Below are positions 1-64,000 of a DNA stretch of 64,000 nucleotides, in pieces (the first letter of the stretch is position 1; each line of letters opens with the position of its first letter). A program made the position numbers and the translations under genes. The stretch comes from Zygnema cylindricum (lineage: Eukaryota > Streptophyta > Zygnematophyceae > Zygnematales > Zygnemataceae): contig JBBHKE010003315.1 in assembly GCA_037447655.1 (NCBI GenBank), positions 1 through 64,000 of the forward strand, in the 5' to 3' direction. The notes under the pieces are model-generated. The model saw nothing but the letters and a program-made list of their open reading frames with translations. It did no database searches and was not told the origin of the DNA.

Positions 1-67
1 TATCTATCTATCTATCTGTCTATCTATCTATCTATCTATCTATCTATATATCAATTTATCTATCTAT
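1..67. repeat. TATC tetranucleotide microsatellite
   Basis: A run of TATC units with a few substitutions, continuing off the left edge of the window. It is a simple-sequence repeat with no coding content. The 68-350 stretch that follows is AT-rich and I recognise nothing in it. Confidence 0.95.
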
Positions 68-357
68 TTACATTACTAATCCCATTTTTGTATGATGTTT
101 TTTGTATTTTCTATTACTACAGAGTATCAAAAAGCAAAGAGATAGTGGGTCGAAAAAGTGGCCATAGTCATTGGTATAAGAGATACGACTAATACCTTGC
201 CTACGTCGCGTTTCGGTAAAACGAAATGTGGCGGTAATGAAAGCATTACCTGGTAGGGGAAAGAAAAACATAGTATAGGTGATCATTCCTCATCAAGAAT
301 TACTCGAGGATTTTCATCGATTTAAAAAAGCGGGAATGAATTTTTTTACGACAATTG

Positions 358-1885
358 TGCAAGATATGGCGTACGATATCATTATATGTTTAAAAAAAGA
401 GCATACGTCGAAGATTTTTGACAAATTTGGACGTGAAAAAAATACATGAATTTTTAAAAAGTGGATCCAAAGGTTTCATGAGAAACACAACATCGTCATC
501 CGTGCCCAAAAAAACAAATTATAGTTTGGAAAAAAAAAATACATTGAAAAAACTGTGGCGTTTCACTTTGGTGTTTTAAAAAAGGCTTCTTTTCGGGTAA
601 AACTTATATTTCATTGTATTTATGATCTTTTAATGTTTTATTTTGTCAAAATTGTTGTTTTATCATACCTAAATATTGCTTTTCTTACTCCACTTTGTTT
701 CATTGTTGTTGTCTTCATCGTGTGAACTAGGTGAGTTTAAAAAAAAATTAGTGGAGAATATAGATGAGACCCATTTGATATTGAATATAGACAATGGGAA
801 GACATTAGGCTTCCGTGTCGTTGAAATCGTGAAGTATGCCGATGTTGCGGGTAGAAGCAAATCCATGACTTTGATGGTGGATCTCACCGGAATGGTGAAT
901 ACAAAGATTGAATTACCCATACTTTTTCTCACAAACTGTAATTAGAGTTACTAAATTTGCAATCTCTTCGATGATATTCCAGGTATACATTCTTTTGTTT
1001 TTTCTTTTTGTCTTGAATTGTTTGTTTTCCCTCTCCGTTTCCACCTCCTCTCTCTTCCCCTTCTACCTCCTCTCTCTTCCTTCCTTTCAGCACTCCTTCC
1101 CCATCTCTCCCTTCGCTCCCCCTCTTCCTTTTTTTTTCCCCTTTTCATTCTATCCCATTTCTCTCTCCATGAATCCTCATTTCTCCACTTTTTTTCTCCT
1201 CTCTCATTCTTTACCCCTTCTCTATACTTCTCTTTTTATCTTCTCTTTATTTTCCTTCTTTATGTTTTTTATTTTAATGCCATTTCTTTTTTCCATCTAA
1301 CCAATATCAGGTGTGTGCTATCGCACTAGTCCAAAAATAGAACGACAGAAGAGTCTTATCCTAATGGTTTGAGGACCGGAAGTCGTATCAAGTCCATCTT
1401 TACGGTCGAGAAAAACTAGTATTCCTTGATAATTGCGGCGACCATAATATGTGCGAAGAACTCAACTGTGTTTTGGTTGCGAAAATTACGGTTTTACATT
1501 TTTTTTTTCACCGAGTGTTACTCATTTGGTGCAACCGACAGATATTTTCGTAATATCAAAAATAAATAAACTTTGGAGTAAAAAGTGAGAGAATTCGAAA
1601 ATGTCGAGGAATAAGAACAGACAGTGGTCACAACCCTCTAATCGAGGTTTGTTGGAAAAGTTATTAGGGCTAGAGAAAAGGTTTTTTCTCAAATTGGTTA
1701 GAGACTCGTTCTGAAAAGTTGACTTTATAAAAGACAAGGATATGATGGGATATGCGAGAAAAGCTATGATACAATGTGGGTTGTCATTGAAGGACGGGAC
1801 ATAGGAGGAGGGAATGCTTACACATCAATTCCAATGTATCATCGAAAAACACCAAAACGATTTCGACAACATTTCGATAGAAAAA
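358..1885 (+). pseudogene. DDE_1 (pogo/Tigger-like) transposase pseudogene with an intron
   Basis: Decayed transposase readable over several frames. The N-terminal part (about 358-600) reads like the DNA-binding region (KKWIQRFHEKHNIVIRAQ). From 676 one frame gives NIDETHLILNIDNGKTLGFR and KYADV, with the first catalytic Asp codon at 763-765, and runs with two in-frame stops to DDIP at 982. After an intron (983-1310) the frame resumes as GVCYRTSPK. Two frameshifts later it gives GREKLVFLDNCGDHNM (second Asp, 1428-1430) and a third-Asp region ATDRYFRNIKNK (Asp 1537-1539). The C-terminal tail GYARKAMIQCGL follows at about 1745-1785. These blocks in this order match the DDE superfamily endonuclease type from memory of the family. 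Multiple stops and frameshifts make it a pseudogene. Terminal inverted repeats were not found, so the element ends are unknown. Confidence 0.7.
983..1310 (+). other. Spliceosomal intron inside the transposase pseudogene
   Basis: A 328-bp stretch begins GTATAC after CCAG and ends ATATCAG before GTGTGTGC. Removing it joins D-D-I-P-G to G-V-C-Y-R-T-S-P-K in phase, the contiguous order expected of this transposase family. The insert is almost pure pyrimidine from about 1020 to 1260. The open frames within it are low-complexity Phe/Ser/Leu artefacts. Confidence 0.7.
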
Positions 1886-1889
1886 AAGT

Positions 1890-3490
1890 GCCACTTGCCT
1901 TTGTAAGGGCACGGGATTCTCCCCAAAATTGTGAAAACGTTGACGTCGCTACTCATGAAGACGAGGTTACGAACGAACTATTCACAGAAAAGAACGAAGC
2001 ATATGCTATTGCCTAAGCATTCCCCATATATGTTTTTTTGGTTTATTTAGGAACGTAAAAGTGACATAGTTTTGTAGTTTTTTTTTCTTTGGCTTGTCTT
2101 ACCTTTTTTAAAAATGTAAAGAGCGTAACGATTTAGTTGATAAGAGTTATCTTACATTATCCTAAGAGTAATACATCGCATATTGTGTCTCTCACTACAA
2201 TGTGATTGTTTTTTCATTTTTTTAATATAATTCATTGTGAAAGAGGTTTGCCAAAACGATGTATAACACAACCATTTTATAAAACACAATTTTCTTTTAA
2301 CAATATATAAATATGTGTAAGAGCGATGGTTTGTCATTATTAATCTGTTACTGTGTGTTTCTCATTCACCTATGGGAAACATGATGTTGAAACGGGTAAA
2401 CAGATTCTTGGTTTTTACCTTTGATACAAAAATATGTTGTTTTTTATGTTATTGATATGAGGCGATGAGCCCGCCTCATCGCTGGCCGTTGTTACACCAG
2501 TTACATGGACTATGTTATTGTGATTTGATCAACGATGTCACAACGTCATTACTTAAAAACAATCAACATTCTATTGGTTTATAATCCAAGAACGAAAATG
2601 CAATGTCGCTGGGTGATCATAATCTATGACAAAAAAAAAAAAAATCAACATTACACAGACGTAATTATGTACAATACAAAGTCATTTGGTAAAAAACAAA
2701 AGAAAGTTTTATGTCAGTGAAATCAAAAGTAATAACATCGTTATTGAAACTTTCATTTGCTTAAAAATATTAACATTACAAATTTTTCATTACAATCAGG
2801 TAGTTGTAATGACAAAAAAAACCAATTATGGCTCTAAAGTTTCACTATTTTACACACTCTGAAATTGAATATTGGCCTTAAACTTCGAAAAATTTCTACA
2901 CCTTTTCACTTTCTCTTGAACCTTCTATCTATTCTTTAATTTCAATTCAATTTTTATACAAATCATTTCACTATTCTCTTGTAGGGTAGGAAAAATATAA
3001 AGTCGAATGTAATATATTGTCGGAAATTAATCAAAAACTTTAGACTTAACCTGAAAAAAAATAAAAAGATTTAGGCTATAAATTGTCGATGTGTTAAATG
3101 GTCTAACAGTTTTTTTATGGTTTTTTAGGGTTTTTGTGAAGAACCAACCATTTGTATTTCCTTGAATGTTTAGCTATATTTGTTTAATGTGATTTGAGAA
3201 AACATATGAGATAGTGTATTAATTCAAAAAAATACAAACTAGCCCTTTTGCGATTGTACCACTTGACATCAGGTAGCCTACGCAGATCAAGGGAGAAAAA
3301 TTCAGAATCCTCTCTAATACCTCAAACGATGCGCGATAATATTTTTTCGCTTTCAAGAACTTCTCATTAGATTGATAAGACACGTGCTTATCTCAGTCTA
3401 CTAGTTGAATTTTATAAGTGAGTGAATTTTATAAGTGAGGTTAATTTCAGTAACAAAGTTATTACGTAAAATAAAAAAAAACTTGTTAAT
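1890..3490. other. AT-rich non-coding stretch
   Basis: No coding sequence could be supported. One notable small structure is a perfect hairpin at 2462-2482 with 8-base arms (GCGATGAG / CTCATCGC) and a 5-base loop. The short open frames lack composition or motifs typical of genes. Confidence 0.6.
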
Positions 3491-4190
3491 GGAACATATG
3501 ATAGATAATTAGATTAGATAATTTGACAAATACAAAAACAAACAAAATAAATAATTTGATAGAGAATTTGACAGATATAGATAATACAATTAGATATTTT
3601 TTCACATAATTGGATAGCTAATTTGACAGATAATTAGACAGATAATTATATTAGGTAGATAATAAAATTAGATAGTGTATTAGATTAGATAGTGACTTAG
3701 ATTAGTTAGTGAGATATATTAGATAGGTAATTTGACAGATAATTACATTAGATATTTTGATAGATAATTGACAAATAATTGGACAGATAATTAGACAGAT
3801 AATTAGATAGATGATTAGATAGATTATTTGACAGATAATTAGATAGTGAATTAGATTTGATAGAGAATTAGATTAGATAGAGAATTAGATTAGATAGATA
3901 ATTTGTTTGGATAGATAAATAGGTTAGATAAATAATAAGACAGATAATTATATAGATAACTAGATAATTAGATAGATCGATAATTAGATATTTACGTAGA
4001 GAGATAATTATATAGACACATAGATAGACAAATGTATAGATAGATAGATAGATCGACAGATATTTAGACAAATATATAAATAGATAGTTAGATAGGTTAT
4101 AAAGACATTTAGACAAATATATAAATAGATAGTTAGATAGGTTATAAAGACAGATAATTAGACAAATAACTCTGCTTTGTCTTTTAAGTT
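3490..4190. repeat. Degenerate GATA/TAGA satellite tract
   Basis: About 700 bp of loosely repeated units such as AATTAGATAGATAATTTGACAG, built from GATA and TAGATAG words with no fixed long period. The antisense open frame of Ile/Tyr/Leu/Ser runs here is a product of the repeat, not a protein. Confidence 0.85.
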
Positions 4191-4284
4191 TTCTTTTCCA
4201 ATTTTGTATTTTGATGTTTTTCCAGTTTTTCTTCATTGTGTTGCCTTCTGTTTTTGGCTGGCTGTTACATTTGTAAGATCTGTA

Positions 4285-4600
4285 GGTTCTTGGTCAACTG
4301 AGAAAGTGCCTACATAATCAAAATTGTAGTGTTAAACAAGTACATAAAAATGGAGACATTATTACTGTATTTGTAACTGACAAAAAACTTTAGTTGCCTC
4401 GCCAATTTTGTGAAATACAACTCCAAGAACAACATCAAGCACGGTTCTTGGTCAACTGAAAAAGTTCTTACATAATCAAAATTGTCGTGTTAAACAAGTA
4501 CATAAAAATGGAGACACTATTACTGTATTTGTAACTGACGAAAAACTTTAGTTGCCTCGCCATTTTTTTTGAAATACATCTCCTAGAAGAACATCAAACA
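4285..4600. repeat. Tandem duplication, two 158-bp units
   Basis: Unit 1 (4285-4442) and unit 2 (4443-4600) both begin GGTTCTTGGTCAACTG and run in parallel with about 10% differences through GTTGCCTCGCC to the end. No coding content is seen. Confidence 0.9.
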
Positions 4601-5950
4601 CTTTTGTCTTCACAGTATTGTAAAATGAGCCATGTCTTTTATCATCGTCTTTTTCAAACTGCAGAGCCAAACGATTGAATAACTAAATAAAGTCAGCAGA
4701 AAAGAACCTTTTCATCGAACAAAAACCTTTATTTCTCAAGAATAATTTTCAAGACTTTGTAAGATCGCTTTTCAAATATAGGTTGCTTGAAGTGACAATT
4801 GTTTGTGCCTTAGTGTGGTGCTTTTGCTAGAATTGGACCATTTATCAGTTGTTTTTAGTTTATCCTAGTTTAAGCGGGAAGAAAATTTGTTCCACATTTT
4901 ATAATATTTTTTATTATTTGGCTAAAATCCCTTTTAAAAGACATCAAACGAAAACTAAACAAATACACATTTATATGTTTTTGTATCCATTGAATATAAA
5001 AAATCTCACAAGCCTCAATATTTCAAAACTGAATATTCTTTTAAAAATCTAACACAAAACGATTCCACAAGTACTACACAAAAGATAACAAACGAATATA
5101 TAATTCCGTTTTAAACATTTTGAAAATTTCTCTTTAAACTCATACCATCAATATTTATAACAGTTAATAAAATGAAGCTGAAATCAATTGGTCGACGGAA
5201 AAAGAGAATAGAGGGACACAAAAGCAAAACTAGAAAAGAACAAAAAAAAATATATGAGTTACATTCAAATAACATTTGAGAGAAAAAAAAAAGATAATAA
5301 AGATTCGAAATGACCTAACCGCCTCCTAATAAGCGGACAACAAAGCGAAAGGATTACAAAGCATTAGCTATGATAGGTTTCTTGAAATTATATTCGAATG
5401 TTTGGAAAGAAAATGACATTTGCCATGTCATATTCAACCGTTGTAGTAAGAGAGATGGCTCTTGCCTCGTCATCAATGGTGTAGTAGGGTGGCAAGAATT
5501 ATTTTGTCATTTTGAACAACAAAACCCTAAAAAAGTAAGCACCCTAAGAAAATAAAGAGATGGTAGGGAGGCGATCACGTTGGCGACATGCAATCCATGG
5601 CGGTGAAAAATGAAACGAGACTTTAACAAATCCCTGTTGAAAAAGTGGAAAGATTTTTCGTATGGCGGCGCAGTCATGATGGCGGTTGTTGTTAGATTCC
5701 AAAGGGAACCAAAAATAAAAAAGAACGATTGTGATTCGACAAATAAATCGTGAATGTGATTTGTCCAAAAAGATTAAATTTTCCCAGATTTGTCCCAATT
5801 TGGCGTAACTTCACGTCAAATGTTGTATATTTATTATATTTTTGTCAATATGGTTACTCTTTTTCATGTTCTATCATGGTAAAAAACCCATATTACAGTA
5901 AATGTTTCTCCTTTCAAGGGTCATTTAGGCAGGTGGTGTTTTTAGTTTAA
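4601..5950. other. AT-rich stretch, nothing recognised
   Basis: Short open frames occur on both strands (for example 5370-5555), but none shows a recognisable domain, splice-consistent extension or supporting context. I see no RNA gene. Confidence 0.5.
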
Positions 5951-5959
5951 ATATTAATA

Positions 5960-6475
5960 TTTACTCTAAAACAGACGCGATCCTATATTGGAATACATTT
6001 TTAATGAAATTGGTGCGGCGTTCTCTATTCTTACTGAATACGCGGAACGTCGAACAACAGTTACAAAAATATTATGGGAATAAAGACAAACATGTATTGT
6101 CACCATTTTACTATAAATTTGTAACATGTAAATTAACGTAAATGTTCACATTGACGACGATGTTGTTGACGGATGAGAGTTATGCGAATTGTTTTTTTTT
6201 TTAAGTAATTGAGTCTTTTCGTTTAGTGCTGGTTCGATTTTGTTATATCATTATTTGTGCATTTTTGTTTATAAAAGTACAATTTTGCACGGTCGGATGT
6301 TGTCCGTACTTCACAGTATTTAAAACGAACCTATATTAGATTTTTTGACGCTAATTAAACCTTACCTTAAATAACATAATGAAAAATTAGAATCGTTTAC
6401 TTTATTTAACGTGATAGAGTCGAAATTTAGGGCAACTGAATTAGCGTTATTTACTCTAATTATAATTCCCAATGA
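5960..6475 (-). mobile_element. Diverged copy of a MITE-like element
   Basis: The segment about 6230-6470 aligns to the reverse complement of the MITE at 36117-36625. Shared blocks include TCATTATTTGTGC, TTTGCACGGTCG, GTCCGTACTTCACA.TATTTAAAA, GACGCTAATTAAAC and GATAGAGTCGAAATTT. The left half (5960-6230) is much weaker and the terminal repeats are eroded. It is probably a non-coding, non-autonomous DNA transposon copy. Confidence 0.6.
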
Positions 6476-6550
6476 ACTCTAATGGACCGAGCACCTCCCC
6501 CTGAGTAAACTCTCAAAAGTACTCTCGCGGCGCTTTTAGGAAAGTAAGTA

Positions 6551-6790
6551 CTGCGATAAGGGACGTGGAAACAGGTGCGTAAGTCGACTAGGGACGTAAA
6601 AATAGTGAAGTAACGCAGCCATGGAAACGGAATTATCTTTGGACACCGAAACGACATGGCTTGACATGTCTTGCGACAATAGACGTGGAAACAGGTGCGT
6701 AAGTCGACTAGGGACGTGGAAATAGTGAAGTAACGCAGCCATGGAAAACGAATTATGTTTGGACACCGAAACGACATGGCTTGACATGTT
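6551..6790. repeat. Tandem duplication, two 120-bp units
   Basis: Units 6551-6670 and 6671-6790 share nearly the full sequence, including GACGTGGAAACAGGTGCGTA, GTAACGCAGCCATGGAAA and ACCGAAACGACATGGCTTG. They give an internally repeated minus-strand open frame that I regard as non-genic. The array stops about 35 bp before a copia LTR boundary. Confidence 0.92.
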
Positions 6791-6825
6791 GTTCTGAACA
6801 AAGCTGAGAGAAATAATTTGACAAG

Positions 6826-8988
6826 TGTTGTTCTATGATGAGTGGTGAAGGTGGTGCTCCAGCAGTAGTTGTAAAAGTAGACATACTTAAGTAGAAGCTA
6901 ACAAGAAATCCTTTAAAACACTGATCTTTATCACATTGTAAAAACTGACTCATATGTCAAATTTACTCAGAATTTTGCATACAAGATAATCACCATATAC
7001 AGTGTAAACTCCCAAAGTTACAAACAAATTGACTGAGATAACTATGAGATATGAGATTAGCAAGTTTCCCAAAAACTGCCCTTTAAATTCCCAAAATCCC
7101 AAAACTGAATACAAAATAATTCTAAGTCCTAAAACTTTATACACCGAGTGAGTATCTACTGCTCACTAACCAATCAGATGACTGCACTTGGAATAGTGGT
7201 ACTGAACTGTAGTACGACAAGGTTCTCTAAGGTACTTCCAAAAACCGAATTGCTACTAGCCTATAAACTAAACAGTGAAACGCTATTTTATAATGCACTA
7301 CGTTATGAAACTCTGAGACCTCCATTGGTCCTTAGAGTATGCAGATCCAAAAGAAGCTAATCTAGATAGTGCCGACTCCAAGTAGATATAAACCCAAGTG
7401 ATTGACCCTTTGACAGTCAGAACCCCAATATAGATTCACCCATGTGAAATAACACTTTTTGTGTGTTCAGTTCCACCACAGAATGCAAAGTTAAAATATG
7501 AGATTTGGACACATTCACCCACTTTGATTTTCCCTTAGAAATGCAGCCACCCTGGAAGACAAAAGCTATGAAAGACTACACCCCAGTGTAGCCTGAACTC
7601 CCCTGAGTCCGCAGCAAAAAGAATCACTGAAAATGGACAAGTAAATTGATAGTTATGGCTGGCCAAAGTTTGCCATTTATACAAGGTGCTCTCTGGGAGA
7701 GACAGCTACCTACCCAAAATTTTCTAAGTCCTATTCCCCCTCTAAAACCCTATCTACTAAAGTACGGTACCAATCAAATTACTGTGTCGTACAGAATAGT
7801 ACAGGTGCCGGTGTACTTTCTGTACGACCATTGTATAACATGGCCAAATTGTCGACACGTGTCATAGTCGGACTTGTTCCGGCAATCTCCGGAGTCGCCG
7901 CAATCCAGCACTGTCGCGCCACGTGTCACATGACGTGGCGATGGCTGAAAAACGCCAAAAGAAAATGTTCCGTGATCGCGGCACCTATCGTGGTCGTCCG
8001 ATCAAACCGGATACAATTCTAGTCGTTGAAAATACGCGCGCGATATTGTTTCGCGTTTGATATAAATGCGCGGTATCCGTTTTCATAAAATACATTAAAT
8101 CGTACTCCGTACTATACAAAACTGTATCTATGCATTACGTATCTATTTTCCGTTATACGAACTAGTCTACGTGTCTAAATATAAATATCTGTCAAACCTA
8201 ATGTACACTAGCAATGGCTTTAGACATATTGGTTAAAGCCAACGACTAGTTTGACGTAAGGTACGTACCAGGATCGAATCCTAGGTCCGTCAAACCTTTT
8301 AGATAACTTTATCAAGATTTGCCTTCTTGTCCTCTTTGGACACCCTAGGCAGCCATGGATCCAAATCCTCCTCAAGTCTTTAGTGACTGCAACAAGTGTG
8401 GGGACTTGAGTAAAGAGTTAGAGGCAGGCTGTCATTGTCCCATTTTTGCCTTTTATTTTTACAATCTCTAGACCTAGAAAACACTTGAATTTCCACTCGC
8501 TACAGATAACTGTTTCGTCACGTTTTCCTAATATGGAGCCGTAGTCATAATGTTGCTTGCTGAGTCAGGTAGTGTATAATAGGTCCAACCCACTGTTGTA
8601 AATTAGTACAAATATCTGGACTACTTACGGTGCATCTCGTCACCTGTGATCCCCACTCAAATCTCAATTGTCAGCCTAATACAGATCGACCTCCGATGTT
8701 TGCTCTTCACAATTATGTTCATATTTGTCCGGTTCATTTCCCGTCCGCCCGATTTGCGGAAGTCACTCGTTGGATAGACGCCATGTGTCCAAGTCCATTC
8801 CGTATTTCCTGCGTTTATCTAAAATGTCGACGCGTGTGTCATAAGATCGTACAAAATACTGTTAGAGTAATGTTTCACTGTCACACTATTTAAGATAAGT
8901 ATTACATCTAACATTCCCAAAAATATTCTAAGTATTATTTATCCCCTTACAGCTATATCAGTTGAGAATAAAGCTTTTAAAAACAACA
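6826..8988 (-). mobile_element. Family B copia 3' LTR (minus), interrupted by a solo LTR
   Basis: On the minus strand the segment starts TGTTGTTTTTAAAAGC at 8988, next to a purine tract (ATGGAG) and an RNase H remnant. It ends at 6826 with a short coding-like terminus MSTFTTTAGAPPSPLIIEQ, parallel to the gag start encoded in the family B LTR at 24123-24181 (MCTSTTTVALPPAPVVIK). Removing the inserted solo LTR (7306-8496) leaves about 970 bp, comparable to the 782-bp family B LTR at 23400. The outer boundaries are well supported, the interior is diverged. Confidence 0.65.
7306..8496 (-). mobile_element. Solo family A copia LTR
   Basis: The segment opens TGAAACTCTGAGACCTCC, the reverse complement of a family A LTR 3' end, and closes in CTAGACCTAGAAAACACTTGAATTTCC, matching the family A 5' end near 24592. 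Flanks are CGTTA (7301-7305) and CGCTA (8497-8501), a 5-bp target duplication with one mismatch. No internal sequence adjoins either side, so this is a solo LTR left by LTR-LTR recombination. The antisense tRNA-like T-arm of this family lies at 8268-8285. Confidence 0.75.
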
Positions 8989-8999
8989 CTCCATAAAAC

Positions 9000-9720
9000 T
9001 TAAGACTCAGTTACCCACTTAGTCCAACAGCCCATCTGCAAAATTGTGATTTAGGTGTAGGTAGAGCTTTAGTTAGCATATCCGCAACCATGTTTTCATC
9101 AGGTAAATAACACAATTTAGTGACATTTGCCAGCACTTTTTCTCGGACAAAATACAGTCTCAGATCCATGTGTTTACTCTTAAAATGGTGGCTGGGATTA
9201 GAGGTGATGGCAATAGCTGCCTGGTTGTCACATTAAATGATTTGAGGGCTATTTTGCATGTGTCCCTGTCCTTACAAAAGTGCCTTTACCCAAAGGAGTT
9301 CCTTGAGGGCAAAACTTGCTGCCATGTATTCTGACTCCATAGTTGATTCAGCGGTGACCTTCTGAAGTTTGTTGCTCCATCAGCAGGTTTCGTTTTTAAT
9401 CTCGAAGGCAAAACGAGTAGTTGATTTCCTGCTTGGCATATCGCCATAACTTGCATCGCTCCAAGTCTACTGTTGACTTCTCATCCTCCGAGGACAAGTT
9501 TGAGATTCCGAGTCCCTGCCAGATAACTCAGAACCCTCTTTGCAGCTTCCCTGTCTGACCTTTTCGGATTTTGTAGACTCCTAAGGGTGGCATGACTTCT
9601 GCCCACCACCGACTTGGGAGTCCAGCTCTCAAACCGCATATCCGTGGTTATGTGGGGACTGCAAATTTGGCAGCTATTTAGTCTTAACCTCTTAGTCACG
9701 CGAGACTAAGAGCGGGATTT
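9000..9720 (-). pseudogene. Copia RNase H remnant (family B)
   Basis: Minus-strand fragments carry the end of a copia polyprotein. At 9481-9699 they read DREAAKRVLSYLAGTRNLKL. Further down they give pieces matching NQAAIAI..NPSHHFKSKHMDLRL, the last RNase H region, and a terminal MVADMLTK-like block near 9060-9100. Frameshifts and stops break the frame. The downstream neighbour is the family B LTR at 6826-8988, which makes this the 3' end of one minus-strand element. The 5' portion is missing beyond about 9720. Confidence 0.75.
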
Positions 9721-9797
9721 GGGGGAGAACGGAGTATTTTTTCCTCTTTTCACTCGCTCCCTTGTTCTTATCCATGCATATTCATGGGGAAGGGAGG

Positions 9798-9946
9798 GAC
9801 AGAGAGGGCATGGTCACGAATTCGGAACTGCATCAACATTTGGGGTCACATCTCCCCTAAACCTCACTGTTTTCACGACCCCAATGCACTCTATTTTTGG
9901 CGATGGGCTCTTCTCCTATTTTTCCCAGGCACGCTCGACAGCTGTC
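9798..9946. repeat. Dispersed direct repeat X, copy 1
   Basis: The block starting AGAGAGGGCATGGTCACG and ending TTTTTCCCA.GCACGCTCGACAGC recurs at 10961-11131 with an extra internal 25-30 bp there. The two copies bracket a segment resembling the element C long repeat. They may be pieces of one decayed LTR element. Confidence 0.75.
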
Positions 9947-10880
9947 AAGCTCGTGTGCGTTTGCCGCACACCTTTATATCACCAAGGATTTCCGAACCCT
10001 TTTGAACCCATACGGTCCTCAAAGCACGGAAAAGTGAGTGCACCCCTCCAATCAAAATCCTTCTATTTACCAAACTAAGCAGAATGCACTTTATTTCGCG
10101 CCAAACGGAGGTCGGACGACGGAGTTATTTCGCTTCAAAGATTTCCATTCTGTTACATGCGACCAGTCTCCACTTGTCATTGTGGGGGGTACATTGTGGA
10201 ACTCCACGCAACCTATGAGATAGACCTTTAGATTTTGTTGTTGGCTCTCTGTAGGATGTTAGTTCATGTCCACCACACATGCAAAGCATTTATTACTTTG
10301 GGTTAAGGCTAGACGTTTCACATCAATTCAGGACTTTGTGGCTTATGAGTGTATCATTGGAGGACATTTGGCTTTAAATGCAGCCGGAGCTAGCCGCCTA
10401 ACTTTTTGCCCTAAGTGTAGTACAACCTGTTTTGTCTTATGTCCGTACAATAGCAATTTTTGGCCGCTGATTGGCTTCTGGTATTGCTTTTACGTTGGCA
10501 CTTGCAGTAGGAAAAACTTTGCTGGTATAAAGCACTAGAGGCCGAAAGAGACAGATTGCTTTTTCAGTATTGTCTCCTGAGAAAACCCCTAGACAATTTA
10601 ATCAATCTTTTTGTTGGAGAACTGTTGCATTGTGTCGTGGACTCTATTGCCATGTTTGTTTTGGATTGTCTTTTGTGGAAATCGTAGCTCGGGTGGGTGG
10701 TTGGCACTATCCTCTCTTTGGTCGGTTTGGACTTTCACTATTTGAAACTTACAAGAGTCTGGTCGGATCCGTACGGCGGAACCGAGGGTTGTGGGAGAAT
10801 CATATCAGTCTTCTGGCCAATTTGGAGAGGTTTTTTCTTCTAAGTTTTGTCTTCGTTGCACTTCGGGGTATGTGAGCTTG
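9943..10880 (+). mobile_element. Element C long-repeat copy (LTR-like)
   Basis: This segment aligns along its length with 20923-21783. Shared landmarks are CTGTCAAGCTCG, GAATGCACTTTATTT, CATGCGACCA.T.TCCAC, GGCTTCTGGTATTGCTTT / GGCTCTTGGTATTGCTTT and a TGGTTGGCACT block. It contains open frames but none is conserved between copies, so I treat it as non-coding repeat sequence of the element whose gag lies at 19.7-23.4 kb. Confidence 0.55.
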
Positions 10881-10960
10881 CTTCACCATTTTCATTGATT
10901 TCTATCTTTATTTCTCTTTTCTGGGGCAAGGTGATATTGTTTATTTTGAATGAGCCGACA

Positions 10961-11131
10961 GAGAAGGGCATGGTCACGCATCCGGAACCGCATTAGCATT
11001 TGGGGTTGAATTACAGGTCTTCTATACACACCTTCTCGGACATCTGCCCTAAACCTCCCGGTTTCCAGGACCACAATGCACTCTATTTCTGGCAGTGAGC
11101 CCTTCTCATATTTTTCCCAAGTACGCTCGAC
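10961..11131. repeat. Dispersed direct repeat X, copy 2
   Basis: Second copy of the block at 9798-9946, sharing AGAAGGGCATGGTCACGC, GCATT.GCATTTGGGGT, CCCTAAACCTC, CCACAATGCACTCTATTT and TACGCTCGACAGC. It is in the same orientation. Confidence 0.75.
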
Positions 11132-12224
11132 AGCACCACTATTTCGCCCCATGAACAACAACCTGTTCTCAAACTCGTCGAGGAAGAAGAATGCGAGGCA
11201 ATTGTAGCGCAGTTGATACAAGGACGGCCAAAAAGGATGAGAGGACCTCCTTCTACACCCTTGGAGTTTGAATGTGATCTTTGAGGGCCATTATATACTA
11301 GCAATAGCAAAGACGATGAAGATTACAAGCCATCCAAACACTCCTCAGAGTAACCTATCGTCAATAGAGAGGAACCATCACAGGACGCTACTTTTTTAGA
11401 GCACACCACGGAAAGGGACTTGAAGGTCCACAAATTCGATGGAGATGCCTCTACAAAGGAGAAGCAATCGGTCGAAAGTACGGAGGGGCTAGAAGAAGCT
11501 GTTGTTTTTAGAAAGCTTTAGTCCTCTCTATGCCTCAGGTGTTCAGGACTTAAGCTATTTTTGGTTGAGTTTGGTTCATTACTTACCAAAATTTTGGTTC
11601 ATTACTTACCAAAATTAGTGTGACAATGAAGTTGGGAGTTCACAATTCATTCACACTTGGGACACTCGTCGTCACTTCAGAGAATGTGTGTGTATGTCCT
11701 CCGTGGACGTACGGAAATTTGGCAGGACCACGGGACTTCGTGAAGGCAGTTCTACAGTGCCAAATCCTCTAATCGGACCACTGACAGCCGCCGCCAACAA
11801 ATAGTGACGAGGCGTGACTAGATCATTATCACTTTACTTTGTCTGAACTTTGGTGTAAATATTTGGTAGAATAAAACTTTGTTCGTAGTGAATTGTTTGT
11901 TGTGATATAATCTTAGATGTACGGCTGGAATGCTTCCGTACAGCTTAGTGTAGTTTCGGTGTATAGAAGTAGGACTTAGTGAATTTGATTTTTAGGAACA
12001 AATGATATGAAAACTGTACACTCAGTTTTATGTTATTTCATCTCTGCATATCTCACAAGTTTGTGAGCGGAATTGATTGAAATTTTGTGTGTGTGTTCTT
12101 TTGTATGTTATCTACACTGTGGTAAATTTTCAGGACCATTGGAGTTTTTCTGAAAGTTATAGTCTGTCAAAGTTGCTGTTCAGCCATTGGTATTTGTGGA
12201 TTTTCCTCTCTTGATTTTTTCTAC
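11132..12224. other. Repeat-derived stretch without a supported gene
   Basis: No coding sequence is supported. A 23-bp word containing GGTTCATTACTTACCAAAAT is tandemly repeated at about 11574-11618. The stretch leads into an LTR-like 3' end at 12225-12281 and may be old LTR sequence. Confidence 0.4.
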
Positions 12225-12281
12225 GATGACTACTGCTCCATCTTCTTCAACTTCAGTGCCAACAGTTGTCTCAGAACAACA
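12225..12281 (+). mobile_element. Terminal fragment of a family B-like LTR
   Basis: ATGACTACTGCTCC... to ...GAACAACA reads M-T-T-A-P-S-S-S-T-S-V-P-T-V-V-S-E-Q-Q. This is the same short Thr/Pro-rich LTR-encoded gag start seen at 24123-24181 and, on the minus strand, at 6826-6900. It ends in the same AACAACA followed by GGT. The upstream extent of the LTR is unclear. Confidence 0.45.
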
Positions 12282-12360
12282 GGTAAAACCCTAACATTAA
12301 CGAATGGGTTCTAAGTTTCCGTTTGATGTGTCTTTTACCAACCTTTGATGCTTACCAGTT

Positions 12361-12630
12361 GACCTCTCCCGCTTCCTTTCACACACCTCTCATTTTCCCT
12401 CTGCCTCTCTGGCCTCTTGCCACTTGTAGCTCATCTTTCGCCTCCTAATTTTTTGTCCTCTTTTCACCTCTTTCTTTCTTTACCCTCTCTCCCTATCTCT
12501 TTCTCTCCCTCTTTTTTCCTCTCTCTCTATTTGTTTTTTTGAAAAATAGAGGGTGAAATAGAGGGAGTGTGAGATAGAAAGGGAGAGAGAGAGAGAGGGA
12601 GGGAGCACTCAAATCTCCCTCTCCCTCTAC
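12361..12630. repeat. Pyrimidine then purine low-complexity tract
   Basis: CT-rich sequence (12361-12540) switches to AG-rich sequence (12541-12605) and back to CT. The two arms could pair as a loose inverted repeat. No coding content. Confidence 0.85.
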
Positions 12631-12639
12631 CCCACGCCA

Positions 12640-13449
12640 GTCTAGAAGTCTGGATACATCAAATGTTCAAAGTCCTAAGTCTTATACTAGTAGTTTGTTT
12701 CTACTATTAGTCTTCCTATTACATAGTTGTGTATCCCCGATACTAGTTCTCCTAAGAGATACATCCAAGAACCAAACTACCACTAAGATCTAAGTACTCC
12801 TAATCACGCTAAATCTAAATCTATCAATATACACTCAATATTAGTGAGAGATCAAGACTAAGTAATTGTACAATTACTTGCTGCTGGCTTAATTATTATT
12901 ATCCCGATATGTCCATCTAGATGCTACAAAATTACCTGCAAGCAAATTACTTGTCATCCTTTCTTGAATCTCGTCTATCGACTTGATTTACATCAACTGC
13001 AGTTGCGTGTTCCCGTTCCGGATCATATTCAACATACCACAGCTTCGTCGCAGCTTCGTCGGCCCGTATCATCATTTCTTGAATCTCGTCTATCGACTTG
13101 ATTTACATCAACTGCAGTTGCGTTGTCCCGTTCCGGATCATATTCAACGTACCACAGCTTTGTCGCAGCTTCGTCGTCTCGTACCGAAGCATTTCCAAAA
13201 ATAACCGCAGCTGATTTGTCTTGTCTGCGTCGCAATTGCTTTGTCCCATGTGCGTCACAATTGCTTTGTCCTATCTGCGTTGCAACTGCTTTGTGTCGTT
13301 CATTGTGGGACATGCGTATGTGGATGTCGGTGACATTCCAAAGTACCTGTTTCATTCTTAAGTGACAATGCGTGTTCTTTACGGTACATTTAACTCTCTT
13401 TCTACCGTCACACTAACTTATTGAGTCTTAAAACTTTCCAATTTGAACA
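12640..13449 (-). mobile_element. Family B copia LTR, truncated, minus orientation
   Basis: On the minus strand it begins TGTTCAAATTGGAAAGTTTT, then AAGACTCA, at 13449. This parallels the start of the family B LTR at 23400 (TGTTGATTTTGGAAAGCTTT). It contains the same GCGACGCA/CAATTG repeat words typical of this LTR at 13210-13300. The gag-start end is missing. An internal tandem duplication lies at 12956-13185. Confidence 0.6.
12956..13185. repeat. Tandem duplication, two 115-bp units
   Basis: Units 12956-13070 and 13071-13185 share TTTCTTGAATCTCGTCTATC, TTACATCAACTGCAGTTGCG and TTCCGGATCATATTCAAC with few differences. They lie inside a family B LTR copy. Confidence 0.92.
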
Positions 13450-13460
13450 TTTCTAATAAT

Positions 13461-14330
13461 TGTTGTTTTGGAAAGCTTTAAGTCTCAGCCAATTTATAGG
13501 ACGGCGAAAAAATATATCTATAGAGACACGCGTCGTCACTTGAAGCACAGTGCAGGTTTTTGAATGGTACCGACACCTGCAATGGAATAACGCAGCTGCG
13601 ACGCAGATAGAATAAGCGCAGCTGCGGTTATTTTTGATATGTTGTACGCACATATGCAGCCTGCGACGCAACGGGACAAACGCAACTACGGATATTTTGG
13701 TATAAGACAACGCAGATGCTACGCAACAAGACAAACGTAGTTGCGGCGGTCTTTGGTATGAGACAACGCAACTGCTACGAAGCTGCAGATATTAGAATGT
13801 AATCAGGAATTGGACTGCGTTGCTACGGTTGATATGGATCGAGTCAACGGACGAGATTTATAAGAGAATAATTAAATGAATCGCTAACAGATGTTCTGTA
13901 ACAGTCGGATGGACATACCCAATCAATTGTCATTAAAACCAGGCGACAAGTAGTTGAACAGATGACCTGTATAGGATTCTCAGTAATATTGATTGTATTG
14001 TGATAGCTTAGTTTTAGCGTAATCAGGGGAACTTAGATCTTAGTGACAGTTTAGTTCTTTTGACGATCTCAGGGAGCACTTGTATCTACAGACAACTATG
14101 AAGTAGGACAACCGAGTGAAGAGTATAAGACTTAGGACGGAGAACTTTGTGTATCCGACCCGAACTGCCTAATCCCAAACTGCTTTTGGGAAACTTCTGA
14201 GGCTATATCTTGGTGTGTATTGGATCAATTGAGCTGAAACTTTGGGAGTTTTTAGTCTTTGTGATATTCTATATTGTGGTATAGTTTGAAGAAGTTTGTT
14301 TCATTCTGTTAGATTTGGCCGTCTGCGTTT
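13461..14330 (+). mobile_element. Family B copia LTR, plus orientation
   Basis: Starts TGTTGTTTTGGAAAGCTTTA followed by AGTCTCAG, and matches the LTR at 23400-24181 at both its start and its late part (GGGAAACTTCTGAG, GAGCTGAAACTTTGGGAG). It carries the same ACGCAGCTGCG words at 13588-13790. It ends abruptly at about 14330 against the gypsy RNase H remnant, so the gag-start terminus is missing. It faces the minus-oriented LTR ending at 13449, 11 bp away. Confidence 0.7.
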
Positions 14331-14334
14331 AGAC

Positions 14335-15710
14335 TAAGCAGACCTGGTCGGTGAATTATTTCAACGTCATATTCTTGTAAGATTAAAGCCCATCGGGCTA
14401 ACTTCCCGGAAAGCTTATCGTTCGTCATCAGCCAATGTAAGGGCTAATGGTCAGTTAAGAGTCTGAAAGGTTTTCCGTACAAATAATGGCGGAAGTGAAC
14501 GACTCCTTAAACCGCGGCTAGACATTCTTTTTCGTAGCTACTATAATTTGATTCAGCCCGGTTATTGCTTCTACTCGTGTAAGCAACTACGTATTCCTCT
14601 CCACTCAACTCTCTTTATGTCAAGATGGCAGCGATTCCGGGTTTTCCAAAATCTGTTTGGAGACAAAAAGGAAGTTTGTGATCAAGAGGACGGAGAATTG
14701 GAGCACTCGATAAGGCGTTTTTTAATTTTTGAAATGCGGAAATATGATCGGGACCCCATATAAACGCCACTTCCTTCTAGAGAAGGTCGTTTAACGGAGA
14801 TGCGATGGTGCTAAAATTAGATACAAACATGCGATAATAATTAGCAAGTCCGAGAAAGGCTCGCAGACTGGTGAGGTCCGTGGGAGCAGGAAATTTACTG
14901 ATTGCTTCTACCTTTGCCTCGAGAGGAGTGATCCCCTCAGCCGAGATAAAATGTCCGAGGTAAGGCACTCCTTCGGCTCCAAAGGTGCATTTCGCTGGAT
15001 GACATTTTAATCCGACCTTTTTCAATTCAGTCAATACCCATTCGATGTGAGCAACGTGCTCTTCGATAGTAGCCAAGGCAATGATAAGGTCATCAATGTA
15101 ACATCTAGCAAACTTACAGCCTCCTAGAACGGAGTCCATGACTTTGTGAAATAATGCCGCAACATTTTTCAGTCCGAATGGCATTACGGCCCATTCCCAT
15201 CGGCTATCCCTACCCCAAAAGGCAGTTTTATGCCGATCTTTTTCCTCTATCTAGATTTGATTGAATCCTTGACGGAGGTCAAGGATACTAAAATAATTTG
15301 CTACGCCTACATGATCAAAATATTTCTTCCGCAATAGGCATGGGATGATGATCTTGAACTGTTCAAACATTTAGTTCACGATAGTCACCACACATTCGAC
15401 GTTCAGTAAAATTACCCTCGTAATCCTTTTTCCAAGGCATGACGGTGGGAGCTGCAAATGTGGAGTTTGATCGATAGATTAGGCCAGCTTCCTCTAGTTC
15501 AGCACATCCGTTAATTACCATTTCCCATTTGGTTTTTGACAGACGATGTTTTGGTTTAAGTATTTGGCGTTCATCTTCGAAATCTATCGACATCATATAA
15601 GTGGTGTGACGACCCAAATTGTTCATCCAAAAGGTAAATCCATCGATATTTTGCATAACTACGTCATTCACTAATTCTTGTTCTGCCTGTGTTAGATTGG
15701 TGCCGAATTT
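14335..15710 (-). pseudogene. Ty3/gypsy reverse transcriptase-RNase H (pol) remnant
   Basis: Read on the minus strand this is a chromovirus-like or gypsy-type RT. The upstream finger region 15671-15363 (KPKHRLSKTKWEM, EEAGLIYRSNSTFAAPTVMP, MCGDYRELNV) is followed by ILDLRQGFNQI near 15290, KTAFWGRD..WEWAVMPFGL near 15180, the catalytic YIDD box at about 15090, and YLGHFISAEGI, LRAFLGLANYYR to 14777. RNase H pieces continue to 14335, ending ARWALILQEYDVEIIHRPG. In-frame stops (for example after FNQI) and at least two frameshifts break it. Integrase is absent, because the fragment ends at a family B LTR. The preceding domain in the same reading direction is a DNMT (15711-17070). Confidence 0.88.
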
Positions 15711-17070
15711 TCATTTAGGGGCCTCGGGACTCCTAATTTTCATGGCCTCCATAGCCTGTGCAAAGGCCAATTGCTCATCTGCGATGAGCGTTTGACCTAA
15801 CTTGTATGCCACAGGTGCTTGTTTAAAACAATTGTCCCAATGATGCCAACTGCATGTATAGAAAGCAACAATCGAATGCGGGGTAGGTGGATCATGCATG
15901 GGAATTGTTGACTGGATAGCAGTGTATACAAGAATAGACCACGACATATAGCTAGGGTTCAAAAAATCGTAGATAGAAATTCCCGAGACTGGTGAAATTG
16001 GAGAAGGAAAAAGGAAAAAATGAAACGTGGTCTCTTTGAGAGTAGGACAGAAAGATTTACTTCGTGATGCATTCCCTCCCCAACAGGTTGAGATAGAAGT
16101 ACTTGAGAGTGGCGACCAGTTGCGAACCCGAGACCTAAAACAAAAGACAAAAACTAAGGGTCCATGACACAACTTAACAAAGTGCAATTTGAAATTTGGT
16201 GAGACAGAAGCGGTTGTAGTGCCAGTGATGAAATAAATAAGGTGTTCTCGGTCCGCAGAGGTATGCTCTTCAAGCTCACCAGTACGAATGTTTCGGAGCA
16301 TGCCCGGGCCGTCATTAGAAAATGCATGTGAGTGTGGATAAGAAACTAAGGTAGGAAGAACTTTGAGAGGTTGACTAGGGAGATTGATATTAAAATTAGG
16401 TGGATGGTCCTTTTGAATGCAAGACTGCACCTTATAGAAAGGAAGAAGTGCAGCCTGAATGTGTATTGGAGGAGGCCAAACTGACGGGTTAGCGTCACGG
16501 AGTCGTCCAATATCAATCACGTTTGTCCATTTAGAGCAAACCCGGTGTGCTAGTAAACCATGGCGAGCGGCGTCAATAATAAAAGGCAAACCAATTAATT
16601 GTTCGATTTGTTGATATTCAGCCAAGCAGTAGGTCTTGGATCATTATGAGCTGCGACATTTTCCAAAATATACCCCATAGGATGCTCTAAAGTTCGTAGA
16701 AAGTAGAGGATGCAGACCAATTCAAAAATAATTTGGCACGGGGATCCGCCGATCCGAGGCCTTTCACGGCTTGAGACATTCTTTGGCACTCCCATCCGCC
16801 AAAAACTAGATCAACTAGCCCAATCTCCAATAAGTGATAGTTGCCCACAATCCGGATGTCTTGTGGGAGGGCAGTATGCATATGCTCGTATACGGATTTT
16901 GGAAACAAATGCGGGTATTGGGGAAACAACAGATTGTGATGATCTAGTTGTACTTTCCGTGCTAAAGGATTAATTTCGTCAGAATATTAACGTCAGATTA
17001 ATAATCCGTTTAGCAAACAGGAAAGGAGGGAAGTGCCAATTTCAGCGAAAAGGTCCAAAATCACAAATCC
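15711..17070 (-). pseudogene. Retrotransposon-borne cytosine-5 DNA methyltransferase domain
   Basis: Joined over a few frameshifts, the minus strand reads as a C5-DNMT. Motif I GFVILDLFAEIGT is at 17070-17032. A motif II-like YSDEINPLARKVQLDHHN follows near 16986-16930. ALPQDI and then motif IV DLVFGGWECQRMSQAVKGLG with the Cys-Gln pair lie at about 16815-16760. Motif VI YILENV is near 16670-16655. LIGLPFIIDAARHG..AHRV..KWTN (a motif VIII-like AHR) and TLVSYPHSHAF..DGPGM..SADRE (motif IX region) lie in a 304-codon open stretch at 16625-15711. The order and spacing fit the family. Frameshifts lie near 17000, 16735 and 16625. The last 150 codons of the open stretch are unrecognised. The domain sits directly upstream of the gypsy RT, with no LTR between. 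It is not functional as it stands. It may once have methylated retroelement or host DNA, which is inference. Confidence 0.8.
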
Positions 17071-17143
17071 ATTAGGATGGGAACTCAATTGGACCGGTGT
17101 CATGACGTACGGCGTGGGCGAGTATTTTTACTCTGATCCCATA

Positions 17144-17350
17144 TTAATTGACGTACATATGACCAGACCGGTGTATAACCGCGTGTATACGGCATTGTAC
17201 AAACGAATCCAATACCATATCACATTCACGTACAACAAAATGTGAAATCAGCACGGAGCTGAACCGTGGTACGACATCATATGTTAGGAACTCAAACGGC
17301 TCCAAATGTGACAGATGTTTGAAGTCATGAACCCTCGAAGGTTCATGCAT
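17144..17350 (-). pseudogene. Possible gypsy protease C-terminal fragment
   Basis: A 68-codon minus-strand open frame precedes the DNMT. It contains ISHFVVRECDMVLDSFVQCR and IHAVIHRSGHMYVN, loosely like the end of a retroviral-type aspartic protease (hydrophobic strand, IIG-like turn, then a strand ending in YV). The active-site DTG/DSG triad is not visible. I call it protease-like only because of its position before DNMT and RT. It could be unrelated linker. Confidence 0.3.
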
Positions 17351-19181
17351 TATTTTTGCCTAGCTTAGGGAGGGTTTTTATCCTCGAGCTGTGGATGTAA
17401 GGCATTCGAAGCGCCACTCAACATTCGTCTCTAAAAATTGGCAGCGTTTGAATATAGAAATCTGCATGTTTAGAGACATATAGGAATTAGTGAAGCTGTA
17501 TGGTTAGTGAGAGCATAGGATAAATGCCATTTGACAAGATAAAAACTTTGTAAATTAAGCACGGGAGTCCAACATTGGAAGTTTGTCGTTTTTTTGGCAA
17601 TCATTATTCTCGAGATTTTTGGAACACTGTGATAGTTATGGTTTCACCTAAATATTTAGTGACAGGCTAGTTTTTGAGTTACGGTTTTTTTTAGGCCCAT
17701 AGTCTATGCTAGTGACTGTCTTTGAGCACTATCCTCTCTTTTCTACCAAGTCCTTACCTAATCTACCGGCGCAAGCCAGCCTGCAAGGTTTCCTTCTAGA
17801 CTGTGTTCTATTTGCCTTGGTGTACAAATTATGTGGTGCGGATTTGGTGTTTTCTTGGTGTTAGAGAGTTGACTTTGCAGTCTAGCTCCAGTCTTGTCTG
17901 GCTTTGTGGGAATACCAGCTATCTCGGCTCTTTCGACTAGTTAGGCAAGGTTTTCTGGTCCGCTAGTTAGACTCATGTAGGGGATATTGAAAGACTTCAA
18001 GGCCTAGTGGCTACTGTTGCAAATATTATTGTGCTTAATTTGTTTCATTTCTATTTTTTTTTATTCCTTGTATCAAATGTTTTCTCTCTGTCTACTTTAT
18101 TTTAATTTGTTTCATTTCTAATTTTTTTATTCTTTGTGTCTCCTGTTTAGTTTGTTTTTTTTAATTTGTTGGTAGTTAAAAAAAAAAAAATTATGTTATG
18201 TTTTGTCTAGTTTGTTTTTGAGTTGTTGAATCTGAGATTGTTGAACTGTCCGGTATTGTTTTCTCTCTTTCTTCCTACCGGATTAACTCACTTAGAACAC
18301 CTGGAAAACATTAAAACTTAAAACTTAAAAAAAAAAAACCTCAAATATATATTAATATATATAGTAGGTTGCACGAATTATAACATCGAATTCTTGCTCT
18401 TTTATAGACGGTTAGAGCGTGGCATAGCGCTGATACGTGTACCCTAACACGGTACTAACTAGATTGGTATTTTGAGCTGTGATCTCTTCTCGAAAATTCA
18501 GAATTGGAGGGAGGTTGGAGCATCGCTGGGAGACCTTACAGATCGCTCCAGGTGAGTAGTCAGGTCCTTATGGTTGCAGGCGCGTGATACATTGTTAAGC
18601 ACGCTAACCTAGAGGGGTTAAGATTCGTCCGAAGGCTATGCCTTCCTTTCCGCATAGGCATTATGGCTGTATTTTCTTTAGATTTGACCGTGATTGGTCT
18701 TGGATAGCGACTTCTTGTCTATGACATCTGGCATTGTTGGGCCTCGGATAGTTTCCTGTTTTATTACATCTGGTCTTGTGGGCCTTGAATAGTTTCCTGT
18801 TATATTTAATCTGGCAAAAAATGACCTTGCATAGGTGACATGTTTCTTCTTGGAGTGGCTTGAAGTGACTTATTGTGGTATTGCTTAGATCTGTCAGTGA
18901 ACAACCTTGTTAGGGTTGTTGACGACTAGACGAACCCGGTGATACAGAATAGATCAAATCGTTTACGGGGGTGCCTGTTTAGGTGGGTGCGTGTTTGCTT
19001 GAATTTGAAGACTTCTTGTGTGATTTGTTAAGAGATATGGCAGTGGGCATTTGCACACTGGCCTTGAGTAGGGTCCGGCATCTAGTTGCATCCGGATAGG
19101 ACGACTGTCTGTTTACATGCCAACAGATTGGAATGAATTACCGTTTCTAGCTGGTACCACTAGAAGCTCTAGTCTTTACCA
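17351..19181. other. Repeat-derived non-coding stretch
   Basis: No gene is supported. The stretch 18030-18200 is rich in T runs, and 18655-18835 has imperfect roughly 50-bp repeats around TC(T/G)GGATAGTTTCCTGTT. The sequence leads directly into the 430-bp leader of element C and may be its LTR or untranslated leader, but no second full copy is present to prove it. Confidence 0.4.
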
Positions 19182-19611
19182 CTGACCGGAACGGGATTTG
19201 ATTCCTGCCCGCTCACCTCCTGTCCACTTTCTAGGTTATAGCGGTCATATCGCTCAATCTCAGCTTACAGGCTCACCCAACTCTAGATTTGGTATTACCA
19301 GCACATATAGATCTACATCATGTGTCTTCTCATCCTCTTTCCATAGGTGGGGGGAAGATTCTGACAAAGACTCTCTTGATATCCGGGATCTAAATCTATT
19401 GCCTTAGCTTTTTCCTCTGGGCGGAAATATACACACTAACTTTGATTCCAGTTTTGAGGACATGGCCTTGTCCATAGACACCGGAGGAGGTAAAAATCAG
19501 TTTTGTTTTTTGGGTCTTACGGACAATATGCCTTTGTCACATTTTCATATGTTATTTGATACACAGATGCGCGATCTCACATTCCAGTATCAAGACCGTT
19601 AGGATTTAAGG
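19182..19611 (+). repeat. 430-bp element C leader, copy 1
   Basis: Starts CTGACCGGAACGGGATTTGA and ends AGGATTTAAGG. It appears identical base for base to 21784-22213, including an identical 69-codon open frame. It precedes gag copy 1. Identity over 430 bp contrasts with the strong divergence of the gag sequences that follow. Confidence 0.95.
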
Positions 19612-19692
19612 GTTGCATTTTCCTTACTTGGGAGATAACTTCGGGGATCTGCCCTATCTCTATATTTACGGAAATATAAGGCAATTTGTGCT

Positions 19693-20616
19693 ATGACAGA
19701 AATGGCACCTGCATATTCTAGATCTCTAGCCATAATTGGCAGCAAAACAATTATTTTCCAAGCCGCGTTACCCGCAATTTATGACTCTCGAAGTAACGGG
19801 TTTTTACCTGAAATACTTGAGGTCCCTCATCAATTCGTTGTTGCACCTCGGCCAGCAATTCTGGCTCGACCTGCAATGATGTTCACTCTTAGGGATCCGA
19901 TATCATTTGTTTTCAGTTTATTACAGGAAGAGTACCGAATGCAAAATCTCAATCAAGTCAAAGAACTAATGAATTTTGAATGTCGACCAAGCGAAACTGC
20001 TCGGCATTGTGAGCACGTATGGAAACATTTCGTGAAGCATTACGTGACCTCATGTTAGACGCAAAGGCAGTTCAGAAATTTGTGGGGCAATTTCCCACCC
20101 AATCTCGAGATTTCATTCTAAGCAATTTGATTGAAGCATATAGCCTCAAATTAACTTTCGAGCAGGCTGCAGAATATGGCGTAAGCTATGAAAAGCAGGC
20201 TAGTTGGTGGGACGCTCATGAGCGACCTAAGCCTTCTCTTAGGGATTATCCAAATCCGAACGGGAATCCTAACCCTCGCCCATGGTCAAATACTAGACCT
20301 CGAAGGGCTCTGGCCATGGTAACACTACGAACAACCCTCGACGTGCGTACATGCTTCCGTTGCGGTAACACAAGTCATGACGCAAGCAATTGTCGAGATA
20401 AGACAGCCAAGTATACCCATTGCATTCAGAGCGGTCATTATGCACATCATTGTCACATTAAAAATCTCGACTTTAGTTATCAAAATCAAATCAAAATTGG
20501 TGGGATACTTGCTCTCTCAGCAAAATTGGTCACTCCACCAAAAGAGATCGAGAAAGACACACCTCCCAAAATCAGCAGTAGGGACCGAGAGAAGTCTGAG
20601 TAGCAAGCTACCGTAG
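19693..20616 (+). pseudogene. Element C gag-like protein, copy 1
   Basis: Two overlapping frames (19693-20058 and 20019-20603) give one Gag-like protein. The N-terminal part has AAL PAIYDSRSNG and EVPHQFVVA; the middle has WWDAHERPKPS. Then come two zinc knuckles: CFRCGNTSHDASNC at about 20350-20390, and a second in which the first Cys is Tyr (YTHCIQSGHYAHHC). The tail is Lys/Pro-rich and shifts frame again. Tandem CCHC knuckles indicate a nucleic-acid-binding capsid protein of an LTR retrotransposon or a LINE ORF1. I cannot assign the superfamily because no RT is attached. It is broken by a frameshift at about 20030-20050. Confidence 0.6.
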
Positions 20617-20922
20617 CGGCTATACTGAAAGAGCAGTTTGCCGCCATTCAGGGGCAGGTCAAACTACAACTATCTGGAATGGCCCAAACCGTGGTCCATA
20701 TGCCCTCTTCTAGAGGTCGATCTTTTCGGGAGTCGACTGTTCAACAAAGAGCAGCTCTGTTCAAAGGTACTCCCGATCATAATCAAGAGTCAAAAACTCT
20801 TAACACCCGCTTACCATTATCATTTTCTAAAGAGCCTCACACACCTATTTCAGAAACAGCCTCTTGTATCATCGCTAAGGCATTAACAATCTCGGAGAGG
20901 AGTATACTATCAATAGTGTTCT

Positions 20923-21783
20923 GTCAAGCTCGTTGGCTTTACCGGCACTTCTTTAGATCACCGTGGATTTCCGGGCTCTTTCACCCTTGCACGGTCATCG
21001 GAGTACGGAGGAAGGAGTGTACCCAGCCGAACAAGATCCTCCTATTTCTTCAAACTGAGCGGAACGCACTTTATTTTATGCCTAATGGAGGGCGGAAGAC
21101 GGCGTTATTACGTTTCAAGATTACAATCTCTGCTGCATGCGACCAATTTCCACCTGTCACTTTGGGGGCTACATTGTGGAACGCCACGTAGCTTTTGGGA
21201 TAATCTTGTAGATTTTGTTGTTGGCTATCTGTAGGAGGTTAGTAACGAGGTAGAGTATTTATTACCTTAAGTCAAAGTTAGGCGTTTCACGTCAATTCAA
21301 AACTTTGTGCTATGAGTGTATCATAGAATGACACTTGGCTTCTCATCTAGCCGGAGCTAGTCGCATAACGTTTTGCCCTGAGTGTAGTACAACTTGTTTT
21401 GTCTTATGGCTGTACGATAACAATTCTTTGCCGCTGATTGGCTCTTGGTATTGCTTTGACTTTGGTACTGTCTGTAGGACAAACTTTGCTTGTATAAGAA
21501 ACTTGGGGCCGAAGGAGACAGGTTGTTGTTTCAGTACTGTCTCCAGAGAAAAACTCTAGAAATTCCACCAAAATTTCTTGTGGAGAAATTTATTTTGTAT
21601 GTGATTGTGACCCTTTTGCCATCTTGGTTTCGCATCCGTCCTTTGTGGAAATTGTAGTCCGGTTTGGTGGTTGGCACTGTCTATCCTGTTTGGGCGATTT
21701 GGGACTGGTGTTTGTTGGAAACCGAGAAGGGTCTTGCCAGTTTCGGGTTGCGGAAACTGAGGAGTTAAGGAGGCTTTACCTGA
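20923..21783 (+). mobile_element. Element C long repeat between two gag copies
   Basis: Aligns with 9943-10880, from TTCTGTCAAGCTCG to the TGGTTGGCACT region and beyond. It lies between gag copy 1 and the second 430-bp leader, so it sits where an LTR shared by two tandem or recombined copies would be. No TG..CA ends or target duplication could be fixed. Confidence 0.5.
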
Positions 21784-22213
21784 CTGACCGGAACGGGATT
21801 TGATTCCTGCCCGCTCACCTCCTGTCCACTTTCTAGGTTATAGCGGTCATATCGCTCAATCTCAGCTTACAGGCTCACCCAACTCTAGATTTGGTATTAC
21901 CAGCACATATAGATCTACATCATGTGTCTTCTCATCCTCTTTCCATAGGTGGGGGGAAGATTCTGACAAAGACTCTCTTGATATCCGGGATCTAAATCTA
22001 TTGCCTTAGCTTTTTCCTCTGGGCGGAAATATACACACTAACTTTGATTCCAGTTTTGAGGACATGGCCTTGTCCATAGACACCGGAGGAGGTAAAAATC
22101 AGTTTTGTTTTTTGGGTCTTACGGACAATATGCCTTTGTCACATTTTCATATGTTATTTGATACACAGATGCGCGATCTCACATTCCAGTATCAAGACCG
22201 TTAGGATTTAAGG
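21784..22213 (+). repeat. 430-bp element C leader, copy 2
   Basis: Identical to 19182-19611 at an offset of 2602 bp. At its right end the sequence switches at a shared AAGG into family B gag sequence. Confidence 0.95.
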
Positions 22214-22345
22214 CTAATGTCCAAAAAGAACTCCTATTGGCTGGAAAAATTTGGGACTATAAGTACACTGGAAGTACAATGGCTGAATATTCTAACAAAT
22301 TTTGCATCCTTGTAGATACACATGCTTGTGCAGGTGGGGAGTTTC
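22210..22345 (+). repeat. Patch of family B gag inside element C
   Basis: This 136-bp piece matches 24447-24582 with one visible mismatch (GGTGGGGAG against GGTGAGGAG). The left junction is the 4-base overlap AAGG. To the right the sequence resumes element C gag (GCATATTCTGGATCTTTAGCC). It replaces the roughly 100 bp present at 19612-19710 in copy 1. Confidence 0.93.
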
Positions 22346-23399
22346 CGCATATTCTGGATCTTTAGCCATAACAAGCAGTCCAGAAATTATTTTTCAAGCC
22401 GCGGTTCCCGCAGTTTATGACTTTGCAGGTAACGGAATTTCACCAGAAATACCTGAGGTTCCTCATCAGTTTGTTGTTGCGGCTCGGGCAGCAATTCTAG
22501 CTCACCCACCAATGTTGGTTCCCTTAAGGGATCCGCTATCATTTGTCTTCATTTTATTATAGGAAAAGTACTGATTGCAAAATCGCGATCAGGTCAAAGA
22601 TCTAATGAATTTCAAACGTCGGCCAGGCGAAACCGCTCCAACATTGCAAGCACGCATGGCAACATTACGTGAAGCACTTCCAGATCTTATGTCAGACTCA
22701 GAGGGAGTCCAGAAATTGTGAGGCGATTTCCCACCCAATTTCGACTTTTTTTTCAAAGCCATTTGACCAAGGCATATGGCCTCAAATTTAATTTCGAGCA
22801 GGCTGCAGAATATGCTGTACAGTATGAAATGCAGACCAACTGGTGGGACGCTCACGAGCGACCTATATCTTCTCCTTATGCAACCGTAAATCCTAATCCT
22901 AATCCACTCAACCCATGGCCCAATCCGAGACCTCCAAGGGCTCGAGCCATAGGAACATTACCAACAACCCTTAGTATTCGTATATGCTTCCGATGTGATA
23001 ATAGTGGTCACGACACACGCGGTTGTTCGGATAAAATTGCCATGTGTACTCATTGTAATCAAACAGGTTATTATATACATCGATGTCACACTAAAAATCC
23101 CGATTTCAGTTATCAAAATCAAATTAAAAACGGCGGTATACCTGCTCGCTCGGCGAAATTGGTCACTCCACCCAAAGGGGTAGAAAAAGACAACCCTCCA
23201 AAAATCAGCAAAAGAGACCACGAGATGCAGTCTATCGATGCGGCCATGATGAAAGACCAGTTTGCCGCGCTTATGGCACAGGTCAAACCGCAAATAATTA
23301 GAATGGCTAGAACTGTGGTCCAAATGCCCTCTTTTGCTTGGCAATCACTTCGAGAGTTAACTATTCAACAGCGGGCAGCTCAGCTTAAAGGGACTCCCG
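22346..23399 (+). pseudogene. Element C gag-like protein, copy 2
   Basis: Homologue of 19693-20616. The N-terminal block PAVYDFAGNGISPEIPEVPH and QFVVAARAAILAHP runs in one frame to 22562. After breaks the second frame (22718-23399) gives LKFNFEQAAEYAVQYEMQ, WWDAHERP and two intact knuckles, CFRCDNSGHDTRGC and CTHCNQTGYYIHRC, then KNPDFSYQNQIK. It is interrupted at 23399/23400 by the insertion of the family B copia element. The gag remainder does not reappear in the window. Both knuckles have the C-X2-C-X4-H-X4-C form, supporting nucleic-acid binding. Confidence 0.6.
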
Positions 23400-24181
23400 T
23401 GTTGATTTTGGAAAGCTTTAAGTCTCAGTGAATTAGTATGACAACAGAAAGACAAATTCACAAGGACACGGATCATCACTTAAATCACTTCTATAGGTAT
23501 ATTGGCTTGGCACTTACATCCACTTCACACATCAAGGGGATACAACGTAGCTGCGATGCAGCAACGCAACTGCAATACAACAACGCAGCAGCGATATATC
23601 AACGCAGCTTCAACGCAGTCAGAACAATGCTGCTGCAACTAAGTTAAGATAACACAACTGTGATTACATTTGATATGTTCCGTACGGAGGACGCAGTTGC
23701 GGACACTTTGATATTATTTAGTATTGTACAGAGCAGCTGCGATAGATACAAATCTAGTTAGCTCAGTGGCAGCTTAGTGGTAGCTCAGTAGTTTGATGAC
23801 AGATTAGTGTTAGCTTGGTGTTTGACGTACCTCTCAGGTACACTTGTCTCGTTCGTACAACACAAGTATAAGACTGAGGACTCAAAACACAAAATGAATC
23901 GAGACTTCCAGGTAGTAAATTGTAGACAATAATTGGGAAACTTCTGAGTATTATATCTAGAGTGTTGTCAAGTCAATTGTGCTGAAACTTTGGGAGTTTT
24001 CAGTGTTTATGCTACTCTATATTCTGATAGAGTTTTGTGAGGTTTCAATGATTGTATAAGATTTGGTGAGCACTTGAAAACAACTGTTTGAAAGGATTTT
24101 AGATAGCTTTTGAGAGTGTATCATGTGTACTTCTACTACTACTGTTGCTCTTCCACCTGCACCGGTGGTCATAAAACAACA
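23400..24181 (+). mobile_element. Family B copia 5' LTR
   Basis: Begins TGTTGATTTTGGAAAGC and ends AAAACAACA. The primer-binding-like GGTTATGGGC follows directly. It contains a variable run of CAACGCAGC/TGCGA words (23541-23640). The last 59 bp carry the start codon and first 20 codons of gag, so the LTR encodes the Gag N-terminus. It lies within element C gag. Confidence 0.8.
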
Positions 24182-24591
24182 GGTTATGGGCTTGTTATCA
24201 AGGATTCCTATCTTTTTTGGGGAAAAATATGATTACTGGGCGGATATGGTGGAGACACATTTTGAGAATGTCAATCTTTTGGACATATTGGATGGTTCGC
24301 AAGATGAATCTGATCCGTCATGGTATAAAAATAATACGCAAGCTTGTTCTATTTCTGAATTTTGTACATTTGAGGACTTAGCTATGTCTCGGATAAAAAT
24401 GAGAAAAACAATTGATATTTGGAAATCCCTTGAAAATGATTATGAAAAGGCTAATGTCCAAAAAGAACTCCTATTGGCTGGAAAAATTTGGGACTATAAG
24501 TACACTGGAAGTACAATGGCTGAATATTCTAACAAATTTTGCATCCTTGTAGATACACATGCTTGTGCAGGTGAGGAGTTTCGTTAGTTTC
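24123..24591 (+). pseudogene. Family B gag, part 1
   Basis: Start codon 24123 lies inside the LTR. The sequence runs MCTSTTTVALPPAPVVIKQQ and then VMGLLSRIPIFFGEKYDYWA, continuing with typical copia Gag features (YDYWADMVETHF, IWKSLENDYEKA, EYSNKFCILVD). An in-frame TAG (24584-24586) follows EEFR. The A1N element then inserts after GTTTC (24587-24591), and the frame resumes at 28853 as QQATLLMKGLS. The region is not functional as read. Confidence 0.85.
24182..24192 (+). promoter_or_regulatory. Primer binding site, family B
   Basis: GGTTATGGGCT immediately after the LTR matches the first 10 bases of the site used by the A elements, complementary to the anticodon region of initiator tRNA-Met. 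It is read as gag codons V-M-G-L. Confidence 0.6.
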
Positions 24592-25252
24592 TGTTGGAAT
24601 TCAAGTATTTTCTAGGTCTAGAGATTGCAAAATAAAAAGCAAAATAGTAGATATTGACAGCCTACCCCCAAACTTGTCGCAGTCACTGAAGATTGGAGAA
24701 GGAGTTAGCCATGGCTGCCTGTGCTGTCTAGAAGGAGACAGACAATTGTTTTATAGGGGGTTTTTCTCTAAAAGGTAGTTTTGACAGGGCCAGGATTTGA
24801 TCCTGGTACCTGCCACTTGTCTCAACCGTAACAGCCGGTAGTCTTAACCAGATAGTCTAAATTACATTAGATATAACGGGGTATGATGTTTATTTAAACA
24901 GTTACAATAATACTAATTCATTTAACTAGAACTATATGCATAGAGCATAGAAACAGTTATGTAAAGTACGACAAACGGTACTACTATGAAATAAATACCA
25001 CGTATTTTGTTTGACGCCGGAAAGAATACCGCGCAGGTATTTATGACGGCCACGATTGAAACCCGAAATTGATCGGACGGCCGCGAACGATGCCGAGATC
25101 GCGGCGTACGATTTTGGCGGTTTGCGATCACCGCCACATTGCGTGACACGTGGTAACACTACGTTGGATTGCGGCAACTCCGGAGATTACGGGAACAAAT
25201 CCGAATATGACACGTGTCGACATTTTGGCCATGTCGTACAATGGCCGTACAG

Positions 25253-25276
25253 AAAGTACACCGGCACCTGTACTTT
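25253..25276. promoter_or_regulatory. GTAC palindrome in the LTR
   Basis: AAAGTACA (25253-25260), an 8-base spacer and TGTACTTT (25269-25276) form a perfect inverted repeat within a cluster of further GTAC words. Equivalent palindromes occur in the other A-family LTRs, one with paired substitutions (49190-49213). Confidence 0.6.
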
Positions 25277-25390
25277 TCTGTACGACACAGTAATTTGATT
25301 GGTGCCGTACTTCAGTAGATAGAGTTTTAGAGAGGGAATAGGACTTAGATAAATTTTGGATAGGCACTGCCTCTCCCAGAGAGCACCCTG

Positions 25391-25397
25391 TATAAAT
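25391..25397 (+). promoter_or_regulatory. Putative LTR TATA box
   Basis: TATAAAT in the context CCCTGTATAAATGGC, about 355 bp before the gag start codon. It is conserved in the 3' LTR and in A2 LTRs (TATAAAAATTGGC near 33411). In the A1 LTR the equivalent is GTACAAAAGG, a weaker match. Confidence 0.5.
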
Positions 25398-25746
25398 GGC
25401 AAACTTTGGGCAGCCATAACTATCAATTTACTTGACCATTTTCAGTGATTCTTTTTGCTACGGACTCAGGGGAGTCCAAGCTACACAAGGGTGTAGTCGG
25501 TTAGAGTTTTTGTCTGCCAGGGTGGCTGTATTTATAAGGGAAAGTCAAAGTGGGTGAATGTGTCCAAATCTCATATTCTAACTTTGCATTCTGTGGTGGA
25601 ACTGAGCACACAGAAAGTGTTATTTCACAGGGGTGAATCTATATTGGGGTTCTGACTGTCAAGGGGTCAGTCACTTGGGTTTATATTAACTTGGAGTCGG
25701 CACTATCTAGATTAGCTTCTTTTGGATCTGCATACTCTGAGGGCCA

Positions 25747-27648
25747 ATGGAGGTCTCAGAGTTTCAGGTTATGGGCCCACCATCTAGGGTGCCTATGTTC
25801 GATGGAACAAACTTCACTTATTGGGAGTTTACAATGGCGGGATTGCTTTTTGAGAAGCACTTATGGGGAATCGTTTCGGGACAAGTGAGATGTCCGCCAC
25901 CTGGCTTTGGAGGAGCTTACTATGGAGATTCATCTGAGGCTGCCCAGAATATCAACCGGAGTTCAGATGCAACGGAAGGTGAAGGGAAAAATCTTTCCGT
26001 GGATGGGGAAATAGGGGAGAAGGAAAAAGGGACACCTATGGTGAGGGGAGCTAGGCTCTCAGCTATGGTACCACATGTAAGGATTAAAACTGAAGAAAAT
26101 GACAGAAAAATATGGGAATACAAAAATACTATAGCAAAACATCTCATACTTAGATATGTGTCTAAGTCAATAGCTATCACTCTTTTAAGTCTAACCAAGT
26201 CTTCAGAGATATGGGAAGTACTAATTCAGATTTATAAGAGTGAGACTATTCAGAGGCAGCAATTAGTAAAACAGGAAATAGATGCCTATGTTTATAAAGG
26301 CGGTAGCATGATAGAGTTTTGCAATGATATTGCTGCGTTATATGTTGAGCTAGCTAGTGCGGGATATGTAGAATCTGAGGAGAGTAAGATTTATACACTA
26401 CTTATGAAACTCCCTAGTGAGTACGAAGACATTATTTATCGTATGCAGGCAATGGATGGCTCCTCATGGACTTGGAGCTTTACCATGGGGATAATTCTTG
26501 TGAGGGAAAGCACTTTGGAGCTTCGTAGGGGAAAGGACAGGGTCAATGCATTTTCAGCTAGTGGTGATTGGCGGAAGCGTGATGAGAGGAACGGCGGTGA
26601 CGAGCGGAAGCGTGATGAGAGGAACGGTGGTGACGAGCGGAAGCGTGATGAGAGGAAGAAAGACAAAGGTAAACCTTATCGGAACTTTGGTGGAAAAAGA
26701 GGGAGAAGAAAAGACACGGGAGCTTTGAAAAAAGGGGTTTGCTTCTTTTGTAGGGAACCAGGTCATTATATGGAGGAATGCCCTTGTTTGGAAAAACTTA
26801 GAAGTTGGAATGTGGATGAGGAGGACGAAGAGGAAGAGGAGAAAGAGGATGAAGAAAAATTGGAGCTTCTTCACATCGGTAGAATGGGGAAGAGAGAAAA
26901 GTACACAGAAATTGGACGAAGGCAACAGTGTGCTTTTGGAGGTATAAGGGAAGTAAAGAGAGAGGAGATACTTGAAGAAGTTCAAAATATTGAGGATAGT
27001 TTCATAGATATTTTGGAAACAGAAAACTGGTCGGAAAGGGAGACTTCAACGGATTCCGAGGAAAGGGGAGAATTAATTCTAGAGGGGGTTTTAAATGATA
27101 GGGGAGAAGAGAAATATTTATTGGGAATTAAAATAGAAAGTGATAGTGGAAAGAATCCCATGGGAGACAGTGAGGGAAGTTCAGAAAATGGGGTAATTAT
27201 CATGGATAAAAATATGATTACGGAAGATGTAGATCTTATGAGGAACTTAGTGGGGACTAGTGGTTTTTGGGAATATTTGGAGGTGGATGGATTTTTCATC
27301 ACTACTTGGTGTGATGTCTCTTGTGAAGATGTGCCTGTAAAAGGGTTATCATCCGGGTATGTGTTGAAGGTTGGGGATGGGGCTGGTTGTTTGAATTTCA
27401 AGAGGGAAAGTGGATTTAGTGTGGATGGAAAAGGGAAGAGGTGGATAAAATCTTTGCTCGGATTTAAGAAAAATGGGATGTTAAATAAAATGTGTGATAC
27501 AATTATCATTTCAGTTCATTTAATGCACTGTGTTAAAAACTTAAGTTTTATGAAAGGAAAAGGAAAAAGGAAAAAGAAAAGGAAAAAGGGGAGGGGATGT
27601 TTGTTTACTTATTTGTGGAAGTTGAAAGGAAGAGAGACTAGAAAATAA
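25747..27648 (+). CDS. Gag of A1N-a with RNase H-derived tail (633 aa)
   Basis: An uninterrupted 633-codon frame starting in the LTR (MEVSEF), with the primer binding site read as QVMGP. Residues 1-270 are copia Gag (WEFTMAGLLFEKHLWGIVSG, IWEVLIQIYKS, MIEFCNDIAALYVELASAG, MKLPSEYEDIIYRMQ). Residues 277-305 hold a repeated KRDERNGGDER unit. A CCHC knuckle CFFCREPGHYMEEC starts at residue 332, followed by a Glu-rich acidic stretch. Instead of protease the protein continues into a block like copia RNase H (ITTWCDVSCEDVPVKGLSSG, then YVLKVGDGAG, RWIKSLLG, CDTIIIS), about residues 505-600, and a basic Lys/Arg tail. One acidic RNase H residue region (EAEYMA) is missing, so catalysis is unlikely. 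It is probably a structural Gag relying on enzymes supplied in trans. Confidence 0.85.
   Translation: MEVSEFQVMGPPSRVPMFDGTNFTYWEFTMAGLLFEKHLWGIVSGQVRCPPPGFGGAYYGDSSEAAQNINRSSDATEGEGKNLSVDGEIGEKEKGTPMVRGARLSAMVPHVRIKTEENDRKIWEYKNTIAKHLILRYVSKSIAITLLSLTKSSEIWEVLIQIYKSETIQRQQLVKQEIDAYVYKGGSMIEFCNDIAALYVELASAGYVESEESKIYTLLMKLPSEYEDIIYRMQAMDGSSWTWSFTMGIILVRESTLELRRGKDRVNAFSASGDWRKRDERNGGDERKRDERNGGDERKRDERKKDKGKPYRNFGGKRGRRKDTGALKKGVCFFCREPGHYMEECPCLEKLRSWNVDEEDEEEEEKEDEEKLELLHIGRMGKREKYTEIGRRQQCAFGGIREVKREEILEEVQNIEDSFIDILETENWSERETSTDSEERGELILEGVLNDRGEEKYLLGIKIESDSGKNPMGDSEGSSENGVIIMDKNMITEDVDLMRNLVGTSGFWEYLEVDGFFITTWCDVSCEDVPVKGLSSGYVLKVGDGAGCLNFKRESGFSVDGKGKRWIKSLLGFKKNGMLNKMCDTIIISVHLMHCVKNLSFMKGKGKRKKKRKKGRGCLFTYLWKLKGRETRK
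25767..25782 (+). promoter_or_regulatory. Primer binding site, half-tRNA type
   Basis: GGTTATGGGCCCACCA directly abuts the LTR end CA. From my memory of plant initiator tRNA-Met (anticodon arm TGGTGGGCCCATAACC) this is a 16-base perfect complement of the anticodon region, not of the tRNA 3' end. It is also coding (gag codons for V-M-G-P-P). Confidence 0.75.
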
Positions 27649-27654
27649 GGGGAG
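27641..27654 (+). promoter_or_regulatory. Polypurine tract of A1N-a
   Basis: GAAAATAAGGGGAG lies immediately before the 3' LTR TG. The same sequence precedes the 3' LTRs of A2 elements (38477-38490, 51221-51234) and, inverted, of A1 and A1N-b. Confidence 0.85.
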
Positions 27655-28852
27655 TGTTGGAATTCAAGTATTTTCTAGGTCTAGAGATTGCAAAATAAAA
27701 AGCAAAATAGTAGATATTGACAGCCTACCTCTAACTCCTCCTCAAGTCCCCAAACTTGTCGCAGTCACTGGAGACTGGAGAAGGAGTTAGCCATGGCTGC
27801 CTGTGCTGTCTAGAAGGAGACAGACAATTGTTTTATAGGGGGTTTTTCTCTAAAAGGTAGTTTTGACAGGGCCTGGATTTGATCCTGGTACCTGCCACTT
27901 GTCTCAACCGTAACAGCCGGTAGTCTTAACCAGATAGTCTAAATTACATTAGATATAACGGGGTATGATGTTTATTTAAACAGTTACAATAATACTAATT
28001 CATTTAACTAGAACTATATGCATAGAGCATAGAAAAAGTTATGTAAAGTACGACGTACGGTACTACTACGAAAGAAATACCACGCAGTTTGTTTGACGCC
28101 GGAAAGAATACCGCGCAGGTATTTATGACGGCCACGATTGAAACCCGAAATTGATCGGACGGCCGCGAAGGATGCCGAGATCGCGGCGTACGATTTTGGC
28201 GGTTTGCGATCACCGCCACATTGCGTGACACGTGGTAACACTACGTTGGATTGCGGCAACTCCGGAGATTACGGGAACAAATCCGAATATGACACGTGTC
28301 GACATTTTGGCCATGTCGTACAATGGCCGTACAGAAAGTACACCGGCACCTGTACTTTTCTGTACGACACAGTAATTTGATTGGTGCCGTACTTCAGTAG
28401 ATGGAGTTTTAGAGAGGGAATAGGACTTAGATAAATTTTGGATAGGCACTGCCTCTCCCAGAGAGCACCCTGTATAAATGGCAAACTTTGGGCAGCCATA
28501 ACTATCAATTTACTTGACCATTTTCAGTGATTCTTTTTGCTGCGGACTCAGGGGAGTCCAGGCTACACAGGGGTGTAGTCGGTCAGAGTTTTTGTCTGCC
28601 AGGGTGGCTGTATTTATAAGGGAAAGTCAAAGTGGGTGAATGTGTCCAAATCTCATATTCTAACTTTGCATTCTGTGGTGGAACTGAGCACACAGAAAGT
28701 GTTATTTCACAGGGGTGAATCTATATTGGGTTCTGACTGTCAAGGGGTCAGTCACTTGGGTTTATATTAACTTGGAGTCGGCACTATCTAGATTAGCTTC
28801 TTTTGGATCTGCATACTCTGAGGGCCAATGGAGGTCTCAGAGTTTCAGTTTC

Positions 28853-29383
28853 AACAAGCAACATTGCTCATGAAAGGTCTCTCTCGTAGTATAAAAGGGG
28901 CATCTGATATGCTTAAACAAAAAGATAAAGTTAACTGGACTTTACAGTTAGCTTTCAATATTTTACTAGAGGAGGAAGCTACTTCTAATAATCTTAATGT
29001 TGAATAAGTAGAAGCTTTTAATTCAGACCTTGAGAAGAAAGGACGGTTTCATCAACAAAAAAAATATTTTAATCAGTTTAGACAGTTTAATCAGGGTGGG
29101 AATAGACAATCCAACAATGCATGTTTCTTTTGTAATTAGAGGGGTCATGGATACAAATTTTGTCCTAAACTTAAAAAATCTAAGCTAACCATACAACTTT
29201 ATACAGGCCGGGGTGGCAACAAAGTCAATTTTACAAAATCTTCACGTGGCCTACATCTCGTGGAAATGCATTGTTTTCAGCCTCTTCATCACTCCAAGAC
29301 GAGGCTCTAACATTTTTTGAGCAGGATGAAACGGATCTATTCGCTATTGCGGCAGCGATGAAAGGCGGGAAGGACCCTGGATA
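28853..29383 (+). pseudogene. Family B gag, part 2
   Basis: Continues the interrupted gag: QQATLLMKGLSRSIKGAS, LLEEEATSNNLNVE, then a knuckle CFFCN-stop-RGHGYKFC with a stop codon inside the CCHC motif, followed by frameshifts. It ends just before the protease block at 29388. Confidence 0.75.
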
Positions 29384-29387
29384 GATA

Positions 29388-30880
29388 ATGGATACAGAAG
29401 CGTCATCCCACATGTGGTGGAACAAAGCCATCTTCAAAAATCTGAAAACAACGACAGAGAAAAATATTTTTTATGCTTGTGGAATGAGTGTTCAAACTCG
29501 TGCTGTGGGTGATGTGTCTTTGCTAGTGGATGTGAAGGGCAAAGCAATTGAAAGAACTCTTCACAAAGTCTTTTTAATGCTTGACTTTAAGAAAAATTTG
29601 TTTTCTACGTCTTTGGTAGAGAGTAAAGGCTTTGAGGCTCATTTGAAAAATGGTAGGCAGGTTGTTAGCAAAAATGGCAAAGTTGTAGTTATTGGTACTA
29701 GAGATGATAGCAAGATGTACCAAATGGATATGGTTAATACCAAGGAGAATGATGTTTTGTACTCTGGTGTTTTGCATTCACATGATTTGTGGCATAAAAG
29801 ATTAGGCCATGTAAACTATGATAGTTTAAGAAAAATGGTTCTTGCTGGAAGAATACAGGGTGTATCAATCACAGATCAGCCGGCCAAAACATGTGATGGC
29901 TGAGCTTTGGGAAAAATCCACAGACTGCCATTTCCTAAAGCGTCTGAGCATCGATCAACAAAAAATTTACAACAAATTCATTCGGATGTTTTTCGTCCTG
30001 CGAAGGTTCCATCTGCCGGGGAATGAAATATATGGTCACTTGACAGATGATTTCTCCACGTTTACAAAAGTGTAATTCATGAAAGAAAAGAGTGAAGTGT
30101 TTGGTCACTTCAAACACTATAAATCATAGGTTGAAGAACTTCATAATTAACCTATCTTGCAGCTCAGATCGGATAATGGTGGTGAATATACATCGAAGGA
30201 ATTTGAAACATTTTTACTCAAGGAATGTATAAGTCATCTGTTGACTGTTCCATATTCACAGGAACGAAATGGGGTTTTGGAGAGATTAAATAGAACTCTC
30301 ACGGAGAGTTCTAGGTCGATGCTCGCAGATAAGAATGTGGATCCGAAATTTTGGGCTGAGGCTCTAAATTGTGCAATTTATGTTAAGAATAGGATAGACC
30401 AAGATCGGCAGACTCTACTCCTTATGAGATTTGGACAGGTAGCAAACCAGATGTAAGCCATTTCAGAGTCTTTGGTAGTCAATGCTTTATCTTCGATACA
30501 TCTATAGACAAATGGAAATTGGAACCGAAGGGATTACCGGGTATTTTGTTAGGATATGATGATCACTCAAAAGGTTACAAAGTCTTTGTATTTGAGAGGC
30601 AAAAAATCGTTTTAGTAAGGAATATCATTGTCAAAGATGAACTAGACTCGATAGATTTATTTCAATTGACAGAGCAACAAAAGCAGCAAAAAGTACATGA
30701 GTATGTCATTTTAGATTGCATGCAAGAAATTGTCCCGCAGGAGCAACAATCTCCGGTGGTGACTAAGGAGTCAGACTCTCTCCAAATTCCTCAACAAGTT
30801 CTCCAAATTCCTCAACAAGTTCAGTTCCAACAGGACCAACAACAATCGATATGCACGGATTGCAGCCAACACAATTAGCG
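29388..30880 (+). pseudogene. Family B protease and integrase
   Basis: The first frame (29388-29903) has a degenerate protease motif DTEASSHM (DSGAS in relatives) and the GAG-pre-integrase block HDLWHKRLGHVNYDSLRKM. Integrase follows over frames to 30880: a decayed zinc and catalytic start, then LRSDNGGEYTSKEF (second Asp) and ERNGVLERLNRTL (Glu) at 30157-30456, and the C-terminal GYDDHSKGYKVFVFERQKIV at 30519-30640. A short CAAATTCCTCAACAAGTT duplication lies at about 30780-30825 in the integrase-RT linker. Stops and frameshifts make it inactive. Confidence 0.87.
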
Positions 30881-30896
30881 CAATACGCGACATCCG

Positions 30897-32574
30897 ATGA
30901 TCTCATCCTCAGAATTTCCGGGGGGAAGAAGATCCAGCAGCAGCCTGCAAACAAGCTCTCACTTTGCCTACATGGCAGCCTCAGGGAAGCCCTTGACCAT
31001 CCAAAAGGCCTTCTCATCACCAGAGCACAATCACTGGATCGAGGGAGCAAATGACCAAATGAAATCTATCATGGAGGCTCAAACATGGGAGCTTGTGGAA
31101 ATTCCTCCGAACCGAAAAGCGATTGGCAGCAAATGGGTATTCAAGGTGAAGTTAAATCTCGATAACACCATAAAACGATGTAAGGCTAGACTTGTGGCAA
31201 AGGGTTATAATCAAAAGGAAGGAATCAATTTTGAAAAAACATTCTCTCTGGTTGTAAGATTTCCGACAGTTAGGAATATGTTGTCCCTAGCTGCTATAGA
31301 GGATATGGTAACATATGGAAATACACTAGATGGATGTAAATACAACATTTTTGCATGGAGAACTAGAGGAGACCATTTACATGCAGCAGCCAGAAAAGTA
31401 TGCAGAATCAGGAAAATCGCACTAAGTATGCAAGTTGCTAAAATCTTTGTATGGCCTAAAATATGCCCCTAGGTAATGGAATCTGAAGCTTGATTAATTC
31501 TTGACTAGCCTAGGATTTCAATGGATAAGTTCTGATCACTCTCTCTACGTTCTAAAGGGTGAAAATGGGAAAGTGTGTATAGCAATGTATGTAGAAGATT
31601 TATTATTAATTAGCAAATCAATGGCTGAAATGAACAAAATCAAAACTGCTCTAAACTCACGATTCGAGATGAAAAACCTTGGTGAGAAAAAATGTATTTT
31701 GGGTATTCAAGTAAAGACGGAAAGAAATAAGAAAATAATAAAATTGACTCAAAAAGAGGGTATTGGAAACATGTTAAATGAGTATGGAATGCGGGGGGCA
31801 AAAGGATGTCTAACTCCAATGGAATTTTGACAGAAGTTAGAGGGAGAAGAGACAGAACCAGGTCTCGTTGTAAGTGAGTATTTAGAGTCAGCGAAGAATG
31901 ATCCTATGACACAAATACCTTACAAACAAATAGTGGGAAGCTTAATATATTTCATGTAATGTACCCATCTTAATATTGTTGCAGCAGTCGGGGTACTAAG
32001 CTGGAGTCTAGAGAATCTGAGAAAATCTGATTTTGATGCAACAAAGAGAGTCTTAAGATATTTCGTAGGAACCAAAGATCTAAAACTCACACTAGGCGGA
32101 GGAGAAGTGAAGCTGCAAACGTGGAGTGATGCAAGCTATTGCGACATGCCAAACGGGAAATCCACCACGGTATTCGTTTTGCAAATTGGGAACGGAACAT
32201 GCTCTTGGAGCTATAAACTTCAAAAGGTAACAGCGCAGTCAACAATAAAGTCAGAATATATGGCAGCAAGCTCGGCCTTCAAAGAACTCTTATGGGTAAA
32301 ATCCATGTTGCAAGAACTAGGATACATGGTGGTTGGGCCAAAGGTGATTGGGTATGATAACCAGGTTGCCATTGCCATTGCCTCTAACCCAAGTCACCAC
32401 TTCAATAGTAAGCACATGGATGTACGATTACACTTTGTAAGAGAAAAAATGTTTTCTAGGGCGATCAAATTATGTTATCTGCCAGACGCAAGAATGGTTG
32501 CTGATATGCTTACTAAAGCTGTTCTTGCTCCCAAGCTGAAGTATTGTAGGGATACAATAGGATTGGGTGAATAG
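30897..32574 (+). pseudogene. Family B reverse transcriptase and RNase H
   Basis: The RT starts ANDQMKSIMEAQTWELVEIP and GSKWVFKVKLNLDNTIKR, with the frame lost after LSLAAIEDMV. It resumes at 31501 with the catalytic box as YVEDLLLISKSM (YVDD in active elements) and ILGIQVKTE. RNase H (32107-32574) has WSDASYCDMPNG, STIKSEYMAAS, YDNQVAIAIAS and ends MVADMLTKAV..KLKYCRDTIGLG. The stop is at 32572-32574. The YVED substitution and several breaks indicate a dead copy. Confidence 0.88.
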
Positions 32575-32636
32575 ATGAGTAGCTCCACTACGATATTGCC
32601 ATGCTGCGCTAACACAAAATTAGGATGTAGTGGAAT

Positions 32637-33633
32637 TGTTGAAATCACTAGATTAAGGGGAGGTATTTTCTAGGTCTTAATTAAAATAAAAAAGGAAAAA
32701 GAAAGCACATGCAGCCTGCCTCCACCTTCTCTCTCTAGCCCCCAAATTTTTTGTAGTCACTAAAGGTGAGAGAGGGCGGTGGAGCAATGGCTGCCTTAGC
32801 TCCATAGACAAGGCTTAAGAGTGACCTAAGTCACTCTTAACCAAAAAGGTTGAGTCCGCCAGGACTCGAACCTTCGACCGGTAGGGCAAGGCGTAGCCGT
32901 CAACCCTTACTAGCCTGTCATAGCAGTCTATTAGGATACATAGGTTTTTATAGCTATTAAAACAATAGATAGGCGACTAAATCGATGGACGGAATTACAA
33001 ATAGAATGCATAAAAAGTAGTTGGAGTTTTAGTGCGCACAAAACAAATGTACCGGACATTTGTTTTTCAACGGTTGTCATTTAAAGCCGATTTGATCCGA
33101 CGGCCCCCACCATTGCCGAGACCACAGTATGGCCGCCTTGGCGGTTTTCGGTAGTGACATGACATGGCAACACGTGGCACGACGTCATCGAGAAGAGGAA
33201 ATCCCGGAGAACATGAGGACAAGTCCGAAGTAGACACGCTTCCAATCCATGGTCTTGTCTTACACATGCCGTACAGAAAGTACACCGGCCGTAGTACTTT
33301 TCTATACTGTACTGTCTTCTGATTGGTTTCGTACCTCAGTAGATAGGAGTTGTGAAACGGTTTAGGACTTAGTGGATTGAGGAGGTAGCCGCCACTCTCC
33401 CAATAAGCTTGTATAAAAATTGGCATCTTTGCCACTCCATAACTAATCTCCTGGTTAGGTGTTTTCATTGATTCTTCTTGGTGTGGACTAAAGGAAGTCT
33501 AGACTGCACAAGGGTAAAGTCAAATTATATATTTGTCTGCTTGGGTGGCAGTTGCTCTAGTTGAAAGTGGGTTAGTTGAAAACTACCTAGAGGCTTCCTC
33601 AATTTTGGTCCAAATGGGGGACACAGAATTGCA
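32637..33633 (+). mobile_element. A2-a copia 5' LTR
   Basis: Begins TGTTGAAATCACTAGATTAA and ends CACAGAATTGCA. It is homologous to 38491-39488 along its length. Its left flank is the 3' end of the family B element, and its first six bases (TGTTGA) are also those of the family B LTR. An antisense tRNA-like T-arm (reverse complement GGTTCGAGTCC) lies near 32862-32880, and a GTAC palindrome at 33278-33300. Confidence 0.88.
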
Positions 33634-34600
33634 AGTTATGGGCCCACCCTCTAAGGTGGCCATATTCATCAAATCTGGGTTGATTTACTGCGAAAATATG
33701 ATGACACGGGTATTGTGTGAGAAACGATACTGGGGTATTCTTAGTGGACAAGTGAAAATTCCGTCTCAAGGAACTCCACCAGGGTTTAGAGGAGTGAGGT
33801 TTTCTGCAACAGGGTCTGCTCCAACGGAGGAGACAGATGATGCGGATAGTAGTGTGTCCGAAAAAAAGAAAGGAAAGGAGACACCTCTTACTCCTATTGC
33901 CACGGCACCCCAAGCGGTGGCCGTGAAGACCGAAGAAAATTACATTCAGATGTGGTTGACACCAACATGAATGCCAGGCACTTCAATCTGAGGCACCTCA
34001 CTCAAGCTTTCGCGACCTCTCACCTTCATATCTTCAAGGCCGAGGAGTTGTGGATGACCTTAGGGGAGATCTATAGAGCTGGCATCATTCAAAATCTCTA
34101 GCTGGCTGAGCAAAGGCTAATGAGTTACACTTTCAAAGGAGGAAAGATGTTGGAATATTGCAGCGATCTCTCTTGACTGTACATGGAGATGGAAAGTGCC
34201 GGATGGAAAGGCACTATGAAGATGAAAGTTGACACTCTCATCATGAATTTGCTGGAGGAGTATGAAAATATAGTGTACCGAGTGCAAGAAATGGATGATA
34301 GTGCTTGGAAGTGGAACACCGTGGTCCGAATGATACTTGTGCAGGAAAACACAATTGAGATCCAGAGAGGAGGAAAGAGCGTTCAAGCTCTAGTTGCCGG
34401 AACAGAACGGTGGAGGAAGGATCCGAAGAAGCCATACAACAGCTTCAATGGGGAAAAGGACCAATCTGGAGATTCGAGGACTCCAAAGGTCCTTTGCCAT
34501 TTCTCCAAAAAGGCGAGCACTTCATAGCTGATTGCATCAAGCTATCAGATTTGAGGCTTTAAGAAAATCGTGGAGGGGGTTCTTCCGGAGGGAAGAAGAA
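33614..34600 (+). pseudogene. A2-a gag
   Basis: Start codon in the LTR: MGDTELQVMGPPSKV, with PBS AGTTATGGGCCCACC at 33634-33648 (first base changed). Gag continues in broken frames: SEKKKGKETPLTPIA; then, from 34183, MNLLEEYENIVYRVQEMDDS, WKWNTVVRMILVQENTIEIQ and a knuckle-region remnant LCHFSKKAST near 34490. Stops at 33968, 34098 and elsewhere make it inactive. Confidence 0.82.
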
Positions 34601-34607
34601 AACACTT

Positions 34608-36116
34608 GTGGTCACAGGAGTGAAAAGAGAGACCGAAGAGGACGAGTCTTCCGTGGAAGAAGATGGGGAGCTTGTTCTTGACGAGAATCTAGAGGAGAAC
34701 GAGATCCCTGGGAAACAAAAGTGTGCCCTTGGAGCCATTCAGGAAGCTCCAGAGGAGGGATGGATCATTGACTCAGGTGCATCCATGCAAATGTGTCGTG
34801 ACAGGCACCTCTTCACTACGCTAAAAAAGATCCCTACTGTGGAAATAGAGTATGGGAATGGGAGAGTAGTTACCACAGATCTAGTGGGCTCGGTAGATCT
34901 GAAAGTCTTAGTGGAGGGTAAGACTTCTATTCTCACCTTCTCCGATGTGCTCTACATTCCTCAGCTGAGTAAGAATCTTGTGTCTACCTCAGTATTAGAT
35001 GACAAAGATTTTGATACCTTCACTAGAAAGGGAGTTTTTACAGCTAAGTATGGAGATGAAGTCTACTTCAAAGCATATAAGGGTAGCCAAGGAATGTTTA
35101 GGCTTAACCTGAGTAATGGAAAGAAAAGTGCTTACTATGGTGGTGTCCCGAGCTTGATGATCTAGCATGAGCGTTTAGGACATGTGCATTGTGATAGACT
35201 GAGGAAAATGAAAAAGTTGGGTGTAGTAGAAGGCATTCAGTTTGGGGATAATGAAATGATGGATGATTGTAGTGGCTGTGCCTAAGGTAAGGCTCACAGA
35301 CTTCCATTTCCCAAAACTGCCACATATAGAGGTGAGAAAGTACTAGATCTAGTCCACACAGATATTTGGGGACCAGCAAGAGTACCTTCGGTTGGGGGGA
35401 AGAGATATATGCTGACAATTACTGATGATTGGTCCAGATATTCCAGAGTCTACTTCTTAAAAACAAAGTCTAAAACACCAAAATACTATAAAGAATACAA
35501 AGCTTGAAGTGAGAAGCTGCACGGAACCCACATTAAAAGAATAACGAGTGATAATGGGGGAGTGTACACCTCTAACCAGTTTGAGGATTATTTGAGAGAT
35601 GAGGGAGTTCAGCATCATAATATTGTACCAAATAATCCAGAACAGAATGGGGTTGTTGAGAGGTTAAACCGGACTTTAGGAGATAGTGTATGTAGTATGT
35701 TGGCGAATAAGAAAATAGGAAGAAGATTTTGGGCAGAAGCCATGAACTGTGCTAACTACATTAAGAATAGATTCCTCACTCCAATTGTTTAAGGGATGAC
35801 CCCTTATGAGAGATGGGTTAGAAGGAAACCGAATATCTCTCACTTGAAAGATTTCGGTAGTCAAGTTTACAGTCTTGACACAAATAAGAAAAACTGGAAA
35901 CTAGATGCTAAAGGGAAACCGAGATATTTTGTGGGATATGATGAGGATGTCAAGGGATATAGAGTCTATGACTTAGCAAAACAAGATATCATTCTGGTAA
36001 AGCATCTAGTTGTCATGAATGAAGGGAAGTCTTTTGATCCCTTCAAATACACAAAGAAAATCAGAATCAGTTTTGAGTCCGAGAGTGAGGAGGACTTAGA
36101 TCTTTCGAGAAGGAAC
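34608..36116 (+). pseudogene. A2-a protease and integrase
   Basis: Protease motif WIIDSGASMQMCRDRH at about 34760-34810, then ILTFSDVLYIPQLSKNLVST. The GAG-pre-integrase block and zinc finger region 35160-35290 are broken by stops. Integrase has DIWGPARVPS near 35360, SDNGGVYTSNQFEDYL at 35550-35600, EQNGVVERLNRTL at 35640-35680 and the C-terminal GYDEDVKGYRVYDLAKQDII at 35936-35995. The MITE breaks the linker at 36117. Confidence 0.85.
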
Positions 36117-36625
36117 ACTACACCGCGAATCGTAATTAGAATAAATTACTCTAATTCGGTCGCTCGAAATTTCGACTCTATCATATGAAATAGAGTAAAT
36201 GATTGTAATTTTTTCATTATTCTATTTATGGTAAAGTTTAATTAGCGTTTTTAATTATAATATAGATTCATTTTAAATAGTGTGGAGTACGGACGACCTG
36301 CGACCGTGCAAAAGTGTACTTGATTAAGTAAAAAAGTACAAATAATGATTTAATACAGGCCGTTATCATGTAACTGCGTTTTAACAAACCGTGTAGTGCA
36401 AACGTCATAGTGACGATAAACTGTATGTTTTGCCAAATTTTGTACGAATACCTTATTTATAGTGGAGTAAATTAGCGTGCCAAATTAGAGTACTTAAATA
36501 AATTATAGTAAACTTCATAGTTGAAACAACTCTATCATATAAATTAGCGTTAATTACTCTAATTTGTTTTTTTAGTTTTTGTACTCTAATTTTTTCATTG
36601 CTCTAATTACGATTCGCGGTGTAGT
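36117..36625. mobile_element. MITE with 24-bp terminal inverted repeats
   Basis: Left end ACTACACCGCGAATCGTAAT... (36117-36140) and right end its reverse complement (36602-36625), a perfect 24-bp inverted repeat. The 509-bp AT-rich interior has repeated ATTAGAGTA/TACTCTAATT words and no coding frame. Flanks are GGAAC on the left and TAAAA on the right, so no clear target duplication. A diverged relative lies at 5960-6475. Confidence 0.92.
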
Positions 36626-38462
36626 TAAAACATGATTGCAGATCCAGGGGAGATAAAAGATAGGGGAGATATACCGGAATCCCCTCATATTCCTACACAC
36701 TTTGAGGAGTGAGAGGAAGAGGAGTCAGAACTTGTTTCTATGGATAGCGGAGCTGATGAGATAGTGCGGAGGAATACAAGACTTCCGTCCATTCCAGCTT
36801 CGGACTTTGAGGGAGGACGGAGGAGTTGCAAAAGGCTTCAAGAAAAACGGGCTGCTCACAAGGTAGCAAAAATTTCTCACCCAGATGAGCCTCAGTCATA
36901 CTTGGAGGCAATGGACAGTCCGAAGAAAGAGAGATGGGTCAGAGCCATAAATGATGAGATGGCCTCAATCATGGAGGCAAATACTTGGGAGCTGGTGGAC
37001 TGTGCACCAGATAGAAAGTCTATTGGCTGTAAATGGGTATTTAAACTGAAACTTAACCTAGATAATACCATTAAGAGATATAAGGCTCAGTTGGTGGCAA
37101 AGGGGTTCACCCAAAAAGAAGGGATAGATTATGAGGAGACCTTTACTCCGGTAGTTCGATTCCCATCTGTAAGGATTCTCCTTAGTTTAGCAACAGCGAA
37201 AGATATGGAAATACATCAGATGGATATTAAGACCGCCTTCCTCAACGCTAAACTGGAGGAGGAAATCTTCATGCGGCAAACATAAGGTTTTGTAGAGGAA
37301 AGAGAGGAAAGCAAAGTTTGCAGACTTATAAAGTCCTTATATGGACTGAAGCAGGCCCCTTGACAATGGAATAAGAAACTAGATGAGTTTCTTACCAGTC
37401 TGGGGTATATTCGGATCAGTTCTGCCCATTCTATTTATATGTTACAAAATGAGAATAGAGTGATTTTATTGCAATCTATGTGGATGACTTGCTGGTGTTG
37501 AGTAAGTCTATTGAAAAGATAAATAGACTAAAGAAAGATCTTAGAATTAGATTTGACATGAAGGATTTAGGGGAGGCTAAATATATTACGAGAATTCAAA
37601 TGGAAAGGATAGGGGGAAGAGGATAATCAGACTTACTCTGAAAGAAGCTGTAGGTAATATGCTGGAGAAATTTCCGATTGAGAATGCTAACAGTTGTACC
37701 ACTCCCATGGACTTGAAGAAAGTAAGTGATGGGAGTGTAGAAGGAGGAGTGATAATGCTAGATGATCAGATGAGTCTAGAAGAGAGGCAGTTTATGAAGT
37801 CTATCCTTTACAGACAGGTTGTAGGAAGTTTGATTTACTTTATGAATTGTACCAGACCTGACATAGCTGCAGCTATTGGAGTCCTCAGTTGGAGTCTTAA
37901 TGATCCCAGTTAGAGAGACTGGGAGGCAGCCAAAAGAGTAATGAGATACCTGGTGGGAACTAGGAATCTGTGGTTGCATTTGGGAGGGGAGCACACTAAC
38001 ATCACTACTTCGAGTGATGCCAGTTATGGGGATGCACCTATAAGAAGATGCACTTCTAGGTATGTATTATATGTGGGAGAAGGTGCTTGCTGTTGGAGCA
38101 ACAAGCAACAAAAGGTTGTTGCCCAGTCCACTATGGAGGCTGAGTACATGGCCTCTTGTTCTGCTGTGAAAAAGTTGATGTGGGTGAAGTCTTTGTTGCA
38201 AGAATTGGGATACATGAAGAAAGGTGTGCATGAAGTGTTTTGTGATAATTAGGCTGCAATTGCAATTGCAGCCAATCCAAAACATCATTTCAAAGCTAAG
38301 CATATGGACATAAGATTGAGTTTTGTGAGGGAAAAGGTAGAAAATATAATTGTGAATTTGGTGTGTACGAGTGATGGGGAAATGGTGGCTGATATGATGA
38401 CAAAGCTTGTGCCATCTCCCAAGCTAAAGTACTATAGAGAAAAGTTTGGATTAAAAGAGAAA
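36626..38462 (+). pseudogene. A2-a reverse transcriptase and RNase H
   Basis: The first long frame (36740-37285) holds the linker PSIPASDFEGGRR, MEANTWELVDCAPDRKSIGC, KWVFKLKLNLDNTIKRY and the first RT Asp region HQMDIKTAFLNAKLEEEIFM. A stop follows at 37283. The YVDD region (IYVDDLLVLSKS, about 37465-37505) is in a shifted frame. RNase H follows: SSDASYGDAPIRRCTS, STMEAEYMASCSAVKKL, and CDN near 38245-38255 where the next codon is a stop. It ends near 38462 before the polypurine tract. Confidence 0.87.
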
Positions 38463-38490
38463 CTAAAATTAGACTAGAAAATAAGGGGAG

Positions 38491-39488
38491 TGTTGAAATC
38501 ACTAGATTTAGGGGAGGTATTTTTTAGGTCTTAATTAAAATAAAAAGGAAAAAGAAAGCACAGGCAGCCTGCCTCCACCTTCTCTCACTATCCCCCATAC
38601 TTGTTGTTGTCACTAAAAGAGAGAGAGGGCGGTGGAGCCATGGTTGCCTTAGCTCTATAAGCAGGGCTTAAGAGTGACCTAAGTCACTCTCAACCAAAAA
38701 GGTTGAGTCCGCCAAGACTCGAACCTCCAACCGGTAGGGCAAGGCGTAGCCATCAACCCTTACTAGTTTGTCGTGGTAGTCCGTTAGGATACATAGGGTT
38801 TGATAGCAATTTAAACAAATAGATAGGCGGCTAATCCGATTAAAGGAATTACAAATAGAATACATAGAAACTAGTTGGAGTTTTAGTGCGCATGAAACAA
38901 ATGTAGCGAACATTTGTTTTTGAACGACTCTCGTTTAAAGCCGGTTTTGATCCGACAGCCCACACCATCGCTGAGATCCCGGAATGGCCGCCTTGGCGGT
39001 TTTCCGTCGTGACATGACCTTACGACACGTGGCACGATGTCATTGAGATGAGGAAATCCCAGAGAGCATGAGGACGAGTCCGAAGAAGACAAGCGTCCAC
39101 TCCATGGCCTTGTCGTACATAGGCCATACAAAAAATACATCGGTCGTAGTACCTTTCTGTACTGTACAGTCTTCTGATTGGTTCCGTACCTCAGTAGATA
39201 AGAGTTGTGAGAGGATTTAGGACTTAGTAGATTGAGGAGGTAGCCGCCTCTCTCCCAATAAGCTTGTATAAATATTGGCATCTTGGTTACTCCATTACTA
39301 ATCGCCTAGCTGGGCGTTTTCATTGATTCTTCCTGCTGTGGACTCAGGGGAGTCTAAACTGCACAGGGGTGCAGTCAAATTATCTATTTGTCTCCTAGGG
39401 TGGCAGTTGCTCTAATTGAAATTGGGTTACTTGAAAACTACCTAGAGTCTTCCTCAATTTCAGTCCAGATGGGGGACACAAAATTGCA
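38491..39488 (+). mobile_element. A2-a copia 3' LTR
   Basis: TGTTGAAATCACTAGATTTA to ACACAAAATTGCA, preceded by the polypurine tract GAAAATAAGGGGAG. The right neighbour at 39489 is the interior of an A1N 3' LTR in the opposite orientation, without a target duplication. Confidence 0.88.
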
Positions 39489-40436
39489 AGGTGCTCTTTG
39501 TGAGAGGCAACTACCTACCAGAAAATATTATATTTCCTAAAACCCCTCTCTAAGCCCCCTAGTACTAAAGTACAAACGAATGACAAGACTGTAAAGTACA
39601 TAAAGGTACAAGTTCCAGTGACCTTTTGTACGGCCATCGTAAGACATGGCCAAAAACCAGCACGTGTCTTATCCGTACCCGTTTTTTTAATTCCTAGAAT
39701 TCGTGTTGTCAAATATTATCTCTCCACGTGGCTCCTGGTCATGCCACGTTTGAAAAAACGGTACCGTACAAGAAAGTACAAGTGGCAGAGTATTTTTTGT
39801 ACGTACAATGTACGAAATCGCCATAGTGCGACATTTGTCACTTCCGGATTTGTTTTTTGCCGTTCCAAAAATTCCGTAAGCCCGTATGATGTTGTCACGT
39901 GTCATCCGGAGTGGCGTCGTATGCAATCCGCCAAATTGTCCTTTCCGCGATGTTGGCGCGAACCACGGCCGTCTGATTTACATCGTTATTTAAAACGGAC
40001 CATCGAAATAAATGTCCGTACTATTTATTTCGTTCGGTACTAAAAATACAACTGTTTCTATGCCACATATACCGTAATCCAGTTAAATGGAAAACCCTAC
40101 CTGTAACTATATAAGTATCTATCAAACCCTATATTTCGTAGCACTAATCTTAGGCTAAATGGACAAAGCTAACGACTGCGGGATGTTTGATGGCCGGTAG
40201 GTACCAGGATCAATTCCTGGGTCCGTCAAATATCTTTTTTAGTAAACATATCTATTATCTACTACTGTCTCTCTGGAGAGCTTAGGCAGCCATGGCTCTA
40301 GCTCCCTCTCCAGCCTTCAGTGACTACAATAAGTGTGGGGGCTTGGAGAAGGAGGTTAGAGGCAGACTGCCTCTGCTACTTTTCTATCCTAAAACAGACC
40401 TAGAAAATACATAAATATCAACACTCCCCTTATTTT

Positions 40437-42302
40437 CTAGTCTATTTTACTTTTAACTCCCACAAACAAATGAACAAACACCCTCTCCCTTTTTCTCTTC
40501 CTTTTTCTTTTTCCTTTTCCTTTTATAAAAGATAAAAAAATACTCTCGTATTTAACAGAATGCATTAGATGAACTGAAATAATAATTACATCACACATTT
40601 TATTTATTATCCCACTTTTCATAAATCCGAGCAAAGATTTTATCCACCTCATCACTTTTCCATCCACACACAAACCGATTTCCCTCTTGCGATCCAAACA
40701 GCAAGCCCCATCTCCAATCTGCAACAAACACCCAGATGCTAACCCTTTTAGAGGCACACCTCCATAAATACCATCACTTCATTTAGTGATGTCAAACCCA
40801 TTACCCCCAAAAAGTAATCTTTCCTCACTCTCTCCCATGGATTTCTTTCCACTCTCACTTTCTAAATTTATTCCCAATAAATATTCCTCCCCTAAACCTT
40901 TCATTAAATATTCCTCTTCCCCCCTAACCTTTAAAACCCCTTCGAGTTTCACTTCTCCCTTTTCCTCGGAATCCGTTGAAGTCTCCCTTTCCAACTAGTT
41001 TTCTATTATAAAATTATCTTCATTAATTTTACCTTTCCAATTTTCACTTATGGATCCTAGATCTGACTTTCGCATTTCTAAGTCATCCACTCTACACTCC
41101 TTAACATCCTCAAGTATCTCCTCTCTCTTTACTCCCCTTATACCTCCAAAAGCACATTGTTGCGTTCGTGGAATTTTTGTGTACTTTTCTCTCTTCTCCA
41201 TTCTACCGATGTGATGAAGCTCCAAAATTTCTTCATCCTCTTTCTCCGTTTCCCCTTCTTCCTCCTCATTCATATACCAACTTCTAAGTTCTTCCAAATA
41301 AGGACACTCCTCCATATAGTGACCCGGTTTCCTACAAGCGAAGCAAACCCATTTTTTCAAAGCTCCCCTTTCTTTTCTTCTCCCTCTCTTTCAACCAAAG
41401 TTCTGATAAGGTTTACCTTTGTGTTTCTTCCTCTCATCACGCTTCCGCTCGTCACCGCCATTCCTCACATCACGCTTCCGCCAATCACCACCAGCTGTAA
41501 ATGCAGTCACAGTGTCACTTCCCCTACGAAGCTCCAAAGTGCTTTCACTCACAACAATTATCCCCATGGTAATGCTCAAAGTCCATGAGGAGACATCCAT
41601 TCCCTGCATACGGTAAATGATGTCTTCGTACTCATCTGGGAGCTTAATGATTGGTGTATTAATCTTTCTCTCCTTTGATTCTATATATCCCGCACTAGCA
41701 AGCTCAACATATAATGCAGCAATATCATTGCAAAACTCTATCATGCTACCGCCTTTATAAATATAGGCCTCTATTTCTTGTTTTACTAACTGCTGCCTCT
41801 GTATAGTCTCACTCTTATATATCTGAATTAGTGCTTCCTATATCTTTGAAGACTTCTTTAAATTTATAAGAGTAATAGCTATGGACTTAGACACGTTTCT
41901 AAGTTTGAGATGCTTTGCTATAGTGTTTTTGTATTCCCATATTTTTCTGTTATTTTCTTCATTTTTTATCCCTACAAGTGGTACCGTAGCCGAGAGCCTA
42001 GCTTCCCTCACCATAGGTGTCCTTTTATCCTTCTTCCATATTTACCTTTCCATGGTAATGATTTTCCCTTCACCTTCCTTTGCATCTGAACTCTGGTTGG
42101 TTTTTCGGGCAGCCCCAAATAATTCTCCATAGTGAGCTCCTCCAGAGCCCGATGGCGGACACCTCACTTGTCCCAAAACAATTCCCCTTAAGTGCTTCTC
42201 GAAAAAAAATCCCCCCATTGTAAACTCCCAATAAGTGAAGTTTGTTCCATCGAACATAGACACCCTAGATGGTGGGCCTATAACCTGAAATTCTATAGGC
42301 TC
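40437..42302 (-). pseudogene. Gag of A1N-b with RNase H-derived tail
   Basis: Homologue of the 633-aa Gag at 25747. From the start codon at 42302-42304 it runs MEPIEFQVIGPPSRVSMFDG and WEFTMGGFFFEKHLRGIVLG. Later frames give MIEFCNDIAALYVELASAG (41744 region), KRDVRNGGDERKRDERKKHK, the knuckle CFACRKPGHYMEEC (about 41350-41310) and an acidic stretch. The same C-terminal block follows (GLASGCLLQIGDGACCL, MRWIKSLLGFMKSGIINKMC, DVIIISVHLMH) with a Lys/Arg tail ending at 40437. Stops and frameshifts separate the parts. Retention of the same fused tail in this second copy shows that the fusion predates transposition. Confidence 0.8.
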
Positions 42303-43429
42303 CATTGCCACACAGAATTCGCAGGTCCAAGGAAGCTAATCTAGATAGTGCCGACTCCAACTTGATATTGAAACTCTGAGACCTCCATAAGTCCTCAGAG
42401 TGGACAGCTTCCAAGAAGCCTCTAGGATAATCCTGACCCCTTTGTGTTTAAGCAAAAATAACTGCCACCCTGGCAGACAAAAACTCTGAACAACTTCACC
42501 CCTGTGAAGACAAGACTCCCCTGAGTCGATAGCAAAAAGAATCTCTGAATTTGCTCCCCTGAGCAGTAAGTTATGGAGGGTCAAAGTTGACCTTTTGTAC
42601 AGAAGCTCTCTGGGAGAGGGGGTCCTATCTTCTAATTTTTCTAAGTCCTATCTCTCTCACAGACTCTATCTACTGATGTACGGAACCAATCAGAATTGAG
42701 TTCCGTACGTAAAAGTACAGCTGCCGGTGTACTTTATGTACGGACATTGTACGACATGGCCAAAATGTCGACATATGTCAAATCCGGATTCGGTGCCATA
42801 ATCTCCGGAGATTCCACACTCCAACGGAATTTCGCCACGCGTCATCCGATGTGGCGATGGCCACAAACCGCCGAAATCTTCCTCCGCGATCTCGGCGCTA
42901 ATCCCGGCCGTCCGATTAAATTCGGCTTTAATCGTGGCCGTAATAAATACAAGCGCGGTATTTGTTTCATTTACGAAACAAATGCGCGGTACTGATTTAT
43001 GTCCGTACCGTAAATTGTACATTATATATTACTGGATCTATGTATCCCGTAAAAATTACAGTTAAATGGTTTATCGCACGTGTAAATATTTAAATAACTA
43101 TCAAACTATATAGTATGTAACACTACCGCTAGACTTAACGGCTAAGGCTACCCGCTAATTCCTGATTGCCGGCCGGCAGGGTCAAGGATCAAATCCTGCC
43201 GCCGGCACATACATTTTAATTAAATAAATAAACTCTAATGTAAAATTCCCGTAAACCTCAGGGTAGCCAAGGTAGCCATGGCTCTAGCTTCCTCTCCAAT
43301 TTCTCAGTGACTGCGACAAGTTTGAGAGTTGGAGAGAGAAGTTAGAGGTAGACTGCCTCGACTTCTATATTTCTTTTCAGACCTAGAAAATACTAATAAA
43401 ACCATTAGTTTCTACACTCCCCTTATTTT

Positions 43430-44847
43430 CTAGTCAATCTTTAATTTCAAACCACACTTCTCCCTGCAAAAAATTAGCTTAGGGGAAGGCACAGGTTTGG
43501 TCATCATATCTGCTACCATCTCACTATCTGGTCTGTACTCTAAACTGATTATTTTGTTTTCTACTTTCTCTCTAACAAAGCTGAGTCTGATGTCCATGTG
43601 TTTGGCTTTAAAATGGTGTTTAGGATTGGCAGAAATAGCGATTGCTGCCTGATTATCACAAAATATTTTCTGCACACCACTCTTAAGGTGACCAAGCTCA
43701 CCAAGCAAAGACTTGACCCACATCAATTCTTTTACAGCAGAGCAAGAGGCCATATACTCAGCCTCCATGGTGGACTGAGCAATAACCTTTTGCTGTTTGC
43801 TACTCCAACAGCAAGCCCCATCACCCACATATAATACATATCCAGAAGTACATCTCCTCATCGGAGCATCACCATAACTGGCATCACTCCAAGTAGTGAT
43901 GTCAGTATTCTCCCCACCCAAATGCAACCATAGATCTCTAGTTCCTACCAAGTATCTAAGGACTCTCTTAGCTGCCTCCCAATCCTTCTTAGTGGGAGCA
44001 TTTAGACTTCTACTCAGCACTCCTACAGCTGCAGCTAAATCCGGCCGGGTACAATTCATAAAATAGATTAGACTTCCCACTACTTGCCTGTAAGGAATAG
44101 TCTGCATGAACTTCTGTTCATCAGGAGATAATTCCTCGTCTAAGACTATGACTCCTTCTTCCTCACTCCCCTCACTTCCCTTCTTCAATTCCATTGGAGT
44201 TGTACAACTATTAGCTTTATCCATTTGAAATTTTTCAAGCATGTTCCCTATTGCTTCCTTTTGAGTCAATCTTATAATTTTTCTTTTTCGGTCTCTCTCT
44301 ACTTGAATTCCCAAAATATATTTTGCTTCCCCCATATCCTTCATTTCAAATCTCCCCTTAAGATCGGTTTTCAGTTTATTAATTTTTTCCATTGATTTAC
44401 TTAAAACAAGCAAATCATCAACATAAATTGCAATAAATATAAAACCTTCCTCATCTTCGAAAACATAGATTGAGTGATCTGAGCTGATCCGAATATATCC
44501 TAGACCGGTAAGAAACTCATCAAGCTTCTTATTCCACTGTCGAGGCGCCTGTTTCAAACCATAAAGAGATTTAATCAGCCGGCATACCTTACTCTCCTCT
44601 CCTTCTTCCACAAACCCTTCGGGTTGTCGCATGAAGATCTCCTCTTCTAATTCTCCATGCAAAAAGGCTGTTTTTATGTCCATCTGGTGAACTTCCATGT
44701 CTTCCGCCGCTGCTAAACTGAGAAGTATGCGGACGGAGGGAAATCTGACCACCGGGGCAAAGGTTTCCTCGTAGTCAATTCCTTCCTTTTGTGTAAATCC
44801 CTTTGCCACTAATCTGGCCTTGTAGCGCTCGATTGTGTTATCTGGGT
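43430..44847 (-). CDS. A1 reverse transcriptase-RNase H, frame 2
   Basis: Second part of the A1 polyprotein, in a different frame from the first because of a 34-bp deletion at about 44848. RT runs from VAKGFTQKEGIDYEETFAPV through the first Asp (VHQMDIKTAFLHGELEEEIF), LYGLKQAPRQWNKKL and the catalytic box IAIYVDDLLVLSKS to YILGIQVERDRKRK. RNase H has WSDASYGDAPMRRCTSGYVL, STMEAEYMASCSAVKELMWV and CDNQAAIAISANPKHHFKAK, and ends DMMTKPVPSPKLIFCREKCG. All catalytic residues visible here are intact. As it stands it lacks the RT N-terminal block (residues for KSIGCKWVFKL), so the copy is probably not autonomous. Confidence 0.9.
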
Positions 44848-47748
44848 TCAGTTTCGGTTAGGTGGACAGTCCACCAGCTCCCAAGTATCGGCTGCCATGA
44901 TTGAAGCCATCTCCTCATTGATGGCTGTCTTCCACCGGTTTCTTTCTGGACAAGTCATCGCCTCTCGATAAGTTTGAGGTTCATCTTGATGAGATAGTTT
45001 AGTTACCTTGTTATTAACCTGTTTTTCTTGCAGTCTTTTGCTACTTCTCCTCCCTCCCTCAAAATCTGAGGCCGGAATAGATGGTTCTCGTGGATTCTTT
45101 CGAACAAACTCGGCTTCTCCCCTATCCCTTGATTCCGAATCAATTTCCACCACGTCTTCCGCTTCGAGTAGAGTTGTCACTGGAGTTTCCACAGCCGAGT
45201 CCTTTTCGGTCTGATTTGTTCCTGCAAGAATGTCATCGTCTCTAAAACCTGGATAGTTAGGAAGCTCAAAGTCATCAGAATTTTCTGACTCAAATCTGAT
45301 TTTTACTGACTTTGTATATTTGAAGGGATCCACAGACTTTCCTTCATCCATAACTACTAGATGCTTTACTAAGATTATATCTTCTCTTTTTAGATCATAA
45401 ACTCTATATCCTTTAACATCCTCATCATATCCTAATAAGTATCCCGGTTTTCCTTTAGGATCTAGCTTCCAATTGGACCGATCAGTATCTAGACTGAATA
45501 CTTGACTGCCGAAAACCTTTAAATGAGATAAGTCTGGTTTCCGGCCTGTCCATCTCTCATAAGGTGTTTGATCTTTTATAGCTGAAGTAAGAACTCTATT
45601 TTTGAGGTAATTAGCACAGTTCATTGCTTCTGCCCAAAACCTTTTTCCTATCTTCTTATCCGACAACATACTTCTAGCACTATCACTTAGTGTTCTATTT
45701 AACCTTTCAGCTACCCCATTCTGTTCAGGATTTTCTGGCACTGTCTTTTGGTGTTGAACCCCATCTTCCCTCAAAAAATCCTCAAACTGGTTAGAAGTAT
45801 ACTCTCCACCATTGTCACTCCTTACTCTCTTGATTGGAGTTTCATGGAGTTTTTCGCTCCATGCTTTATATTGTCTAAAACAGTCCTCAGCTTCTGACTT
45901 GTTTTTCAAAAAATATACTCGGGAATACCGAGACCAATCATCAGTTATAGTCATCATAAATCTCTTCCCCCCCGGTGAGGGCACTCTAGCCGGTCCCCAA
46001 ATATCTGTGTGTACTAGATCTAGAAGTTTTTCTCCCTTGTAGGTGGCTGTTTTTGGAAAGGGTAATCTGTGTGCTTTACCTTGAGCACACCCACTACAAT
46101 CACTTATATCATCACTCTCACTGAACTGAATCCCTTCCACCACTCCCATCTTTTTCATCTCTCTTAACTTATCTAGATTCACATGCCCAAGCCTCTTATG
46201 CCACATCATAATATCATGAACACCAGCATAATAAAGTTTCTTCGTTTCATTACTTAAGATCAGCCTAAACATCCCATGGCTACCTTTCTCAGCAATGAAA
46301 TAGACATCCTCCTCAAAACTAGCAGTAAAGACTCCTTCCCTAGTGCTAGTGAAAAAACCCTTATCATCTAATACTGATGTAGAGATAAGGTTTTTGTTCA
46401 GCTCCGGAATAAACAATACATCGGAGAATGTTAATATGGATGTCTTTCCTTCTACTAACACTTTCAGATCTACCGATCCTACAAGAGTAGTGGTGACTAT
46501 CCTCCCATCCCCGTACTCTATCTCTACGGTGGGAATCTTTCTTATCTTAGTGAACAGGTGTCTATCCTTACACATGTGCATTGAGGCACCTGAATCTATA
46601 ATCCAGCCTGCTTCACCTTTCAATCCACCGTAAGCACATTTCTGCCTTCGTGGAATTTCAACCTCAGTTTTCGCCTCCAACTCCTCATCCAAAAGGAGCT
46701 CATCGTCCTCGTCCTCCGCCTCAAGTACCTGTGTGACAAGGGCCTTTTTCTTTCCTCTCGGGGTACCACCGGTCTGCCCCTCCTTTAACCGAAGCTCGGT
46801 TAGCTTGGTGCACTCTGCCATATAGTGCCCTGGTTTCTTACAAAAATGACATAAACCTTTGGGAGCCCTTGGTTCGAACTCGCCAACCTGTTTTTTCTGC
46901 TCCCTACCCCCATAGTTTCCGACTGGTTTCCGAGAATCCTTGTTCCTCCAATCGGTCGCTGTTGCCAAGGCTTGGCCACTCTTTCCTCCCCTTCGGATCT
47001 CAATCGTATTCTCTCGAACGAGAATCATCCCTACCACTGAGTTCCATATCCACCTTGAGTCCGGCAAGTCCTGCACACGGTTGACTATGTTCTCGAACTC
47101 ATCAGGTAACTTCATTAGTAAACAGTTAACTTTTTCTTTTTCACTAAAAACTTTACCCGCACTCTCTAGCTCCATGAAGAGTGTAGCAAGCTCATTGCAA
47201 AAATCCAACATATTTCCCCCTTTGTATACATACTCCTTAACTTTCTGATCAGCCAACTGTTGTTGCTGAATCGTACCACTTCGGTACATCTCTATGAGAG
47301 CCATCCAAAGATCGGATGCCCTCTCTACCTGCAAATGAGGACATGCAAGTCCTTGAGTGAGATGGCGTAGGATGAAGTGCTTTGCCGCCATATTGTTGAA
47401 GTCCCAGGTTTCAGTATCATTCTCCTCGTTCCTCGGAATAGGTGACATGAATGCTAAACCAGTTGCTATTGGTGTGGTCGCCTCCTTCTCCTTTCCTTTG
47501 TCCACCACCTCTCCTTCCTTTGTTTCCTCCGTTGAAGGTGAATCCTCTTTCCTGGTGAATCTGCTTCCTCCAAACCCTGGAGGAATTCCAAGACTTGATG
47601 GACGCCCCAATCGTCCACTCACTATCCCCCAAAACCTTTTTTCGCATAGAGCTCCTATCATCATACTTTCCCAGTATATGAAGCCAGTTCCATTAAAGAT
47701 TGGTACCCTAGAGGGTGGGCCCATAACCTGAAACTCTGAGACCTCCAT
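44848..47748 (-). CDS. A1 Gag-protease-integrase, frame 1 (966 codons)
   Basis: The start codon (47746-47748) lies inside the LTR: MEVSEF, then PBS-coded QVMGPPSRVP. Copia Gag fills residues 1-290. The CCHC knuckle CHFCKKPGHYMAEC is at about 297-310. Protease active site WIIDSGASMHM is near residue 380. The GAG-pre-integrase block MMWHKRLGHVNLDKLREM is followed by zinc-finger remnant and integrase core with HTDIWGP (about 578), RSDNGGEY (about 640) and E in GVAERLNRT, in D-D-35-E spacing. The integrase C-terminal region has YLLGYDEDVKGYRVYDLKRE. The frame reaches the RT start (MAADTWELVDCPPNRN) and then meets TGA because of the deletion. Confidence 0.92.
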   Translation of the reverse strand: MEVSEFQVMGPPSRVPIFNGTGFIYWESMMIGALCEKRFWGIVSGRLGRPSSLGIPPGFGGSRFTRKEDSPSTEETKEGEVVDKGKEKEATTPIATGLAFMSPIPRNEENDTETWDFNNMAAKHFILRHLTQGLACPHLQVERASDLWMALIEMYRSGTIQQQQLADQKVKEYVYKGGNMLDFCNELATLFMELESAGKVFSEKEKVNCLLMKLPDEFENIVNRVQDLPDSRWIWNSVVGMILVRENTIEIRRGGKSGQALATATDWRNKDSRKPVGNYGGREQKKQVGEFEPRAPKGLCHFCKKPGHYMAECTKLTELRLKEGQTGGTPRGKKKALVTQVLEAEDEDDELLLDEELEAKTEVEIPRRQKCAYGGLKGEAGWIIDSGASMHMCKDRHLFTKIRKIPTVEIEYGDGRIVTTTLVGSVDLKVLVEGKTSILTFSDVLFIPELNKNLISTSVLDDKGFFTSTREGVFTASFEEDVYFIAEKGSHGMFRLILSNETKKLYYAGVHDIMMWHKRLGHVNLDKLREMKKMGVVEGIQFSESDDISDCSGCAQGKAHRLPFPKTATYKGEKLLDLVHTDIWGPARVPSPGGKRFMMTITDDWSRYSRVYFLKNKSEAEDCFRQYKAWSEKLHETPIKRVRSDNGGEYTSNQFEDFLREDGVQHQKTVPENPEQNGVAERLNRTLSDSARSMLSDKKIGKRFWAEAMNCANYLKNRVLTSAIKDQTPYERWTGRKPDLSHLKVFGSQVFSLDTDRSNWKLDPKGKPGYLLGYDEDVKGYRVYDLKREDIILVKHLVVMDEGKSVDPFKYTKSVKIRFESENSDDFELPNYPGFRDDDILAGTNQTEKDSAVETPVTTLLEAEDVVEIDSESRDRGEAEFVRKNPREPSIPASDFEGGRRSSKRLQEKQVNNKVTKLSHQDEPQTYREAMTCPERNRWKTAINEEMASIMAADTWELVDCPPNRN
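47714..47728 (-). promoter_or_regulatory. Primer binding site of A1
   Basis: On the minus strand GGTTATGGGCCCACC follows LTR end TTTCA directly: 15 bases complementary to the initiator tRNA-Met anticodon arm. The equivalent in A1N-b (42271-42285) has one change (GGTTATAGGCCCACC). Confidence 0.75.
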
Positions 47749-50005
47749 AAGTCCTCAGAGTGGACAGCTTCCAAGAAGCCTCTAGGATAATCCTGACCCC
47801 TTTGTGTTTAAGCAAAAATAACTGCCACCCTGGCAGACAAAAACTCTGAACAACTTCACCCCTGTGAAGACAAGACTCCCCTGAGTCGATAGCAAAAAGA
47901 ATCTCTGAATTTGCTCCCCTGAGCAGTAAGTTATGGAGGGTCAAAGTTGACCTTTTGTACAGAAGCTCTCTGGGAGAGGGGGTCCTATCTTCTAATTTTT
48001 CTAAGTCCTATCTCTCTCACAGACTCTATCTACTGATGTACGGAACCAATCAGAATTGAGTTCCGTACGTAAAAGTACAGCTGCCGGTGTACTTTATGTA
48101 CGGACATTGTACGACATGGCCAAAATGTCGACATATGTCAAATCCGGATTCGGTGCCATAATCTCTGGAGATTCCACACTCCAACGGAATTTCGCCACGC
48201 GTCATCCGATGTGGCGATGGCCACAAACCGCCGAAATCTTCCTCCGCGATCTCGGCGCTAATCCCGGCCGTCCGATTAAATTCGGCTTTAATCGTGGCCG
48301 TAATAAATACAAGCGCGGTATTTGTTTCATTTACGAAACAAATGCGCGGTACTGATTTATGTCCGTACCGTAAATTGTACATTATATATTACTGGATCTA
48401 TGTATCCCGTAAAAATTACAGTTAAATGGTTTATCGCACGTGTAAATATTTAAATAACTATCAAACTATATAGTATGTAACACTACCGCTAGACTTAACG
48501 GCTAAGGCTACCCGCTAATTCCTGATTGCCGGCCGGCAGGGTCAAGGATCAAATCCTGCCGCCGGCACATACATTTTAATTAAATAAATAAACTCTAATG
48601 TAAAATTCCCGTAAACCTCAGGGTAGCCAAGGTAGCCATGGCTCTAGCTTCCTCTCCAATTTCTCAGTGACTGCGACAAGTTTGAGAGTTGGAGAGAGAA
48701 GTTAGAGGTAGACTGCCTCGACTTCTATATTTCTTTTCAGACCTAGAAAATACTAATAAAACCATTAGTTTCTACAGATATAAACCCAAATGACTGACCC
48801 CTTGACAATCACAACCCCAATATAGCTTCACCCTTGTGAAATAACACTTTCTGTGTGCTCAGTTCCACCACAGTATGCAAAGTTAGAATATGAGATTTGA
48901 ACACATTCACCAACTCTAACTATCCCTTAGAAATGCAGCCACCCTGGCAAGCAAAAACTCTGACCGACTATACCCCTGTGTAGCGTGGACTCCCTTGAGT
49001 CTGCAGCAACAAGAATCACTGAAATTGGTCAACTGAGTTGATAGTTATGGCTGGCCAAAGTTTACCATTTATATAAGGTGCTCTCTAGGAGAGGTAGCTA
49101 CCTACCAGAAAATATTCTAAGTCCTCAAACCCCTCTCTAAGCCCCCTAGTACTAAAGTACGAACAAATGACAAGACTATAAAGTACATAAAGGTACAGGT
49201 TCCGGTGTACCTTTTGTACGACCATCGTACGACATGGCCAAAAGCTAGCGTTTTTATTCGTACTCGTTTTTTTAATTCCCAAAATTCGTGCTATCAAATA
49301 TTATCTCTCCACGTGGCTATAGGTCATGCCATGTCTAAAAAACGGTACCGTACCAAAAAGTACAAGTGTCAGAGTACTTTTTGTACGTACAATGTACGAA
49401 AATCGCCATAGTGCGACATTTGTCACTTCCGGATTTGTTTTCTGCCGTTCCGAAAATCCGTAAGCCCAATGATATTGTCACATGTCATCCGGAGTGGCGG
49501 CGTCTGCAAACTGCCAAATTTTCATTTCCGCGATGTTGGCGCTAACCACGGCCGTCTGATTTACATCGTCATTTAAAACGGACCGTCGAAATAAATGTCC
49601 GTACCATTTATTTCGTCCGGTACTAAAAGTACAATTGTTTCTATGCCCCATATACCGTAATCCACTTAAATGGATAACCCTACCTGTAACTATATAAATA
49701 TCTATCAAACCCTATATGTCCTTGCACTAATCTTAGGCTAAATGGACAAAGCTAACGACTGCGGTATGTTTGATGGCCGGTAGGTACCAGGATCAATTCC
49801 TGGGTCTGTCAAATATCTTTTTTAGTAAACATATCAATTATCTACTATTGTCTATCTGGAGAGCTTAGGCAGCCATGGCTCTAGCTCCCTCTCCAGCCTT
49901 TAGTGATAATAACAAGTGAGGGGCTTGGAGAAAGAGGTTAGAGGCAGACTGCCTCTGCTACTTTTCTATCCTAAAACAGACCTAGAAAATACATAAATAT
50001 CAACA

Positions 50006-51220
50006 AAATCTTCATGCGGCAGCTACAGGGTTTTGTAGAGGAAAGAGAGTAGAGCAAAGTCTGCAGGCTCACAAAGTCTTTATATGGACTGCAGCAGGCT
50101 CCCAGACAATGGAACAAGAAACTATATGAGTTTCTCTTCGGTCTGGAATATATTAAGATCAGTTCTGACCATTCTATTTATATGTTTTAGGATGAGAATG
50201 GTGTGATTTTTATTGCAATTTATGTGGATGATTTGCAGGTGTTAAGTAAGTCTATGGAAAAGATCAATAAGCTAAAGAAAGATCTTAGGAGCAGATTTGA
50301 CATGAATGATTTAGGGAAGGCTAAATATATTTTGGGAATTCAAATGGAAAGAGATAGGGGGAAGAGGATAATCAGACTTACTCAGAAAAAAGCTATTGGA
50401 AATATACTTGAGAAGTTTTAGATGGAAAAGGCAAACAGTTGTACCACTCCCATTGACTTGAAGAAAGTAAGTCATGGGAGTGTAGAAAGAGGAGTGATGA
50501 TACTAGATGATCAGATGAGTCCAGAAAAAAGACAGTTTATGAAGTCTATTCCATACAAACAGGTTATAGGAAGCTTGATTTACTTCATGAATTGTACTAG
50601 ATCGGACATAGCAGCAGCAGTTCCAGTCCTCAGTAGGAGTCTTAATGATCCTAGGAAGAGAGACTGGGAGGCAGCCAAGAGAGTCATGAGATACTTGGTG
50701 GGAACCAGAGATTTATGGTAACACTTGGGAGGGGAGCACATTGACATCACTACTTGGAGTGATGCGAGTTACGGGGATGCACCTATAAGAAGATGCACTT
50801 CTGGGTATCTGTTCTATGTGGGGGAAGGTGCTTCTTGCAGGAGTAGCAAGCAACAAAAGGTGGTTGCTCAGTCCACTATGGAGGTTAAGTACATGTCCTC
50901 TTGTTCTGCTTTGAAAGAGATGATGTGGGTCAAGTCTTTATTGCAAGAAATGGGGTATATGAAAAAGGGAGTGCATGAACTGTTTTGTGATAATCACGCT
51001 GCAATTGCAATTGGAGCCAATCTAAAACATCATTTTAAGGCTAAGCATTTGGATATAAGATTGAATTTCGTGAGAGAAAGGGTTGAAAACAAAATTGTGA
51101 ATTTGGTGTATAGGGGTGATGGGAAATGGTGGCTGATATGATGACAAAACTTGTGCCCTATCCCAAGTTAAAATACTGTAGAGAAAAGTGTGGGTTAAAA
51201 GAGACACTAAAATTAGACTA
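50006..51220 (+). pseudogene. A2-b copia RT-RNase H, 3' part
   Basis: Begins mid-RT at KIFMRQLQGFVEE-like sequence, then LYGLQQAPRQWNKKL with breaks. From 50203 it has IFIAIYVDDLQVLSKSMEKI and YILGIQMERDRGKRI, with a TAG at 50419. RNase H follows: WSDASYGDAPIRRCTSGYLF, STMEVKYMSSCSALKE (the key Glu region altered) and CDNHAAIAIGANLKHHFKAK. The 5' half of the element is missing, removed where A1N-b adjoins. Confidence 0.88.
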
Positions 51221-51234
51221 GAAAATAAGGGGAG

Positions 51235-52230
51235 TGTTAAAATCACTAAATTTAGGGGAGGTATTTTGTAGGTCTTAATTGATTAAAATAGCTAAAAGAA
51301 AAGCGTAGGCAGCCTGCCTCCACCTTCTCTCTCTAGCCCCCATACTTATTGTAGTCACTGAACGAGATAGAGGGTGGTGGAGCCATGGCTGCCTCAGCTC
51401 CATAGGCAGGACTAAAGAGTGACCTAAGTCACTCTCAACAAAAAGGTTAAGTCTGCCAGGACTCGAACCTTCGACCGGCAGAGCGAGGCGAAGCCGTCAA
51501 CTCTTACGGTCTGCCGTAGTAGTCTGTTAAGATACATAATGTTTGATAGCTATTTCAACATTAGCAAGATCATTAATTTGTTCAACGGAATAATAAATTA
51601 AAGACATAGAAACTAGTTCAGTTTTAGTGCATAAGAAACAAATGTACCGGACATTTGTTATTTTGGACGGCGAAGATTAAAAGCCGGTTTGGATCCAACG
51701 GTCCGCATCATCGCCGCGATCCCGCAATAGCCACCTTGGGGGTTTCGGACGTGACATGAACTGTCGACACGTGGCAAGATATTATTGGGAAGCGAAAATC
51801 TCAGGGAGCGCGAGGACAAGTCTGGAAGAGACAGACGTCCACTCCATGGCCTTATCGTACATAAGCCGTACAGAAAGTACATCGCCCCTAGTACCTTTTT
51901 GTACTGTACAGTCATCAAATTGGTTCGTACATTAGTAGATAGGGGTTGTGAAAAGGGTTTACGACTTAGAGGATTGAGGAGATAGCCGCAACTCTCCCAA
52001 CAAGCTTGTATAAATATTGGCATCTTCGCCACTTGATAATTAATTGCCTGGTTAGGCAATTTCCGTGATTCTTTTTGCTGTGGACTCAAGGGAATCCAGA
52101 CTGCACAGGGGTGCAGTCAGATTGTCTATTTGTTTGCTTGGGTAGCACTGATCCTAATTGAAAGAGGGCTAGCCAAAAGCTATCCAAAGGATTCTTGAAT
52201 TCAGTGATCCATTGAGGGACAAAGAATTGC
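51235..52230 (+). mobile_element. A2-b copia 3' LTR
   Basis: TGTTAAAATCACTAAATTTA to GACAAAGAATTGCA, preceded by the polypurine tract GAAAATAAGGGGAG (51221-51234). It is homologous to the A2-a LTRs but diverged. It carries the antisense tRNA-like block (GACTCGAACCTTCGACC) near 51460-51478. Confidence 0.87.
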
Positions 52231-52744
52231 ACGATAACTATCGGCGATTGTTCTACGATTCATACCATACATTTGTAGAGTTAATTACATTGCAAAGAAC
52301 TCGAGTTCATCCGTTAAACAGGGCATAGAACAGATTGACAAATGTGGCATGCCACTCTAGATACAATGAAAAATATAATACAGTATGTCATAAAGCACTA
52401 TTATATAGGGAAGTGCATGTTTTTCCACTTATTGCTGATAAGGAATTTTTTGGTCTCGAAGTGATATATTAGGACCACTCACCGTTTGGTAACCGAAAAG
52501 TATTAGTATGAATTTTCTCGCAATAAGTGTTTTACCTCAATAAGTTTTTTACGTATATACAACACTATTTAAAACGTCTAAGCCTTGAAATATTCTCAAT
52601 GCATATAGAAAGTACAAGACTAAAAATCAACATTATTCATTAGGAGATGAAGGTTTTAATGGTTTCCCTTCAAAGAGGAAAAACCTTGGTCAATCTTTGT
52701 CTCGGTCTTGCACGTGGAATACCCATTTTAATCTATCTGTTTCC
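52231..52744. other. Unassigned sequence
   Basis: AT-rich sequence between a copia LTR and a minisatellite. I see no gene, RNA or repeat boundary in it. Confidence 0.5.
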
Positions 52745-53235
52745 GTCTTTTCCTCCTGCACAACACGACAACTCCTACTTCCCGCAGCCGTGTACCTCCG
52801 GATCTCCTCTATTCCATTTTTCCTCCTGCACTACACAACAGCTCCTACTTCCCGTAGCCATGTACCTCCGGATGACCTCTATTTCGTCTTTTCCTCCTAC
52901 ACTACACGACAACTCCTACTTCCCGTAGCCGTGTACCTCGTGATCTCCTCTATTTTGTCTTTTCCTCCTGCACTACAAGACAGCTCCTACTTCCTATAGT
53001 CATGTACCTCCGGATGACCTCTATTTTGTCTTTTCCTCTTGCACTACGTGACAACTCTTACTTCCTGTAGCCGTCTACCTTGAGATCTCCTATATTCCGT
53101 CTTTTCCTCCTGCACTACACGACAGCTCCTACTTCCCGTAGCCATGTACCTCCGGATGACCTCTATTTCGTCTTTTCCTCTTGCACTAGGCGACAACTCC
53201 TACTTCCCGTAGCCGTGTACCTCCGGATCTGGCCC
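52745..53235. repeat. 71-bp minisatellite with 142-bp higher-order units
   Basis: Seven units of 70-71 bp, each with TTTTCCTC(C/T)TGCACTA..CGACA, CTCCTACTTCCCGTAGCC and GTGTACCTCCGGAT-type blocks. Units alternate between two types: GCCGTGTACC...GATCTCC (units 1, 3, 5, 7) and GCCATGTACC...GATGACC (units 2, 4, 6). The real repeating unit is therefore a 142-bp dimer. The unit length is not a multiple of three and the open frames shift between copies, so it is not coding. Confidence 0.95.
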
Positions 53236-53364
53236 GCGGCCGCTGCCAACAACACGCACATTGGCGAAACCACAGGTGTTACCCCCTAATGCAATCACTA
53301 GCTCCCCCGCCCTCCCCATGAAACGCTTGATTCCCTATCCCCCCATATATCGAGTTCCAAAAAT

Positions 53365-53392
53365 TATACGCACAAACACGCACACACACACA
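53365..53392. repeat. CA dinucleotide-rich run
   Basis: Short ACGCACAAACACGCACACACACACA-like run ending three bases before a copia LTR start. Confidence 0.85.
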
Positions 53393-53395
53393 TAT

Positions 53396-56075
53396 TGTTG
53401 ATATTTGTGTATTTTCTAGGTCTGTAAATAGGATAGAAAAAGGCAGAGGCAGTCTGCCTCTAACTCCCCTCTCCAAGCCCCCACAATTGTTGTAGTCACT
53501 GAAGGCTAGATAGGGAGCTAGAGCCATGGCTGCCTAAGCTCTCTAGAGAAGACAGGGGGTAAATTAGGTAGACTTATCAAAAGTTAATTGACGGACCCAA
53601 GAATTAAACCTGGTACCTGCCGGCTCTCAATCAATCATAGTTGGTAGCTTTAACCGTTTAGTCTAGCGCTAGTATTAAGACATATAAGGTTTGATAATTA
53701 TTTAATTAGTTACACGTAGACTTTATCATTTAACTAGAAATATATACGTAGTGCATAGATACAGTTATATAAAGTACGAAGTACGACACGGTTACGAAAT
53801 AAATACCGCGCATTTTGTTTGACATCAAAAAAAATACCGCGCAAGTATTTATGACGGCTACGATTGAAATCCGGATTTGATCAGACGGCCGCGAAGGATG
53901 CCGAGATTGCGGAATAGGATTTTGGCGGTTTGCGATCACCGCCAAATCGAATGACACGTGGCAAAACCACATTAGATTGCGACAACTCCAGGGATTACAG
54001 AAACGAATCCCGATATGACATGTGTCGACATTTTGGCCATGTCGTACAATGGCCGTACAGAAAGTACACCGGCACCTGTACTTTTCTGTACGACACAGTA
54101 TTTTAATTGGTGCCGTACTTCAGTAGATAGAGTTTTAGAGGGGGAATAGGACTTATAAAATTTTGGGTAGGTAGTTGCCTCTCCCAGAGAGCACCTTGTA
54201 TAAATGGAAAACTTTGGCTAGCCATAACAATTCATTTACTTGACCATTTTCAGTGATTCTTTTTGCTACGGACTCAGGGGAATCCAGGCTACATAGGAGT
54301 GTAGTCGGTCAGAGTTTTTGCCTGCCAGAGTGGCTGCATTTCTAAGGGAAAGTCAAAGTGGGTGAATGTGTCCAAAACTCATATTCTAACTTTGCATTCT
54401 GTGGTGGAACTGAGCACACAGAAAGTCTTATTTCACAGGGGTGAAGCTATAATGGGTTTGTGATTGTCAAGGGGTCAGTCATTTGGGTTTATATCAACTT
54501 GGAGTCGGCACTATCTAGATAAGCTTCTTTGTATCTGCTTACTTTGAGGGCCAATGGAGGTCTCAGAATTTCAGGTTATGGGCCCGCCATCTAGGGTGCC
54601 TATGTTCGATGAAACAGACTTCACTTATTGGGAGTTTACTATGGAGGGATTGCTTTTCGAGAAACACTTATGGGGAATTGTTTCGGGACAAGTGAGATGT
54701 CCACCACCTGGCTTTGGAGGAGCTTACTATGGAGAATCATCTGAGGCTGCCCAGAATATCAACCGGAGTTCAGATGCGACGGAAGGTGAAGGGAAAAACC
54801 GTTCCGTGGATGGGGAAAAATGGGAGAAGGGAAAAGGAACACCGATGGTGAGGGGAGCTAAGCTCTCGACTATGGTTCCATTTGTTGGGATTAAAACTGA
54901 AGAAAATGACAGAAAAATATGGGAATACAAAAACACTATAGCAAAGCATCTTCTACTTAGAAACGTGTCTAAGTCCATAGCTATCACTCTTATTAAGTTA
55001 ATGAAGTCTTCAGAGATATGGGAAGCACTAAGTTTGATTTATAAGAGTAAGACTATTCAGAGGCAGCAATTAGTAAACCAAGAAATAGATGCCTATGTTT
55101 ATAAAGGCGGTAGCATGATAGAGTTTTGCAATGATATTGCTGCGCTATATGTTGAGCTTGCTAGTGCGGGATATGTAGAATCTGAGGAGAGAAAGATTAA
55201 TACACTACTGATGAAACTCCCAGATGAGTACGAAAACATCATTTGTCGTATGCAGGCAATAGATGGCTCCTCATGGACTTAGAGCTTTACCATAGGGATA
55301 ATTCTTGTGAGGGAAAGCACTTTGGAGCTTCGTAGGGGAAGTGACAAGGCGGAAGCGTGATGAGAGGAACGGCGGTGACGAGCGGAAGCGTGATGAGAGG
55401 AACGGTGGTGACGAGCGGAAGCGTGATGAGAGGAAGAAAGACAAAGGTAAACCTTATCGGAACTTTGGTGGAAAGAGACGGAGAGGAAAAGAAAGGGGAG
55501 CTTTGAAAAACGGGGTTTGCTTCTTTTGTAGAGAACCGGGTCATTATATGGAAGAATGCCCTTGTTTGAAAAAACTTAGAAGTTGGAATGTGGATGAGGA
55601 GGACGAAGGGGAAGAGGAGAAAGAGGATGAGTATATTTTAGAGCTTCTCCGGATTAGTAGTATGGGGAAGAGAGAAAAGCACACAGAAATTTCACGAAAG
55701 CAACAATGTGCTTTTGGAGGTATAAGGGAAGTAAAGAGAGAGGAGGTACTTGAGGATGTCGAGGAGTGTAGAGTGTATGACTTAGAAATGAGAAAGTCAG
55801 ATCTAGGATCCATAAGTGAAAACGGGAAAGATAAAATTAATGACGATAATTTTATAGATAATAGGGAAACAGAAAACTGGTCGGAAAGGGAGACTTCAAC
55901 GGATTCCGAGGAAAGGGGAGAAGAGAAACTCGATGAGGTTTTAAAGGGTAGGGGAGAAGAGAAATATTTGATTAAAGGATTAGGGGAGAAGAAATATTTA
56001 TTGGGAATTAAAATAGAAAGTGATAGTGGAAAGAATTCCATAGGAGAGAGTGAGTTCTCTCGTATCTCCTATTAA
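53396..56075 (+). mobile_element. Non-autonomous copia A1N-c, 3' truncated
   Basis: 5' LTR 53396-54573 (TGTTGATATTTGTGTATTTT to GAATTTCA), PBS GGTTATGGGCCCGCCA at 54574-54589 (one change), and gag-type region to about 56060. The 3' LTR and gag end are missing. An antisense T-arm-like GGTACCAGG region and the GTAC palindrome (54061-54086) are present in the LTR. Confidence 0.9.
54554..56075 (+). pseudogene. Gag of A1N-c, broken
   Basis: Frame 1 (54554-55279) gives MEVSEFQVMGPPSRVPMFDE through MKLPDEYENIICRMQ and stops at TAG where relatives have Trp (SSWT-stop-SFTM). After a deletion around 55340 the frame shifts: KRDERNGGDER repeats, the knuckle CFFCREPGHYMEEC (about 55520-55560), the acidic region EEDEGEEEKEDE and KYLLGIKIESDSGKNS. 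Homology to the 633-aa Gag ends at about 56055, before the RNase H-derived tail. Confidence 0.87.
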
Positions 56076-56720
56076 CCATCTGTAAATGGGGTAGGTAGAA
56101 GGACTCTTATCTGTTCTAAGTTTTAAATGGGGTATTTTTAAATGTCACGACCCAACAAAACATTGAAAAAGTTGCTTATTTAAATAAACCAAAAAACAAC
56201 AAAAAAAAGCAGAAGCAGGCTGCAGACACAGATAGGCATGAATAGCAAAAGCCTTTAGGGTATTTTAGGTTTTAAAACCCCAAAAACCCGTAGTACATAT
56301 TGAACCCAACTTCGAGACAGCACAAATAGATGGCAAAGCACCACCTCAGATGAAAAATATTTTGTTTTGTTTCTAAGAAGAAAAGATTTCAATACACACA
56401 AACGAAAGCAATATTTCTCCTCCATTCGATACATTGAACCGTCTCTAAACTCTTCAGCTCATCCCCAGGATACAAGTTTTTCAAACCTCAACTACTGTTT
56501 AACTCATTATTCAGTCCCACGAAAGGACTTCTCCTTTTCCTCCCTGAAGGTCAATAAATAGAGTGTAGGACTAGTTAAGCCTCGCAGGACGACCCCATGG
56601 GAGATTTCCCATGATTAATACATAGTCTACTATTATTCACTAACTCTCTCATTTCCTAAAACGATAATTTAAGTCTATGAATTTCTAAATTGCAGAAAAA
56701 ACTAAACTGTTTATTGATGT
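56076..56720. other. 3' flank of the CYBDOM gene
   Basis: AT-rich sequence containing the presumed 3' untranslated region of the minus-strand gene ending at 56721. No other gene is supported. A polyadenylation signal on the minus strand cannot be fixed with confidence. Confidence 0.5.
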
Positions 56721-59700
56721 TTATGGTGTCACATCCTCGAGCTTTTGAGGTTGCCCATTGGTTCCTCCTCCTAATGGGGCCTCCAATTCGGGATCTCGGT
56801 TCTTCTTTGAAAGCCATGTGATCCATGTCACAATCTCCAACAAGATGGAGAGACCTGCCAAACAAAGAATGATGACAATGTAGACAGTCCTCCATTTGCC
56901 ATAGACCTGCAGAAAACATCACCCCCACAGACACGAATCAGCTCTCTTTCTCTCTCTCTCTCCCTCTCTCTTTCTCTCTCACTCCCTCTCTCTTGATCTC
57001 CACGAGGTCTCTCTGCAAAGTCAAATTGCGATATTCCTGGGAAAGGGAAGAAGATAACAAATATTTCCTGGATGTGCCTAAACTAAGAGAGATGCACAGA
57101 ACTTAGGAAAACAAAAACTATCATAATTATTTTGGAACAAAATTAATAAAAGAAAACTGTAAAAAGCCAGGTAATGGAACTAATTACTACAGAGTGTATC
57201 AATCAATACATAATATTGTTTCCTTAAAAAAATATGCGATGGCGAATAATTTTTGAATGCTGCATACTTCTAAGGAAAATTATTAATTCAGAAACCTCTT
57301 CAAGTATGACAAAAAAACTACCGCAAACCCTAATTTTGCCCTAATTTTGAAATGCATTATGAAAACGACCACAAACCTAATGCAAAAAAATGGAAAGTCT
57401 CACTATTACAAATTCCCAAATTAGGTTACTTACCTCGAGAAGATGGAACCCAATAAATATGTTGATGATGCTCAATGCAATCACAGCATATCCTCCCGTC
57501 CAATGGTAAATATTCCAAAACAGACGATTTTTTGCTTTGACATCAGGTTTTATTAAAGACGACAAAACCTGCAAATTTTCAAACCATCGTGTTTCTTCAG
57601 AAAGATTCAAAGCCAATTTTCCTCCACTAGAGTTAATAAAAGTCATCTCCTGTAGCCTATTTCCCTCTGCACTCTTTCTATTTTTGCACCACAAGAAGCC
57701 AAAAAGAGCAATAAAACCTCAATACATTATTACGATTATTATTCTTATAGAGTATAATATAATTTCATCCTCAAAAAGTCAAGCAAGAAAGCACTGAAAG
57801 AGTCTCTTCCACAAATAGCATAGTCACCATTTTCCAATATAACAACCAAACAGTAGAAAGAGAGGGAGGGAGATGGGATAAAGAACGGCAAGAGGAGAGA
57901 AGAGAGGAATTGAATTGGAATTGAAGACAGAGAGAGAGGGTGAGAGGGAACAGAGGAGAGGGAGTGGGAGAGGAGAAAAAGAAGAGGGGGAGCCAGGAAG
58001 AGCGAGAATAAAGTGAAGAACTGAAAGTCAGAGGGAGAGGGACGGAGAGAGAGAGGGGGAGAGAGAGGCAGAGAGGGGGAGGGAGAAAGAGAGGGAGAGG
58101 GAGAGGGAGACAGAGAGGTTTTTGAGATGGAGAGGGAGAGGGAGAAAGGGGAGGGGAAGGAGGAGGAGGGGGAGGAGGGGGAAGGGAAGGGAGAGGGGGA
58201 GAAGCGGAAGGGGAAGGAGAGGGAGAAGGAGAGAGAGAGGGAGTATAGAGTGAGAACAAAGCAAACAAACACTTCAAATCTTCCCCACATCTTCCCGTAC
58301 CTGCAAGCTGCCGATGACTGTGATGGCGATAGCCAGTGACAGATGTCGGTCGTCCCTCTCTCCCCAGTAGTGAAGCCTAATTCCCATGGCAAAGCCTCCC
58401 AAGCCCAGCAAATATCCCGATGTTTGGAATACTCTGTGGATGTTGAGCCACGCGGGACCCGCGAATGGTTTCACATATCGGGCAACCATGGCTCCCAGAG
58501 GGATAATTATACCCCATCCAATGGCAGATAAGAATCCATGGATCTGCATTGCCCACCAACCAAAGAAAACAGTTAACGGAACAGTTCTCAACCTCAAGGT
58601 TTTTTTTACGGTAAAATCAACAAACAGTTAAACAAGAAAACAAAGGAAAAGTTCCAGCAAAAGAAAGGAGTAAATGACAAAAGAGACAAAGTTCCTACAA
58701 ATGGAAATGGGATAAACCAGCAGCGTCTTTCACTCTCGGCAAGAGAGAGAAAAATGTGAAGGAGCTTAACGCCAAGAGAGAAAATACAAACACAACAAAA
58801 GAAAACAAACTCCAGGCTACGCAGAGAGGAGAGAAGACAAAGGACCTACATTCTTGAACTTCTTGTGTGGTTCTTCCGCAGTCTCTAAAGTCAAAGCATA
58901 GTCACTAAAATCCTTGAGTGCGGACGCAAATCTACACGAGCTACAGTGCTCCGCGATAATATAATTAGTTTGGTCTTCCACTTTCCCAGTGGCCCAAATG
59001 GTGGCAATATTTGGAGAACTAAGAACAACATCAAAAGCCAATGAGATTTTCGAAACACCATCTGACCCACAACTGAGATTGGTCAATGTGAGCTTTCCTC
59101 CGACACTAACTCCACTGTCCGACGTGTCTGCCAAATAATACTGTGTTCCGGTCATCGCTCCGTTCCTTTGAAAACAAACGATGACACTGGAGGGTTCCAT
59201 TTCTGGCAGTCCATCCTCATTAATTCCCCATGAAATGTAGTCCGTAGTAGGGTTTGCAGTCTTAGAAAATGCCACTCTCATTACACTTGTTGTCGCATTC
59301 CAGCTCCACTGCAGAAGGCTTCCGTCATCCAACAACCGACACGTGTCGAAAGGCGTCGGAGTCAGGGAGTTTGTGCGACTACAGCTGGCGGTAGGAGGAG
59401 GAGGAGAAGGGGGGGGAGGAGACGTTGAGGCAGGAGGAGGAGGAGGAGGTATCGGCTGAATAAGTCCCGGGTTAGAGGCACTTGTGATCCGCATATCCCG
59501 GATTTTACGGTCTGACATTCCATTACCTTGGGAGTGTCCCTTTATCAAAGTCCCCTCGGCCGTTTTTGTCGTACCGGTCGGACCCTTGGCGTAAACGTTG
59601 ACGTACTGTGCCTTGGCGCCCAGCGTAACATTAAACTGAATGTAAACAGTTTCCATGGCCATACCGTCCATGCTCCAAGACTGCACCGTACAGATGACAC

Positions 59701-60187
59701 CTGTCACGGTGAATTTGCCGCCGGCATTGGTCGTGTCGATCGTCACGCCCGATACTTCCGTGCTGGAGAGCCACAGTTGGAAGACTTTCGGTCCGTCCGC
59801 CGTATTATAACAAGCTAATACGACCGAATTTTCCATCTCGGCGATTTTATCCCTCATATTGAAACCCCAGGAGACCCAGCCACCTGGCGTAGTTGCGTTA
59901 GATACGTACAAGCCTTCCATGTACTTGCGAGTTTTGTCCACATTATTATCGTATGTGAGGGACCATGCGAGCGTGGAGTTGTCTTTCAGAGTGGCGCAGG
60001 TCGAGTAGTTGGTGCCGGGGACGAACTGGAAGTACTTGTAGCAGCCGTCAGTTGCGGCGTCAGTTGCGGCGGCAGTTTGGGCGGGAAAAGCAGTTAGGAT
60101 TAGGGTAAGGGTAAGGGTTAGGGTTAGGAAGAGCGTGGCGTTTCGGGTTAGGGAGGCGGAGGCGGAGGGAGAGGGAGAGGACGCCAT
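56721..60187 (-). CDS. Double-DOMON cytochrome b561 protein, four exons (633 aa)
   Basis: Exons 60187-58850, 58543-58301, 57568-57434 and 56906-56721, all with GT/AG junctions and in phase, give 633 residues. Residues 1-40 are a signal peptide (hydrophobic LFLTLTLTLTLILTAF). A first DOMON domain (about 48-220) has possible haem ligands Met118 and His218. A Pro-rich linker (245-266) leads to a second DOMON (268-416; Met330, His414). The cytochrome b561 core from residue 447 has His448, His482, His513 and His549 in the two-haem arrangement and five membrane spans, ending in a short charged cytoplasmic tail (KKNRDPELEAPL...). CYBDOM proteins pass electrons across the plasma membrane, probably from cytosolic ascorbate to apoplastic iron or other acceptors (family knowledge). 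Two DOMONs are unusual, since most plant members have one. Exact ligand assignment is inferred by position. Confidence 0.93.
57855..58255. repeat. GA-rich tract in intron 2
   Basis: About 400 bp of GAGAGG/GGGAGA sequence on the plus strand, so the transcribed (minus) strand is CT-rich. It lies inside the 732-bp intron 2 (57569-58300). Long Ser/Pro/Leu open frames here are artefacts. A shorter CT-rich tract (56940-57000) occurs in intron 3 (56907-57433). Intron 1 is 58544-58849. Confidence 0.93.
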
Positions 60188-61247
60188 AATGGCTGAGGGG
60201 AAGGACAGGGGAGGAGAGGAAGGAAAGGGAGGTTAGCGAGGTGGAGGATGGGAGGGAGATTATTAAGATATTGGATGACGGCGCGAAGGGGTGGATAATT
60301 TCTGTCGCGACTCGCCAGACGGTACGGCGGGGAGACGGAAAAAGTCGGTGGTAGAAGAGAGTGAGAATCCACGAAAAGGTTTTGAAATTTGAATTTGCGC
60401 GAAGGGGAGTCTGGCGTACGGCGCCGACAAAGCTGCAGGCTGGTGGCAGTTGCGCAGGATGCTGCGGAAGTACCGCGGGAGGAAGTGCAGAAGATTCCGA
60501 TTCCTTCAAAGGGTGGTCAATGCTAATGCAAGCGCAAACGCTGGATGTACGGACGATTCCTTTTCGAAGGGGAATAACTGGAAAAGTGGAAACTAACTGG
60601 AAAAGACAAACGAGTGCTTGGCACCGACGTTGAAAACGTACGAGTGACGACGACAGTCCGTTGAGCCAAACCCAGCGAGGCTAGTTTCAGCATGTTCGTA
60701 CACTAGACAGGTCATATAGATTCGTACTTTTCCCAAATCCCGTACGTACAGTGATTTTTCAGGTAGCTTACGAATCAGGGCATGACTCCATGTAGGAGTC
60801 GATTTCTTGGATCGAAGTACGTGTTTTGGATTAAGTTTTTCGGGTTCTTCTATGTCGCTTGCATCCTAGAAAATACGGACATGCCACGTGACGGAAAGAA
60901 GGCATCGAATTTTGCGCGAATAAATTTTTTCGTTTCGCAAATTTTTATCACGCCGACGTGGCGACGCTCAGCCGGTTAGAAGAGTGAAGGACAACACGAG
61001 GGATTTAGGACTCAGAAAAAGCATGCGACAATTAAATTATGAAGCGGGACTGCCCCGCGGCCGTTGAAAAATAGAAACGGGCAAATGGATCGTGGGGCAC
61101 GTCGCAATAAAACGGTCGTCAGAAGCGCTACAAAACAAAGTAACAAACTATGTCTACTTGGGCCATAAAAATAAATTAACCACCTTACGGTTGGTGGTCA
61201 GTGTTAGAAAACTACCTGTACGGCACCGACATCAACAGACATTATTT
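60188..61247. promoter_or_regulatory. Upstream region of the CYBDOM gene
   Basis: Contains the presumed 5' untranslated region and promoter on the minus strand. I cannot fix a TATA box. GTAC words recur at about 60546, 60638, 60694, 60724, 60741-60747 and 60817. No other gene is supported. Confidence 0.35.
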
Positions 61248-61273
61248 CATAGTTCAAAAGTAGGCGTTTCTAT

Positions 61274-61579
61274 TCATAGTTCAAAAGTAGGTGAAAGTAG
61301 GCCCATACAATATGCCTATTGTATGCAAAACATACAATATGACCTTAAGACCCATATTGTATTCGGACATATTCGGACCAATAAAAAAATTCGGACCAAA
61401 AATTGGACAAATTAAAACATTCGACCAAAAAAAATTATTTACACCGTCAGATTCGGACAATCGGACGGTCGCTAATCAAAGTAGCGATCTAAGAATATCA
61501 CATGAAAAGCGCATAACACAACTTACGATAAAGGCGCCGACCAAAGGCCTACCATAAAAACGCCTACTTTTGAACTATG
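61274..61579 (+). mobile_element. MITE-like element D, copy 1
   Basis: A 306-bp unit opening CATAGTTCAAAAGTAGGTG and closing CGCCTACTTTTGAACTATG, a 19-bp terminal inverted repeat with one difference. The interior includes CATACAATATGACCTTAAGA, a GATTCGGACAATCGGACGGT block and CATGAAAAGCGCATAACACA. An extra copy of the terminal repeat precedes it at 61248. No coding frame is supported. Confidence 0.75.
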
Positions 61580-61923
61580 TTTATATTGTAGGCCTTCACT
61601 AAATGATTTTATCGTAAGTTGTGTTATGGGCTTTTCATGTGATCTTCTTAGATCGCTAGTTTGATCAACGATCGTTCGATCGTCCGAATCTGACGGTTTA
61701 AATAAAAAATACCTCAAAACTTACAAAAAAATATTTTTTTGTCCGAATGTTTTTCAAATTTTAGACATGACGTTTAATTCTCTATCGATCGATGTGCAAC
61801 TCAACCCTGTTACTATTTTTTTCATTTTGTGACCAATACAATATGGGTCTTAAGGTCATATTTTATGTTTTGCGTACAATAGGCATATTGTATAGACGTA
61901 CTTTCACCTACTTTTGAACTATG
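61580..61923 (-). mobile_element. MITE-like element D, copy 2 (inverted)
   Basis: Immediately after copy 1 the same unit appears in inverse order (ATCGTAAGTTGTGTTATGGG, then CTTTTCATGTGATCTTCTTA, then CTTAAGGTCATATTTTATG, then TTTCACCTACTTTTGAACTATG), with about 80 bp extra at 61730-61830. Copies 1 and 2 together form a long imperfect palindrome. Confidence 0.75.
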
Positions 61924-62667
61924 CATTATTTGCAGATTTGCATTACACCGACAATTGCTATTAGCGTACAAGTTTCTTTAGCGTATAGGAAGAATTACAG
62001 TGATTGAGGCTAATTAGGAAGTTGAAAATTTTGAAACAAAACATACATTCTAATTGTTTACTAATGCTAATTTGGGTCTTTGAAAAAAAAAAAAAGGCGG
62101 TCGCAAACATGTTTACACTAATATAGGTTCCTGTACAAAATCTGACAAATCGTACACAACTCGTACGTTCACACAGTCGAAACGTGGTTGTTGGACGAAT
62201 ATGTGCAAACGTGATATTTTACAGCCCGATTTCATCCCCTTTTTAGAGCGCACATTCTCATGCGTCCGCGGTTACTAAAACTTATTATTTATATTTTTTC
62301 ACTTAAAAAGGTAATATGTTGTACGGTCTAACAATGACCGTACACCGCGCTATATATAAGACAACGTCCTTTCATTTTGTACGGTACATAGAAAAAAACC
62401 CCAAATGGCGTAAAGAAAAAAATAGAATAAGTTATATTATTAGATAATTTGAAAAAAAAAGCGGGACGGAATTAGTATACATTACGCTAATAGTGATTGG
62501 CGATGTACCGAAAGTGTGCAAAGCCTTCGGGGGTCACGCTCCATGAGAAGAAATCCAGTTGGAAGGCAAATTCAATACACTACTGTAACCCATGCAAGAT
62601 TCTATAATTTTTCGTTATTTTCCAGACACTACAGTAGCTGTATGGCAACTTTATGGGCACGTTTTTA

Positions 62668-63185
62668 TTACAAACCGTAGTTGAAAAGTAGGCGTATTTA
62701 TGGTAGGCCTTTGGTAGGTGCACAAAACTTGGCACAAAACTCGCGAAGAGTAAGCATACTGTATGTGTGTGCGTTGTGCACACTCTTGTACGAACGTACG
62801 AAGCTGACATATCATCAAAGTACAGCGCACGTCGCCGGACAAACTTTTTTAGCGAACTGACACGGCGTATGATGTCATTCCGCGGAAAAAAAAACCCGAA
62901 AAAAAAAAACCGAAAAAAAAAAACGCGGACGTAAGTCCTATCGTAAGTTGTGTTATGGGCTTTTCATGTGATCTTCTTAGATCGCTACTTTGATCAGCGA
63001 CCGTCCGATCGTTCAAATCTGACGGTATAAACAAAATTTGTTGGTCCGAATGTTTTTATTGGTCTAAATTTTGGTTTGAATGTTATAATTGGTCTGAATA
63101 CAATATGGGTCTTAAGGTCATACTGTATGTTTTGCATACAACAAGCATATTGTATGGGCCTACTTTCACCTACTTTGGAACTATG
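62668..63185 (-). mobile_element. MITE-like element D, copy 3 (inverted, interrupted)
   Basis: 62668-62715 matches the left end of inverted copy 2 (GAAAAGTAGGCGTATTTATG, then GTAGGCCTTTGGT). The rest resumes at 62939 with TATCGTAAGTTGTGTTATGG and ends CACCTACTTTGGAACTATG at 63185. The intervening 62716-62938 is unrelated sequence with blocks of A separated by CCG. Confidence 0.65.
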
Positions 63186-64000
63186 CCTAAAATCCAAAAT
63201 GATTTTTTCATAACATAATCTACCACCTGGTACAATTTTATATGAGTGGTTGTCATTTTGGGAAATCAACTAACTTTAATGTAATTGAATTTGTCTTTTT
63301 TCACACAAGTCTGTCGCGAAACAGTACAGTAACCATATTTCCAAATTTCTTAAATACTTAAATTTTGAGATTAGCTTTGGTCCAATGCCAACTTTTGAGA
63401 TCGTTCGAAAATTTTCGATTCACGCATAGCGCCAAAAAATATATATATATGCACTTTAAAGGGAGGCTTTGGGCGCACGCTATTTAATTAGGCCCTATGA
63501 TCTCTTTTTTCTTTTGTCTTAAAAGTAATCTAACACTGAAGATAATAAGTGGACGATCGTCAACGTTTTTACGCCAAAAAAATACACTTCGCAAGCAAGG
63601 CGACAGACGGTGTAAAGTTTGTCTGATAGTGCAAAAGTGCGGCGCAAAGTCCGCTGCCCCAACTGTCGATTTTAAAGGCTTTGAAATCGTGCGACACGCG
63701 CGCGCTGTTTGAAACATTCGAGCGATTTTCCACGACTGCACTGTGTATCGCTATAAGGTTAAGGTATGTCCCCATGTATGTGTAACTTAGTGAACTTACT
63801 TTGTAACTTAGCGCGGATCCGGCGGACCCGGATTTCAGGTGTCGCTATGAGTTTACTCGAAATTGTTACTTAAGTTTGTGACGATTGTATACGACGACAA
63901 TACGCGTGACGGCTGTCACCGTGTAGAATTTGTCTTTGCCGTACTGTATTTTTTCGAATCATTTTGAAGCGTCGCAAGACACGTTGTAATTTTTGAAACG
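63186..64000. other. Unassigned sequence at the right edge
   Basis: Mixed-composition sequence without a supported gene, RNA or repeat. Short open frames on both strands lack recognisable motifs. Confidence 0.45.

Follow-up and report, generated by a model that had tools for sequence, protein, structure and literature searches.

Hosts hold transposons in check chiefly by DNA methylation, and elements that themselves encode the methylation writer pose a direct puzzle, of which a limited literature search returned few published cases. The question is raised by one locus in a 64,000-nucleotide stretch of the Zygnema cylindricum genome (contig JBBHKE010003315.1), hereafter the window, where a preliminary description had recognized the motifs of a C5-cytosine DNA methyltransferase (DNMT) on the minus strand, directly upstream of a Ty3/gypsy reverse transcriptase (RT). 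Is the DNMT genuine, does it belong to the element, and what could it do for a transposon?

A methyltransferase domain in a broken pol fragment

Translation of the minus strand located the five DNMT motifs quoted in the preliminary description (I, IV, VI, VIII and IX) in the order given there, and the domain as a whole is spread over three frames with the motif order normal (Table 1). The extent first claimed for it, 15711 to 17070, needs correction: the DNMT runs from about 17094 to 16157, and 16156-15711 is a linker that is also present in relatives. As claimed, no LTR lies between the DNMT and the RT downstream of it. There are two frame changes within the DNMT and one ahead of motif X. The 309-aa frame of the DNMT had no Pfam match and, in a comparison with proteins, none at E ≤ 10 among 669 candidates. 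When the domain was read through its breaks and compared with approximately 5.8 billion proteins, P0001, a 503-aa ENA protein on a 14.7-kb contig, was the sole match at E ≤ 1 among the 899 candidates scored (E = 8.8e-58, 43% identity over 95%). A check against the C5-methylase profile PF00145 succeeded for this relative, which scored 32.4 bits (cut-off 22), and fell short for the window copy itself, at 18.6-19.1 bits. Alignment of P0001 to the window by tblastn gave three collinear pieces spanning 17094-16230, with 88, 27 and 106 bits, whereas shuffling the window 100 times with its dinucleotides preserved gave at best 31.6 bits; the 88- and 106-bit pieces exceed the shuffles and the DNMT is not a chance resemblance, and the 27-bit piece counts by its position alone because it lies below the shuffle maximum. 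In addition, a 99-aa piece matched a PHROGs DNA-methyltransferase family (3.3e-7), and the best PDB match of the window DNMT was DNMT3A (E = 0.1). A C5-DNMT within Ty3/gypsy pol, as first proposed, is thus supported by the homology to P0001 and by the same DNMT-RT arrangement in other genomic copies.

Table 1 Features at and around the locus, in window coordinates
Feature	Position	Strand	Basis
Truncated pol fragment (DNMT - linker - RT - RNase H), dead	14319..17097	-	Collinear with L018, L016, L015, L025
C5-cytosine methyltransferase domain, predicted DNMT3-type, broken by stops and frame changes	16157..17094	-	tblastn to P0001, profile of ten relatives
Motif I, DLFAEIGT (family A relatives: DLFAGIGT)	17055-17032	-	
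Motif IV, GGWECQ; catalytic Cys retained, Pro to Glu as in family A	16800-16783	-	
Motif VI, ENV	16663-16655	-	
Motif VIII block, AHRVCSKWTN	16550-16521	-	
Motif IX block, SADREHL	16259-16239	-	
Motif X-like, LLSCVMDP, in another frame (family A relatives: LLGRVMDP)	16180-16157	-	
DNMT-RT linker	15711..16156	-	Piecewise matches (35-74% aa) in family A relatives
Ty3/gypsy reverse transcriptase, with stops	14777..15710	-	RVT_1 E=1.1e-17 on 14780-15250
RNase H	14342..14776	-	RT_RNaseH E=1.1e-33 on 14303-14779, stops read as X
Second copy of the same family, 5' part: A repeat (17098-18025), leader, gag region	17098..20907	+	71-83% DNA identity to L019, L009
Probable end of a different repeat, cutting the pol fragment at 14319	13466..14318	+	Blocks common to 23406-24066

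The fragment spans 2779 bases and is collinear, at 87-88% DNA identity, with four copies of the family termed A below (L015, L016, L018 and L025), whose matches share both end bases in the window, the pol side ending at 14318 or 14319. At that end, the adjoining repeat has two direct-repeat blocks in common with 23406-24066 (94 nt, 79%; 83 nt, 73%). At the other end, the A repeat at 17098 starts with TGTCATG, as do other A repeats; a sister copy is inserted into, or joined to, the minus-strand copy just ahead of the DNMT. Because this LTR-like, opposite-strand repeat abuts at 17098, no protease remains in the window copy: comparison of the region upstream of 17091, which is the sister A repeat, with the first 180 residues of P0001 gave nothing over background, and Pfam matched no gag, protease or integrase in minus-strand 17091-19993 or 11001-14400. 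Scans of the window for tRNAs and Rfam families were empty.

In the frame of L016, the fragment carries ten stops together with six private 1-base indels and is therefore dead, which excludes the idea that this copy itself could methylate its own DNA. Its dN/dS against L016, with the ten stops set aside, is 0.34, near the 0.26-0.32 of its relatives, suggesting that much of its divergence predates its death. The locus is almost certainly a decayed pol fragment from a DNMT-carrying Ty3/gypsy group.

Several other features of the window were recorded. Two plus-strand copies of 300 bases (19181-19480 and 21783-22082; spacing 2602 bases), which lie within or close to gag of the DNMT-carrying gypsy family, are 100% identical while the blocks adjoining them are only 76-81% alike, suggesting that conversion took place recently, that part was duplicated or that the assembly is at fault. 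A 115-base unit is present in two tandem copies (94%) at 12954-13183, adjoining sequence in which GCAGCTGCGTT-like words abound. On the minus strand, 43433-47754 holds a Copia element that is largely open, its frames of 968 and 475 aa including gag, integrase and RVT_2; further Copia pieces have Pfam matches at 24114-24584 and 29385-29900, and others were seen as frames only. At 58820-60232 on the minus strand lies a likely host gene, whose DOMON-type domain reaches 32.1 bits (cut-off 32.7); a cytochrome b561 part downstream of this domain was suspected, and Pfam gave no confirmation of it.

Copies, architecture and ends of the element

The genome searched comprises 352.8 Mb in 2689 contigs; a search of this assembly for plastid rbcL had no match. 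The PF00145 profile gave at least 123 matches (123 scored of 782 candidates), all over the cut-off and in frames of up to 2395 aa; from 3011 candidates, the window RT gave at least 150 scored matches, comprising the window (100%) and others at 77-94% identity; and a family A DNMT query gave at least 115 matches, with 114 of 1881 candidates scored. Many entries in all three lists contain stops. Stretches of 10 kb were fetched around 20 of the 123 PF00145 matches, mostly picked for long frames. In this genome-wide check for intact protease-DNMT-RT copies, 18 of the 20 have a DNMT and, behind it in the same orientation, a gypsy RT, the order being missing only in L027 and L028; 17 had an integrase match and 15 a plant homeodomain (PHD) match. 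Sorting by sequence placed 12 stretches in family A, the window's kind, six in family B and two in family C, so that the genome appears, on this sorting, to hold at least three DNMT-carrying families. DNMT identity between A and B is about 39%, and P0001 is closest to A (49-50%).

DNMT-less gypsy copies with a clean junction, named at the outset as evidence against a DNMT built into the element, were sought in a second sample led by RT (12 of the 150 scored matches, taken from rank 10 onward at intervals of about twelve, with 1 kb per match), with a partial answer. The DNMT was in place on the right strand in seven of the 12, covering 330-333 of 355 residues in six and 136 in one, and a protease adjoining the RT was met in none. 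The other five comprised two stretches with repeats that occur several times in the window, one linker-RT stretch so shifted that its DNMT would fall outside its 1 kb, and two matching nothing recognized.

These samples bear on the alternative that a DNMT gene of the host, or a methylase of bacterial or viral origin, came to lie beside a gypsy element by chance or local insertion. The broken state of the window copy and its missing 5' side would fit such an accident, but the arrangement recurs in both samples, and in long single frames, and this recurrence refutes the alternative, to which we give practically no weight. Microbial methylases are also distant: 185 phage methylase records match a family B DNMT, at 24-26% identity among the eight matches listed; no relative was confirmed among 84,980 prokaryote genomes in pattern-led scans with both P0001 and the ten-copy alignment A2; and viral contigs yielded nothing with three queries and two weak matches (27-31%) with the ten-copy alignment.

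One copy, L009, reads from gag through to the PHD in a single frame of 2395 aa. Searched in separate pieces, it revealed, in order, a gag CCHC zinc knuckle (20.5 bits, slightly under the cut-off), an aspartyl protease (19.8 bits, below the cut-off of 24.3), the DNMT (PF00145, 49.0 bits), RVT_1, RNase H, an integrase (H2C2 and rve) and, at the C-terminus, a PHD finger (E = 3.6e-10). The Ty3/gypsy order of protease, RT, RNase H and DDE integrase is thus present in L009, and the window copy retains RT-RNase H only. The family B copy L012 carries a DNMT (47.8 bits, above the cut-off as in L009), RT, RNase H, integrase and a weaker PHD match (21.7 bits, cut-off 24); its first frame, of 510 aa, had no match in the domain search. 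The nearest solved relatives of the element PHD finger are those of PHF12, Lid/KDM5, BAZ2B, WSTF and PHF21A, several of which read the unmodified H3 tail. A distant gypsy element in L024 (RT 41% identical) has gag, a zinc knuckle and a protease adjoining the RT, without a DNMT. Because the protease and RVT_1 matches are separated by approximately 168 residues in this element and approximately 730 in L009, the DNMT looks added between protease and RT.

The element ends were examined in two copies, both of family A and from two subfamilies, and both have the layout A1-coding-B1-A2-B2. In the first copy, the A repeats are 931 bp long and 100% identical and the B repeats 243 bp and 99.6%; in the second, the values are 1388 bp and 99.64% for A and 190 bp and 99.5% for B. 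The near-identity of the A repeats apparently reflects recent movement. Both copies have the outer ends TGTCATG...CGACA and lie between 4-bp target duplications (TTGG/TTGG and AAGG/AAGG); plain LTRs at both ends were found in neither. Neither mark of DIRS elements, a tyrosine recombinase or the lack of a target duplication, was present, the integrase being of the rve and H2C2 type; the ends join a DIRS split-repeat layout to the short duplication expected of a DDE integrase. The B1-A2 spacer consists of the bases GC in both copies. This GC may be the preserved end-to-end joint of linear cDNA, and because it looks like such a joint the split repeats may derive from a circular intermediate. A separate arrangement was observed in L014, where A repeats at 4-797 (+) and 8145-8931 (-), in opposite orientation and 97.5% alike, flank one DNMT element with an integrase match cut short, another nested or rearranged copy.

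Class and conservation of the methyltransferase

A profile built from ten copies and compared with PDB scored best with DNMT3A (7.7e-20), with DNMT3C and DNMT3B near it, followed at a distance by HaeIII (6.8e-9), HhaI (8.1e-8), DRM2 (8.6e-8) and DNMT2 (2.7e-7). With DNMT3 as the best solved class and the motifs running in linear order from I to X, the element DNMT is, as judged from its sequence, DNMT3-type.

The catalytic Cys of motif IV and the Glu of ENV are invariant in all ten aligned copies, and both are present in the window. The Pro ahead of the catalytic Cys is replaced by Glu (WECQ) in 11 of the 12 family A stretches, in P0001 and in the window, the twelfth stretch, L021, having no segment that fits the pattern; WPCQ is retained in every family B and C segment listed. 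Because of this replacement, the family A enzyme may be weak, altered or dead. A stronger form of this doubt is that the family A DNMT is no longer an enzyme and was retained, after the change from Pro to Glu, as a DNA-binding or structural part of Pol. The presence of WECQ in these 11 family A stretches, in P0001 and in the window, with WPCQ kept in the listed B and C segments, speaks for such a loss; against it stand the invariant Cys and Glu, the retention of motifs VIII and X in family A, and selection. Between the family A subfamilies, the DNMT shows pN of 0.11-0.16 and pS of 0.78-0.81, and closer pairs in families A and B gave dN/dS of 0.12-0.39, where one pair is based on very few changes and the estimate in close pairs is biased by the choice of copies with open frames. 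The DNMT is under purifying selection, as is the DNMT-RT-RNase H stretch overall. We therefore consider a non-enzymatic family A DNMT unlikely and prefer the reading of a maintained, if possibly altered, methyltransferase.

Possible function and related systems

Taken as a whole, the best explanation (a decayed DNMT-gypsy fragment, an old DNMT3 capture and an element that methylates its own cDNA) is in our view very likely, although its parts differ in strength. A single old capture is probable: it would have taken place once, from a eukaryotic DNMT3, before the families split. The DNMT would then be released from, or work inside, the Pol polyprotein and methylate the double-stranded cDNA of its own element, either ahead of integration or during it, while the PHD finger in the integrase tail would read histone H3 and aid the choice of target. 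The new copy would thus arrive methylated already and could, as a consequence, evade detection of unmethylated foreign DNA or set a chromatin state tolerated by the host. The cDNA step is suggested by the anatomy of the element and by similar elements, and we put it forward tentatively, as somewhat less than an even bet. Published experiments point both ways: the DNMT3 of a dinoflagellate DIRS element performs de novo CG methylation in yeast, but a LINE-type DNMT gave no de novo methylation there, and Klebsormidium nitens has a transposon DNMT and a methylome that is not unusual, the last two counting against the mechanism (PMC5890265).

The CpG observed/expected ratio of family A is 0.82-0.92 (six copies), a mild value that counts against a strong methylation imprint; it is 0.59-0.62, a clear depletion, in two copies of family B (L012:4586-7360 and L013:4449-7208) and 0.74 in the whole window. 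Transitions in the window copy affect 26 of 224 CpG positions, 92 of 960 other C/G and 57 of 1438 A/T, and the C/G excess, being hardly CpG-specific, counts against such an imprint too. As a separate observation, the contrast between a CpG-depleted family B (WPCQ) and a non-depleted family A (WECQ) may link enzyme type to methylation history.

The DNMT might instead act on the host or on rival elements and not on its own cDNA, silencing competitors or earlier copies and so limiting copy number and harm. A benefit to the host from slowed retrotransposition has been discussed by de Mendoza et al. (PMC5890265), and copies do adjoin one another, at 17098 in the window and in L014 with its two opposed A repeats, but the RT copies scored, at least 150, and the near-identical terminal repeats of two copies argue against strong self-limitation; we regard this target as decidedly unlikely and continue to favour the element's own cDNA. 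Going further than cDNA methylation, the element could be a writer-reader transposon, in which the DNMT3 marks the cDNA, the integrase PHD finger reads unmodified H3, both acting jointly within one polyprotein, and each new copy selects and then fixes its own chromatin state, the WECQ family having a changed chemistry or target. This we offer as speculation, with the chances well against it. In animal DNMT3, similarly, an H3 reader and a methylase are joined in one protein. At least three DNMT families, apparently recent insertions and a domain of histone-reading type in the same polyprotein would make the puzzle of a transposon-encoded writer testable, by comparing new with old copies, copies with and without a DNMT, and WECQ with WPCQ.

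Among known systems, chromoviruses are Ty3/gypsy elements with a chromodomain in the integrase. The element described here resembles them in having a domain of histone-reader type at the integrase C-terminus and differs in that a PHD finger takes the place of the chromodomain and in its DNMT and split repeats. With the host DNMT3 genes of streptophytes described by Yaari et al. in 2019, it has the DNMT3-type catalytic domain in common, whereas those genes carry DUF3444 and the element carries retroelement domains (PMC6453930). According to an opinion paper of 2019, land plants such as tracheophytes lack transposons that carry a methylase (PMC6338049), and a 2025 survey mentions retrotransposon DNMT3s again, naming LTR Copia and DIRS (PMC12344493).

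That retrotransposons have captured DNMTs, as the preliminary description stated, was already known: in 2018, de Mendoza et al. described Gypsy and DIRS/LINE elements with captured DNMTs, among them elements from Klebsormidium and Symbiodinium (PMC5890265). The term PHD is absent from the main text of that paper (PMC5890265), and our limited literature search found no report of a PHD finger beside a DNMT or of a motif IV Pro-to-Glu change in one family. SymbioDIRS-Dnmt3 of Symbiodinium likewise has a DNMT3-type domain in the Pol polyprotein and split repeats, and differs in its own tyrosine recombinase, in place of which the element here has an rve DDE integrase (PMC5890265). The nearest published element, likened by its description, is KnitGypsy-Dnmt3 of Klebsormidium nitens, an intronless Dnmt3-type domain in the Gypsy Pol frame, under purifying selection and with DIRS-like repeats alongside Gypsy domains, as here (PMC5890265). 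The element of Z. cylindricum differs from it in comprising at least three families, one of them with WECQ, in a genome of 352.8 Mb. The K. nitens genome is approximately 100 Mb.
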